Source: Verrucomicrobiales bacterium
GTDB taxonomy: Bacteria > Verrucomicrobiota > Verrucomicrobiia > Verrucomicrobiales > DEV007
DNA: 64,000 nucleotides
Direction of reading: 5' to 3'
Assembly: GCA_029212615.1 (NCBI GenBank)
Contig: JARGPJ010000001.1
Location: 124,001 to 188,000, forward strand
Every line of letters begins with the position of its first letter. Position 1 is the first letter of the stretch. Shown piece after piece: positions 1-64,000 of the stretch. Both the position numbers and the translations under genes were made by a program. The notes under the pieces were generated by a model that did not search any database, had not been told where the DNA came from, and saw only the letters and a program-made list of their open reading frames with translations.

Positions 1-275
1 GAGTGAGAGCACTCATGGATGAAGTCATCACAGCCGCCGCAGCCTTCGGCCATGAGATTGCCCCCTCCTTCGCCGAAGGGAACATCAAGAACACCGCAGA
101 GATGGGAGCCTATAAACCATCGAGCCTGATTGATTTTGAAGCAGGTCAATCAGTTGAAATTGAACCGATCTGGGGAGAACCCCTGCGCCGCGCGGAGAAG
201 CAGGGAATCGCCATGCCGGAACTGAAGCGTCTTTATCAGCAAATTTGCACAGCCGTGAAAACACGTTCATCTTAA
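1..275 (+). CDS. panE: 2-dehydropantoate 2-reductase, C-terminal part (cut by window edge)
   Basis: Only the last ~91 codons are present; the reading frame is open to the left edge, so the GTG at position 3 is probably internal. The visible segment matches the C-terminal helical domain of ketopantoate reductases (ApbA/PanE family): YKPSSLIDFEAG followed by VEIEPIWGEPLRRA and a GIAMPELKRLY end, the part that closes over ketopantoate. The full enzyme reduces 2-dehydropantoate to pantoate with NADPH in pantothenate/CoA synthesis, in the cytoplasm. The stop lies 3 bases before the next gene, suggesting cotranscription. Family assignment is good. Some paralogues of this fold have other substrates, and the N-terminal NADPH-binding half is not visible to test. 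Confidence 0.72.
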   Translation, partial: VRALMDEVITAAAAFGHEIAPSFAEGNIKNTAEMGAYKPSSLIDFEAGQSVEIEPIWGEPLRRAEKQGIAMPELKRLYQQICTAVKTRSS

Positions 276-278
276 GCC

Positions 279-1076
279 ATGGGCGACCAGGAATTTCATT
301 TACCCAAAAGCCTCGGAAACCACACCCCGAAGATCGGCCTGGTCCTCGGTTCCGGCCTCGGGAGTTTCGTGGATACCCTGGACGACAACGAACAGGTGGC
401 ATATTCCGACATTAAAGGCCTCCCGCAAAGCGGCGTCGAAGGGCACGCAGGAAAGCTTCACCTTGGAAAACTCGGCGGCATCGAGATCGCGATCGCTCAG
501 GGCCGTGTCCATCTTTACGAAGGGTGGTCCGCCAAAGAAACGGCCTCGATGATTCGCCTCTTTCATCAAATCGGTATCACCACCGTCGTCCTGACCAATG
601 CCGCCGGAATCGTGAATGCCAACTTCAAACCGGGCCGCTGGATGCTGATTTCAGACCACCTCAATTTGACCCGTCAATCGCCTCTTACCGGCGAAGCAAC
701 GTTCATCGACCAAACCGAAGTCTATTCACGTGCTCTGCGCGAAATGCTCAAATCAGAGGCTGCTGAAATCGCCTCCGCCTACCTCTTTGAAGGGGTTTAC
801 GCCTGGGTCAACGGTCCTGAATACGAAACCCCTGCCGAAGTGCGAATGCTTCGAGGGTACGGGGCTGATGCGGTCGGCATGTCAACCGTACCCGAAGCCA
901 TTCAAGCGAGAGCACTTGGAATGCGTGTCGTCGGACTCTCCTGCCTCACCAACTACGGCGCGGGCCTCACGGGACAAGCGCTCAGTCATGATGAAGTCAT
1001 TGAAGTCGGCAGGCAGGCCGCAGGGGAACTCTTCACCCTTCTCGAAAACGCGGTGCCGGCGATGGTGGAGATTTGA
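279..1076 (+). CDS. punA: purine nucleoside phosphorylase (PNP/MTAP family)
   Basis: This 265-residue enzyme should cleave purine (deoxy)nucleosides with phosphate to free base and (deoxy)ribose-1-phosphate in cytoplasmic purine salvage. Landmarks of the trimeric PNP/MTAP family are in order: phosphate loop GSGLG at 24-28, GHAG at 55-58, RVHLYEG at 76-82, NAAG at 107-110, GPEYETPAE at 179-187 and VGMSTVPE at 199-206. Asn225 (LTNYGAG) corresponds to the residue that selects 6-oxopurines in PNP, where methylthioadenosine phosphorylases carry Asp, so PNP is favoured. The ATG is 3 bases past the preceding stop. The GPEYET variant of the usual GPSFET/GPNFET segment is a small oddity. Confidence 0.9.
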   Translation: MGDQEFHLPKSLGNHTPKIGLVLGSGLGSFVDTLDDNEQVAYSDIKGLPQSGVEGHAGKLHLGKLGGIEIAIAQGRVHLYEGWSAKETASMIRLFHQIGITTVVLTNAAGIVNANFKPGRWMLISDHLNLTRQSPLTGEATFIDQTEVYSRALREMLKSEAAEIASAYLFEGVYAWVNGPEYETPAEVRMLRGYGADAVGMSTVPEAIQARALGMRVVGLSCLTNYGAGLTGQALSHDEVIEVGRQAAGELFTLLENAVPAMVEI

Positions 1077-1120
1077 GTATCGCAAGACCCATCGCCTCGA
1101 TTCCCAAAACGCTCGATCCG

Positions 1121-1921
1121 TCACGGACGCATCCTGGCTTCAAGGGTCTTCATATTCTTCTGAATCCAGTACCCGAAATAATTCAACCAGGGCCCCGCTC
1201 TTTCTCCGGCGTCCACCTGTGCACGCGTTTCCGCCGCCCGAACGGCAAAGCTTGACCTCCTCTCACCGATATTGAACAAGGTCACGAGAAGAGGTGCATC
1301 GTCGCGGATCTGGAACCCCTCACTCTCGTAGCGGTTCGCCGCGTAATTCATGTAGGCACAAATAATGTTGATGGAACCTTTCCAACAATATTTGTCCATC
1401 TCATCTTCGGTAGCGTCGGGCCGGATTCGCTTGATCTCAGACTGCATCGCCGTGGCAATAAAAGGCTGGACCTGACCGGGACCGAAAGACGCGTCGCCAC
1501 TTGCACCCCGGAACTTTACGTTCAAATTATTAACAAGGCTTTCCCCCGACTTTCCGAATTTTTTTCCGATTAAGTTGATTCCTGATTCGCCGACCTGCTT
1601 CAGGGTGCTGCGCTGATTCATGGAGTGTTCGCCCATGATCGCGCCGAACACCGCCAACGGAGACACTTCATAAACCTCAGCCATCTCAATGAGGTAGGTA
1701 AGGAGATCCGACTCTCCCTCCCCCACTACAAAATGCTTCTTGTAGAAAACTGTATTGAAGTGCTTGTCCGTCCGCGGATAAAATTGATCGCGCTGAATCT
1801 CCCGCATGTTCTCCCGCGAAATCTCCCGTCCCTCAATCGTAACAGCATGCACCGACCCAAACCCTAACACCGCTATAATAGAAATCAGGACGGCTTTCAT
1901 TGCGGTGGAATTTTTCTTCAT
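1121..1921 (-). CDS. secreted lysozyme-like (DUF1402-like) protein
   Basis: Exported protein of about 266 residues. The start is placed at the ATG giving MKKNSTAMKAVLISII, a lysine-rich n-region and hydrophobic core ending near SVHA; a second ATG at 1897 would also give a signal peptide, while the longer frame to 2005 overlaps the upstream gene and adds an implausible leader. The mature part holds GAIMGEHSMN and, about 50 residues later, SFGPGQVQP. This Glu-then-S-x-G-x-x-Q arrangement is seen in lysozyme/lytic-transglycosylase folds, and the whole resembles DUF1402 proteins. A role in peptidoglycan turnover is inference; no substrate can be read from the sequence. Confidence 0.6.
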   Translation of the reverse strand: MKKNSTAMKAVLISIIAVLGFGSVHAVTIEGREISRENMREIQRDQFYPRTDKHFNTVFYKKHFVVGEGESDLLTYLIEMAEVYEVSPLAVFGAIMGEHSMNQRSTLKQVGESGINLIGKKFGKSGESLVNNLNVKFRGASGDASFGPGQVQPFIATAMQSEIKRIRPDATEDEMDKYCWKGSINIICAYMNYAANRYESEGFQIRDDAPLLVTLFNIGERRSSFAVRAAETRAQVDAGERAGPWLNYFGYWIQKNMKTLEARMRP

Positions 1922-1961
1922 CAAAACAGACTCAGCTACATGACACCTTGCACTATCGCTG

Positions 1962-2849
1962 TCAATTCTGAGTGAGGAACCAGTTGATTGTCTTTCGCCA
2001 GTCAATCATGCGGATAGGCGTTCCATGAGTACCACTCTCAAACCGTTCGAATCGAATCGGATAGCCGGGACTTTTCTCCCGAATATGCAGGTAAAGCGAG
2101 TCCATCTTCTGAAGGTAGGAAACCCAGTCACGACTGCCGTGACCAATGTAGACCGGGACCCTCGATTCGAAAGCATCCGACCCGATGAATTGATTATTCG
2201 GAAACGAACCCAAAAGAATGAGACCACCCAATCGTTCCGCAAGATCACTCTGCCGACACAACTGATAGGAGACGACGCCTCCTGCGGAACCGCATGAAAT
2301 AACTATCTTCGCCCGGGGCGAAAGCGCTGCATAATGCATCAGCATCCCATAAATCTGCTTCGCCCCGCGCCCGCTAAAACTGGCAATGTCAGGCGAGAGA
2401 TAGAGTCCCCCGCTCTGCGCGACAAGATTTTTAAGACGGTTAAAATTGCCTCCGAAAGTCTTATCATCGACCCCCTGATCCCGACTTCCCCCTTTTCCAT
2501 GCAGGTAGACCACAATGATGGACGCATTTGTCGTCGTCCCGACCGTGAAATGTCGGATCCACCCATGCCTGGTCTTCAGGCGTGTATCTGACTGCATCGA
2601 ATTCACTTCGAGAGAAACCCGCTCAGGCTTGGCCTGCTTTTCCGGGATGGCATCCCGACCGTTGATGTCCCGGGAAGAGACATAGTCGAGGATGAGATAA
2701 TCCCCGTCATGTCTCGACTCAAGGACCTTCGGAACCTTGAACATCTCGTCTTTCCACGGCACCAACTGAAGCGGCGCGGAAGCCTGGCCAAAAACGAGAC
2801 TTTGAGAAACGGCGAACATCGCCAAAAAGACTAACTGCCGGATTTTCAT
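1962..2849 (-). CDS. secreted alpha/beta hydrolase
   Basis: A 295-residue alpha/beta-hydrolase with an N-terminal signal peptide (MKIRQLVFLAMFAVSQSLVFGQA). I chose the ATG at 2849 because it overlaps the stop of the upstream phosphatase gene in an ATGA arrangement and puts the signal sequence first. The oxyanion region is YLHGKGGS, the nucleophile elbow CGSAGG, the acidic residue lies in GHGSRDW and the catalytic His in GTHGTP, so the triad is complete. Expected location is the periplasm or outside. Substrate unknown: esterase, peptidase-like or lipase-like activity are all possible. It is the third gene of a leuA-gph-hydrolase run with 4-base overlaps. Confidence 0.72.
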   Translation of the reverse strand: MKIRQLVFLAMFAVSQSLVFGQASAPLQLVPWKDEMFKVPKVLESRHDGDYLILDYVSSRDINGRDAIPEKQAKPERVSLEVNSMQSDTRLKTRHGWIRHFTVGTTTNASIIVVYLHGKGGSRDQGVDDKTFGGNFNRLKNLVAQSGGLYLSPDIASFSGRGAKQIYGMLMHYAALSPRAKIVISCGSAGGVVSYQLCRQSDLAERLGGLILLGSFPNNQFIGSDAFESRVPVYIGHGSRDWVSYLQKMDSLYLHIREKSPGYPIRFERFESGTHGTPIRMIDWRKTINWFLTQN

Positions 2850-3520
2850 TTTATCTCCATTCCAATCAGTGAACACAAATCGCGGGGTTCTTCCAGAATA
2901 TATTCAGCTCCGGCATCACGGAGTTCCTCAACCGATCGAAAACCCCATGCCACTCCGATCGCATGCATTCCCGCGTTCACCGCTGTCATCATGTCGACGT
3001 CTGAATCTCCGATGAAGTAGCAGTCTGCGGGACGCAGACCGAGAATACCCGCCGCCTCAATCGCCCCCGCCGGATCCGGTTTCACGGGAACTCCTTCCCG
3101 GGCACCCAGAACGACATCCCATTTCCAGTCACTGAGGAAAGCCTCCACGCACTTCCCGGTAAAGTCGTGCGCTTTGTTGGAGAGCACCCCGATGGGCACC
3201 TCCGCTTTCGTCAGTTCATCCAGCAGCGCAGGGATCCCGGAAAACGTGACCGTGGTATTCTGCCACCTTTCTCCATAGTTCTCGCGATACTCAGCAAGGA
3301 TCGTTTCAGCCTCCTCCCCCATCGCCGGGCGATGCTCTTCGGGAAAAATATCCCGCACCAGATTCATCATTCCGTTCCCGACAAAAGTACGGTAGGCATC
3401 AACCGGATGCGTCGGAAATCCGCGCGCTTCGAGAACCGCATTCCCTGAGTCAGCCAGATCCTGCAAAGTATCCAGAAGCGTTCCGTCGAGATCAAAGAGA
3501 ATGCCACGACCGGAAGTCAT
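2846..3520 (-). CDS. gph: HAD phosphatase, phosphoglycolate phosphatase type
   Basis: Cytoplasmic HAD-superfamily hydrolase of 224 residues with cap subdomain. Motif I is FDLDGTLLDT (nucleophile Asp10, Asp12), motif II LSNK, motif III KPDP and motif IV GDSDVDM, giving a complete catalytic set. Closest named function is Gph, which removes phosphate from 2-phosphoglycolate formed during DNA-damage repair, but related enzymes act on other small phosphate esters, so specificity is inferred. It is translationally coupled on both sides: its ATG overlaps the leuA stop (TCA/CAT in + sense at 3517-3520) and its stop overlaps the hydrolase start. Confidence 0.78.
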   Translation of the reverse strand: MTSGRGILFDLDGTLLDTLQDLADSGNAVLEARGFPTHPVDAYRTFVGNGMMNLVRDIFPEEHRPAMGEEAETILAEYRENYGERWQNTTVTFSGIPALLDELTKAEVPIGVLSNKAHDFTGKCVEAFLSDWKWDVVLGAREGVPVKPDPAGAIEAAGILGLRPADCYFIGDSDVDMMTAVNAGMHAIGVAWGFRSVEELRDAGAEYILEEPRDLCSLIGMEIK

Positions 3521-5217
3521 CCCTCCTCCTTTCGAAGTAAATTCCAGGCACAGATAAGCGCCTTCAATCCCGCCATCTCGATGGAAGGATCAATCCCGCA
3601 ACCCCAGAGGAGCTTTCCGGATTCGCCATGCTGAATCTGGACGTAGGCCGCTGAATCCGCATCAGATCCACCGCGAAGCGCCTGACTGCGATAATCAGTC
3701 ACCTTGAAATCCTTATGGCCTGATTCCTCCAGGAAATGCACGAAAGAGTTGATCGGCCCATTGCCCTTCCCGGACCCTGAGACAACTTCACCGTCGATCT
3801 TCACCGTGGCCTGACAAACCACTTCGCCACGTGACATCGCGGTGTGATCGAGTTCGAAATTCTGGAGTTCGAGCGGCGCATCCTGATTCACAAAGTGCTC
3901 CAGAAAGATATCGCCAATCTCATCATTACTCAGCTCACGACCTTCCTCGTCGGCCCTGTCATAAACAAATTTCCCGACCTGAGGATGCATTGATTTCGGC
4001 AAATCAAATCCGTGCTCACGGTCAAGGATGTAGGCAACGCCACCCTTACCGCTCTGACTGTTAATGCGGATGATCGCCTCATAACTTCGCCCGATGTCCT
4101 GAGGGTCAATCGTGAGATAAGGCACGCCCCACGGGAAATCGGTTCCGGATTCGTCGACATCACGGCTGCGACGATCGAAGCCTTTCTTAATCGCATCCTG
4201 ATGACTCCCTGAGAAAGCGGTAAACACCAACTCACCCGCGTAAGGCTGACGCTCGGGAACCGTGAGACGGGTCACCTCTTCGTATATCTGCCGCGTCGAA
4301 GACAGGTCTGAAAAATCGAGACCCGTCTCGATGCCGTGGCTGTTCATGTTCAACGCAACAATGACGATATCGAGATTTCCGGTCCGCTCTCCGTTTCCGA
4401 AAAGCGTTCCTTCGACCCGGTCGGCACCGGCGAGCAATCCAAGTTCGGTCGCGGCAACGCCGGTCCCGCGGTCGTTGTGCGTATGCAGGCTGATGATCGA
4501 ATGCTCGCGGTTATCGACGTGCCGACAAAACCACTCGATCTGATCAGCATGTACATTCGGCGTCGACCACTCCACCGTTGCCGGGAGATTTAAAATAATT
4601 TTTCGATCTTTGTTAGGCTCCCAGATCGCGGAAACAGCATTACAGACCTCAAGCGCATAATCGAGTTCCGTATCTGAAAAGCTTTCCGGGGAATACTGCA
4701 AAGTGATTTCGGTATCCTGAAGCGTCGGAACCAGTTCCCTGATCAACTTTGCGCCTTCAATAGCAATGTCCCGGATCTTCTCTTTCGACGCATCCCCGAA
4801 AGTGACACGGCGCTGCAAGGGGGACGTCGAATTGTATAAATGCACAATTGCCTTTTTCACTCCTTCGAGACTTTCGAAGGTGCGTCGAATCAATGGCTCA
4901 CGAGCCTGGACCAGCACCTGGATCGTGACGTCGTCGGGGATGCGATCCTGCTCAACGAGCGCGCGGAGAAAATTAAACTCCGTATCTGCCGCTGACGGAA
5001 ACCCGACTTCGATCTGCTTGAACCCGATCCGGACCAACTCATCGAAAAGACGAAGCTTTTCGTCTACGCTCATAGGAACCGGTAGCGCCTGATTTCCGTC
5101 ACGGAGATCGACACTTGCCCAGACGGGCGCTTGTGTGATGGTCCGGTCCGGCCAGGTACGGTCGGGTAATTCGACCGCCGGAAACGGTCGATATTTTTGG
5201 ATGGATTCAGGTTTCAT
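3517..5217 (-). CDS. leuA: 2-isopropylmalate synthase (long LeuA form)
   Basis: First committed enzyme of leucine synthesis: condenses acetyl-CoA and 2-oxoisovalerate to 2-isopropylmalate in the cytoplasm. The 566-residue product (start at the ATG 5217, giving MKPESIQKYRPF) has the DRE-TIM barrel with DLRDGNQ at 37-43, metal-binding HTHND at 245-249 and GNGERTGN at 274-281, then a C-terminal LeuA dimer/regulatory domain with a glycine-rich SGSGKGNGP segment where leucine feedback usually acts. This is the fungal/actinobacterial-like length class. Upstream lies a leucine-rich leader peptide and two hairpins, so control by leucyl-tRNA supply is likely. Downstream gph and a hydrolase overlap it by 4 bases each. 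Confidence 0.93.
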   Translation of the reverse strand: MKPESIQKYRPFPAVELPDRTWPDRTITQAPVWASVDLRDGNQALPVPMSVDEKLRLFDELVRIGFKQIEVGFPSAADTEFNFLRALVEQDRIPDDVTIQVLVQAREPLIRRTFESLEGVKKAIVHLYNSTSPLQRRVTFGDASKEKIRDIAIEGAKLIRELVPTLQDTEITLQYSPESFSDTELDYALEVCNAVSAIWEPNKDRKIILNLPATVEWSTPNVHADQIEWFCRHVDNREHSIISLHTHNDRGTGVAATELGLLAGADRVEGTLFGNGERTGNLDIVIVALNMNSHGIETGLDFSDLSSTRQIYEEVTRLTVPERQPYAGELVFTAFSGSHQDAIKKGFDRRSRDVDESGTDFPWGVPYLTIDPQDIGRSYEAIIRINSQSGKGGVAYILDREHGFDLPKSMHPQVGKFVYDRADEEGRELSNDEIGDIFLEHFVNQDAPLELQNFELDHTAMSRGEVVCQATVKIDGEVVSGSGKGNGPINSFVHFLEESGHKDFKVTDYRSQALRGGSDADSAAYVQIQHGESGKLLWGCGIDPSIEMAGLKALICAWNLLRKEEG

Positions 5218-5240
5218 GGGGTTAATTAAAAGGGAAAGGC

Positions 5241-5324
5241 AAAAAAGGCGGAACGCAATACCCCCCCAAATGAACAATTCGGGGAGTTAGGAAAAGGGAC
5301 AAATACTGAGCAGACTAGCCCAGT
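5241..5324 (-). promoter_or_regulatory. leuA leader RNA with two hairpins (putative attenuator)
   Basis: In the minus-strand transcript, ACTGGGC (5324-5318) pairs with GCTCAGT (5311-5305) around a TAGTCT loop that contains the leader stop codon. Downstream, CCCCGAAT pairs with ATTTGGGG (5284-5264) around a 5-base loop. A run of six T follows at 5246-5241, about 20 bases after the second stem, so it is not a textbook intrinsic terminator. Alternative pairings that would complete an antiterminator switch could not be enumerated by eye. Control may be by termination or by sequestering the leuA start region. Confidence 0.55.
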
Positions 5325-5386
5325 AGCACCAGCTCGAGAGCGAGCGGGAGAGAAAGAAAGGCGGTGCGATGTGTCGTGATTTTCAT
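5315..5386 (-). CDS. leuL: leucine-rich leader peptide of leuA (attenuation leader)
   Basis: A short open frame, too small for routine gene calling, encodes 23 residues: MKITTHRTAFLSLPLALELV then LLG and a TAG stop. Seven of 23 codons are leucine and all seven fall in the last 13 residues. An AAGG lies seven bases before the ATG. The stop codon sits in the loop of a 7-bp hairpin, and a second hairpin plus a T-run lie between it and leuA, 97 bases downstream. This is the layout of amino-acid leader peptides whose ribosome stalls when charged leucyl-tRNA is scarce. The reading frame is seen; the attenuation role is inferred from the layout. Confidence 0.72.
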   Translation of the reverse strand: MKITTHRTAFLSLPLALELVLLG

Positions 5387-5429
5387 CCTTTGGCCTTAAA
5401 CCTAGGGTCAAAGGCGGGCCTGTCCAGTC

Positions 5430-6458
5430 TCAATCTCTACGTTGGTGCAGGACACGGAAAGCTTCACCCACCCCGGAAGAGGCCATTTCATCGGCCCCTT
5501 CCCCGAAACGATGCAAAAATTCCGCCTGCGACTCTTCCCTGACCGACTCAAGATCAAAGTCTTCCCCCCACGAAATGAGATCGCCAAAATTCACATCGAC
5601 AGTGAGATCCTGTTTTCCGAATCGCTGATAGACACCTCCCCCCTCGATTCTTTGCTGACGGTGATATGCCCGGAGGGTTCCGCCCGGGCGTCGATCGTAG
5701 AGTTCCGCGGCTCGACCTCCGTAATCGATCGTGAGAATTGATCCCTTCTCCAGATGCTCAGAAAGATTGGCAAGCCACCGCTGAAACAAGGGCTGAATCT
5801 CCACCCGCTGCCCACAGTCCGGTTCCTTCAGTGCAAGAGCTGAATAATCGTAATCGGGGAACCCTTTCGGCATCGGTTTAAATATTTCAGCAAGACCACT
5901 GTCGCGATTAAAGGTCACAAAAATTTCCAGCCAACATTTTTCGATCCCACTCCAGCGAAGCCATTTCGCCGGAAAGGCATCGACGAGCTCATTCGAAATG
6001 ATAAGGGCTTCTCCACCCGTCGCCTCCAGGGCGGACGACACGCTCGCATGCCACTCCACGGAGTAGGATTTCAGCGCCGCCTCCTGCTTTTTTCGAAGCG
6101 GTGCTGAGACATCGACGATGTGATATTGAATCTGGCGGCGCTTCCACCACCCGAAAGACTTTAATATTTCGAGAGCCAGCTCCCCGTTACCGGCCCCGAC
6201 CTCAATCACGGGAACGGAATGCTCCCATCCGTGATGTTCCCTCTCATCATGAATCCACCCTGCGATCGCCTTCGCGAGCCCGCTTGAAAGCGTCGCCGAT
6301 GTCGCGAAGTCGCCCCGTGCGCCGCCCACATCCTCAATTCCGCTGGTGTAATACCCGAAAACAGGGTCATACAGTGCCATCGCCATGAATTGATCAAAAG
6401 GCATGGCTCCCCCTGCTTTTTGAAAAGTCTCGTGGAGAAAATCGCGTAAATCAGGCAT
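5430..6458 (-). CDS. MidA-family class I SAM-dependent methyltransferase
   Basis: A 342-residue methyltransferase of the MidA/NDUFAF7 (former DUF185) family. Diagnostic segments are GDFATS at 49-54, the SAM-binding EVGAGNGEL at 86-94, SNELVDAFP at 155-163, then TIDYGG, GTLRAY and DLTVDVNF in the C-terminal half. The mitochondrial member methylates an arginine of complex I subunit NDUFS2. Bacterial members are widespread, and their target is usually not established, so arginine methylation here is inference. The gene stands alone on the minus strand, upstream of the leuA leader region, and diverges from the octaheme cytochrome gene. Confidence 0.8.
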   Translation of the reverse strand: MPDLRDFLHETFQKAGGAMPFDQFMAMALYDPVFGYYTSGIEDVGGARGDFATSATLSSGLAKAIAGWIHDEREHHGWEHSVPVIEVGAGNGELALEILKSFGWWKRRQIQYHIVDVSAPLRKKQEAALKSYSVEWHASVSSALEATGGEALIISNELVDAFPAKWLRWSGIEKCWLEIFVTFNRDSGLAEIFKPMPKGFPDYDYSALALKEPDCGQRVEIQPLFQRWLANLSEHLEKGSILTIDYGGRAAELYDRRPGGTLRAYHRQQRIEGGGVYQRFGKQDLTVDVNFGDLISWGEDFDLESVREESQAEFLHRFGEGADEMASSGVGEAFRVLHQRRD

Positions 6459-6558
6459 AGTCGCGAGCGATTAAACAGGGTTTAGTCCCTCATTCAAGAG
6501 GGTTTGATCGCAAGCCTGACGTGTTTCTACCGTATTTTCACCTCCCCCTGACAGTCGC

Positions 6559-8925
6559 ATGCTCCGCTTTTTCGCCGTCTTTTCCGTTCTCATTGGCACC
6601 CTCCTATCCTCTTGCGGACCGGACGGGGAAACAGAGAACGTCGAAACGGCGGTCGATTACTCCCCCTATCATGACGTCCCGGAGGCATCCTATGTCGGGC
6701 TGAAAAATTGCACTGCCTGCCATGAACAGGAATACGACGACTGGCTCCTCAGTGATCACCACCTCGCGATGAACCCGGCGACTGAAGAGTTTGTCCTGGG
6801 AGATTTCGACAATGCGGAGTTCGATCACTTCGGACAGAAGTTCCGCTTTTTCCGGAAGGGCGCTGAATACTGGGTCAACGCTCAGGACGAGAACGGCGAA
6901 TACAAAGACATGAAGATCGAATACACCTTCGGTCACGAGCCATTGCAGCAGTATCTCATCCCCTTCGAGGGCGGCAAGTATCAGGCGCTTCAGGTTTGCT
7001 GGGACAGCCGCCCGGCGGAAGAAGGCGGTCAACGCTGGTACCATCTCTACCCTGATGAACCTGTCCCCGCCGACGACCTCCTTCACTGGACACGTCGTCA
7101 CTTCAACTGGAACTACATGTGCGCAGACTGTCACTCCACCGATCTGAAAAAGAATTTTGATCCTGACACGCTCACCTACAACACGACCTGGTCAGACATG
7201 AACGTGACCTGCGAAGCCTGCCACGGCCCCGGTTCCGAACATGTAAAATGGGCCGAAGCCCATGGGAAAATCGAATCCGGCGAGGCCAGCGAAGCTGATT
7301 TTTCCGAGCTCAAGGACTACATCTCAGGCAAGGGGCTCGTCGTCACCCTCAAGGAGCCGGAGGAAGGAGCCTGGACAATCAACCCGGAGACAAACCTCCC
7401 TGTCCGGACACAGCCGATTGCCTCGGATGTGCAGATTGAAACCTGCGCCCGCTGTCACTCGCACCGCCAACTGCTCGAACCTCATCACACCGCCGGAGAG
7501 CCCTTCCACGACGGCTACCAGCCATCCGTTATCTCTGATCAACTTTATCATCACGACGGGCAGGTCGACGAAGAGGTCTACGTCTACGGTTCCTATGTTC
7601 AGAGTAAAATGTTCCACGCGGATGTTCGCTGTACGGATTGCCACAATCCGCACTCGATGAAACCGAAGCTACCCGGAAATTCACTCTGCCTGCAGTGTCA
7701 TCAGGCCGACTACAACACACCGGCCCACCATTTCCACCCCATTGGAAGTACCGGCGCGAGCTGCGTCGATTGCCACATGCCTCACACCACTTACATGGGT
7801 GTCGATGACCGCCGCGACCACAGCATTCGTATTCCACGCCCTGATCTTGCCAAACAGCTCGGCACCCCCGATGCCTGCACCCAATGCCACGAAGACGAGG
7901 ATCAGGACTGGGCCACGGAGCATTTCAAAAACTGGTGGGGCTCCGGCCCGAGGAACGCTCACTACGGTGAAATCCTCGCCTCGGCACGCCGCGGGCAACC
8001 CGGGTCAATGGATCGACTTCTCGCTCTCGCAAATGACGACGACCGTCCTGCCATCGTTCGCGCCGCGGCCGTCGAAACCATCGGCCAGCAAACCCCCGAC
8101 CGCGAAACCATCCAGGCCATTATCGGAAGTCTCGACGACGAAAAACCGGAAGTTCGCATTCAGGGATTGAGCGCCCTGATCAATTACCCGGCAGAACAAC
8201 GAACCCCCGCGATCGCCCTTCTCGATGATCCTTCCCGCGCAGTGCGGGCGCAGGCAGCGAGAACCGTGGCGCCCTTGAGCGCCCGGTTCGATGAAGCACA
8301 GCAAGCTTCGTTTAAACGGTCCGCTCAGGAATTTACGAAAAAGCAGGAAGCCATTTTCGACCGAGCCGCCGGACACCTCAACATGGCACTCTTCTACACA
8401 GATCTCGGCCAGCTCGACAAAGCGGAGGCCGCCTACCGCAACGCGACCCGGGTCGAGCCTGAATTTGTTCCCGCACGAGTGAATCTCGCCGAGCTGCTCT
8501 ACCGTCAAAACCGCCCGCAGGAAGCCGAGGAGGAATTTCGAAAAGCCATCGACGAAGCGCTTCTTCCCGAAAACAAAGGCGTCGCTCGTGATGCCCTCGC
8601 CCGGTTTTTAATCCGCCTGAAGCGCTACGATGAAGGAATCGAAGAACTGCGACTGGCGACTGAGCTGATTCCGAATCACGCGCAGACACACTACTTTTAC
8701 GGCGTCGCCCTGAATTCTCTCGGAAGAGTTGATGAGGCACTCCCCTACCTGCAACACGCGCAGCAACTCGACCCCTACAACGTCGAGTATCTCGTCGGCC
8801 TCGCCACGATCTGCCGCGACGCAGGGAAGGTCGACCTCGCGCGGAAATATGCACAGGAGGCACTTACCGCGCAGCCCGAAAATCAGCAACTGCAACAGTT
8901 GGTGCAGAGTTTGGGGGGAGGGTGA
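6559..8925 (+). CDS. octaheme c-type cytochrome lipoprotein with HEAT and TPR repeats
   Basis: Secreted electron-transfer or redox protein of 788 residues. The signal sequence ends in a lipobox (LLSSC, Cys19), predicting a lipid-anchored protein on the periplasmic face. Eight CxxCH heme-attachment motifs begin near residues 51, 188, 218, 296, 358, 377, 402 and 440; the segment between hemes 5 and 7 looks like a doubled-CXXCH/cytochrome c554-type unit. Residues about 470-590 form HEAT-like helical repeats (LDDEKPEVRIQGLSALINY) and about 600-780 at least four TPR units (DLGQLDKAEAAYRNAT). Multiheme-TPR fusions of this type occur in Verrucomicrobiota and Planctomycetota. Substrate is unknown; nitrite/hydroxylamine chemistry or electron relay are options. 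It is isolated, convergent with folA. Confidence 0.85.
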   Translation: MLRFFAVFSVLIGTLLSSCGPDGETENVETAVDYSPYHDVPEASYVGLKNCTACHEQEYDDWLLSDHHLAMNPATEEFVLGDFDNAEFDHFGQKFRFFRKGAEYWVNAQDENGEYKDMKIEYTFGHEPLQQYLIPFEGGKYQALQVCWDSRPAEEGGQRWYHLYPDEPVPADDLLHWTRRHFNWNYMCADCHSTDLKKNFDPDTLTYNTTWSDMNVTCEACHGPGSEHVKWAEAHGKIESGEASEADFSELKDYISGKGLVVTLKEPEEGAWTINPETNLPVRTQPIASDVQIETCARCHSHRQLLEPHHTAGEPFHDGYQPSVISDQLYHHDGQVDEEVYVYGSYVQSKMFHADVRCTDCHNPHSMKPKLPGNSLCLQCHQADYNTPAHHFHPIGSTGASCVDCHMPHTTYMGVDDRRDHSIRIPRPDLAKQLGTPDACTQCHEDEDQDWATEHFKNWWGSGPRNAHYGEILASARRGQPGSMDRLLALANDDDRPAIVRAAAVETIGQQTPDRETIQAIIGSLDDEKPEVRIQGLSALINYPAEQRTPAIALLDDPSRAVRAQAARTVAPLSARFDEAQQASFKRSAQEFTKKQEAIFDRAAGHLNMALFYTDLGQLDKAEAAYRNATRVEPEFVPARVNLAELLYRQNRPQEAEEEFRKAIDEALLPENKGVARDALARFLIRLKRYDEGIEELRLATELIPNHAQTHYFYGVALNSLGRVDEALPYLQHAQQLDPYNVEYLVGLATICRDAGKVDLARKYAQEALTAQPENQQLQQLVQSLGGG

Positions 8926-8931
8926 AGGAAC

Positions 8932-9405
8932 TTACTTCCTCACATACCGGCGCAGTTCGAAGTCATCATCCTGATAGACAACTTCCTGCATCGTGAATTC
9001 GTCCTCGAACGCCGGCAGCGCCGTATCCCCTTCGTAGGGATGAAAGACATAGCTCAGCAACACTTCGTCGCAGAGCGGAAGCATTTCGGCGTAAATTTGC
9101 GCGCCACCGATGATACTGACTTTTTCTTCGCCTTCGAGCCCCTGAAGCGCTTCCTCGCAACTGCGAACGAGTTCGAATCCCTCAGGCAACTCCGTGGCAC
9201 CTCTTGAAATCACGATATTCCGCCGCTTCGGAAGCGGGCCGCGAAGAGACTCCATCGTCTTGCGCCCCATCACGACGGGATGCCCCACGGTCATCTTTCT
9301 GAACCACTTCAGATCCTCCGACAATCGCCAGGGAAGATCACCGTCTTTCCCGATGATCCGGTTCGAGGCCATCGCGACCACGGCTTGAATGCGGGGACGA
9401 CTCAT
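8932..9405 (-). CDS. folA: dihydrofolate reductase
   Basis: Reduces dihydrofolate to tetrahydrofolate with NADPH, regenerating the cofactor oxidised by thymidylate synthase. The 157-residue protein carries the family N-terminus [19 protein letters not shown] (Met20-loop and substrate-binding region), then [20 protein letters not shown] with the NADPH-binding segment, and IIGGAQIY near the C-terminal half. Its ATG overlaps the thyA stop by four bases, the usual thyA-folA coupling. It is the last gene of the LOG-thyA-folA run and ends 6 bases from the convergent cytochrome gene. Confidence 0.95.
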
Positions 9406-10205
9406 ACCGCGATAGGAGCTTTGATACCGGGATACGGATCGTAATCGACCAGCTCGAAATCGTCATAGGAGAACCCGTCAATCTCCTTGATCTCCGGATT
9501 GAGTTTCATGACCGGCAAAGGGCGTGGTTCACGGGTGAGTTGGAGTTTTGTTTGCTCCAGGTGATTCTGATAGAGATGCAGATCACCAAAGGTGTGAACA
9601 AAATCCCCCGGCTTCAACCCGCAAACCTGAGCCATCATCATGGTGAGCAGCGCGTAGGAGGCGATATTGAACGGCACACCGAGAAAAAGATCGGCACTCC
9701 GCTGATAGAGCTGACAGCTCAGTTCACCGCGTGTTGTGTCGACGTAAAACTGAAACATGGTATGGCAGGGCGGAAGCGCCATCTCATCGACATCGGCGGG
9801 ATTCCAGGCACTCACGATATGGCGACGACTCGTCGGATTGGTCTTGATCGCCTCAACGACCCTGGCGAGCTGGTCGATGGACTCCCCTTCGTCACCGACA
9901 GCCCAGGAGCGCCACTGTTTCCCGTAAACGGGACCGAGATCCCCATTCTCATCCGCCCATTCATCCCAGATCGAAACTCCGTTTTCCTTGAGATAATTGA
10001 TGTTTGTATCGCCGTTCAAAAACCAGAGAAGCTCATGTATAATCGAGCGCAGGTGCAGTTTCTTCGTCGTGAGACAGGGAAAGGATTCGCGCAGGTCGAA
10101 ACGGGCCTGAGCACCGAAAACACCGATCGTGCCAACACCGGTGCGGTCGTCGCGTGCCGCGCCGTGATCAAGAACATGCTGGAGGAGGTCGTGGTAGGCC
10201 TTCAT
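9402..10205 (-). CDS. thyA: thymidylate synthase (ThyA type)
   Basis: Makes dTMP from dUMP using methylenetetrahydrofolate as carbon donor and reductant. The 267-residue product has normal ThyA length and signatures: the catalytic cysteine in [11 protein letters not shown], the dUMP-binding arginine/serine segment [24 protein letters not shown], and the C-terminal HLYQNHLEQ segment. The start [16 protein letters not shown] is typical. It begins two bases after the LOG gene stop and overlaps folA, so the three are surely one transcript. The presence of a classical ThyA/FolA pair argues against dependence on flavin-type ThyX. Confidence 0.96.
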
Positions 10206-10207
10206 TT

Positions 10208-10789
10208 TCAGTAAAGAGAGGTTGAACCCGTCGCCGCCGCATCAGCGAGCGTTTCAACGAGATCGGCGATGTCATCAGAGACAATCAAATTTGCGGCATC
10301 TTCGGCCGTGATAAACCCGGCCTCGACCTGAGTCTTACCGCAGAATGAAATCAGTTCGTCGTAAAATCCATCGACATTAAGGATGCCGCTCGGCTTGTCG
10401 TGCTCCTGCAATCTGGACCAGGTCAGCATTTCAAACATTTCATCCAGCGTGCCAATGCCGCCCGGGAGGGAAATAAATCCATCGGAAAGGTCTGCCATGA
10501 GCTTTTTACGGGCCAGCATCGTGTCGACGACTTCCATGCGATGCGCGAGCGGATGAGCCAGCTCCCGCTCTTCTAAATAATGGGTGATCACGCCCACCAT
10601 TTCGCCCCCGGCTTCAATACACCCATCCGCGACCGCCCCCATGAGTCCGAGGCTGCCCCCGCCGGTGACAAGACGGATCCCGTTCTCCGCGAAGTAGTGC
10701 CCGACGGCCCGCGCCGAGGCTTCAAAGGCCGGGTTCGTGCCTGAGTTCGCGCCGCAAAAAACGCAGAGTGACTGAAAAGAAGCCGACAT
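10208..10789 (-). CDS. LOG family nucleotide-5'-monophosphate phosphoribohydrolase
   Basis: Lysine-decarboxylase-like (LOG) protein of about 193 residues. The nucleotide-binding [14 protein letters not shown] and the catalytic [14 protein letters not shown] motif, with the family arginine just before it in [14 protein letters not shown], identify it. Characterised members hydrolyse N6-modified AMP (cytokinin precursors) or other nucleoside monophosphates to base plus ribose-5-phosphate. I placed the start at the ATG 10789 so that the protein begins near [11 protein letters not shown], as family members do; an in-frame ATG at 10822 would add 11 residues. It heads the thyA-folA transcript, consistent with nucleotide housekeeping, but the exact substrate is not known. 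Confidence 0.82.
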
Positions 10790-11045
10790 CGGAAGCAGAA
10801 AGGAAAGTCTATCCTCATTCAAGCGGCCCTGTCTGCAACCAAATCCTCAACCAAAGGCCATTTTTCGAGCACGAATGCGCAGCGCACCCTCGAATGAAAA
10901 AGAAACAGCGCGAACTTCCAGAGACCGCACGCGTTTCCTTCTCCAAAATCTTCTCTTCATTCAGGCCGAAACCGGACCCGTAAAATTCGACCATACTTTT
11001 CTGAAAAATTATCGCTGCGAGGCCTCCTCTTTGCTAGGGTGCGCC

Positions 11046-11318
11046 ATGACAGCGCGGCAATACATCTTCGCAGGTCGAGTGCAGGGCGTAGGCTTTCGTT
11101 ACTCGACGAAGCGACTCGCCAAAGGGTTCGACGTTCTCGGCTGGGTGAAAAACCTTCCCGATGGCCGCGTCGAGCTTCAGATCATGGGCGAAGAGGAGGA
11201 ATTAGATGAATTTCTCGAAGAACTGCACGACAGCCCCCTCGGGCACCACATTCAGGAACAGGAAGAAAGGACGGTGCCGCTTCTGGAGGACGTGAAAGGA
11301 TTTTCGATTCAGGAATAG
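11046..11318 (+). CDS. acyP: acylphosphatase
   Basis: Small cytoplasmic enzyme hydrolysing acyl phosphates. The 90-residue product starting at the ATG 11046 (MTARQYIFAGR) carries both family signatures: GRVQGVGFRYST with the phosphate-binding loop and catalytic arginine, and GWVKNLPDGRVELQ with the catalytic asparagine. The open frame continues upstream to 10875, but those residues are not acylphosphatase-like and the conserved domain begins exactly at this ATG. Two bases separate its stop from the next ATG, so it probably leads the ABC transporter transcript, though with no obvious functional link. Confidence 0.92.
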   Translation: MTARQYIFAGRVQGVGFRYSTKRLAKGFDVLGWVKNLPDGRVELQIMGEEEELDEFLEELHDSPLGHHIQEQEERTVPLLEDVKGFSIQE

Positions 11319-11320
11319 GA

Positions 11321-12187
11321 ATGAGCGAACCAGCGGTAGAGGTAAAGAATCTGACCAAGGTCTTCAGCACCGGTCTCTCAAAAAACTACGTCGTCGCGGT
11401 CGACAACCTCTCCTTTGAGGTCGCCGCGGGTGAAGTCTACGGATTGATTGGTCCAAACGGCTCCGGCAAGTCCACCACGATGAAGGTGGTCCTCGGCCTC
11501 ATGGCCGCCAGCAGCGGCTCGGCAAAAGTGTTCGGGCTCGACAGCGGTGATATCCGGGCACGGAATGAAATCGGATTTCTCCCTGAAAACCCGTATTTCT
11601 ACAAGCATCTCTCCGGTGAAGAAACGCTGAAATTTTATGGCAAACTCTGCGGCATCAAAGGAAGCGAGTTAAAAGACCGCATCGCCGACCTCCTCAAACT
11701 GGTCGATCTCGAAAACGCCGCCAATCGACGACTCGGGGGTTACTCGAAAGGCATGCTGCAACGCATCGGCCTCGCCCAGACACTGATCCAGAATCCGCGC
11801 CTCGTCATCCTCGACGAACCCACCGCCGGGGTTGATCCGGTCGGCTCGCGACAAATCCGTGACCTCATTCTCAAGCTGAAAGAGGATGGCTACACCGTCT
11901 TTCTCTGTTCCCACCTCCTTGAGCAGGTTCAGGAAGTTTGCGACCGTGTCGGCATTATCTTCAAAGGTCGCATGCGCCGAGAAGGGACGCTCGATGAATT
12001 AATCCAGATTGATTCGCAAACGGCGATGACCCTGGAAAATGCCTCCCCCGAGCTAATGAGTAAAATCCATGACCTGATCGCTTCCGACGAAGCCGCCGGC
12101 ATTATTGAAGAAGGCCATCCCCGCACCACTCTGGAGCGCCTCTTCATTCAAATCGCCGATCAGAACAAAAAGGAGGAATCCGCATGA
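11321..12187 (+). CDS. ABC transporter ATP-binding protein (ABC-2 type)
   Basis: ATPase subunit of 288 residues energising the adjacent membrane protein. Walker A is GPNGSGKST, Walker B LVILDEPTAGVDP and the H-loop lies in FLCSHLL. The signature is the variant GGYSKGMLQRIGLAQ common in ABC-2 exporters of the CcmA/NosF group rather than LSGGQ. A ~70-residue C-terminal extension follows the core. The stop overlaps the permease start by four bases. Substrate is not predictable; gliding/secretion, antibiotic-export or copper-assembly exporters share this architecture. Confidence 0.88.
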   Translation: MSEPAVEVKNLTKVFSTGLSKNYVVAVDNLSFEVAAGEVYGLIGPNGSGKSTTMKVVLGLMAASSGSAKVFGLDSGDIRARNEIGFLPENPYFYKHLSGEETLKFYGKLCGIKGSELKDRIADLLKLVDLENAANRRLGGYSKGMLQRIGLAQTLIQNPRLVILDEPTAGVDPVGSRQIRDLILKLKEDGYTVFLCSHLLEQVQEVCDRVGIIFKGRMRREGTLDELIQIDSQTAMTLENASPELMSKIHDLIASDEAAGIIEEGHPRTTLERLFIQIADQNKKEESA

Positions 12188-13098
12188 GTGATTCGAAAAC
12201 GACCCTTCAATCCCCCGCCCGCTCCGTCCCGCTGTTTTCCATCAGCCGCGTCTGGACCCTCGCGATCAGCACGCTCACTCAGCTGATCCGGATGAAGACC
12301 TTCTACTTCCTCTTCGCCTTTGCCGTGCTCCTCCTCGTCATCGGCAACTTTAACTTTGCCTCATCACCGGCCCAGGCTCTCTCGACCATTAAAAAAGTCT
12401 CCTTCGGTGCGATGGACCTTTTCGCCTGGCTCTTTGCGATCGTAGCGACCGCTCTACTGATCCCCCGCGATATCGAGGACCGCACCCTCTACACGATCCT
12501 CTCGAAACCGGTTCGCCGGATCGAGTACCTCCTCGGGAAACTCGGCGGCGTCCTCATCGTTATCGGCATCTCGCTCTCGGTGATGTTTCTCGTCTGCGCC
12601 GGCATGATTCAGTGGCAGGAAATGGGCTACATTGCTGATGAAGTCAGCGCTTCCCCAAACGGCATCAGCGATGAGACACGGCAGGCCATTCTCCTGATCG
12701 AAAAAAACGGCTTTCACTCCGACCTCGCAGTGGCAGCTCTCGCCTCGTTCATGAAAGCTGCGGTTGTCGCTTCGGTGACAATTCTGCTATCCACTTTCGC
12801 CTCCAGCTCGCTCTTCACGATCATCGTCAGCGTTCTCGTCTTCCTCGTCGGTCACGCCCACACCATGGCCACCAATTTCTGGCTCGCGGAAACCGATAAT
12901 AACATGGTCGTGCAAATGCTTTTGAAGCTCTTCAAAATCATCATTCCAAACTTTCAAATTTTCTCTTTCAGCGAAGGCATCGTCCAGGGCGCTGCCCTTG
13001 TACCGGCGCTCATCTGGCAAATGACAGGACTAACCGGTGCCTACCTCGTCGTTTTCCTCCTCCTTTCTCTTCTCACCTTTGTCGATAAAGAATTTTAA
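12184..13098 (+). CDS. ABC-2 type transporter permease
   Basis: Integral membrane partner of the preceding ATPase, 304 residues with about six hydrophobic segments: near residues 35-60 (TFYFLFAFAVLLLVIGNF), 80-100, 115-140, 185-205, 210-230 and the C-terminal ALIWQMTGLTGAYLVVFLL. A conserved cytoplasmic stretch PRDIEDRTLYTILSKPVRR after the second segment is typical of ABC-2 membrane proteins of this subgroup. It overlaps the ATPase gene by four bases and is followed four bases later by a membrane-anchored TPR-like protein, so a three-component complex is plausible. Confidence 0.83.
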   Translation: MSDSKTTLQSPARSVPLFSISRVWTLAISTLTQLIRMKTFYFLFAFAVLLLVIGNFNFASSPAQALSTIKKVSFGAMDLFAWLFAIVATALLIPRDIEDRTLYTILSKPVRRIEYLLGKLGGVLIVIGISLSVMFLVCAGMIQWQEMGYIADEVSASPNGISDETRQAILLIEKNGFHSDLAVAALASFMKAAVVASVTILLSTFASSSLFTIIVSVLVFLVGHAHTMATNFWLAETDNNMVVQMLLKLFKIIIPNFQIFSFSEGIVQGAALVPALIWQMTGLTGAYLVVFLLLSLLTFVDKEF

Positions 13099-13102
13099 TC
13101 CG

Positions 13103-13903
13103 GTGAAGGCATTGTTTCAGAAATCCCCCAGATGGCTTCTCGTCCTCGTCGGCCTCGCCATTTTCGGAATCGTCCGGGCCCCCTTCGAGGAGCACACGCG
13201 TAAAAAACTGGTCGACTCACATCTTCTACTACCGCCACCGGCACAGGACGCCATTCAACAAATGAGCCAGTCAGCGCTCATGGGAACGCTGGGGGGGCTT
13301 CGAACACTCGTGAGTTCCTACCTCGTTCTCGAGGCGTTTGAACATTTTTCGAATAAAGAATGGGAGGAATTGCGAAGCGCCTACGCCATCGTAACCAGCC
13401 TCGAGCCGCGCGATGAAAATCACTGGCGTGACGTCGTCTGGCATCTCGGCATCAATGCGACTGCCAACATGCAGCTTGATGAGACAATCCCTGAGTTTGA
13501 ACGGAAGCGCCGCTTCAATGAATACGCCCTCCTCGCTGTCGAGCTTGCAGAGCAGGGCATCGCTCAGAATCCTGATTCTGCAGTGATTCGCCAGCAGCTC
13601 GCCGAAGTATATAGAGAGAAACTGAAGGACGACTGCGCCACGGCCCGGGTTTATCAGGATCTCGTGGGACTTCCTGAAGCGCCGCAATATGCGGAGCGAT
13701 TTGCCGGGTATTTTCTCGCCAAATGCCCCGGGCATGAGCAGGAAGCCTACGATCACCTTCTACGCCTCTACTACGAAGGAGAACATAACCACGTCGCCTC
13801 ACTCATCATCACGATCAAAGACCTCGAAAAGCAGCTCGAAATCCCACGGAGCCTCCGCATTACCGAGCCTTATCCCGACCTGCCGGGACTCACGCAACCG
13901 TGA
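13103..13903 (+). CDS. membrane-anchored TPR-like protein of the ABC operon
   Basis: I do not recognise a named family. Starting at the GTG 13103, four bases after the permease stop, the 266-residue product has one N-terminal transmembrane segment (WLLVLVGLAIFGIVRAPF) and a soluble helical part with TPR-like periodicity (LAEQGIAQNPDSAVIRQQL, LAEVYREKLKDDCATARVY). An in-frame ATG at 13037 would overlap the permease and add an unlikely serine/phenylalanine-rich leader. Position and spacing suggest an accessory or scaffold subunit of the exporter, anchored in the inner membrane with its repeats outside; this is inference. The C-terminus ends in a proline-rich tail. Confidence 0.66.
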   Translation: MKALFQKSPRWLLVLVGLAIFGIVRAPFEEHTRKKLVDSHLLLPPPAQDAIQQMSQSALMGTLGGLRTLVSSYLVLEAFEHFSNKEWEELRSAYAIVTSLEPRDENHWRDVVWHLGINATANMQLDETIPEFERKRRFNEYALLAVELAEQGIAQNPDSAVIRQQLAEVYREKLKDDCATARVYQDLVGLPEAPQYAERFAGYFLAKCPGHEQEAYDHLLRLYYEGEHNHVASLIITIKDLEKQLEIPRSLRITEPYPDLPGLTQP

Positions 13904-14031
13904 TTGACACGGCCTTCTGTCGCCGCTGCCCCGTCAGGGTTTTGTCCCTCCGATGCGTTGCGAAAACCTTTTTCTATGTTTAGTTCATAGGCTTCCCGCT
14001 TTTCGAAAGCGCCCGCTGCTCAACCCCTGTA

Positions 14032-14754
14032 ATGAAATACGCCATTTTCGGAGACATCCACGCTAATCTAGAGGCTTTCGAGACAGTCTTAGCAGATGCT
14101 CAGGAAATGGGATGCACCGACCACGTTTGTGTAGGTGATATCGTCGGCTACGCCGCCAATCCGAGGGAGTGCCTTCAGATTGTCCAGGAAATGGGATGCC
14201 CTGTCGTAAAAGGGAACCACGATGAGGAAGCAATTCTCGATACCTCGCTCGAAGGACTCAACCCCCTCGCCAAACAGGCGATGGAATGGACCCGGGCCCA
14301 GCTCAACCCGGAGGAACGCGAATTTCTCGGGAATCTCAAACTCGTCCGGCAGGTTCGCGATTTCACGATCGTACACGCCACCCTCGACACGCCCGGCGGC
14401 TGGACCTATGTGACGAATAAATTCGATGCGATGGCGAGCTTCAGCTATCAATTCACCCAGCTTTGCTTCTACGGCCACACGCACACCCCGCGAATCTACA
14501 CCAAAGGCGACAGCGTCGAGCCTTCTGAAGAGCTCAGCGTAAAGCTTGAGATGGGACGAAAATATTTCATCAACGTGGGCAGCACAGGTCAGCCTCGCGA
14601 CGGTGACTGGCGCGCCTCGTATGCCATCTACGACGTCGAGAATCAGGAAGTGAGTATCCGCCGCCTTGAGTACGACGTTCAAAAGGCTCAGGACAAGATC
14701 ATCGAAGCCGGCCTCCCTGAGATGTTGGCCCATCGCCTTTCACTGGGAAAATAA
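14032..14754 (+). CDS. metallophosphoesterase (YfcE/MJ0936-like)
   Basis: Calcineurin-like phosphoesterase of 240 residues with all dinuclear-metal motifs: GDIHANLEAF near the N-terminus, VCVGDIVGYAANP, KGNHDE, and GHTHTPRIY, plus the NVGSTGQPRD motif typical of the compact YfcE/MJ0936-like bacterial phosphodiesterases. It should hydrolyse phosphodiesters or phosphomonoesters in the cytoplasm; the natural substrate is unknown for most members. The stop is followed after one base by the GTG of a glycosyltransferase, so the two are coupled. Confidence 0.82.
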   Translation: MKYAIFGDIHANLEAFETVLADAQEMGCTDHVCVGDIVGYAANPRECLQIVQEMGCPVVKGNHDEEAILDTSLEGLNPLAKQAMEWTRAQLNPEEREFLGNLKLVRQVRDFTIVHATLDTPGGWTYVTNKFDAMASFSYQFTQLCFYGHTHTPRIYTKGDSVEPSEELSVKLEMGRKYFINVGSTGQPRDGDWRASYAIYDVENQEVSIRRLEYDVQKAQDKIIEAGLPEMLAHRLSLGK

Positions 14755-14755
14755 A

Positions 14756-15787
14756 GTGGAACTCAAAGGCAGCGAACGCATCCTCGTGGTTAAACCGAGT
14801 TCGCTCGGCGATATTGTTCACGCTCTCCCCGCTGTTGCGGCGATCAAACGCCAGTACCCCGGCGTCAAAATCGACTGGCTCGCGAACACGGAGTGGACTC
14901 CCATCCTCGAAGGATCGCCCTCTCTTGAGAATGTGATCCCGTTTCCAAGGCGTCAACTCCGCGGGCTTCCCGGGCTCTTCCGCGCGAAAACCTGGGCCGG
15001 AAACGAGCTGAAACCACTCGCCTACGATCTCGCCATCGATTTCCAGGGCCTCCTCCGGAGTGCCCTCCTCTCAAGACTTTCAGGAGCAAAGAAGGTGATC
15101 GGATTTCAAGAGGCGAGAGAAGGTGCCCCCCTTTTCTACGACCGTAAAATTCATGTTCCGGACTGGCATCGCACCCACGCCATCGATCGGAACCGGGCGC
15201 TCGTCGACGCGCTCGGCATTGAAACTGCCCCGGTTGATTTTGCGCTACCTGCCGGCCTCCCCCTTGAGCCTGAGCCGGTTCTCGACGCCCCCGCGCTATT
15301 GCTCCACCCTTTCTCTCGAGGCGTGGGAAAATCTCTTTCGAAAGTCGAAGTCCGCGAACTCTGCGAAGCGCTGAGTCCCATCCCCGTATGGCTTGCCGGG
15401 GTCGCCGATACAAAACTCGCCTCAGAGGAATGGCCGGAGAACGTCACCAGCTTTCTGAACAAGACATCACTCCCTCAGCTGATCCACCTCCTTCGATCCG
15501 CTTCATGGACCGTCAGCGTCGATAGTGGCCCGATGCATCTTGCCGCCGGAATCAACGACCGGATTCTCAGCATTCACACCTGGTCTGACCCTCTCATGGT
15601 CGGCCCCTGGCACCCGAACGCATGGATTTGGAGAAACGGTCAGATCCGCGAGATGAAATCCATTTCCCCCGGCGAGTTTCCGGAAGAACGGTCGAAAAGG
15701 GGGCAGTTCGAATCGAGAACCCGCACTCTCAGCAGCGAAGACATTAGCGCTCTTGCCGTGTTTCTAAAGCCTCACCTCCATTCATGA
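14756..15787 (+). CDS. glycosyltransferase family 9 (heptosyltransferase-like)
   Basis: ADP-heptose:LPS heptosyltransferase-like enzyme of 343 residues, acting on the cytoplasmic face of the inner membrane during core lipopolysaccharide assembly. The N-terminal [19 protein letters not shown] matches the GT9 acceptor-domain signature, and [13 protein letters not shown] is the conserved donor-binding segment. I place the start at the GTG 14756, because the homologous N-terminus begins there; the longer in-frame ATG at 14666 lies inside the preceding gene. It overlaps rnhA by four bases. Heptosyltransferase I (WaaC) is the nearest named type, but the exact sugar and acceptor are not provable. 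Confidence 0.82.
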
Positions 15788-16254
15788 AACAAGTCGAGAT
15801 TTACACAGACGGATCTTCACGCGGCAATCCCGGCCCCGGCGGCTATGGAACCGTCGTTAAATTCGGGCCTCACACGAGAGAACTCGCGCAGGGTTTTAAG
15901 AAGACGACCAACAACCGCATGGAGATTCTTGCCGCCGTGGCTGGACTGGAGATCCTGAAGGAACCCTGCGAGGTCACCGTCTTCTCAGACTCACGCTATC
16001 TCGTCGACGCCCAGACAAAAGGATGGGTCGCCGGCTGGAAGGCCCGGGGCTGGATTAAGAAGGACAAAAAGGAGGTCAAAAATATCGATCTCTGGAAACG
16101 ACTTGAAAGCGCCGCGGCCGGTCATCGAATCGACTGGCAATGGGTCAAAGGCCACGCCGGACATGAGATGAACGAGCGTTGCGACCTCCTCGCCACAGAA
16201 GCTGCCGACGGTGAACGGGGCGGCCTCATCCCTGACGATGGATTTGCCGGCTAA
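15784..16254 (+). CDS. rnhA: ribonuclease HI
   Basis: Degrades RNA in RNA:DNA hybrids (primer and R-loop removal). The 156-residue protein has the four catalytic acids of type I RNase H: Asp9 in [17 protein letters not shown], Glu47 in NNRMEILA, Asp69 in VFSDSRYL and Asp134 in NERCDLLA, plus the KGHAGHEMN loop with the helper histidine and a basic [16 protein letters not shown] handle region. It is translationally coupled to the glycosyltransferase (4-base overlap). Its TAA overlaps the stop of the convergent pentaheme cytochrome gene on the other strand. Confidence 0.95.
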
Positions 16255-17921
16255 GGCAAATGTTTCAAATACCGCCAGAGATCCATCGTTTTTTCATCGC
16301 TTTCCGGATCATCCCCGAACGCGGGTTCCATCGGAACTCCCGGCTGAGTATACTGAGGGCTGAGAATCATTGATCGAAAATAGGGATACTGCAGCCGCTC
16401 CGGAGAGGTCTTCAGATTAATACCCGGAAACTCAGTCGATGCCTTTTCCCCTGCGCCGTGACAACGCCGACAGTCAGCTTCCCCCTCACCCGGCCATTGC
16501 TCACCATTTCTTCGCGGAAACTTCAATAGTTGATGAGGATTCGGCTCACTGAGATCGAATTGTCGAAATAAGCTCTCGAGAGGCTTCACCCGCCCCCCGG
16601 CATAGCGGGGCATCCGGGTCGACTGATAATGCCGGACTTTCGTTTTGCCGCCCTCTCCATGCAAAACCTCGTGAAGCCAATCATGACGGAGCCTTGACCC
16701 GACTTCATCCAGGTTGGGCGGAAGATTCCCCCACCGTCCCAGTTCGACCGCTTTCCCGCTCTCGAATCCGAAATAGACTTCACGGGCCGTCTCCGGACCA
16801 CCGACACCACTCCGCTCGTGACAGGCGTAACAATTTAAACTTTTCATCCGCCAGTCAATCTCAGCAGCTCCGCTCAATACCTCCTGATCGCTGAGCCGGA
16901 CCAGGGCCGCTGATATGGCCCGTTTCTGTACCTCATCCAGCCCGTAAAAGGGCACTCCTCCTCCCGTCGGCCGGTCCGAGAGACAGTCCCGCCATTCCGC
17001 GACATCAAGTTTTTGAAGAGGAATCGATGAATGAAGATCACGACGCCGGTTTCGATCCGGCACCGTATGGCAGGCAGAACAACTCTTACTGACAAAGAGC
17101 GATTCCCCTCTCCCGGCGAGAGCAGGATCCAGCTCAAAAGGCTTCGAACGGGTCAGGGCTTCAGTGATATTGTCAGGAAGCTCCAGATCCGGCCCCGCTT
17201 TGAGATAAGCCGCCAAGTTCGCCGCCTCTTCGACCGTTAGATGAAACTCCGGCATGCGCCCTGACGGCCGATGAGTGTTGGGCGTAAGAAGAAAGTGAGT
17301 CAGCGAATCCAACTCATACAGGTCGGCAAGGTTCATGGGAACGCTCGGGAGCCCCGCCATCTCGATCTCCGCATTCTCCGGAACCCGGGGCGGGCGGTAT
17401 CCCACCTCGGGAGCATGGCAGGCAGCGCAGCCCACACGGTGATAGAAGGCTCTCCCTTCATCAATATCACCCAGCGGGTAGCCCGGCACCTCCTCTTTGA
17501 AGGTCGCAAGATAGTGCTTCAACGCCGTCACTTCATCGAGGTCCCGGTCCGGCCCCGCAAAAAGGCTTGGCATTGTCGTGTCCTTCTTCACGAAACGGGG
17601 ATTCCGAATCATGATTTCCAAATCGATGTCACCGAGACGCGAAGCGACACCCTCCAAATTCGTCGCCTCCACCCCCTGTAACTGATTCTTCAATCTCGAC
17701 GGCGGCTCATGACAGGCCACGCAGTTCAGTTCATTCAACAAAATCATGCCCCCCTGGGCGAGATACTCATCGTCATCGAGGCTCGAGTGAAAACGCTCGA
17801 AACCCACGACATAGGGATAATTGACCGGCTTCGCATGAGCAGGGTGCCCCTGCACCTCCTGCTGACAAAGAAAAGAAGCGAGGCAACAAATGAAACTTAA
17901 CCCTGTTAGGTCCTTCATCAT
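16251..17921 (-). CDS. secreted pentaheme c-type cytochrome
   Basis: Periplasmic cytochrome of about 556 residues with five CxxCH motifs in order: CVACH, CAACH, CSACH, CYACH and CRRCH. The fold looks like repeated small cytochrome c domains, with distal-methionine candidates such as GRMPEFHL and [10 protein letters not shown] signal peptide follows the ATG at 17921 or 17918 ([21 protein letters not shown], cleavage near VQG). An in-frame GTG at 17972 overlaps the upstream ATPase stop in a GTGA arrangement but would give a 20-residue hydrophilic leader. Similar proteins occur in the large cytochrome sets of Planctomycetota/Verrucomicrobiota. The redox partner is unknown. Confidence 0.78.
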
Positions 17922-17968
17922 ACCCTGTTTGATCCTACCGGGGAACCACAGGCCCGTCTCCAGCCTTT

Positions 17969-18679
17969 TCACTCGCCGATATCATCGGAGATAATGACGC
18001 CATCGACGAGCGTAATGGTGCGATCACCAATCCTTGCCAACGACTTGTCGTGAGTCACCACAAGAAGTGTGCGCTCTTCTTCGTCGGCCAAATCCATGAG
18101 TAGATCCATCACCGCAATGCCCGTCTTTGAATCGAGGTTTCCAGTCGGCTCATCGGCAAAGAGAATCTTTGGATCGTTCATGAGCGACCGGGCGATGGCG
18201 ACACGTTGTTGCTCGCCACCGGAAAGCTCGTTCGGCAAGTGCGCAATGCGAGCACCCAGGCCAACGCGTTCCAGAAGGCTCGCGGCACGCTCTTTCGCCC
18301 GTTTCCCACGAATCAACGAAGGGACCATGACATTCTCAAGAGCCGTCAGCTCGGGCATCAGAAAAAAGCTCTGAAAGACGTAGCCCATCGTCTCGTTCCT
18401 GACACGTGCCTGCTCCTTTCGACTGAGACGATAAAGGGATCGCCCGTCGATAAGCACATCACCATCGTTAGGTTTTTCCAGACCGGCGAGGGTATAAAGA
18501 AGCGAAGTCTTTCCCGCTCCGGAAGGACCGACGAGAAACAACTTTTCACCACGCCTGGCATCAAGGGAAACATCCTTCAGCACTTCGATTCGGCTTTCAC
18601 CGATCTCGAAGGTCCGAACGATATTTTTTGCTTCGACAGCTGTTTCCACCGCAATGGAGTTTGAATCAGAGGTAACCAC
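17969..18679 (-). CDS. LolD/MacB-type ABC transporter ATP-binding protein
   Basis: ATPase of 236 residues in the MacB/LolD/FtsE class: Walker [11 protein letters not shown]-loop in [19 protein letters not shown], signature [13 protein letters not shown], Walker [14 protein letters not shown] and switch histidine in VVTHDK. Such ATPases power lipoprotein release to the outer membrane or MacB-type efflux. No FtsX/LolC-type permease lies next to it; the following gene is the pentaheme cytochrome, directly abutting. The membrane partner must be encoded elsewhere, or this copy serves an unlinked permease. Confidence 0.86.
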
Positions 18680-18740
18680 GCCGAAACATGGCCCCTGATT
18701 GCATGAAGGACGAATGAATTTTCAGCCGAAAACCGGTTTC

Positions 18741-19178
18741 CTACCGCTTTCCTTTGAGGCCGTCACGGCGGGCTTTTTTGGCCATTTCAAGAGCCTTCTC
18801 GCTGCCGTAGCGTTTGATCGAAAACTTAGCCGTTTTACGCTTCCCTTCACCGTCGAGCCAGGCAGCCTGCCAATACTCGTAATTTTTTTCTTTGGGAGAC
18901 TTGGAAACGACGTGCGTCACACCAACTACCCCGGATTGTTTGATGCGTCGCTTCTTCTTCGCGGCAGCTTCCTGCTTGTACTTCGGCATCTTCGAAAGCA
19001 ACTTATCACGATGCTCTTTGGCCGCTTTCAGGGCCTTTGTTTTGCCACCTGAAGCCTTATCGGGAAAGTACTTCTGGTGGCTTTTGCCACGATGCGTAAT
19101 GCGAACGTAGAAGCCGTGATTTTTTTTCTCAGGCTGATCAATGCGGGTAATACCGTAGTTAGGACGGGAAGCCACCAT
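18741..19178 (-). CDS. tandem AP2-like domain protein
   Basis: Very basic protein of 145 residues made of two AP2/ERF-like three-stranded modules. The first (about 8-62) runs YGITRID, HGFYVRITHRGK, KYFPDK, GGKTKALKAAKEHRDKL; the second (about 80-140) VGVTHVV, YWQAAWLDGEGKRKTAKFS, GSEKALEMAKKARRDGL. Both end in the alpha-helix that packs on the sheet. In plants this fold binds GC-rich DNA. In bacteria it usually occurs fused to HNH homing endonucleases, but here no nuclease is attached. DNA binding is a reasonable inference; the target is unknown. It stands alone between the LolD-like ATPase and trmL. Confidence 0.68.
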   Translation of the reverse strand: MVASRPNYGITRIDQPEKKNHGFYVRITHRGKSHQKYFPDKASGGKTKALKAAKEHRDKLLSKMPKYKQEAAAKKKRRIKQSGVVGVTHVVSKSPKEKNYEYWQAAWLDGEGKRKTAKFSIKRYGSEKALEMAKKARRDGLKGKR

Positions 19179-19328
19179 AGGGAAACAAGGGTTACAAGTT
19201 AGTCACAGGGAAACTGCATAACGTTTTTTTAAAAACGCCACAAGCCAAAATGCGCTACTTCCGGTCTAATGAGTCGGATTTGTTGTATTTAGTCGTAATT
19301 TCACCCGCATTACCCTGAAGTTTTTCTT

Positions 19329-19781
19329 TCAACGACAATTAATTTGTCGAATGGCATCTAACAGGACAACCCCTGTGGACACTGCAAGATTCAAACTTCG
19401 GCCTCTCGTTTGGGGTATCGTGAGGGTCCTGTCACTGTTCGAATGCAAAAGACTTTCAGGCAACCCGCGTGTCTCCGGGCCGAAAACGAGATAATCGTTC
19501 TTCTGAAATTCCGCCGCCCAATACGGGCGATCAGTCTTCGTTGTCAGGAAATAGGTCGACGTGTCAGGTTCTGCTGAGGAAAGACATTCCTCCAGCGAAG
19601 ACCAAAAGAGCGGATTCAATTCTTTCCAATAGTCGAGCCCGGCGCGCTTCAATGCCCGGTCATCTGTCGAGAAGCCAAGCGGCTCAATTAAATGCAAGCG
19701 GGCGCCTGTCGCATGACAAAGACGCCCGATCGTGCCGGTATTGGGGGGGATCTCCGGCTCAAACAAAACGACGTTCAACAT
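19329..19781 (-). CDS. trmL: tRNA (cytidine(34)-2'-O)-methyltransferase
   Basis: SPOUT-class methyltransferase of 150 residues that 2'-O-methylates the wobble position of tRNA-Leu isoacceptors. The N-terminus LNVVLFEPEIPPNTGTIGRLC and the knot motifs VFGPETRGLP and SLNLAVSTGVVLLDAIRQ match TrmL. The usual third-motif start reads IPQTRGRSLNLAVS here rather than IPMxxxxRSLNLS, a mild variation. It lies 39 bases downstream of rpmA and is probably read through from the L21-L27 operon. Confidence 0.87.
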   Translation of the reverse strand: MLNVVLFEPEIPPNTGTIGRLCHATGARLHLIEPLGFSTDDRALKRAGLDYWKELNPLFWSSLEECLSSAEPDTSTYFLTTKTDRPYWAAEFQKNDYLVFGPETRGLPESLLHSNSDRTLTIPQTRGRSLNLAVSTGVVLLDAIRQINCR

Positions 19782-19820
19782 CGAACGCCCTTCTGCTTAA
19801 TCCCTGTGAGCCGCCAAAGC

Positions 19821-20072
19821 CTACGCTTCGACAGCATCAACGTTGACGCGGCGACCATTACGGTCAAAGCGAACGCTGCCCTCAACGAGGGAGAAAATAG
19901 TGTAATCGCGGCCGAGACCGACGTTCTTACCGGGCTGCCACTTCGTTCCGCACTGACGGAGGATGATGTTACCGGGGATGACGTGCTCGCCACCAAATTT
20001 TTTCACACCACGACGCTTACTATTGCTATCGCGGCCGTTCTTGACGCTTCCTTGTCCCTTCTTATGAGCCAT
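19821..20072 (-). CDS. rpmA: 50S ribosomal protein L27
   Basis: Large-subunit protein of 83 residues whose N-terminus reaches the peptidyl-transferase centre. The start is the ATG at 20072, giving [20 protein letters not shown]; this directly matches L27, and no N-terminal extension requiring Prp-type cleavage is present at this start. [35 protein letters not shown]-type features follow, as expected. It lies 32 bases after rplU in the standard L21-L27 order. Confidence 0.96.
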
Positions 20073-20104
20073 GAGAAATTTAGAGTAAAAATTTAAATTA
20101 AAGA

Positions 20105-20413
20105 TCACACAGAAGTGATCTCAAGACGGGTAAGATGACGACGATGTCCCTTGGTTTTATGGTAGCCTTTGCGACGCTTGAACTTAAACGCGATCACTTT
20201 TTTAGCGCGATACTGGTCGACTACTTTCGCAGTGACCTTAGCGCCATCAATGAACGGAGCACCAACGGTGAGGCCGTCTCCACTGCCGGAGGCAAGGACT
20301 TCTTCGAAGGTGACGGTATCACCGACTTCAGCGCTTAGCTTTTCGACGTCGATCTTGTCGCCTGCTTCTACGCGGTATTGTTTTCCGCCGGTTTTGATTA
20401 TTGCGTATGCCAT
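20105..20413 (-). CDS. rplU: 50S ribosomal protein L21
   Basis: Large-subunit 23S-rRNA-binding protein of 102 residues. The ATG at 20413 gives [20 protein letters not shown], the L21 signature start; a GGGAGAG stretch just upstream can act as ribosome binding site. The C-terminal [21 protein letters not shown] is the conserved rRNA-binding tail. In-frame codons upstream to 20488 are not L21-like. It is first of rplU-rpmA-trmL. The 98 bases upstream, between it and the acyltransferase stop, are the likely promoter and leader region, but no confident hexamers were seen. Confidence 0.96.
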
Positions 20414-20511
20414 CTTTCTCTCCCTAGGTTGAGGGCGGGGAATGTTCCATCGCTCACCCTGATCAGCAAGCTGTTTTTTTAAAATCAATTTCAGGATAGG
20501 GATCCGCGATT

Positions 20512-22347
20512 TTACTCACTGAAATCCCGACCCTGAAAGAACAGAAAACCATTCGTATCGATCACCGCCTCTCTTGGCCCCGGAAGCCAATTCCCTTCGC
20601 TCATTTCCTCTCCAACAGGATCAAAACGAAGCCAAAGTTGACCGTCTCTAATTCTCGGGGCAATCCCGGGCAGAAAAAGCCCCACCGACTTCGCATGGCG
20701 GCCATGCTGATGCGCATGATGCGCGATGTTCGCTTCATTGGGGTCCGTGCGGCTCATCGTCACGACACGTCCATGAGCTTCCCAGGCTCTTGCGAGGGGC
20801 AACTCAGTCACTTCCTCCCAATCTTCGATTTCCCAATGATTGGCGCGACCGATTAAAATTCCAAATTTCAGTGATCGAATACTGAGGGGCTGCCGGATCT
20901 GCTCGTAAAATTCCCGGGATCCCACCGTGATTCCGACTGAATGATCGAGAATTGCCCGCTCCAGCAAATCGAAATCCTCCCGCATCGAAAAGGAGCGGGC
21001 CACGACTTTACCTTTCGCAAGTGCCGGCGACCAGCACCCCATCATTAGCCCTGCCGGAGTGCATAGCGACTGCTCAGAAAACAGGATTTCATCGGCATCC
21101 AGAAAACTCGCCGCGGTAACTTGTTTAGCATTTTTCAATAACTCCCGCGCCGTCAAAAGGATGGGTGGCTCTCCCGGCTTTCTGACCATCCCGACAGCTT
21201 CCCGGTCGAGGGAGCGCCCCTTCAAATCAAGCCTCCAGCAAGTCATCCAGGCAGGCTCGAGCAGGGCCCGCATCCGCTCAAAAAAGGCGACGCCCACCCC
21301 CGGTGAGGTGATCACCGATTTCATGTCGATGAAAACGCCTTCATCCCCCTGCCAGAAATCCATGAGGTGAGGCATGAAGGCCCGCGAGGTAATCACCGTG
21401 CGAATACCAAGCGGGGCAATGGAAGTCGCGACCGCTTCAGTCTCCCGTTGATCGATTGTAAAAGGGAGGTTCACCGGCGTTTTCCCGGCGAGAAAGAGAC
21501 CGTAATTAATCATCGCGGACATCGGCCCCGGCGGGAGAAGAATCCCAATTCGATCCCCTTCCTCCGGCGGCTGATTCATCCATCGACGGGCCATCGCGGT
21601 TGCGAGGCCGAGAGTATAAGCCCTCGACCAGTCCCGCGGACCGTTCCTGGAATACTCGACGAGAAAGGACTTCCTACGGCCCTTTTTCAGTCCTTTGATG
21701 AGAGCCATTTCGAGTGACTCATCGAAGACGCGGCGGAGATCGAAGGCCTCTGAACTTTGCTCCAGCACAGCTTCTCTAACGCGATCCACCGTGGCCTCCC
21801 CCGCAGGAATAGGTCGCCCGAAAGCAACCTGCAACGGACAGCTCAGGCCATGCGGCCATTTCTTGAAATACTTATCCCGTTCGAAGGAAAAAATCGAATT
21901 CCAGAGCCCGTCCATGTAGACCGGGACAACCGGGCAACCGGATTTCCGAACGATCAGTTCGAATCCTTTTTTAAGCTCGTAAATCACGCCCAAACGAGTC
22001 AGTCCCCCCTCAGGAAAGAGGCAAACCACATCCCCTTCATTCAAAGCCGCGACCGTTCGGGTGATCGCCTCTTTCGCATGGGTTTTGCGAATCGGAATCG
22101 CCCCGAAGAGCTTCAGAAACCAGGCAATGGGCTTCACCCTGACATAAGCCTCAAGGACAACAAAACGAACCGGTCTCGGTGATGTCAGATAGATGATAAA
22201 CGCGTCGATGTAACTCACGTGATTCGCGAGCATGAGCACCCCTCCTTCACGCGGCACAAATCCCACACCGGTTCGCCGGACCCGGTAAATGAGCTGCACC
22301 AGAGGCAGCATCGTGATTCTAAAAAACAAACGGCCCAATGTCTTCAT
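20512..22347 (-). CDS. acyltransferase/AMP-ligase-like fusion (Aas-like, degenerate ligase)
   Basis: Two-domain protein of 611 residues. The first ~210 residues are a PlsC-type acyltransferase with NHVSYIDAF (H43, D48) and FPEGG. The remainder aligns in layout with an AMP-binding acyl-ligase domain (GIRTVITSRAF, WLPGPREAVIDTNGFLFFQGRDFS at the end), as in Aas, which re-acylates lysophosphatidylethanolamine. The usual P-loop motif of AMP-binding enzymes (YTSGTTGxPK type) is not recognisable and the C-terminal catalytic lysine region is absent, so the ligase half may be inactive or only structural. It overlaps an LplT-like transporter gene by four bases, the classical LplT-Aas pairing. Confidence 0.77.
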   Translation of the reverse strand: MKTLGRLFFRITMLPLVQLIYRVRRTGVGFVPREGGVLMLANHVSYIDAFIIYLTSPRPVRFVVLEAYVRVKPIAWFLKLFGAIPIRKTHAKEAITRTVAALNEGDVVCLFPEGGLTRLGVIYELKKGFELIVRKSGCPVVPVYMDGLWNSIFSFERDKYFKKWPHGLSCPLQVAFGRPIPAGEATVDRVREAVLEQSSEAFDLRRVFDESLEMALIKGLKKGRRKSFLVEYSRNGPRDWSRAYTLGLATAMARRWMNQPPEEGDRIGILLPPGPMSAMINYGLFLAGKTPVNLPFTIDQRETEAVATSIAPLGIRTVITSRAFMPHLMDFWQGDEGVFIDMKSVITSPGVGVAFFERMRALLEPAWMTCWRLDLKGRSLDREAVGMVRKPGEPPILLTARELLKNAKQVTAASFLDADEILFSEQSLCTPAGLMMGCWSPALAKGKVVARSFSMREDFDLLERAILDHSVGITVGSREFYEQIRQPLSIRSLKFGILIGRANHWEIEDWEEVTELPLARAWEAHGRVVTMSRTDPNEANIAHHAHQHGRHAKSVGLFLPGIAPRIRDGQLWLRFDPVGEEMSEGNWLPGPREAVIDTNGFLFFQGRDFSE

Positions 22348-23651
22348 TCAGCGGCAGGAGGGGAGACGTTGAGAAGACGGTTCAAAAGGAAGCTCACCGC
22401 AATCACCAGGGGCACAAAAATAAGCACCTGAGTGGAGATTGAAAGACCGGAAAGTTTCATCAAAGAGCTGGCTGCAATCGCCATGATTCCGGAAAGGGAT
22501 CCAAGCAGGTTCTGGGCCGAAAGAACGCGACCTCGATGATCTTCATCAATCTGATCCTGAAGGTGAGCATTGAGAGGCACGATAAAAAACCCGCTCGCAT
22601 AGCCCATTGCGCCAACACAGGCAAACCAGGCAGTCGACTCAGGAGTCAATAATCCCATCCCAAGCAGCCCCATCGCCATTCCGAACCCGCCAAGGATCGA
22701 CAAAGCACGCTTGTTTCCTCCCCGGGTAAGGTAGGAAACCGTCAAGCTGCCCACGATCAATCCGATACCAACAACGATGAACATTCGCCCTGACGAACTG
22801 CTGACCCCGCCTTCAGCAACATCAGGATTCAGCTCCTTCGCGAAACCAAAAAATGCGAGGCCCATGAAGTTTGCAACGAGCCAGTAAAACGCGATGAGAA
22901 GGCCGGTGCGGCGAAGAACCTGATGACTGAAGAGATAGCGCAGGTCGAGAAAGTGACTCCAGAAGATCTTCTTTTTGAAAGTTGCCTCGGGATGATCCGG
23001 AGTACGCACGATAAACAGCCCGATCACCAAGGGCAGTATCGATGCCACTCCGATCGCGATGACCGGCACGGTCGCAGCGCGCCAGGCGTTTGACGCATCC
23101 ACTCCCTCCGCTTCATTGATTCTCATCAGGCCCGCATCAAACCATTCTCCCCCGAGAGCCATGCCCCCGAGAATACCCGCCATCGTCAGCATCTGCATGA
23201 GGCCGTTGGCGAGACCTAATTTCTTCGACCCGATGACCTCTTTGAGAATTCCCTGCTTCGCGGGTGAAAACAAAGTCGACTGAACCGCGAGAAGAAAATA
23301 CCCGAAAATCGCGAGCTGCACCGAACGCAGATAGAGGCTCCCGACGATGAGTGAGAATATGAGAAGCTGGGAAATCAGGCAGAGAAAAATAACGCGACTC
23401 TTCGAAAAACGATCCGAAAACCAGCCGGCAACCGGTGCAAGCAGCACAAAAGGCAGCGGAATCATGGCTGCGAGAACAAACTCAATATTATCCCCGATCG
23501 TCGTCCCCGCCGCCACCGTCACCGCGAGACCAATGAGGGCGAGCTTAACAAAATTATCGTTAAAAGCATTCTGGGCCTGAACGATCAGAACCGCCCAGAG
23601 AGAAACCCAGGATCGCCCTGAAATGGAGTTATCATTGTCCAGTGAAGCCAT
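22344..23651 (-). CDS. MFS transporter, LplT-like lysophospholipid flippase
   Basis: Major-facilitator protein of 435 residues with about 12 hydrophobic segments and the N-domain signature NAFNDNFVKLALIGLAV found in LplT, followed by WFSDRFSKSRVIF (loop 2-3 motif). LplT moves lysophospholipids from the outer to the inner leaflet for re-acylation by Aas. The 4-base overlap with the downstream acyltransferase/ligase-like gene strongly supports that role. In many bacteria the two are fused into one polypeptide; here they are separate but coupled. Confidence 0.83.
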   Translation of the reverse strand: MASLDNDNSISGRSWVSLWAVLIVQAQNAFNDNFVKLALIGLAVTVAAGTTIGDNIEFVLAAMIPLPFVLLAPVAGWFSDRFSKSRVIFLCLISQLLIFSLIVGSLYLRSVQLAIFGYFLLAVQSTLFSPAKQGILKEVIGSKKLGLANGLMQMLTMAGILGGMALGGEWFDAGLMRINEAEGVDASNAWRAATVPVIAIGVASILPLVIGLFIVRTPDHPEATFKKKIFWSHFLDLRYLFSHQVLRRTGLLIAFYWLVANFMGLAFFGFAKELNPDVAEGGVSSSSGRMFIVVGIGLIVGSLTVSYLTRGGNKRALSILGGFGMAMGLLGMGLLTPESTAWFACVGAMGYASGFFIVPLNAHLQDQIDEDHRGRVLSAQNLLGSLSGIMAIAASSLMKLSGLSISTQVLIFVPLVIAVSFLLNRLLNVSPPAAE

Positions 23652-23699
23652 GTTCGTTTTAAGATAAATTCAAATGAGAGCGAAATCCTGACCAACAAA

Positions 23700-24455
23700 T
23701 CAGTCCATCTCGACTGAATACAGTCCAAAAGCCTGTTTCAAAGCAGCAAGGCGGTTCCCCCATTTTCCGGCATATGGTCGCGGAGGAGTCATCGTTCGCC
23801 AACCTTTTTCCAGACCAACTCTCTCAAGCTTCTCTCCGGGGTGAATCATGACGCCGTGTTCGACGATGGAAAGGAGCGGAATATCCGCAGAACTGTCAGA
23901 GTAAGCCCATGAGTCAGGGAGAAGAACATGGTCCTCCTCTATTTCCTCAGGGATCAATTCCCGCTCTTTCATCGCGATGACTTTGGCTCCGTGCTTATTA
24001 TTCGGCCCCGAAATTCGCGGGAGGAACGCCATTTTTTTCCCCACCTCCATGTCAGTGCCGATGAAATGATCAAAGCCGAGCTTCCCGGCAATCCCCCGCA
24101 GATAAAACTCCGGACTCGCACTGTTAAGAATAAGGATCCGACCCTCCGCGCGGTTCCGCTCCAGTTCTGCGACGACCGAAGGATAAAGCGCCTCTTGAAA
24201 GTCCTCCTCGAGGAAGGCCTCCACATGCGCTTCGAGCGTTTCCCGTTTCATTCCGACGAGATAACTCGAAAAGACCCGCTTCATCGTGCGCAGACTGATG
24301 AGCCGGATCGCAGCAAACGGAACACAGAGAAAAAACCAAAGCAGATAAACCCGCCGCCACCCTTCGCGACGCAGCACAAAATTGCAGAACAAGGCCTGCG
24401 TATCGTGCGGAAGAAGAGTGTGATCGAGATCAAAAAGCGCAAAGCCCCGGGACAT
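23700..24455 (-). CDS. HAD-IB family phosphatase
   Basis: HAD subfamily IB hydrolase of about 251 residues related to SerB-like and phosphatidylglycerol-phosphate-type phosphatases. The start chosen is the ATG 24455 (MSRGFALFDLDHTLLP; nucleophile Asp9, acid Asp11). Motif II is ILNSASPEF, and motif IV lies in YSDSSADIPLL. A hydrophobic stretch (VYLLWFFLCVPFAAIRL) lies in the cap region, suggesting membrane association. It sits just upstream of the LplT/Aas-like pair on the same strand (48-base gap), hinting at a phospholipid-related substrate; that link is inferred from position only. Confidence 0.72.
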   Translation of the reverse strand: MSRGFALFDLDHTLLPHDTQALFCNFVLRREGWRRVYLLWFFLCVPFAAIRLISLRTMKRVFSSYLVGMKRETLEAHVEAFLEEDFQEALYPSVVAELERNRAEGRILILNSASPEFYLRGIAGKLGFDHFIGTDMEVGKKMAFLPRISGPNNKHGAKVIAMKERELIPEEIEEDHVLLPDSWAYSDSSADIPLLSIVEHGVMIHPGEKLERVGLEKGWRTMTPPRPYAGKWGNRLAALKQAFGLYSVEMD

Positions 24456-24521
24456 GGCGCAAACGATACCCCGTTCCACCTGATTCGCCAGCCATGGCGG
24501 TTATAGAATTTGCGTTGCAGG

Positions 24522-25190
24522 ATGAAACTTTACTGGCACACTCTCGGAAGTGTCGCTGAACTTACTACGGTGATCTTAAACAATCCTCCATTCATGAAAG
24601 CCTACGAGATTTTTCAGGAAGTCGCTCCTGCGACAGCTGCTTCTATTTTCCAGTACCTCCGCGACGAACAGCGCGAGGTTTACACCGTGTCGCTCTCAAC
24701 CCTCGCGGCCAACCGCAAGCTCCGTCCGGTGTTTGTGCAGCGGAAGCCGGTCCCCGCCCAAATCGAGTGGCTCGTCAAAAACGTGAAGCTCAAAGCTTCC
24801 GATGAAATCGCTGAGCACGTCATCCAGCTCTGGCTCATGAAGGCTCATCAAACCGTCCTCGTTGAGTTTCTCGACGGCGTCGGAATCGAACACGATGGAG
24901 AAGGAGCCGCAGAAGACATTCCCGAGAAGATCAATGCGAAGAAGCTCAAATCGACAGTGGAGAAGCTTCTGAAAGACCACGATCCGGAAGTAATCCGCGT
25001 CTACCTCCACGTGTTCCAGAAGCAACGCGCAGAAGGCTGGCCTGAAATCACCTCCCTTATCGAGGCGACTCCGGCCCTTCAATTCGGTGAGCCTGAAGAG
25101 CCCCCCGCTAAAGAAACGCCTGCTGAAACCGAAAAACCTGCGCCCGCCAAAGAAACGGCGCAAGAGGACGAGGCCGGCGAAGAAGAGTAG
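24522..25190 (+). CDS. conserved hypothetical protein with acidic low-complexity tail
   Basis: I do not recognise this family. The product from the ATG 24522 has about 222 residues: a mostly helical domain (residues ~20-190) with segments such as IFQYLRDEQREVYTVSLSTLA and HVIQLWLMKAHQTVLVEFLDG, then a Pro/Glu/Lys-rich disordered tail (about residues 190-222). No signal peptide or membrane segment. An alternative start at 24594 (MKAYEIFQEVAP) is plausible. It precedes a small hypothetical gene by 25 bases, so the two may be cotranscribed. Probably a lineage-restricted cytoplasmic protein. Confidence 0.6.
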   Translation: MKLYWHTLGSVAELTTVILNNPPFMKAYEIFQEVAPATAASIFQYLRDEQREVYTVSLSTLAANRKLRPVFVQRKPVPAQIEWLVKNVKLKASDEIAEHVIQLWLMKAHQTVLVEFLDGVGIEHDGEGAAEDIPEKINAKKLKSTVEKLLKDHDPEVIRVYLHVFQKQRAEGWPEITSLIEATPALQFGEPEEPPAKETPAETEKPAPAKETAQEDEAGEEE

Positions 25191-25215
25191 TCATCTCTCC
25201 TGCATCGAACTTCCC

Positions 25216-25494
25216 ATGAAAAGCGCCTACGAACTCGCGATGGAACGTCTCGGCGGAGGAGAGCCGGAAGCAGCTCTCTCCGACGAGCAGAAGGCGGCCC
25301 TCGCAGCCGTTGACGACAAGTTCAAAGCAAAGGTCGCGGAGCGTGAATTGTTCCTCGGCGACCTTATCGCCAAAGCAACTTCAAGCGGCAACTACGCGGA
25401 GTTAGCTGAGCTCGAAACGCAGAAGACCCGGGAGATCGCATCGCTCAAGTCCCAAGGCGAAGCGGAAAAGGAACAGCTGAGGAACGGGTGGTAG
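25216..25494 (+). CDS. small conserved hypothetical protein (coiled-coil type)
   Basis: A 92-residue charged, alanine-rich helical protein beginning MKSAYELAMERLGGG. Predicted coiled coil over most of its length (DEQKAALAAVDDKFKAKVAERELFLGDLIAKA and AELAELETQKTREIASL regions). The frame is open upstream into the previous gene, but the lysine/arginine-rich translation there is a shadow of the acidic tail in another frame, so the ATG 25216 is preferred. Function unknown; the position behind the preceding hypothetical gene suggests a shared transcript. Confidence 0.58.
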   Translation: MKSAYELAMERLGGGEPEAALSDEQKAALAAVDDKFKAKVAERELFLGDLIAKATSSGNYAELAELETQKTREIASLKSQGEAEKEQLRNGW

Positions 25495-25530
25495 GCCCCA
25501 CTCGCTGCGCCAATCCTCCGGCACAGCGCC

Positions 25531-26199
25531 CTACTTAAACTCTTTCTTCAAGCTCTCGACTTCCTTCTTGAGCAGACTACCGACGCGGTGTTTCGCGAGG
25601 TAGACCTGAGACTGGCTCACTCCGAGTTCTTTTTTAACTCGTGAAACCTCCCATTCCTTGATCACATAGGCGTGGAAAATCTGATACTGCTTCGGTGAAA
25701 CGAGTTTTTTGACCCGTTCGATTGCCACCTCGGAGAGGTTATACATCCACTCGTTCTCCCAGAGACGCTCGAGAACTTCCTCACCGTCCTCTCCCTGCAT
25801 CCGCTCAATCGTCGCGGTCCGGCGCATCTCACCGTCCCCGTCAGGGGTTCCACCCGCCTGATTCATTGCCGCCGGATTGCGCTGTTTCTTCCGGAACTGA
25901 TCGAAGATTCGCCAGCGCGTGATGTTCATCAACCAGGTTTTAAAAGAACCTTTCGCGGGATCATACTGCTGCCCTTTTTTCCACTGCTTGGCAACGGAGA
26001 GCACCGTCTCCTGAACCACGTCGAAGGCTTCGTCCGGGCTGAGTCCCGATTTCACCGACACGCTGTAGATAAGCCTCCAGTAGGTCTGATAAAAGTCGTC
26101 CCACGACCGTTGATCCTCCCAGTCAGCAAGACGTTCGATCAAACTCATGCGAGTCTTTTCGAACTGTCGTTTTACGTCTGTTTTTTCCATCGTTTCCAT
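25531..26199 (-). CDS. ECF-type sigma-70 family RNA polymerase sigma factor
   Basis: Sigma factor of 222 residues with region 2 (WDDFYQTYWRLIYSVSVKSGLSPDEAFDVVQETVLSV-type helices and the FKTWLMNITRWRIFDQFRKKQR DNA-melting/-10 segment, each quoted in part) and region 4 with a helix-turn-helix near VSRVKKELGVSQSQVYLAKHR. The linker between them (~65 residues) is longer than in a minimal ECF factor and acidic, and could be a regulatory segment. No anti-sigma factor gene is adjacent. The gene diverges from the Gfo/Idh/MocA oxidoreductase genes, whose promoter it might serve; that is speculative. Confidence 0.83.
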   Translation of the reverse strand: METMEKTDVKRQFEKTRMSLIERLADWEDQRSWDDFYQTYWRLIYSVSVKSGLSPDEAFDVVQETVLSVAKQWKKGQQYDPAKGSFKTWLMNITRWRIFDQFRKKQRNPAAMNQAGGTPDGDGEMRRTATIERMQGEDGEEVLERLWENEWMYNLSEVAIERVKKLVSPKQYQIFHAYVIKEWEVSRVKKELGVSQSQVYLAKHRVGSLLKKEVESLKKEFK

Positions 26200-26273
26200 A
26201 CCTTATGATTCCCGTCCTGACCGGTCCACGCTTTTCGCTTTGCCATTCTACGGGTGCCTCCTAGAATTCTTTC

Positions 26274-27521
26274 ATGATTCGTATTGGAATTGTCGGTTGC
26301 GGCAGAATTCTCGCCGCTCACCTGGAAGGTTACAGACTCCTCAAAGAGGCGGGTGTTGATAATTTTGAAATCACGGCGCTCTGCTCCCGCAAGGCGAATG
26401 ATGCCCAAAGCTACATCAAACGGGGGGAAGGACCGCCCCAACGGGCAGCCGTTTCTGAGATCCCGGGCGATCCGCTCGCCGTCAGCGATCAATTTCTCTC
26501 TGATTTTCAACCCGATACCCCGGTCGATATTTTTACCGACTACCGGGACCTCATCGCTTCAAACCGGGTCGACGCGATCAACGATTTCACGATTCACAGT
26601 CTGCATCATCAAATTGCCGAACTTGCCTTCGCTGCTCGAAAGCCGGTCCTTTCACAAAAACCACTCGCGGTCACCATGGCCGGCGCCCGCCAAATGTGCG
26701 AGCAGGCGAGGGCGGCGGGTGTCACCTTCGGGGTGTTCGAAAACCTGCGCTTTGATCAAGGCGTAAGGCATCAGCACTGGGCATTCAGCGATGAGGGACC
26801 CGCCGGAAAACTCCAGATGGCTGTGATGGGAAATATCGGAACCTGGTGGGCCCCTGACCTCATCGTGGCAGAAACCCCGTGGCGCCACGAACTTGTGCAG
26901 GGTGGTGGCATGGCCCTCGATTTGGGCCCCCACTTCTTTGACATGATCCGCTACATCGGCGGCAGCGAGGTCGAAACGGTAACCGCTCAGACCCGGGTCG
27001 TGGAACCGACACGCTATCTCCTGCGAAACGGCGAGCGGGTCGAACCGGTCTCCTGTGATGCCGATGACACTTTCTATGCACATTTTGAACTCCATTCCGG
27101 GGTCGCCGGCACTATGTTTGGAAGCTGGGGCGGGCACGGCACCGCTACATCCGTCGGGGACGGTCCCGTTTTCTACGGAACGAAAGGCCGGGTCACCGGC
27201 GATCGCATTCAACTCGATGGTGGCGAAGAACAATCGCTCGCGAAGCTCTACGACGCACACGCTCCGACGACGATGAAAGAGAAGCATTTCCCCCTCGGGC
27301 TCACCAATGACTTCGCACTCTCGCAACTCGACTGGCTCGAAGCCGTCGCTTCAGGCGATCAACCGGAATGCTCTGGCGAAGAAGGACTCCGGGATCTCGC
27401 CTGCGCCTATGCGGTGGTAGAATCCGCGAAAGCAGGGCGAAAGGTATCGGTCGAAGAAGTACTGAGCGGGTCTCTGAGAGACTATCAGAAACCTATCGAT
27501 GAACGCTTTGCCCTGACCTGA
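26274..27521 (+). CDS. Gfo/Idh/MocA family oxidoreductase
   Basis: NAD(P)-dependent sugar or cyclitol oxidoreductase of 415 residues. The N-terminal Rossmann fold has IGIVGCGRILAAHLEGY; the usual EKP motif reads SQKPLAVT, and the C-terminal alpha/beta domain holds GGGMALDLGPHFFDMIRYIGG with the HxxD-type active-site region. An insertion near residues 45-80 carries a long acidic/proline segment. Such genes are abundant in Verrucomicrobiota that degrade complex polysaccharides. Substrate not predictable. A second, divergent family member follows 74 bases downstream. Confidence 0.84.
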   Translation: MIRIGIVGCGRILAAHLEGYRLLKEAGVDNFEITALCSRKANDAQSYIKRGEGPPQRAAVSEIPGDPLAVSDQFLSDFQPDTPVDIFTDYRDLIASNRVDAINDFTIHSLHHQIAELAFAARKPVLSQKPLAVTMAGARQMCEQARAAGVTFGVFENLRFDQGVRHQHWAFSDEGPAGKLQMAVMGNIGTWWAPDLIVAETPWRHELVQGGGMALDLGPHFFDMIRYIGGSEVETVTAQTRVVEPTRYLLRNGERVEPVSCDADDTFYAHFELHSGVAGTMFGSWGGHGTATSVGDGPVFYGTKGRVTGDRIQLDGGEEQSLAKLYDAHAPTTMKEKHFPLGLTNDFALSQLDWLEAVASGDQPECSGEEGLRDLACAYAVVESAKAGRKVSVEEVLSGSLRDYQKPIDERFALT

Positions 27522-27595
27522 CCCTCTTTTCCCTCACGCTCTCAGGAGAGGAAAAAGACGGTGAAAATGAAAAGGAATAGAAGGAGACTGAATTC

Positions 27596-28591
27596 ATGAA
27601 ACGCATCGCCACCCTCGGGCTTCATCACGACCATGTCTGGAGCAACCTCCATCAGTTGCAGGAAACCGGCGGGGCGGAACTCGTCGCTGCCGCAGACGAA
27701 GACGAGGCCCTTCTCGACAAGTATCGCTCAGAGCTTCCCGGGAAAACCTACGCTTCTTACGAAGCCCTTCTCGACGAGGAGGATCTCGATGCCGTTTACC
27801 TTTTCGGAAGCAACCGCCTCAACGAGGACCTCACCGTCATGGCTTGCAAAAGGGGGCTCCACTGCCTTGTCGAAAAACCGATGGCCTCAACCCTCGCCGG
27901 AGCAGAACGCATGCTCGCAGCCGCAACAGGGGCAGGTGTCAGGCTCATGATCAACTGGCCCTTCGCGTGGTGGCCACAGCTTCGTCATGGCATTGCGATG
28001 GCTCAAGCCGGGGAAATCGGACAACTCTGGCAGGTCAAATACCGGGCCGCTCATCAGGGGCCCGTCGAACTCGGCTGCTCGGCCCAATTCTGCGAGTGGC
28101 TCTACGATACCGAACTCAACGGAGCCGGCGCGCTCATGGACTACTGCTGTTACGGGGCGGTCCTCGCCGATGTTCTCCTCGGCAAGCCCGATTCCGTCAG
28201 CGGCACGATCATCAGCACCGGCCTGAAACCGGACCTGCAACTCGAAGACAACGCCATCCTTGTCCTCAGCTATCCTCACGCCCTTGCCACAACCGAAGCA
28301 AGCTGGACGCAAATCGGTTCGCTGACCTCTTATGGCACAACGCTTTATGGCAGCAAAGGAACTCTCGTGATTGAGCCGGACCATGAAGGAAAGATCATTC
28401 TCGCCACGGCGGAACATCCCGCGGGCCGGATCCTGGAGATCCCGCCTCAGCCCGATCACCTCGACAACTCAGCGACCCACTTTCTAGCGGCAATCAACGA
28501 TCCGGGGATCGAAATTCACCCTCTCTGCGACGCCCGGCATGGACTCGGTGCCCAATGGATCCTCGAAGAAGGGATCCAGTCTACCAGGTGA
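27596..28591 (+). CDS. Gfo/Idh/MocA family oxidoreductase (second copy, divergent)
   Basis: Oxidoreductase of 331 residues with the family EKP motif (CLVEKPMASTLAGAERML) and C-terminal domain segment GAGALMDYCCYGAVLADVLLG. The first strand reads RIATLGLHHDHVWSNLHQL rather than the normal GxGxxG, so dinucleotide binding at the start of the fold is modified. This occurs in a subgroup of the family and may mean altered cofactor handling. It lies behind another family member in the same direction and ends four bases from the convergent clpX stop. Sugar-acid metabolism is a generic guess only. Confidence 0.78.
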   Translation: MKRIATLGLHHDHVWSNLHQLQETGGAELVAAADEDEALLDKYRSELPGKTYASYEALLDEEDLDAVYLFGSNRLNEDLTVMACKRGLHCLVEKPMASTLAGAERMLAAATGAGVRLMINWPFAWWPQLRHGIAMAQAGEIGQLWQVKYRAAHQGPVELGCSAQFCEWLYDTELNGAGALMDYCCYGAVLADVLLGKPDSVSGTIISTGLKPDLQLEDNAILVLSYPHALATTEASWTQIGSLTSYGTTLYGSKGTLVIEPDHEGKIILATAEHPAGRILEIPPQPDHLDNSATHFLAAINDPGIEIHPLCDARHGLGAQWILEEGIQSTR

Positions 28592-28595
28592 CAGC

Positions 28596-29897
28596 CTAGG
28601 CCGCCTCAGCCTCGTCATCCGGGTCTTTCTTCTTCTGCTGAATGACCTTCGGCTCTTTAGTCCCTTCGACCACTTCACGGTCAACCGTGACCTGAGAGAA
28701 TCCATCGAGACTTGGCGCGTCATACATCACCTCGAGCATCAGCTTTTCAAAGATGGAGCGAAGGGCACGGGCGCCGGTTCCTCTTTCGATCGCCTCTTCG
28801 GCCATGGCTTCGAGACCATCTTCAGTGATGTCGAGATCAACCCCGTCCATTGCGAGAAGCTTGCTGTATTGCTTCACCATCGCATTCTTCGGCTCAGTGA
28901 GGACATGAATCAGCTCAGCAATCTTGAGCGGGCGAAGTGTCGAAACGATAGGCAGACGTCCCACAAATTCAGGAATCAAGCCGAAGCCATGAAGGTCTTC
29001 GGGTGAGACATTTCGAAGCTGCTTTTCAATCTCGCTTTCACTCGCCACCGTCGTGGTCTCTTCACCAAATCCGAGAACTTTTTTGCCAAGACGACGTCCC
29101 ACGATCTCTTCAAGTCCGACGAACGCACCGCCGCAGACAAAGAGAATCCGCTCTGTATTCACCTGGATATACTCCTGCTGAGGATGCTTGCGCCCCCCCT
29201 GTGGCGGGACATTACAGACGGTCCCTTCGAGCATTTTCAGAAGAGCCTGCTGGACCCCCTCACCGGAAACGTCACGGGTGATACTGACATTCTCCGTTTT
29301 CCGGCCAATTTTATCGATTTCATCGATGTAAATAATGCCCATTTCAGCACGCTTCACATCGTAATCCGCGGACTGAAGGAGGCGGAGAATAATGTTTTCA
29401 ACATCCTCACCCACATAACCCGCTTCGGTTAAAGTCGTCGCGTCAGCGATACAAAAGGGAACGTTGAGAACTTTCGCCAGCGTCTTCGCGAGGAGCGTCT
29501 TTCCGGAACCCGTCGGACCGATCAGTAGAATGTTACTCTTTTCAATCTCGACGTCTTCAAACTGGGAAAACTTGCCGTGCGCACGGACCTTCGCCGGAGC
29601 TGAAAACTGCTGTAGACGCTTGTAGTGGTTGTGAACCGCCACGGAAAGAACCTTCTTCGCATGGTCCTGGCCGATCACATATTGATTCAACTGCTCCAGG
29701 AGCTCCTTCGGCTTCGGAACGCTGAGTTCAGTCGAAACCTCTTCCTCATCTTCGTGAAGCTCCTTCTCCAGAATCCCCTGACAAACGTTGATGCAGCCGT
29801 CACAGATGTAGACGCCGGGACCGGCAATCAGCTTTTTAACTTCTGCGTGGCTCTTGCCGCAGAAGGAACACATCGTGAGATTGGACGCTCTAGCCAT
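28596..29897 (-). CDS. clpX: ATP-dependent Clp protease ATP-binding subunit ClpX
   Basis: AAA+ unfoldase of 433 residues that recognises substrates and feeds them to ClpP. The N-terminal zinc-binding domain has CSFCGKS and CDGCINVC; Walker A is [15 protein letters not shown], Walker [11 protein letters not shown], followed by [16 protein letters not shown] with pore-loop-2 residues and PEFVGRLP in sensor/lid region. Start at ATG 29897 ([14 protein letters not shown]); an in-frame ATG 29918 is also possible. No clpP or lon is adjacent, unlike the common clpP-clpX order, so ClpP must be encoded elsewhere. The acidic C-terminal tail (DPDDEAEAA) is normal. Confidence 0.96.
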
Positions 29898-30009
29898 GAA
29901 ATTCGAAGGGTCGTGCAAGCCACCGGAAAAGCGCCCGCAATAGTAGGGTTGGAAAACTTACTCTATACATCCGGCATGTAAAAGCCAGTGAGAATTTAAA
30001 TTTTCAGAA

Positions 30010-31164
30010 CTATAAAAGTTTTTCTAAGATTTTAATAATTTCACCAGTTCCGCTCAAGGTATGATCAGCAGGCGTCCCGACCGGTTTTTCTCCAAGGATT
30101 CGAATTGTTCCGGCGAGACCGGCCGCTTTCCCCATTTCGATATCGCGATCCGCATCACCGATCATCCATGATTGACGAAGGTCGATAAAAAAACTTTCAG
30201 CCGCCGAGTGTATCATCTCAGGATCAGGCTTCGGCAAGTGCGGGCAATCAATCGTGCCGGTGTAGGCATAAATGGCATCAAAAGCCCCCCCCGCCAGGCG
30301 AAGTTCATCCTGCATTTTCCGGTGAATGGCCCCGAGGTCAGCCTCTGTCATGAGTCCTTTCCCCACGCCTTTCTGGCTGGTCACGAGAATCGCAAGGATC
30401 CCCTTCCTCCGAAGCCAGGCGAGAGCTTCAGGGATCCCGGGATTGAGATGGAAATCCTCATGCCGCAGCACATAGCCGCTGCCAGGAGAGCGATTCACGA
30501 CGCCATCACGGTCAAAAAAGACACACCGGTGACCACTCAGTTCCCCTTTCACCTGCTTCCATTCCGCTTCCGTATCCACATCGATGCGCGAGGGGAGTTG
30601 AACAACACTCAGCCCCGCCGACTCCGCCGCTGAAATACACGTCTCAAGGGTGTTTTCCGCGCTCCATGGGATGTCGCGAAAAAGAACCGGCTGCGAATCC
30701 TTCATCGCCACCAGGTAATAACCACCGTCTTCCGTCGGGCCGAAAACAACATCCGCACCGCTCTCAAGCTTCTCATGAGTCGACTCAAAAAGTGAGGCAT
30801 CGAGGTGGACGCAGTCCGTTCCAATCACACTGAGGTATGCCCCGGGAAAACGCTCAAATACAGAAACTGTCGCCGCCTCAAGCCGGCTTCCAAGATCACC
30901 ATCGACCTGAGGTATCCAGAGAACCTCTCCTGAAAAGGCAGATAAACAGGGCTGTAACCACTCCTTTACCGCTGTCCGTTTCTCAACAGGATCGAAAGCA
31001 ATCGCGATAACATCGGGCTCAGAGCAGGAAATCCGGCTGAAGACCCCGGCCACCATCTGCCGATAGGCAAGGAGGGCCGCTTCCCCGCCGATTCCGCCAG
31101 CAAGGCGGGTTTTGACCCGCCCCTCCTCAGGAAACTTTACAAAAACAAGAACAACCCGCTTCAT
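30010..31164 (-). CDS. fusion of DUF2064/TIGR04282 glycosyltransferase and GmhB-like HAD phosphatase
   Basis: A single 384-residue polypeptide with two enzymes. Residues 1-205 resemble the DUF2064/TIGR04282 GT-A family: FVKFPEEGRVKTRLA at 9-22, the metal-binding IGTDCVHLD at 114-122 and FGPTEDGGYYLV at 141-152. Residues 212-384 are a HAD phosphatase of the histidinol-phosphate/GmhB type: FFDRDGVVN (Asp218, Asp220), VTSQKGVGKG, KPDPEM and GDADRDIEMGKAAG. The zinc-ligand loop (Cys-rich in GmhB) is shortened to CPHLPKPDP, so metal binding there is doubtful. It starts with a 4-base overlap with an upstream phosphoesterase gene. The joint substrate is unknown; sugar-nucleotide or arsenosugar chemistry have been proposed for the first domain family. 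Confidence 0.76.
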   Translation of the reverse strand: MKRVVLVFVKFPEEGRVKTRLAGGIGGEAALLAYRQMVAGVFSRISCSEPDVIAIAFDPVEKRTAVKEWLQPCLSAFSGEVLWIPQVDGDLGSRLEAATVSVFERFPGAYLSVIGTDCVHLDASLFESTHEKLESGADVVFGPTEDGGYYLVAMKDSQPVLFRDIPWSAENTLETCISAAESAGLSVVQLPSRIDVDTEAEWKQVKGELSGHRCVFFDRDGVVNRSPGSGYVLRHEDFHLNPGIPEALAWLRRKGILAILVTSQKGVGKGLMTEADLGAIHRKMQDELRLAGGAFDAIYAYTGTIDCPHLPKPDPEMIHSAAESFFIDLRQSWMIGDADRDIEMGKAAGLAGTIRILGEKPVGTPADHTLSGTGEIIKILEKLL

Positions 31165-31973
31165 TCCCCGCCTTCGAAGGGAAGCGAATACGACTTCACC
31201 ATGGTCGACTCTTCCGTGAACGTAATGTGATCAAAAGGGATCGGACCACCTTGCAGAAAATCACAGAATTCATCTTCGGGACCGGCGGTAAACTCACAGG
31301 CGGGACTGGAGACTCCTGAATGAAAAACGCCATCATGAAACAGCTTGAGCCCCCGATGAAGGTGGCCGGTAAAAACACCCCGCAATTGGCTCCCTGCAGC
31401 GTCGAGCAATCGCGTCTGAAACTCGATCCCGTTTTTTGTCAGCAATTTTTCATCGATCCAGGGAGAACCAATCGGCACGAGAGGGTAGTGTAAAAAGACG
31501 GCAACCGGCTTCTCCCCGCTGATATCCGACAGCACCGCCTCAATTTGATTCTCACTGAGAAATCCGTGCGGCCCCTCCGTCGGTGGAACCCACCCGTCGA
31601 GGACGTAAAATTGAACCTTCTCCTCTGCGGCACCACCGATACGATAGCACATTTGATTATCTGAATCAGGAACAAGATCCACCCTATCGCCAAAACTCAG
31701 CGCGCTTCTCATCATGGAAACGTCGTCGTGATTTCCGGTGGCATAGTAGACCGGAGCCTTGAGTTCCGAGAGTATCTCTTCAGCGAGCGCATAAGCTTTG
31801 TCGTGCGGGTCGTTGGCAACATCTCCGGTGTGGACAATAAAATCAGGCTGAAAAGCCAGCTCATTTACGGCTTTTACGAGTGCTTCAGCATGAGCACAGG
31901 CGTTTGCACCGCGGATGTCGAGAGAACGATCCGGGCCGAAATGAGTATCGCTGATATGAATGACTTCCAGCAC
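31161..31973 (-). CDS. metallophosphoesterase, class III cyclic-nucleotide phosphodiesterase-like
   Basis: Calcineurin-like phosphoesterase of 270 residues with the complete metal-ligand set: ISDTHFGPD near residue 8, VHTGDVANDP, ATGNHDD, VFLHYPLVP and GHLHRGLKLF. The order and spacing resemble CpdA-type 3',5'-cyclic-nucleotide phosphodiesterases and GpdQ, but activity on other phosphodiesters is equally possible. The stop overlaps the start of the glycosyltransferase-phosphatase fusion gene, so products are made together; a chain that makes and removes phosphate groups from one metabolite is imaginable but unproven. Confidence 0.82.
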   Translation of the reverse strand: MLEVIHISDTHFGPDRSLDIRGANACAHAEALVKAVNELAFQPDFIVHTGDVANDPHDKAYALAEEILSELKAPVYYATGNHDDVSMMRSALSFGDRVDLVPDSDNQMCYRIGGAAEEKVQFYVLDGWVPPTEGPHGFLSENQIEAVLSDISGEKPVAVFLHYPLVPIGSPWIDEKLLTKNGIEFQTRLLDAAGSQLRGVFTGHLHRGLKLFHDGVFHSGVSSPACEFTAGPEDEFCDFLQGGPIPFDHITFTEESTMVKSYSLPFEGGE

Positions 31974-31982
31974 GCTTACGAG

Positions 31983-32717
31983 TCAGTTGGTGGAATCTTC
32001 ACCCTGATGCTGAGAAAGCATCCAGGTATAGAGTTCCGGGTTGTTATACGAAGCTGTCCAGGAATCATGCCCGATTTCCGGATAAACCGTGAATTTTACG
32101 TTTTGATTGTTCAACGCCCTCAGCGCTTTGACGAGGCGTGCTGAATCCTCAAGGGGAACGACCGGATCGGCATCCCCGTGAAAGGCCCACACCGGCAGAT
32201 GTTTAATCCACCGCATTTTATAAGGCACTCCGCCGCCACAAACGGGCACAATCGCCGCGAAGCGGTGCGGTGCCTCCCCCGCAAAATGCCAGGTCCCGTA
32301 TCCACCCATGCTTAGCCCGGTGAGATAAATGCGGGAGGCATCGATTCGATAGGTCTCTTCGAGAAAATCGATCAACTCAAGCACAGGTTGCTCAGTCCAC
32401 CACTCCTCCTCCGGACACTGGGGCGAGGCGAGGATAAACGGAAAAGATTCGCCCTCGAGAACACGAAGAGGCGGTCCATTCCGGCTCACTTTCGACAAAT
32501 CATTTCCGCGTTCTCCAGCTCCGTGAAGAAAAACGACGAGCGGCCAATCCTTCTTTTCATCCCCCTCATACCCTTCAGGAAGAGAGAGTAGAAAGTCGAG
32601 GGCGAGCGTTTTGGTGACCTCCTTTTCAAAGCGCTGAGAGCTTTGTCCACCAACTGCCAAAGAAGCTGCCGAAACGAAAAACAGCGCAATGACGACAAAC
32701 AGGGGGGCTTTCGGCAT
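31983..32717 (-). CDS. secreted alpha/beta hydrolase (PHB depolymerase/peptidase-like esterase)
   Basis: Exported alpha/beta hydrolase of 244 residues, start at ATG 32717 with signal peptide MPKAPLFVVIALFFVSAASL. Features: oxyanion hole FLHGAGERGND, nucleophile GLSMGGYGTW, acid in FHGDADPVVP and His in IGHDSW. This set is typical of the poly(3-hydroxybutyrate)-depolymerase/feruloyl-esterase-like 'predicted peptidase' group often linked to polysaccharide breakdown. The actual ester is unknown. It lies 9 bases upstream of the phosphoesterase gene on the same strand. Confidence 0.78.
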   Translation of the reverse strand: MPKAPLFVVIALFFVSAASLAVGGQSSQRFEKEVTKTLALDFLLSLPEGYEGDEKKDWPLVVFLHGAGERGNDLSKVSRNGPPLRVLEGESFPFILASPQCPEEEWWTEQPVLELIDFLEETYRIDASRIYLTGLSMGGYGTWHFAGEAPHRFAAIVPVCGGGVPYKMRWIKHLPVWAFHGDADPVVPLEDSARLVKALRALNNQNVKFTVYPEIGHDSWTASYNNPELYTWMLSQHQGEDSTN

Positions 32718-32827
32718 GCAAAAACCTAGCACCACCACTTTGTCCTGCCAGCTAAATCATCGCGCTTTGGAATCGATTCCCCGAGAAATCGCGTTGCTTC
32801 CCCCCTCATTTTCCCGAATCGTAAGGC

Positions 32828-33274
32828 ATGAGTGAACATAAAACCTCCCTGGAATGGAATCGCGGCGACAAAGGATTTGGCTACAAAGAGTTTTCGCGCG
32901 CGCACCAATGGACCTTCCCCCGCAGTGGACAATCCCTCAATGCCTCCGCCGCACCTGACTATCTTGGCGATGCCGACTGCACCGATCCCGAGGAAGCATA
33001 TTCCGCTGCACTCACCAGCTGCCACATGCTGACCTTTCTCGCGATCGCTTCGATGAGCGGATACGTTGTCGATTCCTACAAAGACGACGCCGTCGGTCAT
33101 CTGGCGAAGGCAGACGACGGCAAACCGTGGCTCGCAAAGTTGGAAATGCATCCGGAAATCGTTTTCTCCGGAGAGAAGCAACCCACCGCAGAGCAACTCA
33201 ATGCGCTCCATGAAAAAGCGCATCATGAGTGCTTTCTCGCCAGATCCGTAAAGACTGAGATCACCTGGAGCTGA
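32828..33274 (+). CDS. OsmC/Ohr family peroxidase-like protein
   Basis: A 148-residue protein of the OsmC family, which reduces organic hydroperoxides through two cysteines. Both redox positions are present: Cys65 in ALTSCHMLTFLAIA and Cys135 in HHECFLARS. The N-terminal YKEFSRAHQW and LNASAAPDY segments match the OsmC-like (rather than Ohr) branch. Cytoplasmic; no signal. It is divergent from the esterase gene, with 110 bases between them for promoters. Protection against fatty-acid or organic peroxides is the likely role. Confidence 0.85.
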   Translation: MSEHKTSLEWNRGDKGFGYKEFSRAHQWTFPRSGQSLNASAAPDYLGDADCTDPEEAYSAALTSCHMLTFLAIASMSGYVVDSYKDDAVGHLAKADDGKPWLAKLEMHPEIVFSGEKQPTAEQLNALHEKAHHECFLARSVKTEITWS

Positions 33275-33333
33275 ACCCAAACGCATTGATTGCGCCCTTG
33301 CCCTGCCCTCGTTCCCTTGGCTAACTACGCGCC

Positions 33334-34365
33334 ATGAAACGACTTTCCCTACTTGCCGCCCTCGTCGCCCTGGCTGCCGCACCGGTGCTGCGCGCCCACG
33401 AGGCGGCAACCGAAATGGCCGATGCCGCCTCGCTCTGGCTTTCAACGCTGAGCGAAGAGCAGAAAGCACTCGCCACCTTTGAAGTGACCGACGAAGAGCG
33501 CGAGAACTGGCATTTCATTCCAAAACCCTTCGAGGGGAAAGGTATGCGTGGTGGCTTGCCCTTAAAAGAGATGAGACCCGACCAGCGCCATCTGGCTTAC
33601 GGGCTCCTCTGCTCCGGCCTGAGCCATCGGGGTTTCCTCACCGCGGTTCAGATCATGAGCCTGGAACAAGTCCTCTGGGAGCTCGAGAACGACCCGAAAC
33701 GAAATACGCTCATGTATTACGTCTCCATTTTCGGCAAGCCGGGTTCAGAAGCCTGGGGCTGGCGCGTTGAGGGGCACCACCTCTCAATGAACTTCACGAT
33801 CGCCGATGGAGAGGTCGTTTCATCGACACCGAACTTCTTTGCTTCCAATCCCGGAAAAGTTCTCGAAGGCCCGCGCAAAGGGCTTCGGGTTCTTGCTGCA
33901 GAGGAAGATCTCGCCCGTGATCTCATCAAATCGCTCTCTGATGATCAACGCGCAAAAACCATCGTTGAGGAGAAAGCGCCCTACGAAATTTTCACTGCCG
34001 CCGAATCTACGGTGGCGTCACTCGGTGAAGCTGGACTCTCCTGGGGGGAACTTGAAAAAGAACAACGCCGGAAACTCCGCTCACTCATCAACGTCTATGT
34101 GAACCGTCTCCGCCCCGACGTGGCAAAGGCGGATCTTGCCACGATCAAAGAAGCCGGATTTGACCAAATCATCTTCGCCTGGGCGGGAGGAATTGAAAAA
34201 GGTGAACCTCACTACTATCGAGTGCAGGGCCCGACCTTCATTCTTGAATATGCCAACACTCAGAACGACGCGAACCACGTCCACGCTGTCTGGCGTGACT
34301 TCGAAGGCGATTTCGGGCGCGACATTCTGAGAGAACACTACGTGGCAAACCACGCAGCGGAATAA
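33334..34365 (+). CDS. secreted DUF3500 domain protein
   Basis: A 343-residue exported protein: signal peptide MKRLSLLAALVALAAAPVLRA followed by a DUF3500-type domain over almost the whole length. Characteristic segments are FEVTDEERENWHFIPKP, GLPLKEMRPDQRHLAYGLL, WGWRVEGHHLSMNFTI and HYYRVQGPTFILEYANTQND-type (quoted in part), with the C-terminal HVHAVWRDFEGDFG. The family is common in Planctomycetota and Verrucomicrobiota and has no established function. Conserved His/Asn residues in the HHLSMN and NDANHVH stretches could bind metal, which is inference. Followed 9 bases later by a methyltransferase gene. Confidence 0.85.
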   Translation: MKRLSLLAALVALAAAPVLRAHEAATEMADAASLWLSTLSEEQKALATFEVTDEERENWHFIPKPFEGKGMRGGLPLKEMRPDQRHLAYGLLCSGLSHRGFLTAVQIMSLEQVLWELENDPKRNTLMYYVSIFGKPGSEAWGWRVEGHHLSMNFTIADGEVVSSTPNFFASNPGKVLEGPRKGLRVLAAEEDLARDLIKSLSDDQRAKTIVEEKAPYEIFTAAESTVASLGEAGLSWGELEKEQRRKLRSLINVYVNRLRPDVAKADLATIKEAGFDQIIFAWAGGIEKGEPHYYRVQGPTFILEYANTQNDANHVHAVWRDFEGDFGRDILREHYVANHAAE

Positions 34366-34374
34366 GCCCGAACG

Positions 34375-35022
34375 ATGTCTGACCGCTTCAAAGCAGAAAC
34401 CGAAGAGGACCTCAGGAGACTTCGCAAGATGCTCCAAAAGGTCACCGCGGGTGATGATGAAACCGTCCGGCGCCGCCTTGCGGAGAAAGATGAGGCCCGC
34501 ATTCTTGACCTGGCCTGTGGCGATTGCCGCGAAGCCGAAGTCCTGACCGATTTCATTGCCGACCTCAAAGGCGAGCGCGACGAAAGCGCCGTCAAGCTGA
34601 CCGGTATTGACGTCCGCGCCCGTGAAATCGCAGACGCCAACCGTCGATTTGGCGGAAAAAAAACAGCCCCGGGAAAATCAGGCTCAAGGGAATTCGACTT
34701 CTTTACCGGCGACGCCGGCAAGCTCAATGGACACGAAGAGCTCGGCGAAGACTTTGATCTCGTCTTCATGCGTCATCAGAACTACTGGAATGGGGCCAAA
34801 ACGTGGGAGAAAATCTACGATCAGGCCCTCGATAAGCTGGACAATGACGGGCGGCTCATCATCACGAGCTATTTCGATAGAGAACATCAGCTCGCTCTCG
34901 AAGCAATTCAACGACTCGGTGGAGAGTTAATCAAAACCGAGTTCAACGGGGAAACGCGCGAACTGCAGACCGAAGGAAAGTCAGTCGATCGACACGTCGC
35001 CATCTTCCGCCGAAAGAAGTGA
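34375..35022 (+). CDS. class I SAM-dependent methyltransferase
   Basis: Cytoplasmic methyltransferase of 215 residues. The SAM-binding motif I is RILDLACGDCREAEVL (a C replaces the usual second glycine pair), with an acidic motif II in LTGIDVRAREIADAN, then a post-motif DFDLVFMRHQNYWNG. The inserted stretch RRFGGKKTAPGKSGSREF is basic. Substrate unknown: small molecule, RNA or protein. It is probably cotranscribed with the DUF3500 gene (9 bases away). Confidence 0.72.
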   Translation: MSDRFKAETEEDLRRLRKMLQKVTAGDDETVRRRLAEKDEARILDLACGDCREAEVLTDFIADLKGERDESAVKLTGIDVRAREIADANRRFGGKKTAPGKSGSREFDFFTGDAGKLNGHEELGEDFDLVFMRHQNYWNGAKTWEKIYDQALDKLDNDGRLIITSYFDREHQLALEAIQRLGGELIKTEFNGETRELQTEGKSVDRHVAIFRRKK

Positions 35023-35085
35023 GCGAAGCAACGCTTATTTCCCCTTTCTCACCGCACCGTCGCGAACTATCGTAGTTCCCTATTC

Positions 35086-35904
35086 ATGAGTGAACTTTTC
35101 ATCATTCTTGGCGTTCTCGCCCTCTCTTTCGGTCTTCGCAGCTTTCAAGTGAAGTTCCTCCGCAAACTGGGAGCTCTCGGTATTCTTGCGGCGACCTTTC
35201 TTGCCTTCTATCTGCCTACAGGAAGCTATGTTGCCGGTACCGGAGGTCTCCTCATGTGGTTTCTTCTCCCCTGGGTCGAGTTGCTGACCCGCATTCGTCA
35301 GTTGCGACTTCCTGTCGAAAAGGAACTTGAGAAAGCGACCCCACCCAACCGTTCCAAATTTCCAGCTCTTGCCGACATGACGGACGAAGTCGAAGCCGAA
35401 GGGTTCGAATACATCTCCGACAACGCCTGGGAGTGGGACGGCATGTATCAGTTTTTCCGGATATTCTATCATCAGGATCGGCGGGAGCAGGCCGCGATTT
35501 GCTTCACCGAGCAGGAAGGAATCTCGTGGGCCTGCCTCACCCTGACTTCACGGCATCCCCGCGGCACCACTTACCGGACGACCAATATGCCATTCAGCAC
35601 TCCGATGAAGAGTCTACCCGAGGTCGTCCTGCGCCAGGCTCCGGAGGCAAACTCGTTCAGCGCTCTCCTTACCGAGCACGAAATCTGGATGTCCGGCCTC
35701 GCCTTTGAAGCAGAGGATTTTGTGGAGGAAAATCCCGAAGAACTCACTGGTCTGATCGAGAAAGAAACCGGGCGACAAATTAAATTCAATCTGGAGGCCG
35801 GGCTCATTCGCCTCGCAGAAAAAGCAGGCACCTTCCGCTATTCCTGGCGCGGACTTTTTTACCTCTACTTTCAGCTCGTCAAAGATATGGTGAAAATGTG
35901 CTGA
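35086..35904 (+). CDS. membrane-anchored hypothetical protein
   Basis: I do not recognise a family. The 272-residue product has two or three N-terminal hydrophobic segments (LFIILGVLALSFGL, LGALGILAATFLAFYL, GGLLMWFLLPWVELL) and a cytoplasmic domain with FEYISDNAWEWDGMYQFFRIFYHQDRREQ and SRHPRGTTYRTTNMPFS. No catalytic motif stands out. It precedes deoC by 10 bases on the same strand, so it may be cotranscribed, though no role in deoxynucleoside breakdown is evident. Likely lineage-restricted inner-membrane protein. Confidence 0.6.
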   Translation: MSELFIILGVLALSFGLRSFQVKFLRKLGALGILAATFLAFYLPTGSYVAGTGGLLMWFLLPWVELLTRIRQLRLPVEKELEKATPPNRSKFPALADMTDEVEAEGFEYISDNAWEWDGMYQFFRIFYHQDRREQAAICFTEQEGISWACLTLTSRHPRGTTYRTTNMPFSTPMKSLPEVVLRQAPEANSFSALLTEHEIWMSGLAFEAEDFVEENPEELTGLIEKETGRQIKFNLEAGLIRLAEKAGTFRYSWRGLFYLYFQLVKDMVKMC

Positions 35905-35914
35905 GGTCCCGGTC

Positions 35915-36814
35915 ATGTCATTCCTTTTGAAATCTCCCGTCCCCCGGATCGACCAGGTTGGCGTCGAAGAACGCGCTAACACGTTTAAAAAGCGTTCGAT
36001 TAAAAATGAAGCCAAAGCGCTTGGCCTCAAAATGACGGTCTCGATGATGGACCTCACCACTCTTGAGGGTGCTGATACAAAGGGCAAAGTCTCCCGCCTC
36101 TGCCGCAAAGCAAGGCAACCCATGGCAAGTCGCTACGACTGCCCTCCGTGCGGTGCTGTCTGCGTGTATCCCATCCAGGTCGCCCACGCGGTGAAAGAAC
36201 TCGAAGGCACGCCCATCCCCGTCGCTTCCGTTGCAACAGGGTTCCCCAGCGGACAGTACCCTCTTAAGCTAAGGCTTGCCGACGTGAAAGGCGCAGTTCA
36301 GTCAGGGGCTCGTGAAATCGATATGGTGATCAGTCGCGGCACTTTCCTTGAGGGAAAACTGGCCGAAGTCAGCGATGAAATCTCCGCCGTGAAAGCGGTT
36401 TGCGGGGATGCCCACCTTAAAGTCATTTTTGAAACCGGAGAGCTTCAGACATATGATCATGTCAGGCTTGTCAGCCAACTCGCGATCGAAGCCGGAGGAG
36501 ATTTCATCAAGACCTCGACAGGCAAAGTTTCACCTGCTGCAACTTTGCCGGTGACCCTCGTCATGCTCGAGACAGTGAGAGACCACTTTCTCGAAACCGG
36601 TCGGAAGATCGGAGTCAAACCCGCCGGGGGAATTCGCACTGCGAAAGAAGCCCTGCAGTACCTCGCCATGGTCAGCGAAACCCTCGGCGATGACTGGCTC
36701 ACTCCGGAGCTGTTCCGCTTCGGGGCAAGCTCACTTCTCGGAGACGTCGAACTCCAACTCGCTAAACTGATCGAAGGCAATTACCAGAGCGCTGACTATT
36801 TCTCCAATAGTTAG
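35915..36814 (+). CDS. deoC: deoxyribose-phosphate aldolase (long form)
   Basis: Class I aldolase of 299 residues cleaving 2-deoxyribose-5-phosphate to acetaldehyde and glyceraldehyde-3-phosphate. The Schiff-base lysine is Lys199 (FIKTSTGK), the helper Lys235 (KPAGGIRT) and the proton-relay Asp136 (EIDMVISRG); VYPIQVAHA, VATGFPSG and LKVIFETG are also present. It is longer than the ~250-residue E. coli enzyme and resembles the animal-type DERA branch. The aldehyde dehydrogenase gene 12 bases downstream would oxidise the acetaldehyde product, and the purine nucleoside phosphorylase earlier in the window supplies its upstream substrate. Confidence 0.93.
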   Translation: MSFLLKSPVPRIDQVGVEERANTFKKRSIKNEAKALGLKMTVSMMDLTTLEGADTKGKVSRLCRKARQPMASRYDCPPCGAVCVYPIQVAHAVKELEGTPIPVASVATGFPSGQYPLKLRLADVKGAVQSGAREIDMVISRGTFLEGKLAEVSDEISAVKAVCGDAHLKVIFETGELQTYDHVRLVSQLAIEAGGDFIKTSTGKVSPAATLPVTLVMLETVRDHFLETGRKIGVKPAGGIRTAKEALQYLAMVSETLGDDWLTPELFRFGASSLLGDVELQLAKLIEGNYQSADYFSNS

Positions 36815-36826
36815 TGAAACGTTAGG

Positions 36827-38299
36827 ATGAATAAGAAGAAACATCACCTCAATTTCGGGAGTGCCTTCGACTACGCGCCAGCCCCTGAGACCACTCCGGT
36901 TGATCTGAAGAAGCAATACGAACTCTTCATCAACGGTGAGTTCGTTGCCCCTGAATCAGGCCGCTACTTTAACTCAACAAACCCGGCGACTGGAAAGCAA
37001 CTTTCCCGCATCGCAAAAGCCGAGGCGTCAGATGTCGACCTTGCCGTCAAAAGTGCACGGAGAGCCTACGAAAAAGTATGGGGGCCGATGGCACCTTCGG
37101 AGCGTGGAAAGTATCTCTTCCGCATCGCACGCCTTATTCAGGAGAAATCACGTGAGCTCGCGATCCTCGAATCGATGGACGGAGGTAAGCCGATCAAGGA
37201 AAGCCGTGACATTGATCTCCCCCTCGTCGCTGCTCACTTTTTCTACTACGCCGGCTGGGCTGACAAATTGACCTTCGCCTTCCCCGGCCGTGCCCCCTCG
37301 CCCATTGGAGTCGCCGCTCAGGTCATCCCGTGGAACTTTCCACTCCTCATGGCCGCGTGGAAAATGGCCCCGGCCCTCGCCTGCGGAAATACCGTTGTCA
37401 TCAAACCTGCCGAAACAACTTCAATTACCGCGATGCATCTTGCGGAAATTTTTCAGGAAGCAGACCTTCCCGCCGGCGTCGTCAACATCATCACCGGAGC
37501 CGGAGACACCGGAACAGCACTCGTCGAACATGACGGCATCGACAAAATCGCTTTCACCGGATCAACCGATGTTGGCAAAAAAATCGCGCAAAGCGTAGCC
37601 GGTTCCACAAAAAAACTCACGCTCGAACTGGGAGGAAAAGCAGCGAACATTGTGTTCGACGACGCACCAATCGAACAGGCCGTCGAGGGCGTCATCAACG
37701 GCATCTATTTCAACCAGGGTCACGTTTGCTGCGCCGGAAGCCGCCTTCTCGTTCAGGAATCGATCCATGACGATTTTGTGGAGCGACTCACCCGCCGCCT
37801 CGCCACCCTCAGAGTCGGAGACCCTCTTGATAAAAACACAGACGTTGGCGCGATCAATTCGAAGGCCCAACTCAAACGTATCAAGGCACTGATCGAGACC
37901 GGAAAAGACGAAGGCGCCGAGCTACACGAATCATCCTGTGCGATTCCGGATGATGGATTCTGGTGCCGCCCCTCATTTTTCACAGGTGTGACGCCAAGTC
38001 ACCGCATCGCACGCGAAGAAATTTTCGGCCCTGTTCTCAGTATCCTCACCTTCCGGACGCCGGCCGAGGCTGTCACCCTCGCAAATGACACCTGCTACGG
38101 ACTCAGCGCCGGGGTCTGGACCGACAAGGGGAGCAAAATTTTCAGTATCGCCGATCAACTCAAGGCCGGGGTGATCTGGGCAAACACTTTCAACCGGTTC
38201 GATCCAACGAGCCCCTTCGGCGGATACAAAGAGAGTGGATTCGGGCGGGAAGGCGGCCTTCAGGGATTAGCGGCCTACCTGAAACAGGACCACTGCTAA
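36827..38299 (+). CDS. NAD(P)-dependent aldehyde dehydrogenase
   Basis: ALDH-superfamily enzyme of 490 residues oxidising an aldehyde to the acid. Catalytic residues are all present: Asn170 in [10 protein letters not shown], Glu267 in [12 protein letters not shown] and nucleophile Cys301 in [14 protein letters not shown], with the cofactor loop FTGSTDVGK at 243-251. It follows deoC directly, so acetaldehyde from deoxyribose breakdown is the likely substrate, although family members act on many aldehydes. It ends 12 bases from the convergent foldase gene. Confidence 0.9.
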
Positions 38300-38310
38300 T
38301 TCAGCCATAC

Positions 38311-39345
38311 TCAGAGATTCTCCGGAAAAAGCCGGATGTTTGAGACGGTCCGCAACTTCTCCATGAGCACCTTGATCGTATCGACGGTGCGCTCTGTTTC
38401 GAGATGATGACGAATTTCAGTTTTCATCTCTTCCAGTGAAACGGGCCGCTCGTCCTGATGCCCTTCGACTTTCACAATATGCCAGCCTATCGAGCTTCGA
38501 AAAGGCTCACTGAGCTCATCGACCTCCAGAGCAAAAACGACGTCCGCGAAGTCTTCGGGAACACGGTCGCGCGCAAACCAGTTTAAATCCCCTCCCCGTT
38601 TCTTCGTCCTCAGGTCTTCAGAGTATTCGGCTGCATAAGCTTCGAATCGACCTTCCCCCTCGCTGATCTGACGATGAATATCACGAATTAAGGCTTCGCG
38701 GGTCTCATCATCAATTGTCACGGTACTCAGAAAAATGTGGCGGGCCCTCACTTTTTCAGGCTCCACAAACCCTTCTCCACTCTCCCGGTTCGCCTCAAAC
38801 CATGCCTTGATCTCATCATCGGTGAGATCGATCCCCGGAGCAATGCGTTGCTCCAACCATTTCTTCTCAGAAAGAATGCGGCCCAACTCCCGGCGACGCG
38901 CCTCCGCAGAAAGGTTCTGCATAGCGGACCGCTCGATAAGCCCGTCCGAAGTCTCAAACTGTGCCTCCCAGGTCTCAACAAACGCATCCACTTCTTCATC
39001 CGGAGCGGCAGTTCTGTCCCCGCGCGCGAACTGTTTCACGAGAAGATCTTCGATCAGAGACTGAAGCACGGCACGCCGAATCATCTTCCGATTCACTTCG
39101 GGGATCTCTTCATCCTCTTTCCCCCGCTGATAGAGGTAACGATACTCGGCGAGATCCAGCTGCTCAGATGAGATCGGCTCCTGATTCACGAGCGCCACCC
39201 ACTGATTCTTCTCCGCCGCCTCAAGCAGGGTATCCTGCCGCTGAAGAAATGATCGCCTCAAAGGCCCCTGACAAACCTTTAAATCGAGAAGCAAATATAA
39301 AAGAAACGCCACATAGAGGACGATGCGCCAGGGGAAACCCTTCAT
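38311..39345 (-). CDS. membrane-anchored parvulin-type peptidyl-prolyl isomerase
   Basis: PpiC/SurA-type periplasmic foldase of about 344 residues. From the ATG 39345 a single N-terminal transmembrane segment (MKGFPWRIVLYVAFLLYLLL) anchors it with the rest outside. A SurA-N-like helical region precedes a parvulin domain: VRARHIFLST, GGDLNWFARDRVPEDFADVVFAL and IGWHIVKVEG. It would catalyse prolyl isomerisation and chaperone outer-membrane or secreted proteins. The in-frame extension up to 39417 adds a basic, non-membrane leader and overlaps metF, so it was rejected. It lies 7 bases after metF. Confidence 0.84.
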   Translation of the reverse strand: MKGFPWRIVLYVAFLLYLLLDLKVCQGPLRRSFLQRQDTLLEAAEKNQWVALVNQEPISSEQLDLAEYRYLYQRGKEDEEIPEVNRKMIRRAVLQSLIEDLLVKQFARGDRTAAPDEEVDAFVETWEAQFETSDGLIERSAMQNLSAEARRRELGRILSEKKWLEQRIAPGIDLTDDEIKAWFEANRESGEGFVEPEKVRARHIFLSTVTIDDETREALIRDIHRQISEGEGRFEAYAAEYSEDLRTKKRGGDLNWFARDRVPEDFADVVFALEVDELSEPFRSSIGWHIVKVEGHQDERPVSLEEMKTEIRHHLETERTVDTIKVLMEKLRTVSNIRLFPENL

Positions 39346-39352
39346 CAAAAAC

Positions 39353-40264
39353 CTAACAGGCGGCGAGCGATGGCGAAGTCTTGAGACCCAGATTCGCGTA
39401 GATCTCACGCGTCGCATGTGACTGGTTCAAAGTATAAAAATGAATGCCCGCCACATCGTGTTCCAACAAATCGACACACTGCTGAGTGGCGTAGTGGATA
39501 CCGACTTTTTCGACCGCGGCTGAGTCATCACCTGCCCGCATCAGCGATCGAAGCAGCTTCGCCGGATAGCGGGCTCCGGCGGCAAGGTCAGCCATGCGCG
39601 CCATGCCCTTCGTCGACGTCACCGGCATGATACCGGCAATGATCGGAACATTGATCCCCGCGAGCGAACAACGATCCCGGTAATCGTGAAAATCGTCATT
39701 ACTGAAGAAAAGCTGCGTCACAATGTAGTCAGCCCCTTCATCAACTTTCGCCTTAAGGTAATCCATCTCTTTGAGACGATTAGGCGTCGCCGGATGCCCC
39801 TCCGGAAACCCGGCCACTCCAATACCGAAACCCCGGGAATCAGGATGCCCTTTAAAATTCCGGATGTAGCGAACCAGGTCCGCCGCTTGCTGAAAAGCAT
39901 CGTCAGCTTTCACGTAATTGGCCAAATCACGGGGGGGATCACCCCCAAGCGCGAGAATATTGCTGACACCCTCCTCGGCATAACGGGTGAGAATAGATTC
40001 AATATCGCTCTCCTGATGGCAGACGCAGGTGAGGTGCGGAATCGGATCGAGTGATGTTGACGTCTTCAGCCGAACCACAAGATCGTTAGTCAACTCACGC
40101 GTCGAACCGCCCGCTCCATAGGTGACACTGACAAAGGCAGGGTCATAGGACTCCAGCTCCGAGATCGTCTCATAAAGAGCCTCGGAAGCTTTCTCGCTTT
40201 TCGGTGGGAAGAATTCGAATGAAAAAGTCGTTTTCCCTTGTCCCAGAATGTCCTGAATGTGCAT
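39353..40264 (-). CDS. metF: methylenetetrahydrofolate reductase
   Basis: Reduces 5,10-methylenetetrahydrofolate to 5-methyltetrahydrofolate for methionine synthesis. The 303-residue protein begins at ATG 40264 (MHIQDILGQGKTTFSFEFFPP) and shows FSFEFFPPKSEKA, SVTYGAGGSTRELT, ILALGGDPPRD, GVAGFPEGHP and FSNDDFHDYRDRC, which form the FAD-containing barrel. The ATG at 40345 would overlap the ferredoxin gene and give an unrelated leader. A ferredoxin-like gene ends 7 bases upstream, which could supply electrons as in some ferredoxin-linked MetF systems, but this is inference. Confidence 0.93.
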   Translation of the reverse strand: MHIQDILGQGKTTFSFEFFPPKSEKASEALYETISELESYDPAFVSVTYGAGGSTRELTNDLVVRLKTSTSLDPIPHLTCVCHQESDIESILTRYAEEGVSNILALGGDPPRDLANYVKADDAFQQAADLVRYIRNFKGHPDSRGFGIGVAGFPEGHPATPNRLKEMDYLKAKVDEGADYIVTQLFFSNDDFHDYRDRCSLAGINVPIIAGIMPVTSTKGMARMADLAAGARYPAKLLRSLMRAGDDSAAVEKVGIHYATQQCVDLLEHDVAGIHFYTLNQSHATREIYANLGLKTSPSLAAC

Positions 40265-40271
40265 GAGTTGG

Positions 40272-40559
40272 CTATTGTCGCACGGAATTTGCGGGACGGG
40301 AACGATTTTTGCCGTCGATTTCGACATCTTCCCCATCACAACCAATTGCTTCGACGGGACACTCTTCCACCGCTTCCCGGCAAAGCGCGATCTCTTCCTC
40401 TAAAGTCGGCTGTCGATGAACATAAGAGTGAGCCCCCTCGTCATCGCGAGCGAAAAATTGAGGGGCGTTGAGACGACACATGTCGCAATCGATGCATTGT
40501 TCATCGACGTAGAAAGCTCCGGGAGCGTTGGTGGGGTATCGATCCTGATAATCTGCCAT
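40272..40559 (-). CDS. [4Fe-4S] ferredoxin-like protein
   Basis: A 95-residue iron-sulfur protein. The cluster ligands appear to be CIDCDMC near residue 22 and a distal Cys in EECPVEAIG near residue 67, i.e. CxxCxxC...CP, the single [4Fe-4S] arrangement; CREAV adds a further cysteine. Cytoplasmic, low-potential electron carrier. It sits between a sulfatase gene (24 bases upstream) and metF (7 bases downstream), all on one strand, so it could donate electrons to MetF or be independent. Confidence 0.78.
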   Translation of the reverse strand: MADYQDRYPTNAPGAFYVDEQCIDCDMCRLNAPQFFARDDEGAHSYVHRQPTLEEEIALCREAVEECPVEAIGCDGEDVEIDGKNRSRPANSVRQ

Positions 40560-40583
40560 AGTGGCAGACAGATACGGCTCCGC

Positions 40584-42071
40584 TCACTTTTTCTTTCCGT
40601 TCTTTTTCTTCCCGTTCGGCCAGTGTTTTTTCTCGAGGGCAATTCGCTCTTCTTCAGTAAGGCGACCGGGCTCGCGGGTCCCAACGCCTTCTCTACCTGT
40701 CAATTTATCCCCCAGTTCCACTCGCGCAGCTTCAGCAAATTCCATGAGCTCAGCGACCTTTTCAGGCATCGACTCAGCGAGGTTTTCCTTTTCCCCCATA
40801 TCTTTACTGAGATCATAAAGTTCGAGCCCCGACTTCACATTGTCATACTTGATCGGAAGCCCGTCATCAGTGCATTCACGCCCCCCCAGAGTTCGGTAGA
40901 GGTGAGGTAGAACCAACTTCCAGTCACCGCTCACGATCGCCTGAAGCTCGTTCTGCTTGTAATAAACCCAATAGGCATCGTGTGGATTCTCAGCCCCTTC
41001 TTCACCCGAAATAATGGGCCAGATATCGAGCCCATCGATGTCTTTTTCGGGGAGCTCCGCACCGATCAATTTCGCAAAGGTAGGTAGAAGATCAATATTC
41101 ATGCCCGGAGTGTCCGTGACCGTTCCTGCCGGAATCGTTCCGGGCCACCGCATGATACATGGTTCACGGTTGCCCCCTTCCCACGCGGTTCCTTTTCCCT
41201 CCCGCAAGGGACCGGCAGATCCGGCATGAGCTCCGTAGGAGAGCCATGGGCCATTGTCACTGGTGAAAACCACGAGGGTGTTCTCATCGAGACCATTCGT
41301 ACTGATGGCGTTAAGAATCTCTCCCACCGACCAGTCAATCTCAGCAATAACATCGCCGTAGAGCCCATTTTCCGTGGTACCGGCAAAACGGTCGCTGACG
41401 TAGAGAGGCACGTGCGGCTGAGGATGTGGAACATAAAGAAAGAAGGGATTCTTGCGGTTCCGGTTGATAAAGTCGACCGCCTTCGAGGTGAGCCATGTTG
41501 TCATCATTTTCTGATCATGCTCATCCGCATGACGAAGCCACTCATTTCCTTCAATCAGCGGAAGAGGGGGAAACTGCGTCGCCGTCGGATGCATCGGCCA
41601 CATGTCATTGGAATAAGGGATGCCGAAATACTCATCAAACCCCTGATTCAAAGGCAGGAACTTTTCGTGATCCCCGAGGTGCCATTTGCCGAATATTCCG
41701 GTGGCATAGCCCTTTGACTTAAACACTTCAGCCATTGTTGTCTCTTCAGGATTGAGGCCGTGAGCGCTTCCCGGCCCGAGAGCTCCGTGCATGCCGAGAC
41801 GATTGGGATAGCATCCGGTTAACATTCCGGTTCGGGAGGCTGAACAGACAGCTTGAGCCGCATACCACTGGGTAAACATCCGTCCCTCCGCAGCCATTCT
41901 ATCGAGATTCGGCGTCTCATAACCTTCGGCTCCGAACACGCCGACATCGCCGTATCCCTGGTCATCCGTAAAGACAACAACAACATTAGGTGGGCGCGAA
42001 TCCTCCGCCTGAAGGGTCAGATTCAGAAAAAAGGCAACAATTACAACGCAGAGGGTGACGGATTTACTCAT
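40584..42071 (-). CDS. secreted sulfatase (alkaline phosphatase superfamily)
   Basis: Arylsulfatase-type hydrolase of about 495 residues removing sulfate from (poly)saccharides in the periplasm. Start at ATG 42071 with signal peptide MSKSVTLCVVIVAFFLNLTL; an ATG at 42080 is also possible. The formylglycine motif is C76-S-A-S-R80 in AVCSASRTGMLTG; the usual proline is alanine, as in many marine sulfatases, so maturation by formylglycine-generating enzyme is expected. Metal ligands include FTDDQGYGD near the start and VVFTSDNGPW later. The C-terminus is Lys/Gly-rich and low-complexity. Sulfatases of this type are enriched in polysaccharide-degrading Verrucomicrobiota. Confidence 0.86.
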   Translation of the reverse strand: MSKSVTLCVVIVAFFLNLTLQAEDSRPPNVVVVFTDDQGYGDVGVFGAEGYETPNLDRMAAEGRMFTQWYAAQAVCSASRTGMLTGCYPNRLGMHGALGPGSAHGLNPEETTMAEVFKSKGYATGIFGKWHLGDHEKFLPLNQGFDEYFGIPYSNDMWPMHPTATQFPPLPLIEGNEWLRHADEHDQKMMTTWLTSKAVDFINRNRKNPFFLYVPHPQPHVPLYVSDRFAGTTENGLYGDVIAEIDWSVGEILNAISTNGLDENTLVVFTSDNGPWLSYGAHAGSAGPLREGKGTAWEGGNREPCIMRWPGTIPAGTVTDTPGMNIDLLPTFAKLIGAELPEKDIDGLDIWPIISGEEGAENPHDAYWVYYKQNELQAIVSGDWKLVLPHLYRTLGGRECTDDGLPIKYDNVKSGLELYDLSKDMGEKENLAESMPEKVAELMEFAEAARVELGDKLTGREGVGTREPGRLTEEERIALEKKHWPNGKKKNGKKK

Positions 42072-42155
42072 AAGAAACATTGGAAATTCGAGAGTGAAGT
42101 TCCTATCATACCACTGCACCACTTGCGACAACGCAAACGCGGCCCCTCTTCCGTT

Positions 42156-42614
42156 ATGATCTCCCGCCCTCTTCTTCACGTCCTCGTTTTTGTATTGGTT
42201 GCCGGAGGAAGTTTTGCGACGACGGCAGAAGCTCAGATCGGATTTCGAAGCAATCGCATCAACGACACCCTCCGCCGCCAGGAGCGCCGACAGCTCTACC
42301 GTCCAAACATTCATGTCACTCGCGGTGCAAGCGGCTCAAAAGTTTTTCACGCCGGCACCTCGATCCCTTTCGAATATCGAACGAAACAGGGCTTCGTCTC
42401 AAAAATTGAGATTCGCTCCGGACTTAAGGTCATCAAAACAATCCACCCGGGCCAGTCTTCGAGTGGTCGCGGAAGCTTCACCCTCACGGCTGCCGACTTT
42501 GCCAAAGCCGGAAAAACCGGTTCAAAGTTAAAATTCAAACTCTGGGGCTGGCAGGGACGCAACGGAATGCAAAGCGTCCACGGGGAATCAATCGGCTACA
42601 CTCTTATCCCCTGA
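42156..42614 (+). CDS. small secreted hypothetical protein
   Basis: A 152-residue exported protein starting at ATG 42156: signal peptide MISRPLLHVLVFVLVAGGSF with cleavage near AEA. The mature part is basic and Ser/Gly-rich with no cysteine; it contains a beta-rich segment FHAGTSIPFEYRTKQGFVSKIEI and a KLKFKLWGWQGRNGMQSVHG end. I do not recognise it. It lies 19 bases before the HerA-like ATPase gene on the same strand and diverges from the sulfatase gene. The longer in-frame extension to 41853 overlaps the sulfatase antisense and is not credible. Confidence 0.6.
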   Translation: MISRPLLHVLVFVLVAGGSFATTAEAQIGFRSNRINDTLRRQERRQLYRPNIHVTRGASGSKVFHAGTSIPFEYRTKQGFVSKIEIRSGLKVIKTIHPGQSSSGRGSFTLTAADFAKAGKTGSKLKFKLWGWQGRNGMQSVHGESIGYTLIP

Positions 42615-42633
42615 TCCCTTTCCTTTCTTTATC

Positions 42634-45069
42634 ATGGAAATCAAAACTGACTCCTACGAAAAACTCGGCAAATTTTACCTCGGCCGCGAATACGATCTCG
42701 CCGAAAAAGAATTGGAGGACGATCTCGTCCTTTACGATTCCAAGGATCTCGTGACCCACGGGGTCGTCCTCGGCATGACCGGCTCAGGTAAGACGGGTCT
42801 CTGCATGGCCCTTCTTGAAGAGGCCGCGATGGATAATATCCCCGCAATCGTTATCGACCCGAAAGGGGATATCGCGAACCTCCTCCTCACCTTTCCCAAT
42901 CTTGCCCCTGAGGATTTCCGCCCCTGGATCAACGAAGACGACGCCCTCAAGAAAGGAATCACCCCTGATGAACATGCCGCCAAAACCGCTGGAATGTGGA
43001 AAGACGGACTCGCGAGCTGGGGTCAGGGTCCTGAGCGAATTCAGTCTTTCCGGGACAAGGTAGACCTCACGGTTTACACGCCGGGTTCGAATGCCGGCCT
43101 TCCTGTTTCGATTCTCAGTTCGCTCGATGTTCCCGAATTCGAGGTCCTCGACGACGGTGAAGCCTTTGCTGAGCGGATCGAATCAACGGTCTCCAGCCTG
43201 CTCTCCCTTGTCGGCGTCGAAGCCGACCCCATTCAGGATCCGGAGCACATTCTGCTCTCCAACATTTTCAGCCACGCCTGGCGCGCCGGGCAGGGAATCA
43301 CTCTCGAAAGTCTTATTCGCCACATCCAGGTCCCGCCTTTTGAAAAAATCGGCGTCATGAATCTCGAGACGGTCTGCCCTGAGAAAGATCGACGGGCCCT
43401 GGCCATGAAAATGAACAACCTCCTCGCCTCGCCCGGTTTCTCAACCTGGCTCGAAGGCGAGCCGCTCAACATCAAACGTATGATGCACACCGCGGAGGGA
43501 AAACCGCGCATCTCAATCTTCTCGATCGCCCACCTCAGCGATTCGGAACGCATGTTTTTTGTCTCACTCCTCCTCAACCAGATGCTCGGCTGGATGCGTT
43601 CGCAGACCGGCACGACAAGCCTCCGGGCGATGCTCTACATGGACGAGATCTACGGCTACCTGCCACCTTCAGCAATGCCACCGTCGAAGAAGCCGATGAT
43701 GACCATGTTGAAACAGGCCCGCGCCTTCGGCCTCGGTGTCCTCCTCGCCACCCAGAACCCCGTTGATCTCGACTATAAAGCTCTCTCCAATATCGGAACA
43801 TGGTGGCTCGGCCGGCTCCAAACCGAACGCGATAAAGCAAGGGTTCTCGACGGCCTCGAAGGAGCAGCCTCAAGCAATGACAGCGGATTTGATCGAGGGA
43901 AGATGGAGCAACTTCTCGCCGGGCTCGGAAGCCGCGTCTTCCTCATGAATAATGTTCACGAAGACGCTCCGGTCGTTTTTCATGTCCGCTGGGTCATGAG
44001 TTACCTCACCGGTCCGATTGCACGTCGCCAGATCAAAAAACTCATGGCTGGAAAACGCGCTGAAGTGGAAGCCCTTCAGGCCGCAAAGCCCACACCGGAA
44101 ACGGAAAGTCCCAAGCCCTCTCAAGCTGAGAAAATGCGGCCGCGCCTTCCCCGTGGAGCAGCAGATTTTTTCATTCCGGCCGGCCCTGATGTACCTGCCG
44201 AAGAAATCAATTACGTTCCCGCCGTGATTCGCGTCGGAGAGGTAAGGTATCAGGACAGCAAAAAAGGAATCTCCGGCACGGAAGCAGTCGCGATGATCAA
44301 CAAGATCGATCCGGATTCAGGTGAAGTGGACTGGTCACAAAATCTTGAATTACCTAATCAGCTTCAAGTCAGCCAACTGGGGCGGGAACCAGTCAACGGT
44401 GCTTCCTTCTCCCCTTTACCTCAAACCATGCTGAATTCAAAACTCTGGACCAGCCTCGGCAAAGAACTCATCGACCACCTCTACGGCAATCACAACATCA
44501 CGATTTTCAAAAGCCCCCTGACAGGCCAATATTCGAATCTCGGTGAATCGGAAGGAGACTTCCGCGCCCGCCTCGTACACGCCGCTCACGAGATTCGTGA
44601 CGAAAAAGTGGAAGAGCTTCAGGACAACTACGAGAAAAAGATCAAAACGATCGAAGACCGCATCGCGCGCGCCATGGATACCGTTGCCGAACAGCAGGCT
44701 CAGGCCAGCAGCGCAAAAATGGACACCGCCATGCGAATCGGAAGCACCATCCTTGGTGCCGTGTTAGGCCGCAGCACCTCATCGAGGCGAAGCAGCGCGA
44801 TGTCGGGAGCCTCACGCGCCTGGAAAGAGAGCCGCGATGTGGCGAGAGCTCAGGAAAAGGTCGACGACTATCAGGAAGACCTCGAAGAGCTTGAGCGCGA
44901 GTGCGAAGAGGAAGTTGAAGAGCTCAAGAAGGCCATGGACCCCATGAGCGAAAAGCTGGAGACACTTAACCTCTCGCCCTTAAAGAAAAATTGCTCATCG
45001 ATGGCGGTCGGTATCGTCTGGATGCCCTACCGGGTGAACCCGCAGCCCCGGCTCGGAGCCGCGTGGTAA
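42634..45069 (+). CDS. HerA-like (DUF87/DUF853-type) P-loop ATPase
   Basis: An 811-residue P-loop ATPase of the HerA/FtsK superfamily. Walker A is GMTGSGKTGL at 47-56, followed by VIDPKGDIANLLL; Walker B is MLYMDEIYGYLPP, with sensor segment LLATQNPVDLDYKALSN and an arginine-finger-like WLGRLQTERDK. The C-terminal third is a long charged coiled coil (KVEELQDNYEKKIKTIEDRI and VDDYQEDLEELERECEEEVE) flanking a Ser/Arg-rich stretch RSTSSRRSS. Known relatives resect or pump DNA or act in defence with a partner nuclease, but no nuclease or SIR2 gene is adjacent, so a housekeeping DNA-handling role is more likely. It is 23 bases upstream of bioA. Confidence 0.82.
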   Translation: MEIKTDSYEKLGKFYLGREYDLAEKELEDDLVLYDSKDLVTHGVVLGMTGSGKTGLCMALLEEAAMDNIPAIVIDPKGDIANLLLTFPNLAPEDFRPWINEDDALKKGITPDEHAAKTAGMWKDGLASWGQGPERIQSFRDKVDLTVYTPGSNAGLPVSILSSLDVPEFEVLDDGEAFAERIESTVSSLLSLVGVEADPIQDPEHILLSNIFSHAWRAGQGITLESLIRHIQVPPFEKIGVMNLETVCPEKDRRALAMKMNNLLASPGFSTWLEGEPLNIKRMMHTAEGKPRISIFSIAHLSDSERMFFVSLLLNQMLGWMRSQTGTTSLRAMLYMDEIYGYLPPSAMPPSKKPMMTMLKQARAFGLGVLLATQNPVDLDYKALSNIGTWWLGRLQTERDKARVLDGLEGAASSNDSGFDRGKMEQLLAGLGSRVFLMNNVHEDAPVVFHVRWVMSYLTGPIARRQIKKLMAGKRAEVEALQAAKPTPETESPKPSQAEKMRPRLPRGAADFFIPAGPDVPAEEINYVPAVIRVGEVRYQDSKKGISGTEAVAMINKIDPDSGEVDWSQNLELPNQLQVSQLGREPVNGASFSPLPQTMLNSKLWTSLGKELIDHLYGNHNITIFKSPLTGQYSNLGESEGDFRARLVHAAHEIRDEKVEELQDNYEKKIKTIEDRIARAMDTVAEQQAQASSAKMDTAMRIGSTILGAVLGRSTSSRRSSAMSGASRAWKESRDVARAQEKVDDYQEDLEELERECEEEVEELKKAMDPMSEKLETLNLSPLKKNCSSMAVGIVWMPYRVNPQPRLGAAW

Positions 45070-45092
45070 TTTCCTCCGCGACTCCCGATTAA

Positions 45093-46397
45093 ATGTCCCA
45101 TCAGACCGCTCATCTTCGACAGCTCGACAAGGAACACCTCTGGCACCCCTTCACGCAAATGCAGGCGTGGCGTGAGTCAGAGAGTGATCCGCTCATCATC
45201 GCGTCCGGCGAGGGCGTCCACCTGACCGACTCTGAAGGGCGGACCTACCTTGACGGGAACAGCTCCATCTGGACCAATATCCATGGCCACGGACATCCAA
45301 CGATCGATGCCGCAATTCGAAACCAGCTCGATCAAATCGCTCACTGCTCTGCGCTCGGTTTTTCCAATGAGCCGGCAATTCTTCTGGCGGAAAAGCTCAC
45401 CGGACTCTTTCCGGAAAACACCCTGAACAAAGCCTTCTTCTCCGACAACGGCTCCACTGCGATCGAATGTGCCTGCAAGATGTCGATTCAATACCGGCAA
45501 CTCGTCGGCGAGGAATCCCGTCATGAATTCATCGCCTTCGGGGGAGCCTATCACGGCGATACCGTCGGTGCGGCTTCTCTCGGGGGGATCGGCGTTTTCC
45601 AGGACCGATTCTCCTCACACGGATACAAGGTCCACCGGATCGAATCCCTCGACGATCTCGAATCATTACCGGCAGGCACGATCGATTCAGTAAATGCCAT
45701 CATCATTGAACCACTCATTCAAGGCGCTGCCGGAATGAAAACCTGGCCACCGGGAATGCTTCGGTCCATGCGAGAGTGGTGCGACCGAAACGGCATTTTT
45801 CTGATCCTTGATGAGGTCATGACCGGCTTCGGCCGGACCGGAAGAATGTTCGCCTGCGAACACGAGGGCGTCATCCCTGATTTCCTCTGCCTCGCCAAGG
45901 GGCTTACCGGAGGATACCTTCCACTCGCGGCGACGCTGACGCATGACCGGATCTACAACGCCTTCCTGGGAGAATACGAAGAGCTGAAGACTTTTTTCTA
46001 CGGACACAGCTATTGCGCCAATCCACTGGGGTGTGCCGCCGCACTCGGCAGCCTTCAAGTCTTCAAGGAGGAAGGGGTCATCGATTCGCTCGCTCCTAAA
46101 ATCGAAGCTTTTTCCGCCCGGCTCCGGGAGGCCGCCGAAACATGCCGACACTATGGAGAACTGCGCCAGGTCGGGCTCATTGCCGGAATCGATTTAATTG
46201 ATCACCAAACCGGAGGACCCCTGGACTGGAAAGCGGAAACCGGTGGGCGCATTTGCCGGGCCGCACGAAGGCACGGGCTCCTCACCCGTCCTGTCAGGGA
46301 CACCCTGACCTTAATGCCGCCACTCGCGATCTCTGAAAATGAAATCAGCCAGGCAATCGACGCGCTCGTTAAAGCAACGCACGATGTGCTTGGCTGA
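45093..46397 (+). CDS. bioA: adenosylmethionine-8-amino-7-oxononanoate aminotransferase
   Basis: PLP enzyme of 434 residues making 7,8-diaminononanoate in biotin synthesis, using SAM as amino donor. BioA-type features: HLWHPFTQM and DGNSSIWTNIHGHGHP near the N-terminus, GAYHGDTVGAASLGG, the aspartate in LILDEVMTGFGRTG and the Schiff-base lysine in CLAKGLTGGYLPL. The BioA-specific W-H-P-F-T-Q start distinguishes it from DapA-like/GABA aminotransferases. No other bio genes are in the window, so the pathway is dispersed. A terminator structure lies immediately past its stop. Confidence 0.9.
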   Translation: MSHQTAHLRQLDKEHLWHPFTQMQAWRESESDPLIIASGEGVHLTDSEGRTYLDGNSSIWTNIHGHGHPTIDAAIRNQLDQIAHCSALGFSNEPAILLAEKLTGLFPENTLNKAFFSDNGSTAIECACKMSIQYRQLVGEESRHEFIAFGGAYHGDTVGAASLGGIGVFQDRFSSHGYKVHRIESLDDLESLPAGTIDSVNAIIIEPLIQGAAGMKTWPPGMLRSMREWCDRNGIFLILDEVMTGFGRTGRMFACEHEGVIPDFLCLAKGLTGGYLPLAATLTHDRIYNAFLGEYEELKTFFYGHSYCANPLGCAAALGSLQVFKEEGVIDSLAPKIEAFSARLREAAETCRHYGELRQVGLIAGIDLIDHQTGGPLDWKAETGGRICRAARRHGLLTRPVRDTLTLMPPLAISENEISQAIDALVKATHDVLG

Positions 46398-46398
46398 G

Positions 46399-46422
46399 AA
46401 AAAACGCCCCGAAAGAGGCGTT
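46399..46422 (-). terminator. intrinsic terminator of the YlbF-like gene
   Basis: On the minus strand, 17 bases past the YlbF-like stop codon, AACGCC (46422-46417) pairs with GGCGTT (46408-46403) around an 8-base loop, and the arm runs into six consecutive T (46404-46399). This is a standard rho-independent signal for the minus-strand gene. On the plus strand it has no T-run, so it would not end bioA transcription well. Confidence 0.75.
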
Positions 46423-46438
46423 CAGAAGGAACAAGGAA

Positions 46439-46849
46439 TTAGCAACCGCAGCCGCCGCCACCGCAGCAGCCGCCTTCTTCCATGTCTTCAGGCTCAGGAA
46501 GACGACCGAGTTCAAGCGTCTTACCGACCGTCTTGGAAATCTGAGCAACCATGCCATTGAGAGTCTCTTCGGCCTGCATGAACGCACCCGTGACAGAGTC
46601 GGCCTTCAGTGCTTTGAGTTTTTCGTCGTAGCCGGCAACATCTTCGTCAGAGAGAGCACCTGCCTGCTGCTTCTGGTGGAGTGACTCACCCAGGGCGACA
46701 AATTCCTTGTAGGAGGACTGAGCTTCCTCATTCTTGAAGAAGGCTTCGATTTTACTGACATTCTCCTGATACTCTCCGGACTGGAGAATGAGCGAGCAAA
46801 GCTCACGGGTTTTGTCGAGGATAGCTGAGTTAGGGGAGAGAACTTCCAT
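46439..46849 (-). CDS. YlbF-like protein with Cys/Gly metal-binding-like tail
   Basis: A 136-residue cytoplasmic helical protein starting at ATG 46849 (MEVLSPNSAILDKTRELCSL). The body resembles YlbF/YmcA-type proteins, small helical factors that affect RNA turnover and development in Bacillus: a pattern of ILQSGEY, IEAFFKNEEAQSSYKEF, LHQKQQAGALSDEDVAGYD. Unusually it ends EEGGCCGGGGCGC: four cysteines within an 11-residue glycine run, suggesting metal binding or a membrane/lipid-independent anchor. An in-frame frame open to 46996 adds arginine-rich leader overlapping the helicase gene and is rejected. It lies 31 bases after that helicase gene. Confidence 0.65.
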   Translation of the reverse strand: MEVLSPNSAILDKTRELCSLILQSGEYQENVSKIEAFFKNEEAQSSYKEFVALGESLHQKQQAGALSDEDVAGYDEKLKALKADSVTGAFMQAEETLNGMVAQISKTVGKTLELGRLPEPEDMEEGGCCGGGGCGC

Positions 46850-46880
46850 GAGACACCCATACGACACTTTTCCGAAACCC

Positions 46881-49415
46881 TCAAGAAGGGGTTCGTATCG
46901 AGCGAAACGGGATGCCGTGACGCGGCGGCTTCTGCAAAACCGAAGCAGGTAGCTCCGGAAGTGAAGCGAGAGGACTCCTCCGGTCCCGGGCCGCAAGCTC
47001 TCGCGAGGCAGCCTCCTTTAGCTCCCTCCACCTGGGATTCTCCAAATCCGGAGCATGTCTAATATGCCGAAGAAGGCTCAGCCACTCAACAAAGGCCCGT
47101 TCGACATCACCGGCACCGAATTCCAGCGAGTCGGCCTGTGCCAGAAGCGTAAAGAGTTTACCCTCCAGCATCAGTGAGATCACCTCCGCCGCCCCCTCGC
47201 CATACTGCACCGGCAAGCCGAGACGCAAATAGCCCTCATGATCAACCGCCCCGTGCGCCTGCCGACAGGCAGCGGCGAGACGTTCGCTCCCTACTGATTC
47301 CACAAGCCGACCGGCATTCGGGACGCTATCCAGTTCAAATCGATGTCCCGCCCGCAGGTTCGAGAGATGAAGAATAATCTCATCCACCGGGTAATGGGGA
47401 TCCTCCAGAGCCGCGGCGACGGCAAGGCCCTCGCCGCCCTGAAAAAAGCTGAAAAGGACGCCCCGTGAGGTAGGCGTCCCGCTTTCATCAATGAGGCGAA
47501 GCTTCCTCCAGGCATGAGCCGCTGTCCCCGGCGCCGTTTCAATGACCTCGCCCGAAACCTCGTCAGTGAGATGAGTTGTCGTCTCGATCTCCACGGTCCG
47601 CCTCTCCGGGTTCACCAGTGGCCGCCCTCCTGAATCCAGGTAAACATCCACCTCCACTGACCTGAAATGAGCGGTCAGATAAAGCCCGTTGCCACGCTGA
47701 ACGAGCCGGTCAAAAATGCCGGGGGCGATGACACCGGAAAGCGCTTCCGGAAGAAGACTTTCAGCTTCTTCGATCGAATAGGATGACTCACCTTTGCCGC
47801 CCCCAATGTATTTCCGAACCGCTTTGGTGAGGGAAAAAAAACCTTCCTCATTTCCCGTCGCCACCGCGAGATCAAGTCCATAGCGCCGATATTTTTCGCC
47901 CTTCGCGTCGAGACGACACAACCTGGTGCGTTCGGGGAGCAGTCGGGAAACCAGCTTACTGTCACCCTCAGCAGGCTCATATCGCCCCCGGTTCCAACTC
48001 AGTGCATTCTCCAGCGAAACCCTGGCCTCCCTCCCCGCTCTCACCGGCTCCCATTCACCTCCTCCATTTCTAATTTCTTTTCGCGTCGGCGTCAGTCCAA
48101 AGAGCGACTCCCCTTCAGCCGCCCCCGTTTCAAAAGGCGACCGGAATCCGAGTTTAATTTGCTGCCTGGAAAAAAGTCGATCCCGCAACTCGCGCGCCGC
48201 CTCTATGGGGGACTCCCCCGCCTCATCCGCGTAGAACATACGGCGAATCAAGGTCGGCCAGTCGAGTTCATTCTGCCGGTGAAGCTCAAGAGGGTGAGCG
48301 TCATGGATCCGGGGACTGCGATCTCCGCAAACCACATAACCGGTCTTATCCAGTCCGCGCCGTCCCGCCCGGCCGAACATCTGTAACAATTCGTCAGGAC
48401 TGACATCGCGCTGAAACGGTCCATCCTGATAGTGAGTATCTGAAACGAAAACAGACCGCACTGAAAAATTTATACCCGCGGCCAGCCCCATCGTTGCGAC
48501 AATGACATGCAACTGCCCGGCTTTCGCGAGAGGCTCCACAACTGCTGCGCGCTCAGCAAAACCCAATCCCGAATGATGAAACGCAACCCGTTTCCTGATG
48601 AGTCGCCGAATGTCCCCGGAGCAAATGGACTCCATCTCCCTGTCCCCGACGCGAACAGGGTCATCTTCAGGCAGCACCTCAGCCACCTTCCACGCAATCT
48701 TCTCTGCGGCCCTGCGATGAGGAGCAAAAATAAGAAGAGGCCCTCGATCCGACAGCAGTGTGTTCAGGGCAAGCCGCTGCCAGAAGTTCCGGTATTTTCC
48801 GGGGGCTGTGTTCGGCAGAGCCTCGATCGGAACCTCATCCAGCGGCACCGGACGGGTCTTTGTCTCAACAATCTCCGCCGGACGACCGAGGCGCTCCAAC
48901 CATTCGTGAACGCGTTTCGGATTACTGACACTGCCACTCATGAGAAGCAATCGCGTGTCCTCCGGAGCGAGCGCGACAGCTAACTCATAGTGGAGCCCGC
49001 GCCGTCGGTCACCTATCATTTGGTATTCGTCGATGACGAGTAACCACGGCCCGTTTCCTGATAAGAAACGCTCCCGCTGAGTTTCGAGCGTCGCAACAAT
49101 GACCGGCGCCTCAAGATTCTCGGCCAGGTCCCCCGTGGCAATGCCTACATTCCATCCGGCACTTTTCCACTCCCGCCACTTATCATTGGCCAGAGCCCGT
49201 GTCGGCACGGTAAAGACCGCCTGCCGGCCCTGCGGATGTGGCTTTCCCTCATTGGCGAGGACTTCAAACACAAAGGTCTTCCCCGCGCCGGTCGGCGCCG
49301 ACACGATGACATCGTTCCCTTCACGAAGAGAACGAATCGCTTTCTGCTGCCACAGATCAGGAATCCGCAGATGTGTCTGCAGCCCTTCAAGTGCTTCTTC
49401 GAGACCGCCGAACAT
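46881..49415 (-). CDS. Ski2-like DEAD/DEAH-box helicase
   Basis: Superfamily 2 helicase of 844 residues. Motif I is APTGAGKT at 40-47, motif Ia PTRALANDKWRE, motif II the variant DEYQ at 129-132 (instead of DEVH/DEAH), motif III LMSGSVSN, and motif VI QMFGRAGRRG. The region after motif VI, with a winged-helix/ratchet-like segment, recalls Ski2/Hel308-like enzymes, which unwind RNA or DNA. The C-terminal 300 residues are unassigned. Bacterial Ski2-like proteins are less studied; RNA decay or repair are both possible. It precedes the YlbF-like gene (31 bases), whose relatives touch RNA turnover, giving a weak functional hint. Confidence 0.83.
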   Translation of the reverse strand: MFGGLEEALEGLQTHLRIPDLWQQKAIRSLREGNDVIVSAPTGAGKTFVFEVLANEGKPHPQGRQAVFTVPTRALANDKWREWKSAGWNVGIATGDLAENLEAPVIVATLETQRERFLSGNGPWLLVIDEYQMIGDRRRGLHYELAVALAPEDTRLLLMSGSVSNPKRVHEWLERLGRPAEIVETKTRPVPLDEVPIEALPNTAPGKYRNFWQRLALNTLLSDRGPLLIFAPHRRAAEKIAWKVAEVLPEDDPVRVGDREMESICSGDIRRLIRKRVAFHHSGLGFAERAAVVEPLAKAGQLHVIVATMGLAAGINFSVRSVFVSDTHYQDGPFQRDVSPDELLQMFGRAGRRGLDKTGYVVCGDRSPRIHDAHPLELHRQNELDWPTLIRRMFYADEAGESPIEAARELRDRLFSRQQIKLGFRSPFETGAAEGESLFGLTPTRKEIRNGGGEWEPVRAGREARVSLENALSWNRGRYEPAEGDSKLVSRLLPERTRLCRLDAKGEKYRRYGLDLAVATGNEEGFFSLTKAVRKYIGGGKGESSYSIEEAESLLPEALSGVIAPGIFDRLVQRGNGLYLTAHFRSVEVDVYLDSGGRPLVNPERRTVEIETTTHLTDEVSGEVIETAPGTAAHAWRKLRLIDESGTPTSRGVLFSFFQGGEGLAVAAALEDPHYPVDEIILHLSNLRAGHRFELDSVPNAGRLVESVGSERLAAACRQAHGAVDHEGYLRLGLPVQYGEGAAEVISLMLEGKLFTLLAQADSLEFGAGDVERAFVEWLSLLRHIRHAPDLENPRWRELKEAASRELAARDRRSPLASLPELPASVLQKPPRHGIPFRSIRTPS

Positions 49416-49485
49416 GACGGAAAGGATACGCCCGCCACCGTCTGCGTGACAGATTTATCAGACAGACAGTGCGGTGAATATCAAC

Positions 49486-51831
49486 TCAGTTTGCCTGAGC
49501 CCCTCCGCCGTTCTGCGCGGGAACAGCGACAGCATCGTCGCGAACCATTGCCTTCGCTTCAGAGATATTGACCGGCTGACCGGTTTCAGAAATCGCGATA
49601 AGATCCTGCATGATCTGAACCGTTTCACGCTCGTAAGGATCAAACTTGTGCGGGTACTCAAGCGCTTTGATTTCCTCGTCTTTCTCTTTTTCATCGCCGC
49701 GTGACATACCGCTGAGATCTTCAGCAGTGAGATCATCACGAAGAGTGAGACCTTCATCCAGAACATTGTCCTGAGTCAGCTTATAGATCGTAAACAGATC
49801 TTTCTCCTCTTCGCGAATCCTCGCAAAACGTTCGATCCGCTCTTTCTTACGCTGCTCACCCTCTGCCTTGTCCTCCTCGACCTCGCGTTTCCGCTCTTCA
49901 AGATTCAGGGAAATCCTATTCTCTTCGATGCGCTTCTTCTCCTCTTCAATATCACTGAGGATATACTCAAACGCCTGACCGGTGCTGACGCGTCCCGCCG
50001 AGGCCTGACGCAAGAGCTCAAAAGGAAGAGGCTGATCAAAATAGAGCTGGTAGTTGCTTGGCTGAATCGGCTGCACATCAAGCGCAAATGGCAGGGTTGC
50101 CTCGCCAATTTCAGCGACATCGAGGATCGATGGAAGCTGAACGTCAGGAACGACTCCGTCGCGTTGAGTTGAATACCCATTGATCCGGTAAAATGTCTGA
50201 ATCGTCAGCTTCAGCGCCCCCTGCTGGTTCGTCTCCCGGTTGAAAGGAAGCACCAGGCGATTGGAAAGAACCGGGCGAAGCTGCTGCACGGTGCCTTTTC
50301 CAAAGGTCGATCCGTCACCGACGATGACAGCGCGCCCATAATCCTGAAGCGCCGCTGCAAAAATCTCAGAAGCACTCGCACTGGCATGATTCACGAGAAC
50401 GATGAGTGGTCCGGCGTAGACGGCATTCGAATTGCTGGAAGCTTTCTGGCTGCGTCGGCCGCGTGAATCCACCGCCTGAACGACAGGGCCACGACGAATG
50501 AAAAGGCCCGTCATGTTGATCGCCTCTTCCAGCGATCCCCCACCATTATCACGAAGGTCAACGACGAGACCATCAACGCCTTCAATCGTAAGGCGAGTAA
50601 GGAGATTGCGAACATCCATTGTCGTGCTCGTCGAACCACCATCCATGTCTGCATAGAAACTCGGAAGCGTAATCCAGCCGAGCTTCTGCTCTTCGCCAGC
50701 CGGATCCTGTGTGATGATCAGGTCAGCAGTCGCAAGACTGTCTTTCAGATCAATTTTATCTCGCTGAATGTCGACGAGTTTGACGCCACTCGTTTTGCCT
50801 GCCGGCACCACTTTGAGGCGTACCTTGCTACCCACTTCGCCACGAATGAGATCCACGATGTCTGAGAGCTTCATCTCGACGACATCGACAAACTCCCCTT
50901 CCCCCTGCGCCACGCCAATGACGCGATCCTTCACTTCGAGATTGCCGACTTTAAAGGCCGGACCTCCCACGACGAGACCTTCAATCGTCGCGCCGCCCTG
51001 ATCTTCATCCTTCTGCAGCATCGCACCGATGCCAGTGAGAGACTTGTTCATTCCAATACGGAAATTGTCATACTGCTGTTGCGAAAAATACTCGGAGTGT
51101 GGATCGTAAGCCCGCGCGATCGACTTGATGAACAGCGTCGCCACGTCCTCGGTCTGGTTCTCGTTGACCCGCTTCTGGATGCGATCGTAGCGGTCAGACA
51201 CTTTTTCGTAGATCGACTTACTGTCCTCCTTCTCAGCCTCAGGAGACTTTTCTTCGATCTCCTCGCCATTCTTGAGCTTTTCAGCCCTGTCCTCGGCTTC
51301 TTCAGCGGCCACCGCATCTGCGATCAGTTTTTCACGAATAAGATCCCCCTCGATGAGGTTTTTCCAGAGCTGATCGTGCTTCTCTCCCGCCGGCGCCCAA
51401 TCAGAATCCTTTCGTGAAATTTGAACATTTCGATCCGAGTCGTAGGTGAAATTACCTTTCTGAGCGAGCTTTTTGGCCATCTTCACGCGGCTCGAAATCC
51501 GCTCTTGATAGACCGCGTAGATTTCAAAGGCCGCCGGGATCGCCTCGTTCCGCACCTGGTCATCAATCGTCAATTCATGGCGCTTGCGAAAACCTTCGAC
51601 ATCCTCCTTCGTGAAGTAGATCCGACTGAAGTCCAGCATCTCGAGATATCCCTCGAGAACCCGCTTGGACATCTTGTCATTAAACGGCTCTTGGAGAAAG
51701 TGCTCCTCTTCCAGCATCTGAACGACCTTATAGGCGAGATCACCATACTGAGTCTCGGCACGGAGACTGGTGGATCCCGCAACCGTCACGGCGAGGAAAA
51801 GAAGGATAATTGGCAGGCGTTTAAAAAACAT
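49486..51831 (-). CDS. prc: C-terminal processing peptidase (Prc/Tsp, S41 family)
   Basis: Periplasmic serine protease of 781 residues degrading proteins with non-polar C-termini or processing cell-wall enzymes. Signal peptide MFFKRLPIILLFLAVTVAGS. An N-terminal helical region, then a PDZ domain (LEVKDRVIGVAQGEGEFVDV) and the S41 core with Ser in NHASASASEIFAAALQDY and Lys in STFGKGTVQQL, the Ser-Lys dyad. The C-terminal ~180 residues resemble the Tsp-specific extension (DUF3340), rich in EEKKRIEENR charged helices. Length matches Prc rather than the ~400-residue CtpA. It stands between the helicase (same strand) and a divergent CPBP gene. Confidence 0.92.
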   Translation of the reverse strand: MFFKRLPIILLFLAVTVAGSTSLRAETQYGDLAYKVVQMLEEEHFLQEPFNDKMSKRVLEGYLEMLDFSRIYFTKEDVEGFRKRHELTIDDQVRNEAIPAAFEIYAVYQERISSRVKMAKKLAQKGNFTYDSDRNVQISRKDSDWAPAGEKHDQLWKNLIEGDLIREKLIADAVAAEEAEDRAEKLKNGEEIEEKSPEAEKEDSKSIYEKVSDRYDRIQKRVNENQTEDVATLFIKSIARAYDPHSEYFSQQQYDNFRIGMNKSLTGIGAMLQKDEDQGGATIEGLVVGGPAFKVGNLEVKDRVIGVAQGEGEFVDVVEMKLSDIVDLIRGEVGSKVRLKVVPAGKTSGVKLVDIQRDKIDLKDSLATADLIITQDPAGEEQKLGWITLPSFYADMDGGSTSTTMDVRNLLTRLTIEGVDGLVVDLRDNGGGSLEEAINMTGLFIRRGPVVQAVDSRGRRSQKASSNSNAVYAGPLIVLVNHASASASEIFAAALQDYGRAVIVGDGSTFGKGTVQQLRPVLSNRLVLPFNRETNQQGALKLTIQTFYRINGYSTQRDGVVPDVQLPSILDVAEIGEATLPFALDVQPIQPSNYQLYFDQPLPFELLRQASAGRVSTGQAFEYILSDIEEEKKRIEENRISLNLEERKREVEEDKAEGEQRKKERIERFARIREEEKDLFTIYKLTQDNVLDEGLTLRDDLTAEDLSGMSRGDEKEKDEEIKALEYPHKFDPYERETVQIMQDLIAISETGQPVNISEAKAMVRDDAVAVPAQNGGGAQAN

Positions 51832-52004
51832 GAGAAAAGTCAGAATCTGATTTGGCAGGAGCAGTATCCCTTGTTGGAGGGGATACGGCGTGGAACCTTA
51901 CACTGTTAAGATAACGGGGAAAAGCCTTTTGTCAGACGCAGTAAGGGCACACCAAAAGCGCCGGAGACGTTGCAAAGGCGCCGCTTTTCGCGTATCAGCC
52001 AGTC

Positions 52005-52997
52005 ATGCAGAAACCGACCTTCCGGCAGTCCGGCGCGTTCAAAATTCTAGTATTTTTGTCAGGGATCGTGATTCTGTCTGCCCTTCTTGCTCCGCCATTG
52101 TATTTTGCCGGGAAACATATTGTTGCCCAGGGCTGGCTTGAAGGGGGCTTCCTTGAGGGGCTCAATGGATCCCTCGACCGCGCCAAATTTTCCCGCTATT
52201 TCAACCGCGCCGTTCTCCTCGCGGCCCTCCTCCTCCTCCGCCCCACCTTGAAGTGGATGAATGCAGGAAAGGAAAAGAAGACCGGTCTTCGTGAATTCCT
52301 CAATCTCGACCCGAATCCGGCCTGGTGGAAGCACTGCCTCTTCGGATTCCTTGCCGCCGGAGGCACCCTCCTGCTTCTCGGTACTTTCTACGTCCATCAG
52401 GGGTGGTATGAAACCCGCGACCCCGGAAAAACGCTGTTCAGCATCCTCCTACAAGCGCTTGGGACCGGTTTTGCCGTCGGATTTCTCGAGGAATTTGTCT
52501 TTCGTGGCGCTCTCCAGGCTGTTCTCGCCAAAGTGTTGAAGCCAATCCCGCTCTTCTTTACAATCGCGGTTTTCTTCGCCGTAATCCACTTTTTCAACGC
52601 CCCGCGTGACCTTGAGATCGGAGCGGTGACTTATGGAACCGGATTCTGGATGGTCGGTCGGATTTTCGAGTACTTCTTCTCTCAGTTTGCCGACCCCTAC
52701 TTTCTCCTGGCCGAGTTCGCGGTCCTTTTTGCCATCGGGATCGTTCTCGGCTACACCCGGATGAAAACCGGTTCGCTCTGGCTGGGGATCGGACTGCACG
52801 CCGGCTGGGTTTTCGGCGTTAAAACCCTCAGCCCGATAACAACGATCGCCTTCAAACGTGCAGAAATGATGCCCTGGCTCGGTGATTCTCTCCGCGTCGG
52901 CCTCATTTCCACCCTCATCGTTTCGCTGACCGGCCTTGCCGTTTGGGCAGCTCTGCGCCGATCTCCGCGCGATCCTTTTGCTCCTGATTCAAAATGA
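52005..52997 (+). CDS. CPBP family intramembrane metalloprotease
   Basis: Integral membrane protein of 330 residues with about eight hydrophobic segments and the three CPBP/ABI motifs: EEFVFRGAL (EExxxR), a downstream VIHFFNAP histidine and the GLHAGWVFG histidine. Rce1-type members cleave prenylated CaaX proteins; bacterial members are linked to bacteriocin immunity or membrane-protein processing, often with unknown substrate. Start at ATG 52005. It overlaps comF by four bases. The 173-base gap upstream, between it and the divergent prc gene, should hold both promoters. Confidence 0.82.
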   Translation: MQKPTFRQSGAFKILVFLSGIVILSALLAPPLYFAGKHIVAQGWLEGGFLEGLNGSLDRAKFSRYFNRAVLLAALLLLRPTLKWMNAGKEKKTGLREFLNLDPNPAWWKHCLFGFLAAGGTLLLLGTFYVHQGWYETRDPGKTLFSILLQALGTGFAVGFLEEFVFRGALQAVLAKVLKPIPLFFTIAVFFAVIHFFNAPRDLEIGAVTYGTGFWMVGRIFEYFFSQFADPYFLLAEFAVLFAIGIVLGYTRMKTGSLWLGIGLHAGWVFGVKTLSPITTIAFKRAEMMPWLGDSLRVGLISTLIVSLTGLAVWAALRRSPRDPFAPDSK

Positions 52998-53770
52998 CTG
53001 GTGCGACCAGGTTTCGACAGGCGGCACTCGGCTGGATCTATCCTCCGCTTTGCGCCGGATGCGAAACCCCTCTCGACTCCGGCAGGCAGATCGAGATGCC
53101 CTTCCTCTGCCACGAATGCGAGGAAACACTGGTCCCCATCCCTGAAGGTTACTGCCAGGTCTGCGGCCAGAGCTACGAAACCTCCATGATTTCGACGGCA
53201 CACTGCGGCAACTGTGGTGATCGCGAACTCGCCTTTGACTTTGCCGTGAGCGCCTACCGCAGCACCGGCGGGGCCCGGGAGATCATGCACGCCTACAAAT
53301 ACGGAAGACAGCTTCACCTCTCCCGCCTCATGGGCCATCTCATGCAACGCGTCTGGGCCGACACACGACTTCAGGAAACCAGGTCCTGGCTCGTCGTTCC
53401 GGTCCCCCTTTTCTCACGACGACAACGGAAGCGGGGCTTCAATCAGGCGCACGAAATTGCCCGTGAATTTATCCGGAGCGCGCCGAAAGACTACCAACTG
53501 CACCTCGCTCCTCTATTGCGACGGAACCAACACACCGTTCGCCAGGCCCAACTCGACCGGAAAGAACGCCTCGAAAACCTCACCGGAGCCTTCAAAATCC
53601 GAAAGAAACACCTCCCGGAGCCCGATGAAAATCAGGGAATTCTCATCGTCGACGACGTCATGACAACCGGAACGACGGTCTCGGAATGTGCCGCCGTTTT
53701 GAGAGAGGCATCAGAAGATTCCCCGACAGAATGGGCCACTCTCGCCGGACTTTCCGTACTACGTGGTTAG
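52994..53770 (+). CDS. comF: ComF family protein (phosphoribosyltransferase fold)
   Basis: A 258-residue competence-type protein. The N-terminal zinc ribbon has paired cysteines (CAGCETPLDSG, CHECEE, CQVCGQ, CGNCGD), followed by a PRTase-like domain with KRGFNQAHEIA and the PRPP loop ILIVDDVMTTGTTVSE. ComF aids DNA uptake/restart in naturally competent bacteria, though it occurs widely in non-competent ones and its catalytic role is unproven. Coupled to the CPBP gene by a 4-base overlap. No other com genes are in the window. Confidence 0.88.
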   Translation: MTGATRFRQAALGWIYPPLCAGCETPLDSGRQIEMPFLCHECEETLVPIPEGYCQVCGQSYETSMISTAHCGNCGDRELAFDFAVSAYRSTGGAREIMHAYKYGRQLHLSRLMGHLMQRVWADTRLQETRSWLVVPVPLFSRRQRKRGFNQAHEIAREFIRSAPKDYQLHLAPLLRRNQHTVRQAQLDRKERLENLTGAFKIRKKHLPEPDENQGILIVDDVMTTGTTVSECAAVLREASEDSPTEWATLAGLSVLRG

Positions 53771-53891
53771 CGGCGGAATCGAGGAAAAGGGTTGAGAAAG
53801 GGCTATTACTCGCTAATCTTGCGGTTACACAACACCCCGGATTCGTCCGGTTTTTGAAACACACTCACACTCAACCTCCCGGCTTCCAACC

Positions 53892-54737
53892 ATGGGTATC
53901 TTTAAAAAGCGCTCGATCAAAACACTTGGGAAAAAGAAATCCGACATGCCGGAAGGCCTGTGGAATAAATGTCCCTCCTGTGGTGCGATTGTTGATGAAA
54001 TCACCCTGAAACAGCGCCATCGCGTCTGCACCAAGTGTGATCACCACTTCACGCTGACTTCACAGGAACGCGTGCAGATGCTGCTCGACCCCGATTCTTT
54101 CGACGAACTCGACGCCACCCTTGAACCGATCGATGCACTCGGCTTCAAAGGATATGGAGATAAAATCAAAGCGAACCAGAAAAAGACCGGACTCAAAGAA
54201 GGTGTCCTCACCGGTCGCGGCGTGATCCTCGGGAATCCCGTCACCCTCAGCGTCATCGATTTCCGCTTCCTCGGCGGCAGCCTCAGTTCCGCCGTCGGTG
54301 AAAAGCTCACACGAGCGATCGAGACGGCGACCGAAGAAAAACGCGGGACGATCATTGTCAGTGCTTCCGGGGGTGCCCGCATGCACGAAGGCATTCTCAG
54401 CCTCATGCAAATGGCGAAGACGAGTGGTGCTCTCGCCCGCCATCACGCCGCAGGGCTCCCTTATATTTCCGTCCTCACCCATCCGACCACCGGCGGTGTC
54501 ACCGCCAGCTTTGCCACTCTCGGCGACATCAACATGGCTGAGCCCAACTGCATGATCGGTTTCGCCGGTCCACGCGTCATCAAAGAGACCACCCACCAGG
54601 ATCTCCCTGCCGGCTTTCAAACCGCCGAGTTCCTCCTCGAACACGGTCTCATCGACGTCATCACCCCGCGCTCCCAGATGCGCGAGCGACTCGGTCAACT
54701 GCTGACCTACATGATGCCCAACCAGGGCGCCGCGTAG
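53892..54737 (+). CDS. accD: acetyl-CoA carboxylase carboxyltransferase subunit beta
   Basis: Beta subunit of the carboxyltransferase half of acetyl-CoA carboxylase, making malonyl-CoA for fatty-acid synthesis. The 281-residue product has the N-terminal zinc ribbon CPSCGAIV and CTKCDHHF (two CxxC pairs), then the crotonase-type core: GGSLSSAVGEKLTRAIE, SASGGARMHEGILSL, HPTTGGVTASFA and MIGFAGPRVI. The partner accA is not in the window. A strong intrinsic terminator follows 30 bases after the stop, so this is probably a single-gene unit. Confidence 0.95.
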   Translation: MGIFKKRSIKTLGKKKSDMPEGLWNKCPSCGAIVDEITLKQRHRVCTKCDHHFTLTSQERVQMLLDPDSFDELDATLEPIDALGFKGYGDKIKANQKKTGLKEGVLTGRGVILGNPVTLSVIDFRFLGGSLSSAVGEKLTRAIETATEEKRGTIIVSASGGARMHEGILSLMQMAKTSGALARHHAAGLPYISVLTHPTTGGVTASFATLGDINMAEPNCMIGFAGPRVIKETTHQDLPAGFQTAEFLLEHGLIDVITPRSQMRERLGQLLTYMMPNQGAA

Positions 54738-54766
54738 GCTTCACCTCACCGGGAGATTAAAATTCA

Positions 54767-54800
54767 GGGGCGGCTTTCTTCGGATTGCCGCCCTTTTTTT
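54767..54800 (+). terminator. intrinsic terminator of accD
   Basis: GGGCGGC (54768-54774) and GCCGCCC (54787-54793) form a 7-bp GC-rich stem with a 12-base loop, followed at once by seven T (54794-54800). It lies about 30 bases past the accD stop and separates accD from the repeat island. Confidence 0.9.
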
Positions 54801-54833
54801 GAGTATTTCGCTTCTCTGCATCCGCAAAGCAAC

Positions 54834-54886
54834 GCCGAGAGCAGAGAGAGAGCAGAGAGAGAGCAGAGAGAGAGCAGAGAGGGACA
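54834..54886. repeat. 11-bp minisatellite, about 4 units
   Basis: The purine-only unit GCAGAGAGAGA recurs with period 11 (GC pairs at 54841, 54852, 54863 and 54874). Strand asymmetry (all purine on this strand) could favour triplex or slippage. It runs straight into the 180-bp duplication: its last unit and the common CAGAGAG core are shared with the junction of the second copy near 55044. Confidence 0.9.
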
Positions 54887-54936
54887 GGTTAATAATCGGG
54901 TTAATAACGGCGCCGCCTCAATAAATAACCTGTCCC
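54881..54936. repeat. REP-like palindromic element, copy A
   Basis: GGGACAGGTTA at 54881-54891 and its reverse complement TAACCTGTCCC at 54926-54936 enclose 34 bases with a self-complementary CGGCGCCG core. The right arm read inward is GGGACAGGTTATTTATTGAGG, the form seen again beside the transposase gene. The full hairpin is of the type mobilised in trans by RAYT enzymes. Confidence 0.85.
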
Positions 54937-55060
54937 TGCAGATATAATTGCAGATATGTGTGTCCCTGCGGATACGTGAAACGGCAGGCTAAATGGCTAA
55001 CCAGTTCATCAAGCTGAATACACCCGCTCCACCCCACATTCTTCAGAGAGAGAGCAGAGA

Positions 55061-55116
55061 GGGACAGGTTAATAATCGGGTTAATAACGGCGCCGCCTCA
55101 ATAAATAACCTGTCCC
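55061..55116. repeat. REP-like palindromic element, copy B (in second 180-bp unit)
   Basis: Identical copy of the 56-bp palindrome, arms at 55061-55071 and 55106-55116, produced by the 180-bp duplication rather than by an independent insertion. Confidence 0.85.
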
Positions 55117-55222
55117 TGCAGATATAATTGCAGATATGTGTGTCCCTGCGGATACGTGAAACGGCAGGCTAAATGGCTAACCAGTTCATCAAGCTGAATA
55201 CACCCGCTCCACCCCACATTCT

Positions 55223-55462
55223 TCAGAGACCCGGAAAAGAATCCACGTACTTAATGGTGAAGTCCGGAAAGGATTCAACAATCTTGATCTTAAAATCCGG
55301 GAACGAATCCACAATCTTCCATTTCCCGGGCGCAGTAGGAAAGCTATCAACTTCCTCCACCCTGAGGTCGGCGAACGAATCCACCACCTTCACCTCGTAA
55401 TCCGGAAAAGAATCCACGTATTTAATCTTACCGAATATCTTACTTACATCTGGCTTGCTCAT
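55223..55462 (-). CDS. VDSFP-repeat protein
   Basis: Unassigned small protein, 79 residues from the ATG 55462 (MSKPDVSKIFGKIKYVDSF), or 110 from an in-frame start at 55555. Six near-repeats of ~11 residues follow the pattern K-x-K-x-V-D-S-F-P-D-x: KYVDSFPDY, KVVDSFADL, EEVDSFPTAPG, KIVDSFPDF, KIVESFPDF, KYVDSFPGL. I recall similar VDSFPDF-type repeat proteins scattered in bacterial genomes but assign no function. No signal peptide. The last codons (GL stop) coincide with the right edge of the 180-bp duplication at 55229, so the C-terminus may have been reshaped by it. Lying between REP repeats, it is likely a mobile or horizontally acquired passenger. Confidence 0.5.
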   Translation of the reverse strand: MSKPDVSKIFGKIKYVDSFPDYEVKVVDSFADLRVEEVDSFPTAPGKWKIVDSFPDFKIKIVESFPDFTIKYVDSFPGL

Positions 55463-55564
55463 TAACACTTTCAGCTGGAATTCAATTTTCCGACACCTTG
55501 TAAACCACCCCGACTCAAGGGCATTGTGCTGCTGAAATACTATCACCTCAATCAAAGAAAAGAA

Positions 55565-55582
55565 GGGACAGGTTATTTATTG
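55565..55582 (+). repeat. left REP-like arm of the RAYT unit
   Basis: GGGACAGGTTATTTATTG starts 65 bases before the transposase ATG. It matches, with one mismatch, the reverse complement of the motif after the gene (56876-56893), so the gene is bracketed by inverted copies of the element its product should act on. Confidence 0.85.
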
Positions 55583-55629
55583 TTCAAAATAGCAGTTGAA
55601 GTATAAGTGTTCACTTTTACACTTTTAGC

Positions 55630-56661
55630 ATGAGGTATTCCCGGATCAAAGGTGAAGGACTCAGTTACTTTCACTGCATCTCCCGTGTCGTTGACCGGCG
55701 GTTCATTTTTAACGATGCCGAAAAGGAACATTTTGTCTCTCTTATGCGGAAACTGGAAGCCTTTCACGGCATGCGGGTGGTCACCTATTGCGTCATGTCG
55801 AACCACTTCCACCTGCTCATCGAGGAGCCGGATCGCGAGACGCTCCCGCCTCTCGACCGGGAAACCCTCCTCAAGCGCATGGGCTTTCTCTACAAGGCGC
55901 ACACCATCCGAACCGTCCGCGAAGAACTGAATCGTGCCGCCCAATCAGGCAACACCCAATGGGAACAGGAAATTCTGGACCGCTACCGCCGTCGCATGGG
56001 CGACCTCTCCGCCTTCATGAAAGACCTCAAACAGCGGTTTTCCCAATGGTACAACCGTCGTGAAGGTCGGCGCGGCACCCTATGGGAAGATCGCTTTAAG
56101 AGCCTCCTCGTTGAAGGTGACACCAAAGCACTCATGACCGTCGCTGCCTACATCGATCTGAATCCGATTCGTGCCGGCATCGTTGAAAAAGTGGAATCCT
56201 ATCGCTGGTGCGGCTATGCCTCGGCCGTGGCAGGAAACCGCTGGGCCCGTGAGGGGCTGAGACGGATCTGGGGACAATCTCCGGCCATCAGCGCCGGGGA
56301 AGACGAACTGGATTGGGACACGGTGAGCCCTCAATACCGACTCTGGTTGTATCAGGAAGGGGTCGAAAAGAAGCAGGCTGAGACCGGAAAGAAAGCCAGG
56401 CGCAAAGGCTTCACCGAAGAGGAGCTTGAAGAAACGATCGCGTCAGGCGGGCAACTTCCCCTGCCGTCTGTCCTGAGAAAACGAGTGCGTTACTTCAGTG
56501 ACGGAGCCGTTCTCGGCAGTGCTGATTTTGTAAATCGAATCTTCGCGCATCAAAGGGAAAAGCACGGGCTGAAGCGAAAGACCGGAGCGAGGCGGATGAA
56601 AGACGCCGCCTGGGAGGGACTTCATGTCATGCGCGACCTCACCGTCGACCGGATTGGCTGA
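55630..56661 (+). CDS. rayT: REP-associated tyrosine transposase (RAYT, HUH/Y1 family)
   Basis: IS200-like HUH single-strand transposase of 343 residues. The metal-binding HUH motif is H59-F-H61 in MSNHFHLLIEEP; the catalytic tyrosine candidate is Tyr174 in AAYIDLNPIRAGIV, with the RAYT-typical WYNRREGRRGTLWEDRFKS ahead of it. RAYTs mobilise REP/BIME palindromes in trans and are usually single-copy domesticated genes. A C-terminal ~140-residue extension (RKRVRYFSDGAVLGSADFV) is present, as in the long RAYT branch that carries a helix-turn-helix. Inverted GGGACAGGTTA motifs flank it. Intact, with no frameshift. Confidence 0.9.
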   Translation: MRYSRIKGEGLSYFHCISRVVDRRFIFNDAEKEHFVSLMRKLEAFHGMRVVTYCVMSNHFHLLIEEPDRETLPPLDRETLLKRMGFLYKAHTIRTVREELNRAAQSGNTQWEQEILDRYRRRMGDLSAFMKDLKQRFSQWYNRREGRRGTLWEDRFKSLLVEGDTKALMTVAAYIDLNPIRAGIVEKVESYRWCGYASAVAGNRWAREGLRRIWGQSPAISAGEDELDWDTVSPQYRLWLYQEGVEKKQAETGKKARRKGFTEEELEETIASGGQLPLPSVLRKRVRYFSDGAVLGSADFVNRIFAHQREKHGLKRKTGARRMKDAAWEGLHVMRDLTVDRIG

Positions 56662-56875
56662 AAAAAGGTTTAAGCGGAGGATAAAAGGAGCACTTCCCGG
56701 GGATACCAGTGCCTGGACGTCTGTTCCAGTGCGACTGAGGTGGCTGAGGGCTGCCTTATTGAGGGATTATCGCGCTCAGGCAGGAGAAAAATTGCATTAT
56801 TCGTCGGGGCCGAGTCGATGTTCGCTGCGTCGAAGCAATATGGAATAGAGCCGCATCAGGAGAAGCGTGAGGGCT

Positions 56876-56893
56876 CAATAGATAACCTGTCCC
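56876..56893 (-). repeat. right REP-like arm of the RAYT unit
   Basis: Read on the minus strand it is GGGACAGGTTATCTATTG, one base different from the left arm GGGACAGGTTATTTATTG (55565-55582). The two are inverted to each other and bracket the transposase gene. Confidence 0.85.
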
Positions 56894-56955
56894 TGTGCAT
56901 TCATGTCCCTGTGCATTCATGTCCCTGTGCATTCATTCGTGTCCCTGCGCATTGC
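56888..56955. repeat. 16-bp tandem repeat TGTCCCTGTGCATTCA (3 exact units plus a degenerate one)
   Basis: Units start at 56888, 56904 and 56920, followed by TTCG and a diverged TGTCCCTGCGCATTGC at 56940-56955. The TGTCCCTG core is the outer end of the REP-like arm, so the array looks like slippage products of a REP end. Confidence 0.88.
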
Positions 56956-57069
56956 TTGCTTTGCATTACTGAAAAAACGGAAAGGTCATCTCCCGTTGGA
57001 TACGTTCTTGCTTTGCTGAAAGCATCATTGACGCTGCGCGTCCCAACTTTTCCGCCCTGGTGAACTATC

Positions 57070-58137
57070 ATGTTGATTTTCGATGCCCATCTTGACCTCA
57101 GCATGAACGCTCTCGAGTGGAACCGCGACTACACTCGGCCACTTAGTGAAATCCGGGCCCGTGAAGCGGGAATGTCCGATCGAATCGACCGAAACAATAA
57201 TACCGTCTGTTTCCCCGAGATGCACAAAGGCCATGTCGGTATCTGCGTTGCCACAATCCTCGCACGCTATGTCAAGCCGGGGAATCCGCTCCGCGGATGG
57301 CATTCTCCAGAGCAAGCATGGGCTCAGACACAAGGACAGCTGGCATGGTATCGTGCAATGGAAGAGCGGGGAAAGCTGTCGCCCATCACAACCCTCGCGG
57401 ATCTCAATGCCGCCGTCGAACTTTGGAAAGATGGGCCATCGGCCGATTCTGCGATTTCATATTTACTCAGTCTTGAGGGCGCGGATTCACTTGTCACGCT
57501 CAAGCATGTTGAGCGGGCCTATGAGAATGGGCTGCGTGCGATTGGCCCTGCAAACTTCGGTCCCGGCACCTATGCCCAGGGCACCCGGGCAACTGGAGGC
57601 ATCGGCGCAAAAGGAGCTGATCTACTTAGGGAAATGTATCGCCTTGAGATGATTCTGGACGTCTCTCACCTCTGTGATGATTCATACCGCGAATCGCTTG
57701 ATGTGTTTCAGGGAAAGGTCTGGGCAAGCCATTCGAATTGTCGAGAACTTGTTCCTCATGAACGGCAATTCACTGACGAACAGCTTCGGGAACTGATTGA
57801 ACGAGGCGCTGTCATTGGCACCTCAGCTAATGCCTGGATGCTGGTTCCCGGCTGGGTCCTTTCCCGAACGACCCCCGGGGAAGCACAGGTGAAGATTGCG
57901 CATCTCGCCGATCATATTGATCATATATGCCAGCTCTCAGGAAACTCACTGCACGCCGGAATTGGTTCGGACCTGGATGGAGGCTTTGGCCTTGAAGAAT
58001 CACCGATGGATCTCAACTCAATTGCCGACATGCAGGTCCTGCCCGGGATCTTACAGTCTCGTGGCTATAGCCACGAAGACATCACAAACATCATGCACGG
58101 AAATTTTCTCCGATTTCTTCGCGAAGCACTGCCTTAA
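57070..58137 (+). CDS. membrane dipeptidase-like peptidase (M19)
   Basis: Zinc dipeptidase of 355 residues in the renal-dipeptidase family, able to cleave dipeptides including those with D-residues at the C-terminus. Metal ligands appear as DAHLDLS near residue 5 (HxD), SLEGADS with the bridging Glu, DVSHLCD, ASHSNCR and GIGSDLDGG. No signal peptide, so it is cytoplasmic here. Its 3' end overlaps the convergent racemase-like gene by 47 bases, and its start lies 115 bases after the REP-repeat tail. It fits with the D-amino-acid genes beside it. Confidence 0.86.
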   Translation: MLIFDAHLDLSMNALEWNRDYTRPLSEIRAREAGMSDRIDRNNNTVCFPEMHKGHVGICVATILARYVKPGNPLRGWHSPEQAWAQTQGQLAWYRAMEERGKLSPITTLADLNAAVELWKDGPSADSAISYLLSLEGADSLVTLKHVERAYENGLRAIGPANFGPGTYAQGTRATGGIGAKGADLLREMYRLEMILDVSHLCDDSYRESLDVFQGKVWASHSNCRELVPHERQFTDEQLRELIERGAVIGTSANAWMLVPGWVLSRTTPGEAQVKIAHLADHIDHICQLSGNSLHAGIGSDLDGGFGLEESPMDLNSIADMQVLPGILQSRGYSHEDITNIMHGNFLRFLREALP

Positions 58138-59203
58138 GGGGACTCATGACCTTGGTGATAAACGGCGAAGTCATGGCCCGAAGAAGAGCACTGTAATTGA
58201 TTTGAAACGAAATTTCACCGCCGACAGTCAGTAACTCACCAGAGCCGGTCGACTCAACCACGAGATGATCGCTGCTTGCTCCAAGAATCTCGATACCTGG
58301 CGGCGGAATGAGACCCTCAGGATCAATGTCCTGACGCCCGACCGCAAGAATCGATTGGACAATGTCGCCCCTATCGCTCACGGACGGCACTTCCCCGAAG
58401 GCCGCCTGAGCAATTTTCCCCCAGGGCTGTGAGGGCTTCCTCTTTGATTCGATCACTTCAGTGACAAGGCGAATCGCATCGGTATGAAGCCCCGGAATTG
58501 GTTCCCGTTGAAGAGGGTCAACACCGAGGAGTAGAGACTCGCCGAGACGAAGATCGTTAATACGCCCTGTATCAACCCCGCTCAGTGCCCAGCTGAGACT
58601 TGCCGAATTCCCTCCGGAAACCACTTCAACGACAGGGCCAAAAGCTGAGTCAATATCGTCGGCGAAAGAGGAAAGAGCTGTCATATTGACGATGTCCGGC
58701 GAGACCCCGCTGCGGCAAGCAAGGTTGGCGCCGATACCTTTGAAGGTAATGTTGGGGAATTGGAGCACCTCCCGCACCGTTTGCTCAAGAAGGGCGGGCA
58801 TGATGCCTTCCCGCAGATCACCCAATTCAACCATGAGCACAACCGCATGAGTGCGACCTAACCTTTTTGCCACAGAAGACAACTCACGGATAACTTCTAG
58901 CTCAGTGTTTAGACTTACATCAGCAAGGCAAACGACTTGTTCAGCCTGGCTTAGCATAGGTGACCTCACGAGTGTCATTAAAGTCGGAATACCGGCCGCA
59001 CGCATTGCCCGGACATTCTCGATGCGGGAGTCACCGAGTCCACTGACGCCCGCCTGCTGCCATATCTCCGCTATTTCCGGAGCACCAAGAATCGCTTTTG
59101 TAACAGCAGTTACCGCGATACCGCGATACCGAAGCCGAGCCACCAGCGTGCGGGCATTTTGATAGATCTTATCGAGATCGATCTCAAGCCGGGGTATGGC
59201 TAT
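58091..59203 (-). CDS. alanine/ornithine racemase-like PLP protein, with non-canonical start
   Basis: Fold-type III PLP enzyme (ornithine/alanine racemase, YhfX-like). The catalytic lysine is in VTAVTKAILG (Lys36 by the extended numbering). The conserved N-terminus PRLEIDLDKIYQNARTL is encoded upstream of the first GTG at 59143, in the same open frame. No in-frame ATG, GTG, TTG or CTG exists between the upstream stop (~60 bases further) and that point, except the CTG/GTG within TLVAR. The codon best placed is ATA at 59203-59201, overlapping the TAG of the upstream DUF1611 gene (ATAG), mirroring the ATGA overlaps elsewhere. Options: a rare ATA start, or an ATG-to-ATA mutation or sequence error. 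Overlaps the M19 gene tail-to-tail by 47 bases. Confidence 0.72.
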   Translation of the reverse strand: MAIPRLEIDLDKIYQNARTLVARLRYRGIAVTAVTKAILGAPEIAEIWQQAGVSGLGDSRIENVRAMRAAGIPTLMTLVRSPMLSQAEQVVCLADVSLNTELEVIRELSSVAKRLGRTHAVVLMVELGDLREGIMPALLEQTVREVLQFPNITFKGIGANLACRSGVSPDIVNMTALSSFADDIDSAFGPVVEVVSGGNSASLSWALSGVDTGRINDLRLGESLLLGVDPLQREPIPGLHTDAIRLVTEVIESKRKPSQPWGKIAQAAFGEVPSVSDRGDIVQSILAVGRQDIDPEGLIPPPGIEILGASSDHLVVESTGSGELLTVGGEISFQINYSALLRAMTSPFITKVMSPLKAVLREEIGENFRA

Positions 59204-60426
59204 GCAACACCGTTTAATACGCGTCTCCCTATTTGAGGGAATGCCGTGAGCACCATTTCCACTAATCGATCAGGGGACCGTGTCAGAGCATCAGTAACCG
59301 GAATCTTGAGTTCCCGCTCATACTTCATGATCGAAGAGGATACTTCGTCGTCACTCATATATTCGTGATTAATAGTCATACCAATCACTTTCGTGTCGGC
59401 GAAGGTCTCGATAAGGTGGATCTCCGAAGCTGGTGTCGGCATACTCATTTGCTCAAAATCACAACGATGTGTTCGCCCCGGCGCATGCTGCAGAACAACT
59501 CCATCCGGGCAACTCCCTCGAATGATAAAACTGGAAGTAGAGTAGGCTGGATGACTCAGTGAACCCTGCCCTTCAATTAAGATCACATCAGGATCCTCAC
59601 CTTCGAATGCTTCGAGGATTGTCGCTTCTAATTCTCCAGCACAAAACTGTGAGGGAACCGCGTCCATCGCAACCCCGTAACGAGCGCCCTGCATTAAACC
59701 GGTTTGACCGGTTCCAATCAAAACAGCTTTAATGCCCTCATCGATAAGCGCTTGCGTGATAACCGTGGCGGTAGTGCGTTTTCCAATCGCACAGTCCGTG
59801 CCCAGTACAGCAATCCGGGGGCAAGCGACCTCATTGATCCGACCACTAAAGACACGAAGATCTTTTTTGTCCCGAGGGCGCCGGACATCACGTATTGTGA
59901 CATTAGCTTTCGCCGCGGCGGCGGAAAACTCGGGGTCATCATTAAGAAACTCATGAAGTCCAATTACGATATTCATCCCGCAATTAATTGCTCTAAGCAC
60001 AACCTGCCGCTCAATCGAGGATAGCATCCCTGTTGCGGGGGCGATTCCAAATATAAAGTAATCAGGGACGCGATCCGCCTGCTTAAGAGCATCGGTGAGC
60101 CCCCCATGAATCAGGATATTATTGGGAACACCATCGAGGACCGAACCGGCATCCTGGCCAACTTTGGCACTGTCAATGATTGAGAGAATCTCGTAGCGCT
60201 GTGAATGACGGACCAATCCATTGGCCGTCTTGCCATCAATCTTCCCGAACTGACCTTCACAATAAACGATGGCAGTAGCCGGCGCATCACGATCAGGAAG
60301 CACTCGCAATGGAGATTGCTTGGCAGGAATGGGCGGGGAAGCACAATCAGACGACAGTTTTTCAAATGACGGCGAGACATCAGTCATCACCGTAGCGGTA
60401 AGCGGGGGTATTATCGGCATGGGCAT
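59200..60426 (-). CDS. DUF1611 family P-loop protein (DgcN-like)
   Basis: A 408-residue protein with an N-terminal Rossmann-like half and a C-terminal P-loop domain: GTDCAIGKRTT at 209-219, then LIEGQGSLSHPAY at 283-295 and DGVVLQHAPGRTHR. As I recall, one DUF1611 member (DgcN) was reported as a D-glutamate N-acetyltransferase in marine bacteria; applying this here is inference. The N-terminal ~45 residues are non-conserved and Ser/Pro-rich; an alternative start is ATG 60387. The neighbours, a racemase-like protein and a dipeptidase, suggest a route for D-amino acids from cell-wall dipeptides. Confidence 0.75.
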   Translation of the reverse strand: MPMPIIPPLTATVMTDVSPSFEKLSSDCASPPIPAKQSPLRVLPDRDAPATAIVYCEGQFGKIDGKTANGLVRHSQRYEILSIIDSAKVGQDAGSVLDGVPNNILIHGGLTDALKQADRVPDYFIFGIAPATGMLSSIERQVVLRAINCGMNIVIGLHEFLNDDPEFSAAAAKANVTIRDVRRPRDKKDLRVFSGRINEVACPRIAVLGTDCAIGKRTTATVITQALIDEGIKAVLIGTGQTGLMQGARYGVAMDAVPSQFCAGELEATILEAFEGEDPDVILIEGQGSLSHPAYSTSSFIIRGSCPDGVVLQHAPGRTHRCDFEQMSMPTPASEIHLIETFADTKVIGMTINHEYMSDDEVSSSIMKYERELKIPVTDALTRSPDRLVEMVLTAFPQIGRRVLNGVA

Positions 60427-60768
60427 TCCTCGAGCTAAGCTCAGAGGAGGCGCCGGGATCAGACCAGCCGGAAGTGGCCAAGAGTCATCGAGAGGTCCCC
60501 GCTAAGTTGGACTTGCGGAGATGATAATACCACAGGTATTCGCTGAACCTAGGGATCTTTTCCGATAGATTGGGAAACGGAGCTTCAGAATTCGCCTCTT
60601 TCACTGCCCCGGGCATAGCATCACTTTGTATTCATGCCACGCGAACATCATTACTCTCTGCCCTCCACCGCTGGAATTACACCGCTTCCTTTTCGAAGCT
60701 GATCACTACTCGAACATTTCAGCCCGGGAAGCAGGCCGGCAGTAGCGGATTCTTCCGCTTTGACTCAT
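60427..60768. other. intergenic region between DUF1611 gene and pyrD (342 bp)
   Basis: No supported gene. It must carry the promoter of the minus-strand DUF1611/racemase unit near 60430-60560, but I see no convincing hexamers. A weak hairpin AGCGGA/TCCGCT (60744-60759) with only three following T on the plus strand might end transcription from the right; confidence is low. The small open frame 60570-60908 runs antisense into pyrD and looks non-coding. Confidence 0.5.
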
Positions 60769-61815
60769 TTACTCCAATTCCTCAGCGATCTCGCGCACAA
60801 GAGTCGCACCGCGATAAATCAAGCCGCTATACACCTGCACCAGCGAAGCTCCCGCATCAAACTTCGCCCTTGCATCAGCCGGTGACATCACCCCGCCGGA
60901 TCCGATGATGGGGATCGCGTCATCCATTTCGCTTCTGAGTAGAGCAAGAATCTCCGTTGCCTTTTCGGTAAGAGGAGCACCACTCAATCCTCCGGCTTCC
61001 TTGGCATATTCATGACCGGAAACGCCCGCCCGCTCGATCGTAGTATTGGTGGTGATCACACCATCAATCCTCGTCTCTGAAAACACCGCAGCGAGTGCCT
61101 TCACCGCATCCTCAGCAAGATCAGGTGCTATCTTAATCACAAAGGGAACATACTTCCCGTCGTTTTCACCCTTCAATTTCTCCCGCCTCTCCTGCATGCG
61201 TAGAATTAACTCGCGGCAGTTGCTTTCGCTTTGAAGATCACGCAATCCTTTCGTGTTCGGTGAGGACAAATTTGCAGTGATGTAATCGGCAGCTTGATAA
61301 ACCCCTTCAAGGCACTTCAAATAGTCATCGATAAAGCCTTCGTTCGGCGTGTCTTTATTCTTACCAATATTGATACCTAGAATGCCTCTAAAACCCCGCC
61401 TCGACTTGCCGATATTCTCCATCATTGAGGGCACACCGGGATTGTTAAACCCCATGCGATTGATGATTGCCTCGTGCTCTTTGAGTCGAAAGAGACGTGG
61501 CTTATCATTCCCGGACTGTGCCATCGGGGTCACGGTCCCCACTTCGACATGGCCGAACCCGAGGTTTCCGAATGCGCTGATCGCCTCCCCTTTCTTGTCG
61601 AGCCCCGCAGCAAGTCCAACACGATTGGGAAAGGTGAGCCCCATGACCTCAACCTCGCGGGAAGCAACAGGGTCGGGTCCCTCATCCAACCCTGCTAGCT
61701 GACCGAGAACCCCGAAGGCGTCGGCGGTTTTCATCATCGCGAGGGTGGCGTGATGTGCAGCTTCCGCGTCGAGAGAAAAGAGAATGCGGCGGGCAATCGG
61801 ATAGAAATCAGGCAT
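60769..61815 (-). CDS. pyrD: quinone-dependent dihydroorotate dehydrogenase (class 2)
   Basis: FMN enzyme of 348 residues converting dihydroorotate to orotate with quinone as acceptor, at the inner membrane. The N-terminal amphipathic region (FYPIARRILFSLDAEAAHHA) is the class 2 membrane/quinone-access helix. Core motifs: LDKKGEAISAFGNLGFGHVEVG, MGFNNPG, catalytic-serine segment NLSSPNTKGLR and SGAPLTEKAT. It diverges from nadE; its 5' end is 100 bases from the nadE start. Part of de novo pyrimidine synthesis. Confidence 0.94.
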   Translation of the reverse strand: MPDFYPIARRILFSLDAEAAHHATLAMMKTADAFGVLGQLAGLDEGPDPVASREVEVMGLTFPNRVGLAAGLDKKGEAISAFGNLGFGHVEVGTVTPMAQSGNDKPRLFRLKEHEAIINRMGFNNPGVPSMMENIGKSRRGFRGILGINIGKNKDTPNEGFIDDYLKCLEGVYQAADYITANLSSPNTKGLRDLQSESNCRELILRMQERREKLKGENDGKYVPFVIKIAPDLAEDAVKALAAVFSETRIDGVITTNTTIERAGVSGHEYAKEAGGLSGAPLTEKATEILALLRSEMDDAIPIIGSGGVMSPADARAKFDAGASLVQVYSGLIYRGATLVREIAEELE

Positions 61816-61915
61816 GAGGATTCATAGACCGCCCCCCGCGTCGCAGCAAGTCAAGGGAAGAAAAACTCCGTATTGCCCCGAAGCGGAACCTACAGGAGAT
61901 TATCCCCCGTTACTT

Positions 61916-63877
61916 ATGAACCGAATTGTCACCGGCGCCGCTTGTTTAAACCAGACCCCTCTCGACTGGGAGGGCAATCTCCGCCGTGCTGTTGATGCGG
62001 TCGATGAAGCGCGTGAAAAGGGCGTCGGCTTTCTCTGTCTCCCCGAGCTGGCGATCACAGGTTACGGCTGTGAGGACATGTTTCTCTCGCCTGAGATCGG
62101 GGAACAGGCGATGAACTCGCTTCTGGCGCTCGCGCCGAAATGCAAGGGCATCGTGGTCGCAGCGGGACTTCCGATCTGGTTCGAGAGTTGCGTGTTCAAT
62201 GCGGTCGCTCTGATTGCGGATGGAGAAATCGTCGGTATTGTCGCCAAGCAGAATCTGGCCGGTGACGGACTCCACTACGAGCCCCGCTGGTTCAAGCCCT
62301 GGACAGAGGGCCAGGTCGAACGCTTCGTGATCGATGGCAAGGCGGTCCCGCTGGGGGATCTCGTTTTCGATATTGGCGGGGTCCGCCTCGGCTTTGAAAT
62401 CTGTGAAGATGCCTGGGTCGCCAACCGGCCCGGGACGCGACTGGCGCGCCGCGGGGTGGATCTGATTTTCAATCCCAGCGCGAGTCACTTTGCCTTCGGC
62501 AAACAAATGGTCCGGGAGCGCTTCGTCCTCGAGGGCTCGCGTGCTTTCGCCTGTGGCTATGTCTACGCGAACCTTCTCGGCAATGAAGCAGGGCGTGTCA
62601 TTTACGACGGTGGCACGGTGATCGCCTGCGGCGGCGAATATGTCGCGGAGGGGCGACGTTTCTCTTTTCACGATCACATCCTCACGGCAGCGACGATCGA
62701 TTTGAACCTGACAAGGCTGCATCAGGCGCGGCAGGTGAGCCATCGACCCATCCTCGGTGAGAATGACGACCTCACGGTGAAGGTCGATTTTTCACCCACC
62801 TGGAAAGGGCCCTACACCACTGAGTTCAGTCACGCCGATCTCGCCGCTGATTCGAAGGAGGAGGAGTTTACCCGGACGATGGCGCTCGGCCTCTTTGATT
62901 ACCTGAGAAAGAGCTACTCGGGTGGGTTTGTCGTATCCCTAAGCGGAGGCGCGGACTCGGCCGCCACCGCTACACTGGTGAAGCTCATGGCTGATCTGGC
63001 GATCGACGATCTCGGCGAGGCGGGTTTTAGAAGGAAGCTTGGACACATTCAGTTCGATGACCGTCCGCTCATGTCCCAACTTCTCTCCTGTGTTTATCAA
63101 AGCACGCGGAACAGTTCCGAGACGACTCGAAGCGCCGCTGAAGCCGTCGCGAAAGCGCTCGAGGCGGATTATCAGGAATGGGACGTCGATGCGCTCGTGG
63201 AGGGCTACCGCGGAATCGTCGAGAAAGGGCTTGGCCGCAAACTGAGCTGGGAGACGGATGATCTGCCGCTGCAGAACATCCAGGCCCGCGTCCGCGCCCC
63301 CGGTGTCTGGATGCTGACGAACATTCGTAACGCGCTGCTCCTTTCGACGAGCAATCGCTCTGAAGCGGCGGTGGGCTATGCGACGATGGATGGTGACACG
63401 AGTGGCGGCCTCAGCCCGATTTCCGGGATCGACAAGGCATTTTTGCGGCAGTGGCTTTGCTGGATGGAATCGGAAGGCTGCGAGCCGGACATCAAGCCGG
63501 TTCCCGAGCTGAAGGTCATCAACGTCCAGGCGCCGACTGCTGAGCTCCGACCGTCTGAAGACAAACAGACCGACGAGTCGGATCTCATGCCTTACCCGGT
63601 CCTCGACGCGATCGAAAAATTGGCGATACGCGACAAGAAGCTGCCTGTCGAGGTTTGGGAATTCATGTGTGAATCACACCCTGACTACGATGCGGAAACG
63701 CTGAAGGCGTGGGTCACCAAATTTTTCCGGCTCTGGAGCCGCAATCAATGGAAGCGGGAGCGCTATGCGCCCGGGTTTCATCTCGATGATAAAAACCTGG
63801 ATCCCAAGACCTGGTGCCGCTTTCCTATTCTCAGCAGCGGTTTTCAGTCCGAGCTGAAAGATTTGGAGAATCGATAG
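61916..63877 (+). CDS. nadE: NAD+ synthase, glutamine-dependent
   Basis: Two-domain enzyme of 653 residues making NAD+ from deamido-NAD+, ATP and glutamine. The N-terminal carbon-nitrogen hydrolase domain supplies ammonia: Glu44 (LPELAITGY), Lys111 (VAKQNLAGDG) and Cys163 (FEICEDAWV) form its triad. The C-terminal synthetase has SGGADS at 343-348 and the TSNRSEAAVGYATMDGDTSGG segment. I chose ATG 61916 because the hydrolase fold begins there (MNRIVTGAACLNQT); the in-frame stretch from 61814 is unrelated and overlaps pyrD. Confidence 0.94.
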   Translation: MNRIVTGAACLNQTPLDWEGNLRRAVDAVDEAREKGVGFLCLPELAITGYGCEDMFLSPEIGEQAMNSLLALAPKCKGIVVAAGLPIWFESCVFNAVALIADGEIVGIVAKQNLAGDGLHYEPRWFKPWTEGQVERFVIDGKAVPLGDLVFDIGGVRLGFEICEDAWVANRPGTRLARRGVDLIFNPSASHFAFGKQMVRERFVLEGSRAFACGYVYANLLGNEAGRVIYDGGTVIACGGEYVAEGRRFSFHDHILTAATIDLNLTRLHQARQVSHRPILGENDDLTVKVDFSPTWKGPYTTEFSHADLAADSKEEEFTRTMALGLFDYLRKSYSGGFVVSLSGGADSAATATLVKLMADLAIDDLGEAGFRRKLGHIQFDDRPLMSQLLSCVYQSTRNSSETTRSAAEAVAKALEADYQEWDVDALVEGYRGIVEKGLGRKLSWETDDLPLQNIQARVRAPGVWMLTNIRNALLLSTSNRSEAAVGYATMDGDTSGGLSPISGIDKAFLRQWLCWMESEGCEPDIKPVPELKVINVQAPTAELRPSEDKQTDESDLMPYPVLDAIEKLAIRDKKLPVEVWEFMCESHPDYDAETLKAWVTKFFRLWSRNQWKRERYAPGFHLDDKNLDPKTWCRFPILSSGFQSELKDLENR

Positions 63878-64000
63878 TCAGTCGGTCATCGGCCGGCACG
63901 CGGAAGTGAAGCAGTTTGCGGTCAGCCTTTGGATTTCGGGCCTGTCGGCAGGGCTATTGCGGATAACGTGGAATTTACCCCTCCATGGAACCTGTCCCTC
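63878..64000. other. right-edge intergenic with partial REP-like motif
   Basis: After the nadE stop the sequence carries no gene. At 63989-63998 it reads AACCTGTCCC, the end of the REP-like motif found around the RAYT gene, cut off by the window boundary. It may be one arm of a further palindrome or another repeat copy. Confidence 0.6.

Follow-up and report, generated by a model that had tools for sequence, protein, structure and literature searches.

A Conserved Leucine-Rich Leader Frame and a Covarying Leader RNA Upstream of leuA in Verrucomicrobiales

A Leucine-Rich Reading Frame Upstream of leuA

A short reading frame upstream of leuA in a Verrucomicrobiales bacterium is well supported, by comparison of related sequences, as the gene of a leucine-sensing leader peptide, and such a gene, controlling leuA in cis, is probably what explains the locus as a whole. 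The window, by which we mean the whole stretch of 64,000 nucleotides that was analyzed (assembly GCA_029212615.1, contig JARGPJ010000001.1, positions 124,001–188,000), carries on its minus strand leuA for 2-isopropylmalate synthase (3517–5217; TIGR00970 at 732.9 bits against a cut-off of 697.4, together with PF00682, PF22615, and PF08502). Between leuA and a methyltransferase gene of the same strand (PF02636) that ends at 5430 lies a frame of 23 codons reading MKITTHRTAFLSLPLALELVLLG (5386–5315, minus strand; ATG at 5386, stop codon TAG at 5317–5315). The original prediction had given this frame 7 leucine codons among its last 13 and a distance of 97 nt from its stop codon to the ATG of leuA (5217), and both are borne out.

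When every start codon is counted, only 1 of the 1795 start-to-stop stretches of 13–40 codons on the two strands of the window reaches this leucine count (at least 7 Leu in the last 13 codons), and the binomial chance of it is 1.2e-4 at the leucine share of 10.3% found in 45 long window ORFs. The 213-nt leader region in the window sequence folds with z = −2.4. Conservation in relatives is stronger evidence for a leader than such chance counts within the window.

Conservation within the Genus

We searched 33 genomes of the genus and found a LeuA orthologue with readable upstream DNA in 28 of them (L001–L026, L028, and L031). As judged by eye, a leucine-rich leader precedes leuA in 26 of these 28 genus members, with its stop codon 73–108 nt upstream of leuA. 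A fixed rule, formulated after the sequences had been seen (at least 6 Leu in the last 16 codons and a stop codon 45–260 nt upstream of leuA), is passed by 20 of the 28 genus loci, as against 0.35 expected from shuffles and 0/28 on the reverse strand. It misses L011, L012, L019, L021, L023, and L026, which have at most 5 Leu in their last 16 codons, and also L024 and L025. The last two are sister branches on the LeuA tree; inspection by eye of the DNA upstream of leuA shows L025 to be without a leader and L024 to have only a weak TTG frame. In both, again by eye, the upstream methyltransferase gene seems to stop near leuA, with a common GC-rich stretch in between.

The leader is exactly 23 codons long in 22 of the 26 genus leaders, 27 codons in L023 and L026, and 19 in L028, and a 3-nt insertion in L015 preserves the frame and gives one extra leucine codon. 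Among 22 genus leaders, leucine accounts for 30.0% of codons in frame versus 7.7% and 6.7% in the other two frames, and CTA, which makes up 2.5% of leucine codons in the genes of the window, accounts for 18 of the 152 leader leucine codons. Rarity may not be the sole reading of the CTA at codon 21, where the A is possibly also constrained by the stem H2 described below. Codons 9–18 of 22 genus leaders show no third-position excess of change. Because this codon-position pattern is missing there, the case for coding comes from the frame and the leucine content, and what is retained is the leucine content, not the peptide sequence.

Promoter-Like Boxes and Translation Starts

A −35-like box TGGACA (5426–5421, minus strand), in a conserved block of alignment A1, is followed by a −10-like box TAGGTT (5404–5399), with 12 nt from the box to the leader ATG. 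Transcription is predicted from the −10-like box to start at about 5392, ~6 nt before the leader ATG, which is not downstream of 5384, as the original prediction needs. A TNGACA-like box lies 16 bp before TANNNT in 39 of 41 leaders, including the variants TTGCCA in three leaders and TTGACT in three; in L021 the spacing is 17 bp, and L060 has no such pair. Any such box pair is found in 1–15% of shuffles. The search pattern was set with the alignment already in view, and the 15 non-genus rows among the 41 were hand-picked. A generic sigma-70 scan does not report the −35/−10-like boxes of the leader.

The −10-like box ends 9–16 nt before the ATG in 24 of 26 genus members (28 nt in L018 and 22 nt in L026), so that the message would begin ~1–10 nt before the ATG and may be nearly leaderless. 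A Shine–Dalgarno-like 4-mer within 20 nt before the leader ATG is present in only 5 of 22 leaders, in line with a near-leaderless start. Immediately upstream of leuA, over the same span of 20 nt, such a 4-mer is present in 0/28 genus members, and leuA itself may also start without a Shine–Dalgarno sequence. In loci L038, L086, L087, and L089 of family f4, the 16-bp spacer is very constant and 8–10 nt separate the −10 box from the leader start. TNGACA-16 bp-TANNNT may be a main promoter type of the order, pointing to leaderless messages.

A Branched RNA Fold with Covarying Stems

Folds of single leaders share a branched form composed of P0, H1 (GCACC/GGTGC, over the leucine codons), H1b, and H2. 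On the minus strand of the window, P0 pairs GACA in codons 4–5 (5375–5372) with TGTC (5301–5298), and is seen both in individual folds and in a structure test on alignment A3. H1 pairs GCACCG in codons 7–9 (5367–5362) with TGGTGC in codons 19–21 (5331–5326), and the hairpin H1b, nested in H1, pairs GCTCG (5345–5341) with CGAGC (5336–5332). H2 pairs TACTGGGC, which comprises the last leucine codons and a glycine codon (5325–5318), with GCTCAGTA (5311–5304). A 7-bp hairpin with the leader stop codon in its loop had been predicted here; TAG does lie inside the 6-nt loop of H2, but the stem has 8 pairs, one of them G-T.

The alignment A3 has no gaps and comprises 21 of the 26 genus leaders, with L012, L015, L023, L026, and L028 excluded for indels or a diverged H2. 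It was used instead of the sequence-only alignment A1 because MAFFT, as judged by eye, misplaces the H2 3′ arm in A1, on which RNAalifold finds only H1 and a 3-bp helix. In A3, 84.1% of cells are paired versus 33.9–43.8% with partners slid by 1–3 columns, although the tested structure had been read from the sequences of A3 itself and so has an advantage over the slid controls. Changes on both sides occur in 10 of 24 pairs versus 5.0 (sd 1.1) in shuffles, and the covariation of 0.201 versus 0.126 (sd 0.011) is reached by 0/500 shuffles; further pair types, one of five covariation measures, stay within shuffles (56 of 500). The proportion of paired cells is 73% in P0, with double changes in 4 of 5 pairs, 96% in H1 (1 of 7 pairs), 89.5% in H1b (3 of 5 pairs), and 76% in H2.

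Partners were also swapped among 24 genus members, L023 and L026 being excluded (2000 swaps, 17 segment pairs, uncorrected). In this partner-swap test, own partners beat all 2000 swaps for both H1 and H2 (P < 0.0005 each), whereas P0 gives P = 0.03 or 0.08, depending on which partner stretch is chosen; an unplanned pair, a:d, reaches P = 0.038, which we take as chance. On the LeuA tree, the fourth pair of H2 has undergone at least 4 changes (states hand-coded, 25 rows), and H1 shows double changes in two other genera of the family, GTGCC:GGCAC in L050 and GCGCC:GGCGC in L051. The comparison supports stems H1, H1b, H2, and the downstream stem H3, and P0 less firmly. Both the leucine run and the stems, on whose conservation in relatives the original prediction depended, are conserved.

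The letters of H2 are retained between genera, and the position of the stop codon relative to the hairpin differs. Together with a fold that covaries and a peptide sequence that drifts, this would fit control at the level of translation or an RNA bound by a protein, as proposed for the actinobacterial LEU element, with a conserved junction that is bound by protein or blocks leuA initiation and with leucine codons that matter little. Mutants of the Streptomyces coelicolor leuA leader are likewise reported, in the excerpted account of PMC1262725, not to act as classical attenuation. Such an explanation nevertheless gives no reason for the strong leucine enrichment in one frame, there is in none of the 28 genus members a Shine–Dalgarno-like 4-mer before leuA to mask, and the junction strands vary while few of the unpaired positions are constant (the initial ATGAA and T..TC in the H2 loop); we regard it as rather improbable beside a leucine-sensing leader peptide. 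A riboswitch was also considered, and was set aside on account of the variable junction strands and the few unpaired invariant letters. No Rfam family reaches its gathering score in the 64-kb window, and the only match in 5150–5480 is to a snoRNA, with E 3.1, far below the cut-off.

Downstream Hairpins, Candidate Terminator, and Pause Site

The stem H3 (5284–5264, minus strand), with 8 pairs including one G-T, is formed downstream by CCCCGAAT (5284–5277) and ATTTGGGG (5271–5264); it is seen in folds and in the partner-swap test (P = 0.0015). An 8-bp hairpin followed by a T-run had been predicted, and both are present (5284–5264 and 5246–5241), but they lie 17 nt apart and therefore do not together make a standard terminator. 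A second hairpin, H4 (5267–5246), a competitor of H3 for the G run that reaches the T-run, fits a terminator better, yet it is only a weak candidate, with −7.4 kcal/mol in the window (10% of shuffles equally low) and a partner-swap P of 0.067 in 24 genus members. Of the same 24 genus members, 18 carry a hairpin with a T-rich tail; by eye it is H4 in 13 of these 18, H3 in L009, and another pairing in L006, L010, L014, and L018. None with a T-tail was found in the other 6 of the 24. The mean energy of the tailed hairpin over all 24 is −5.25 kcal/mol versus −1.41 kcal/mol in shuffles, and in 11 of the 24 it falls at or below 5% of their own shuffles. A generic terminator scan of window positions 1–20000 reports neither leader hairpin, and in the same scan neither terminator-like sites (26 vs. 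22.7, sd 4.8) nor promoter-like sites (8 vs. 8.7, sd 3.1) are enriched. On the plus strand, a terminator-like hairpin inside leuA (5171–5191; 7 pairs, tail TATTTTTGGA) is probably due to chance.

Two candidate antiterminators were rejected: d:f, the H2 3′ arm with the G-run, and b:g, the H1 3′ arm with TTGYGYCC. Both exceed letter shuffles in complementarity, but neither is partner-specific (P = 0.64 and 0.22, respectively), and no partner-specific pairing thus links the strands that a ribosome would cover to H3/H4. The b:g pairing turns up in stalled-ribosome folds and by eye is apparently broken in L050 and L051. Of the leader-peptide attenuation originally proposed, the leucine-sensing leader peptide is well supported because the conservation and start-site checks, as far as run here, are both favorable, but attenuation in the strict sense is not well supported, because the terminator-like hairpin is weak, 6 of the 24 genus members gave no T-tailed hairpin, and neither candidate antiterminator is partner-specific.

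H3 and H4 share one G-rich strand, and the same G-run also begins GGG-N5-TGYG, which is 57–62 nt from the leader stop in 24 genus members, although the anchor pattern itself demands most of these letters. In 22 of 24 genus members, as against 1.9% of letter shuffles, GG-N6-TGYG is found 35–75 nt downstream of the leader stop, and the copy in the window, GG-N6-TGCG (5265–5254, minus strand), agrees with the consensus for RNA polymerase pausing, G-10 Y-1 G+1. According to the excerpt of PMC9291695, this consensus is reported also for the pause in Escherichia coli leuL, which follows a predicted protector hairpin. Pausing and H3/H4 pairing would explain the same letters of GGG-N5-TGYG and appear indistinguishable with these data.

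The output of the leader could also depend on Rho, which would load on the G-poor, pyrimidine-rich linker behind H2 once the ribosome leaves at the stop codon and would catch RNA polymerase at the H3/GGG-N5-TGYG pause, with no need of an intrinsic terminator. The genus linker is indeed 38% C and 40% T (78% C + T) with 11% G, the GG-N6-TGYG motif matches the leuL-type pause consensus as excerpted from PMC9291695, and part of the genus has a weak intrinsic terminator or none that was found. Against this, a ribosome stalled at the leucine codons would expose the linker, which is the wrong sign unless other structure masks it. Moreover, a pyrimidine-rich linker does not by itself prove that Rho loads, the linker of other families has a larger share of G (0.18–0.25), the pause is predicted from sequence, and pairing in H3/H4 accounts for its letters equally well; Rho-dependent output is on balance unlikely.

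Proposed Mechanism and Comparison with Known Leaders

Comparison shows the frame, its leucine bias, the promoter-like boxes, and the single copy at leuA. From these we infer translation, stalling, a near-leaderless start, H4 as a terminator, and a coupling of ribosome position to H3/H4. Under the leader-peptide model, transcription would begin a few bases upstream of the leader ATG, and a ribosome would translate the run of leucine codons, including the rare CTA, inside and just before two RNA stems. If Leu-tRNA is short, the ribosome would stall at the leucine codons, opening P0, H1, and H1b and leaving H2; if Leu-tRNA is plentiful, it would reach the stop codon in the H2 loop and open H2 as well. 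The position of the ribosome would thus determine which stems form, and H3/H4, through their common G-rich strand, would convert this position to read-through or a stop before leuA. A bolder version, that the near-leaderless ORF is itself the covarying branched RNA of an order-wide class of leucine-responsive leaders, in which the ribosome acts via an RNA polymerase pause backed by a hairpin (GGG-N5-TGYG, with Rho perhaps involved) and not via a classical terminator/antiterminator, strikes us as doubtful.

The leader would work like the enterobacterial leuL and the actinobacterial leuA leaders, its nearest relatives in kind. It resembles a leader-peptide attenuator in having a short upstream ORF rich in codons of the product amino acid and, in the genus, a stem (H2) that starts in the control codons and whose loop contains or adjoins the stop codon, whereas the candidate terminator and antiterminator limit its strict membership. 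Enterobacterial leuL is likewise a leucine-rich leader peptide before leuA, and it too contains rare CTA codons, although its leucine codons form one block and those of the present leader are scattered. Unlike leuL, the present leader has no strong terminator with a U-tract and no Rfam match, its whole frame lies inside a branched RNA, and it probably has almost no 5′ UTR. Toward the end of its leader, leuL likewise has a hairpin and the complete pause consensus, as described in the excerpt of PMC9291695.

Actinobacterial leuA leaders are also leucine-rich and precede leuA. For Streptomyces lividans LeuL1, the excerpted text of PMC8079986 describes a leaderless transcript and no typical terminator. 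The LEU element (Seliverstov 2005), as excerpted from PMC1262725, is a pseudoknot with a stem between the leucine codons and the leuA Shine–Dalgarno box; here this base stem has no counterpart, with no Shine–Dalgarno-like 4-mer before leuA in 28/28 genus members and with strands around the leucine codons that pair elsewhere. In Bacilli, the histidine leader peptides that precede hisS paralogs are likewise a case of leader-peptide control outside Proteobacteria and Actinobacteria, but they concern another amino acid and another gene and were found via premature terminators, which are weak in the present leader (excerpt of PMC2965389). In 2010, the same excerpt states, leader-peptide systems were known only from Proteobacteria and Actinobacteria, to which Bacilli were then added. 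The original prediction knew of no description in Verrucomicrobiota, and none was met among the matches listed in the full-text literature, a search whose scope is mostly papers without subscription; PMC11683593 and PMC11611912 contain the words but, in the matching excerpts, treat other things.

A conserved leucine leader in Verrucomicrobiales would add one more phylum to those in which amino-acid genes are under translation-sensed control, and, if its output is transcriptional, would imply transcription–translation coupling there. Actinobacteria would also no longer be the only lineage whose leuA leader is seemingly read from a near-leaderless message without a strong terminator, and the leader would offer a natural leucine sensor.

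Distribution beyond the Genus and Specificity for leuA

Outside the genus, 54 order loci were sampled from 127 order genomes with a LeuA match, and 31 of them pass the fixed rule, as against ~0.5 expected in shuffles and 0/54 on the reverse strand. By family, the rule is passed by 14 of 22 other loci in f1, 10 of 11 in f4, 7 of 15 in f2, 0/3 in f3, and 0/3 in f6. Outside the order, 2 of 20 loci sampled from 49 with a match pass (class 1/16, phylum 1/4), and because the reverse strand passes equally (2/20), there is no leader signal in this sample. A scan of named isolates found the leader in Luteolibacter marinus NBU1238 (L116) and did not find it in Persicirhabdus sediminis (L112); the 55 of 80 named loci that pass a looser rule include some chance frames and overlap other sampled genomes, and are not used as a count.

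Upstream regions of ilvB (0/27, of which 3 had <300 nt upstream) and of hisG (0/26) never pass the leucine rule, and a separate isoleucine rule before ilvB and hisG gives one match (L201). A covariance model, R1, built from A3, finds one copy in its own genome, at leuA, and over 189 order genomes it matches 25 with one match each, all directly before leuA. Among these are four genomes absent from its training (G018, G058, G073, and G166), of which the last three are outside the genus. In the 189-genome scan R1 has no match in the genus members G002, G019, G023, G027, and G029; the locus of G023 (L023) gives a weak match when scanned separately, and L026 and L028 give none to the RNA model.

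These counts bear on whether the leader is merely a short frame in a conserved promoter region, with leucine codons that simply follow from a CT-rich composition. Pyrimidines do abound in the region, and close relatives have common ancestry, as this explanation would have it, but the pass rates in the genus and the order far exceed the shuffles and have no equal on the reverse strand, the stems covary across several changes on the tree, and no ilvB or hisG upstream region passes. Chance is therefore extremely unlikely, and the leucine-sensing leader peptide remains our preferred reading.

Families f1, f2, and f4 share a recurrent ending, LG-[LV]-[AS]-[AST]-[RH], together with a GGG...CCC stretch; the frame stops four codons earlier, inside the GGG...CCC stretch, in the genus of the window and in the f4 genera g9 and g36. 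The region of the stop codon folds better than shuffles in the genus (mean z −1.35, 26 loci), in f1 (−1.37, 16 loci), and, to a smaller degree, in f2 (−0.84, 7 loci), and no better than shuffles in f4 (0.09, 10 loci). LRL/CTTCGACT repeats are present in other families. Small genomes of the f2 genus g4 (G035, G042, G046, and others) have no close homologue of this LeuA type, with distant matches of 28–33% identity, and this leader, in this setting, is thus impossible there. Upstream of leuA in the f3 loci L034–L036, CTTCGACTTA or CTGCGACTTA precedes, by eye, a strong GC hairpin, whose T-rich tail is present in L034 and weaker in L035, and short frames such as MICFVLRLSPLRHAVAELRFVF, up to its stop codon, span that stretch in L034. 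The three f3 loci possibly carry a different leucine leader with a real terminator.
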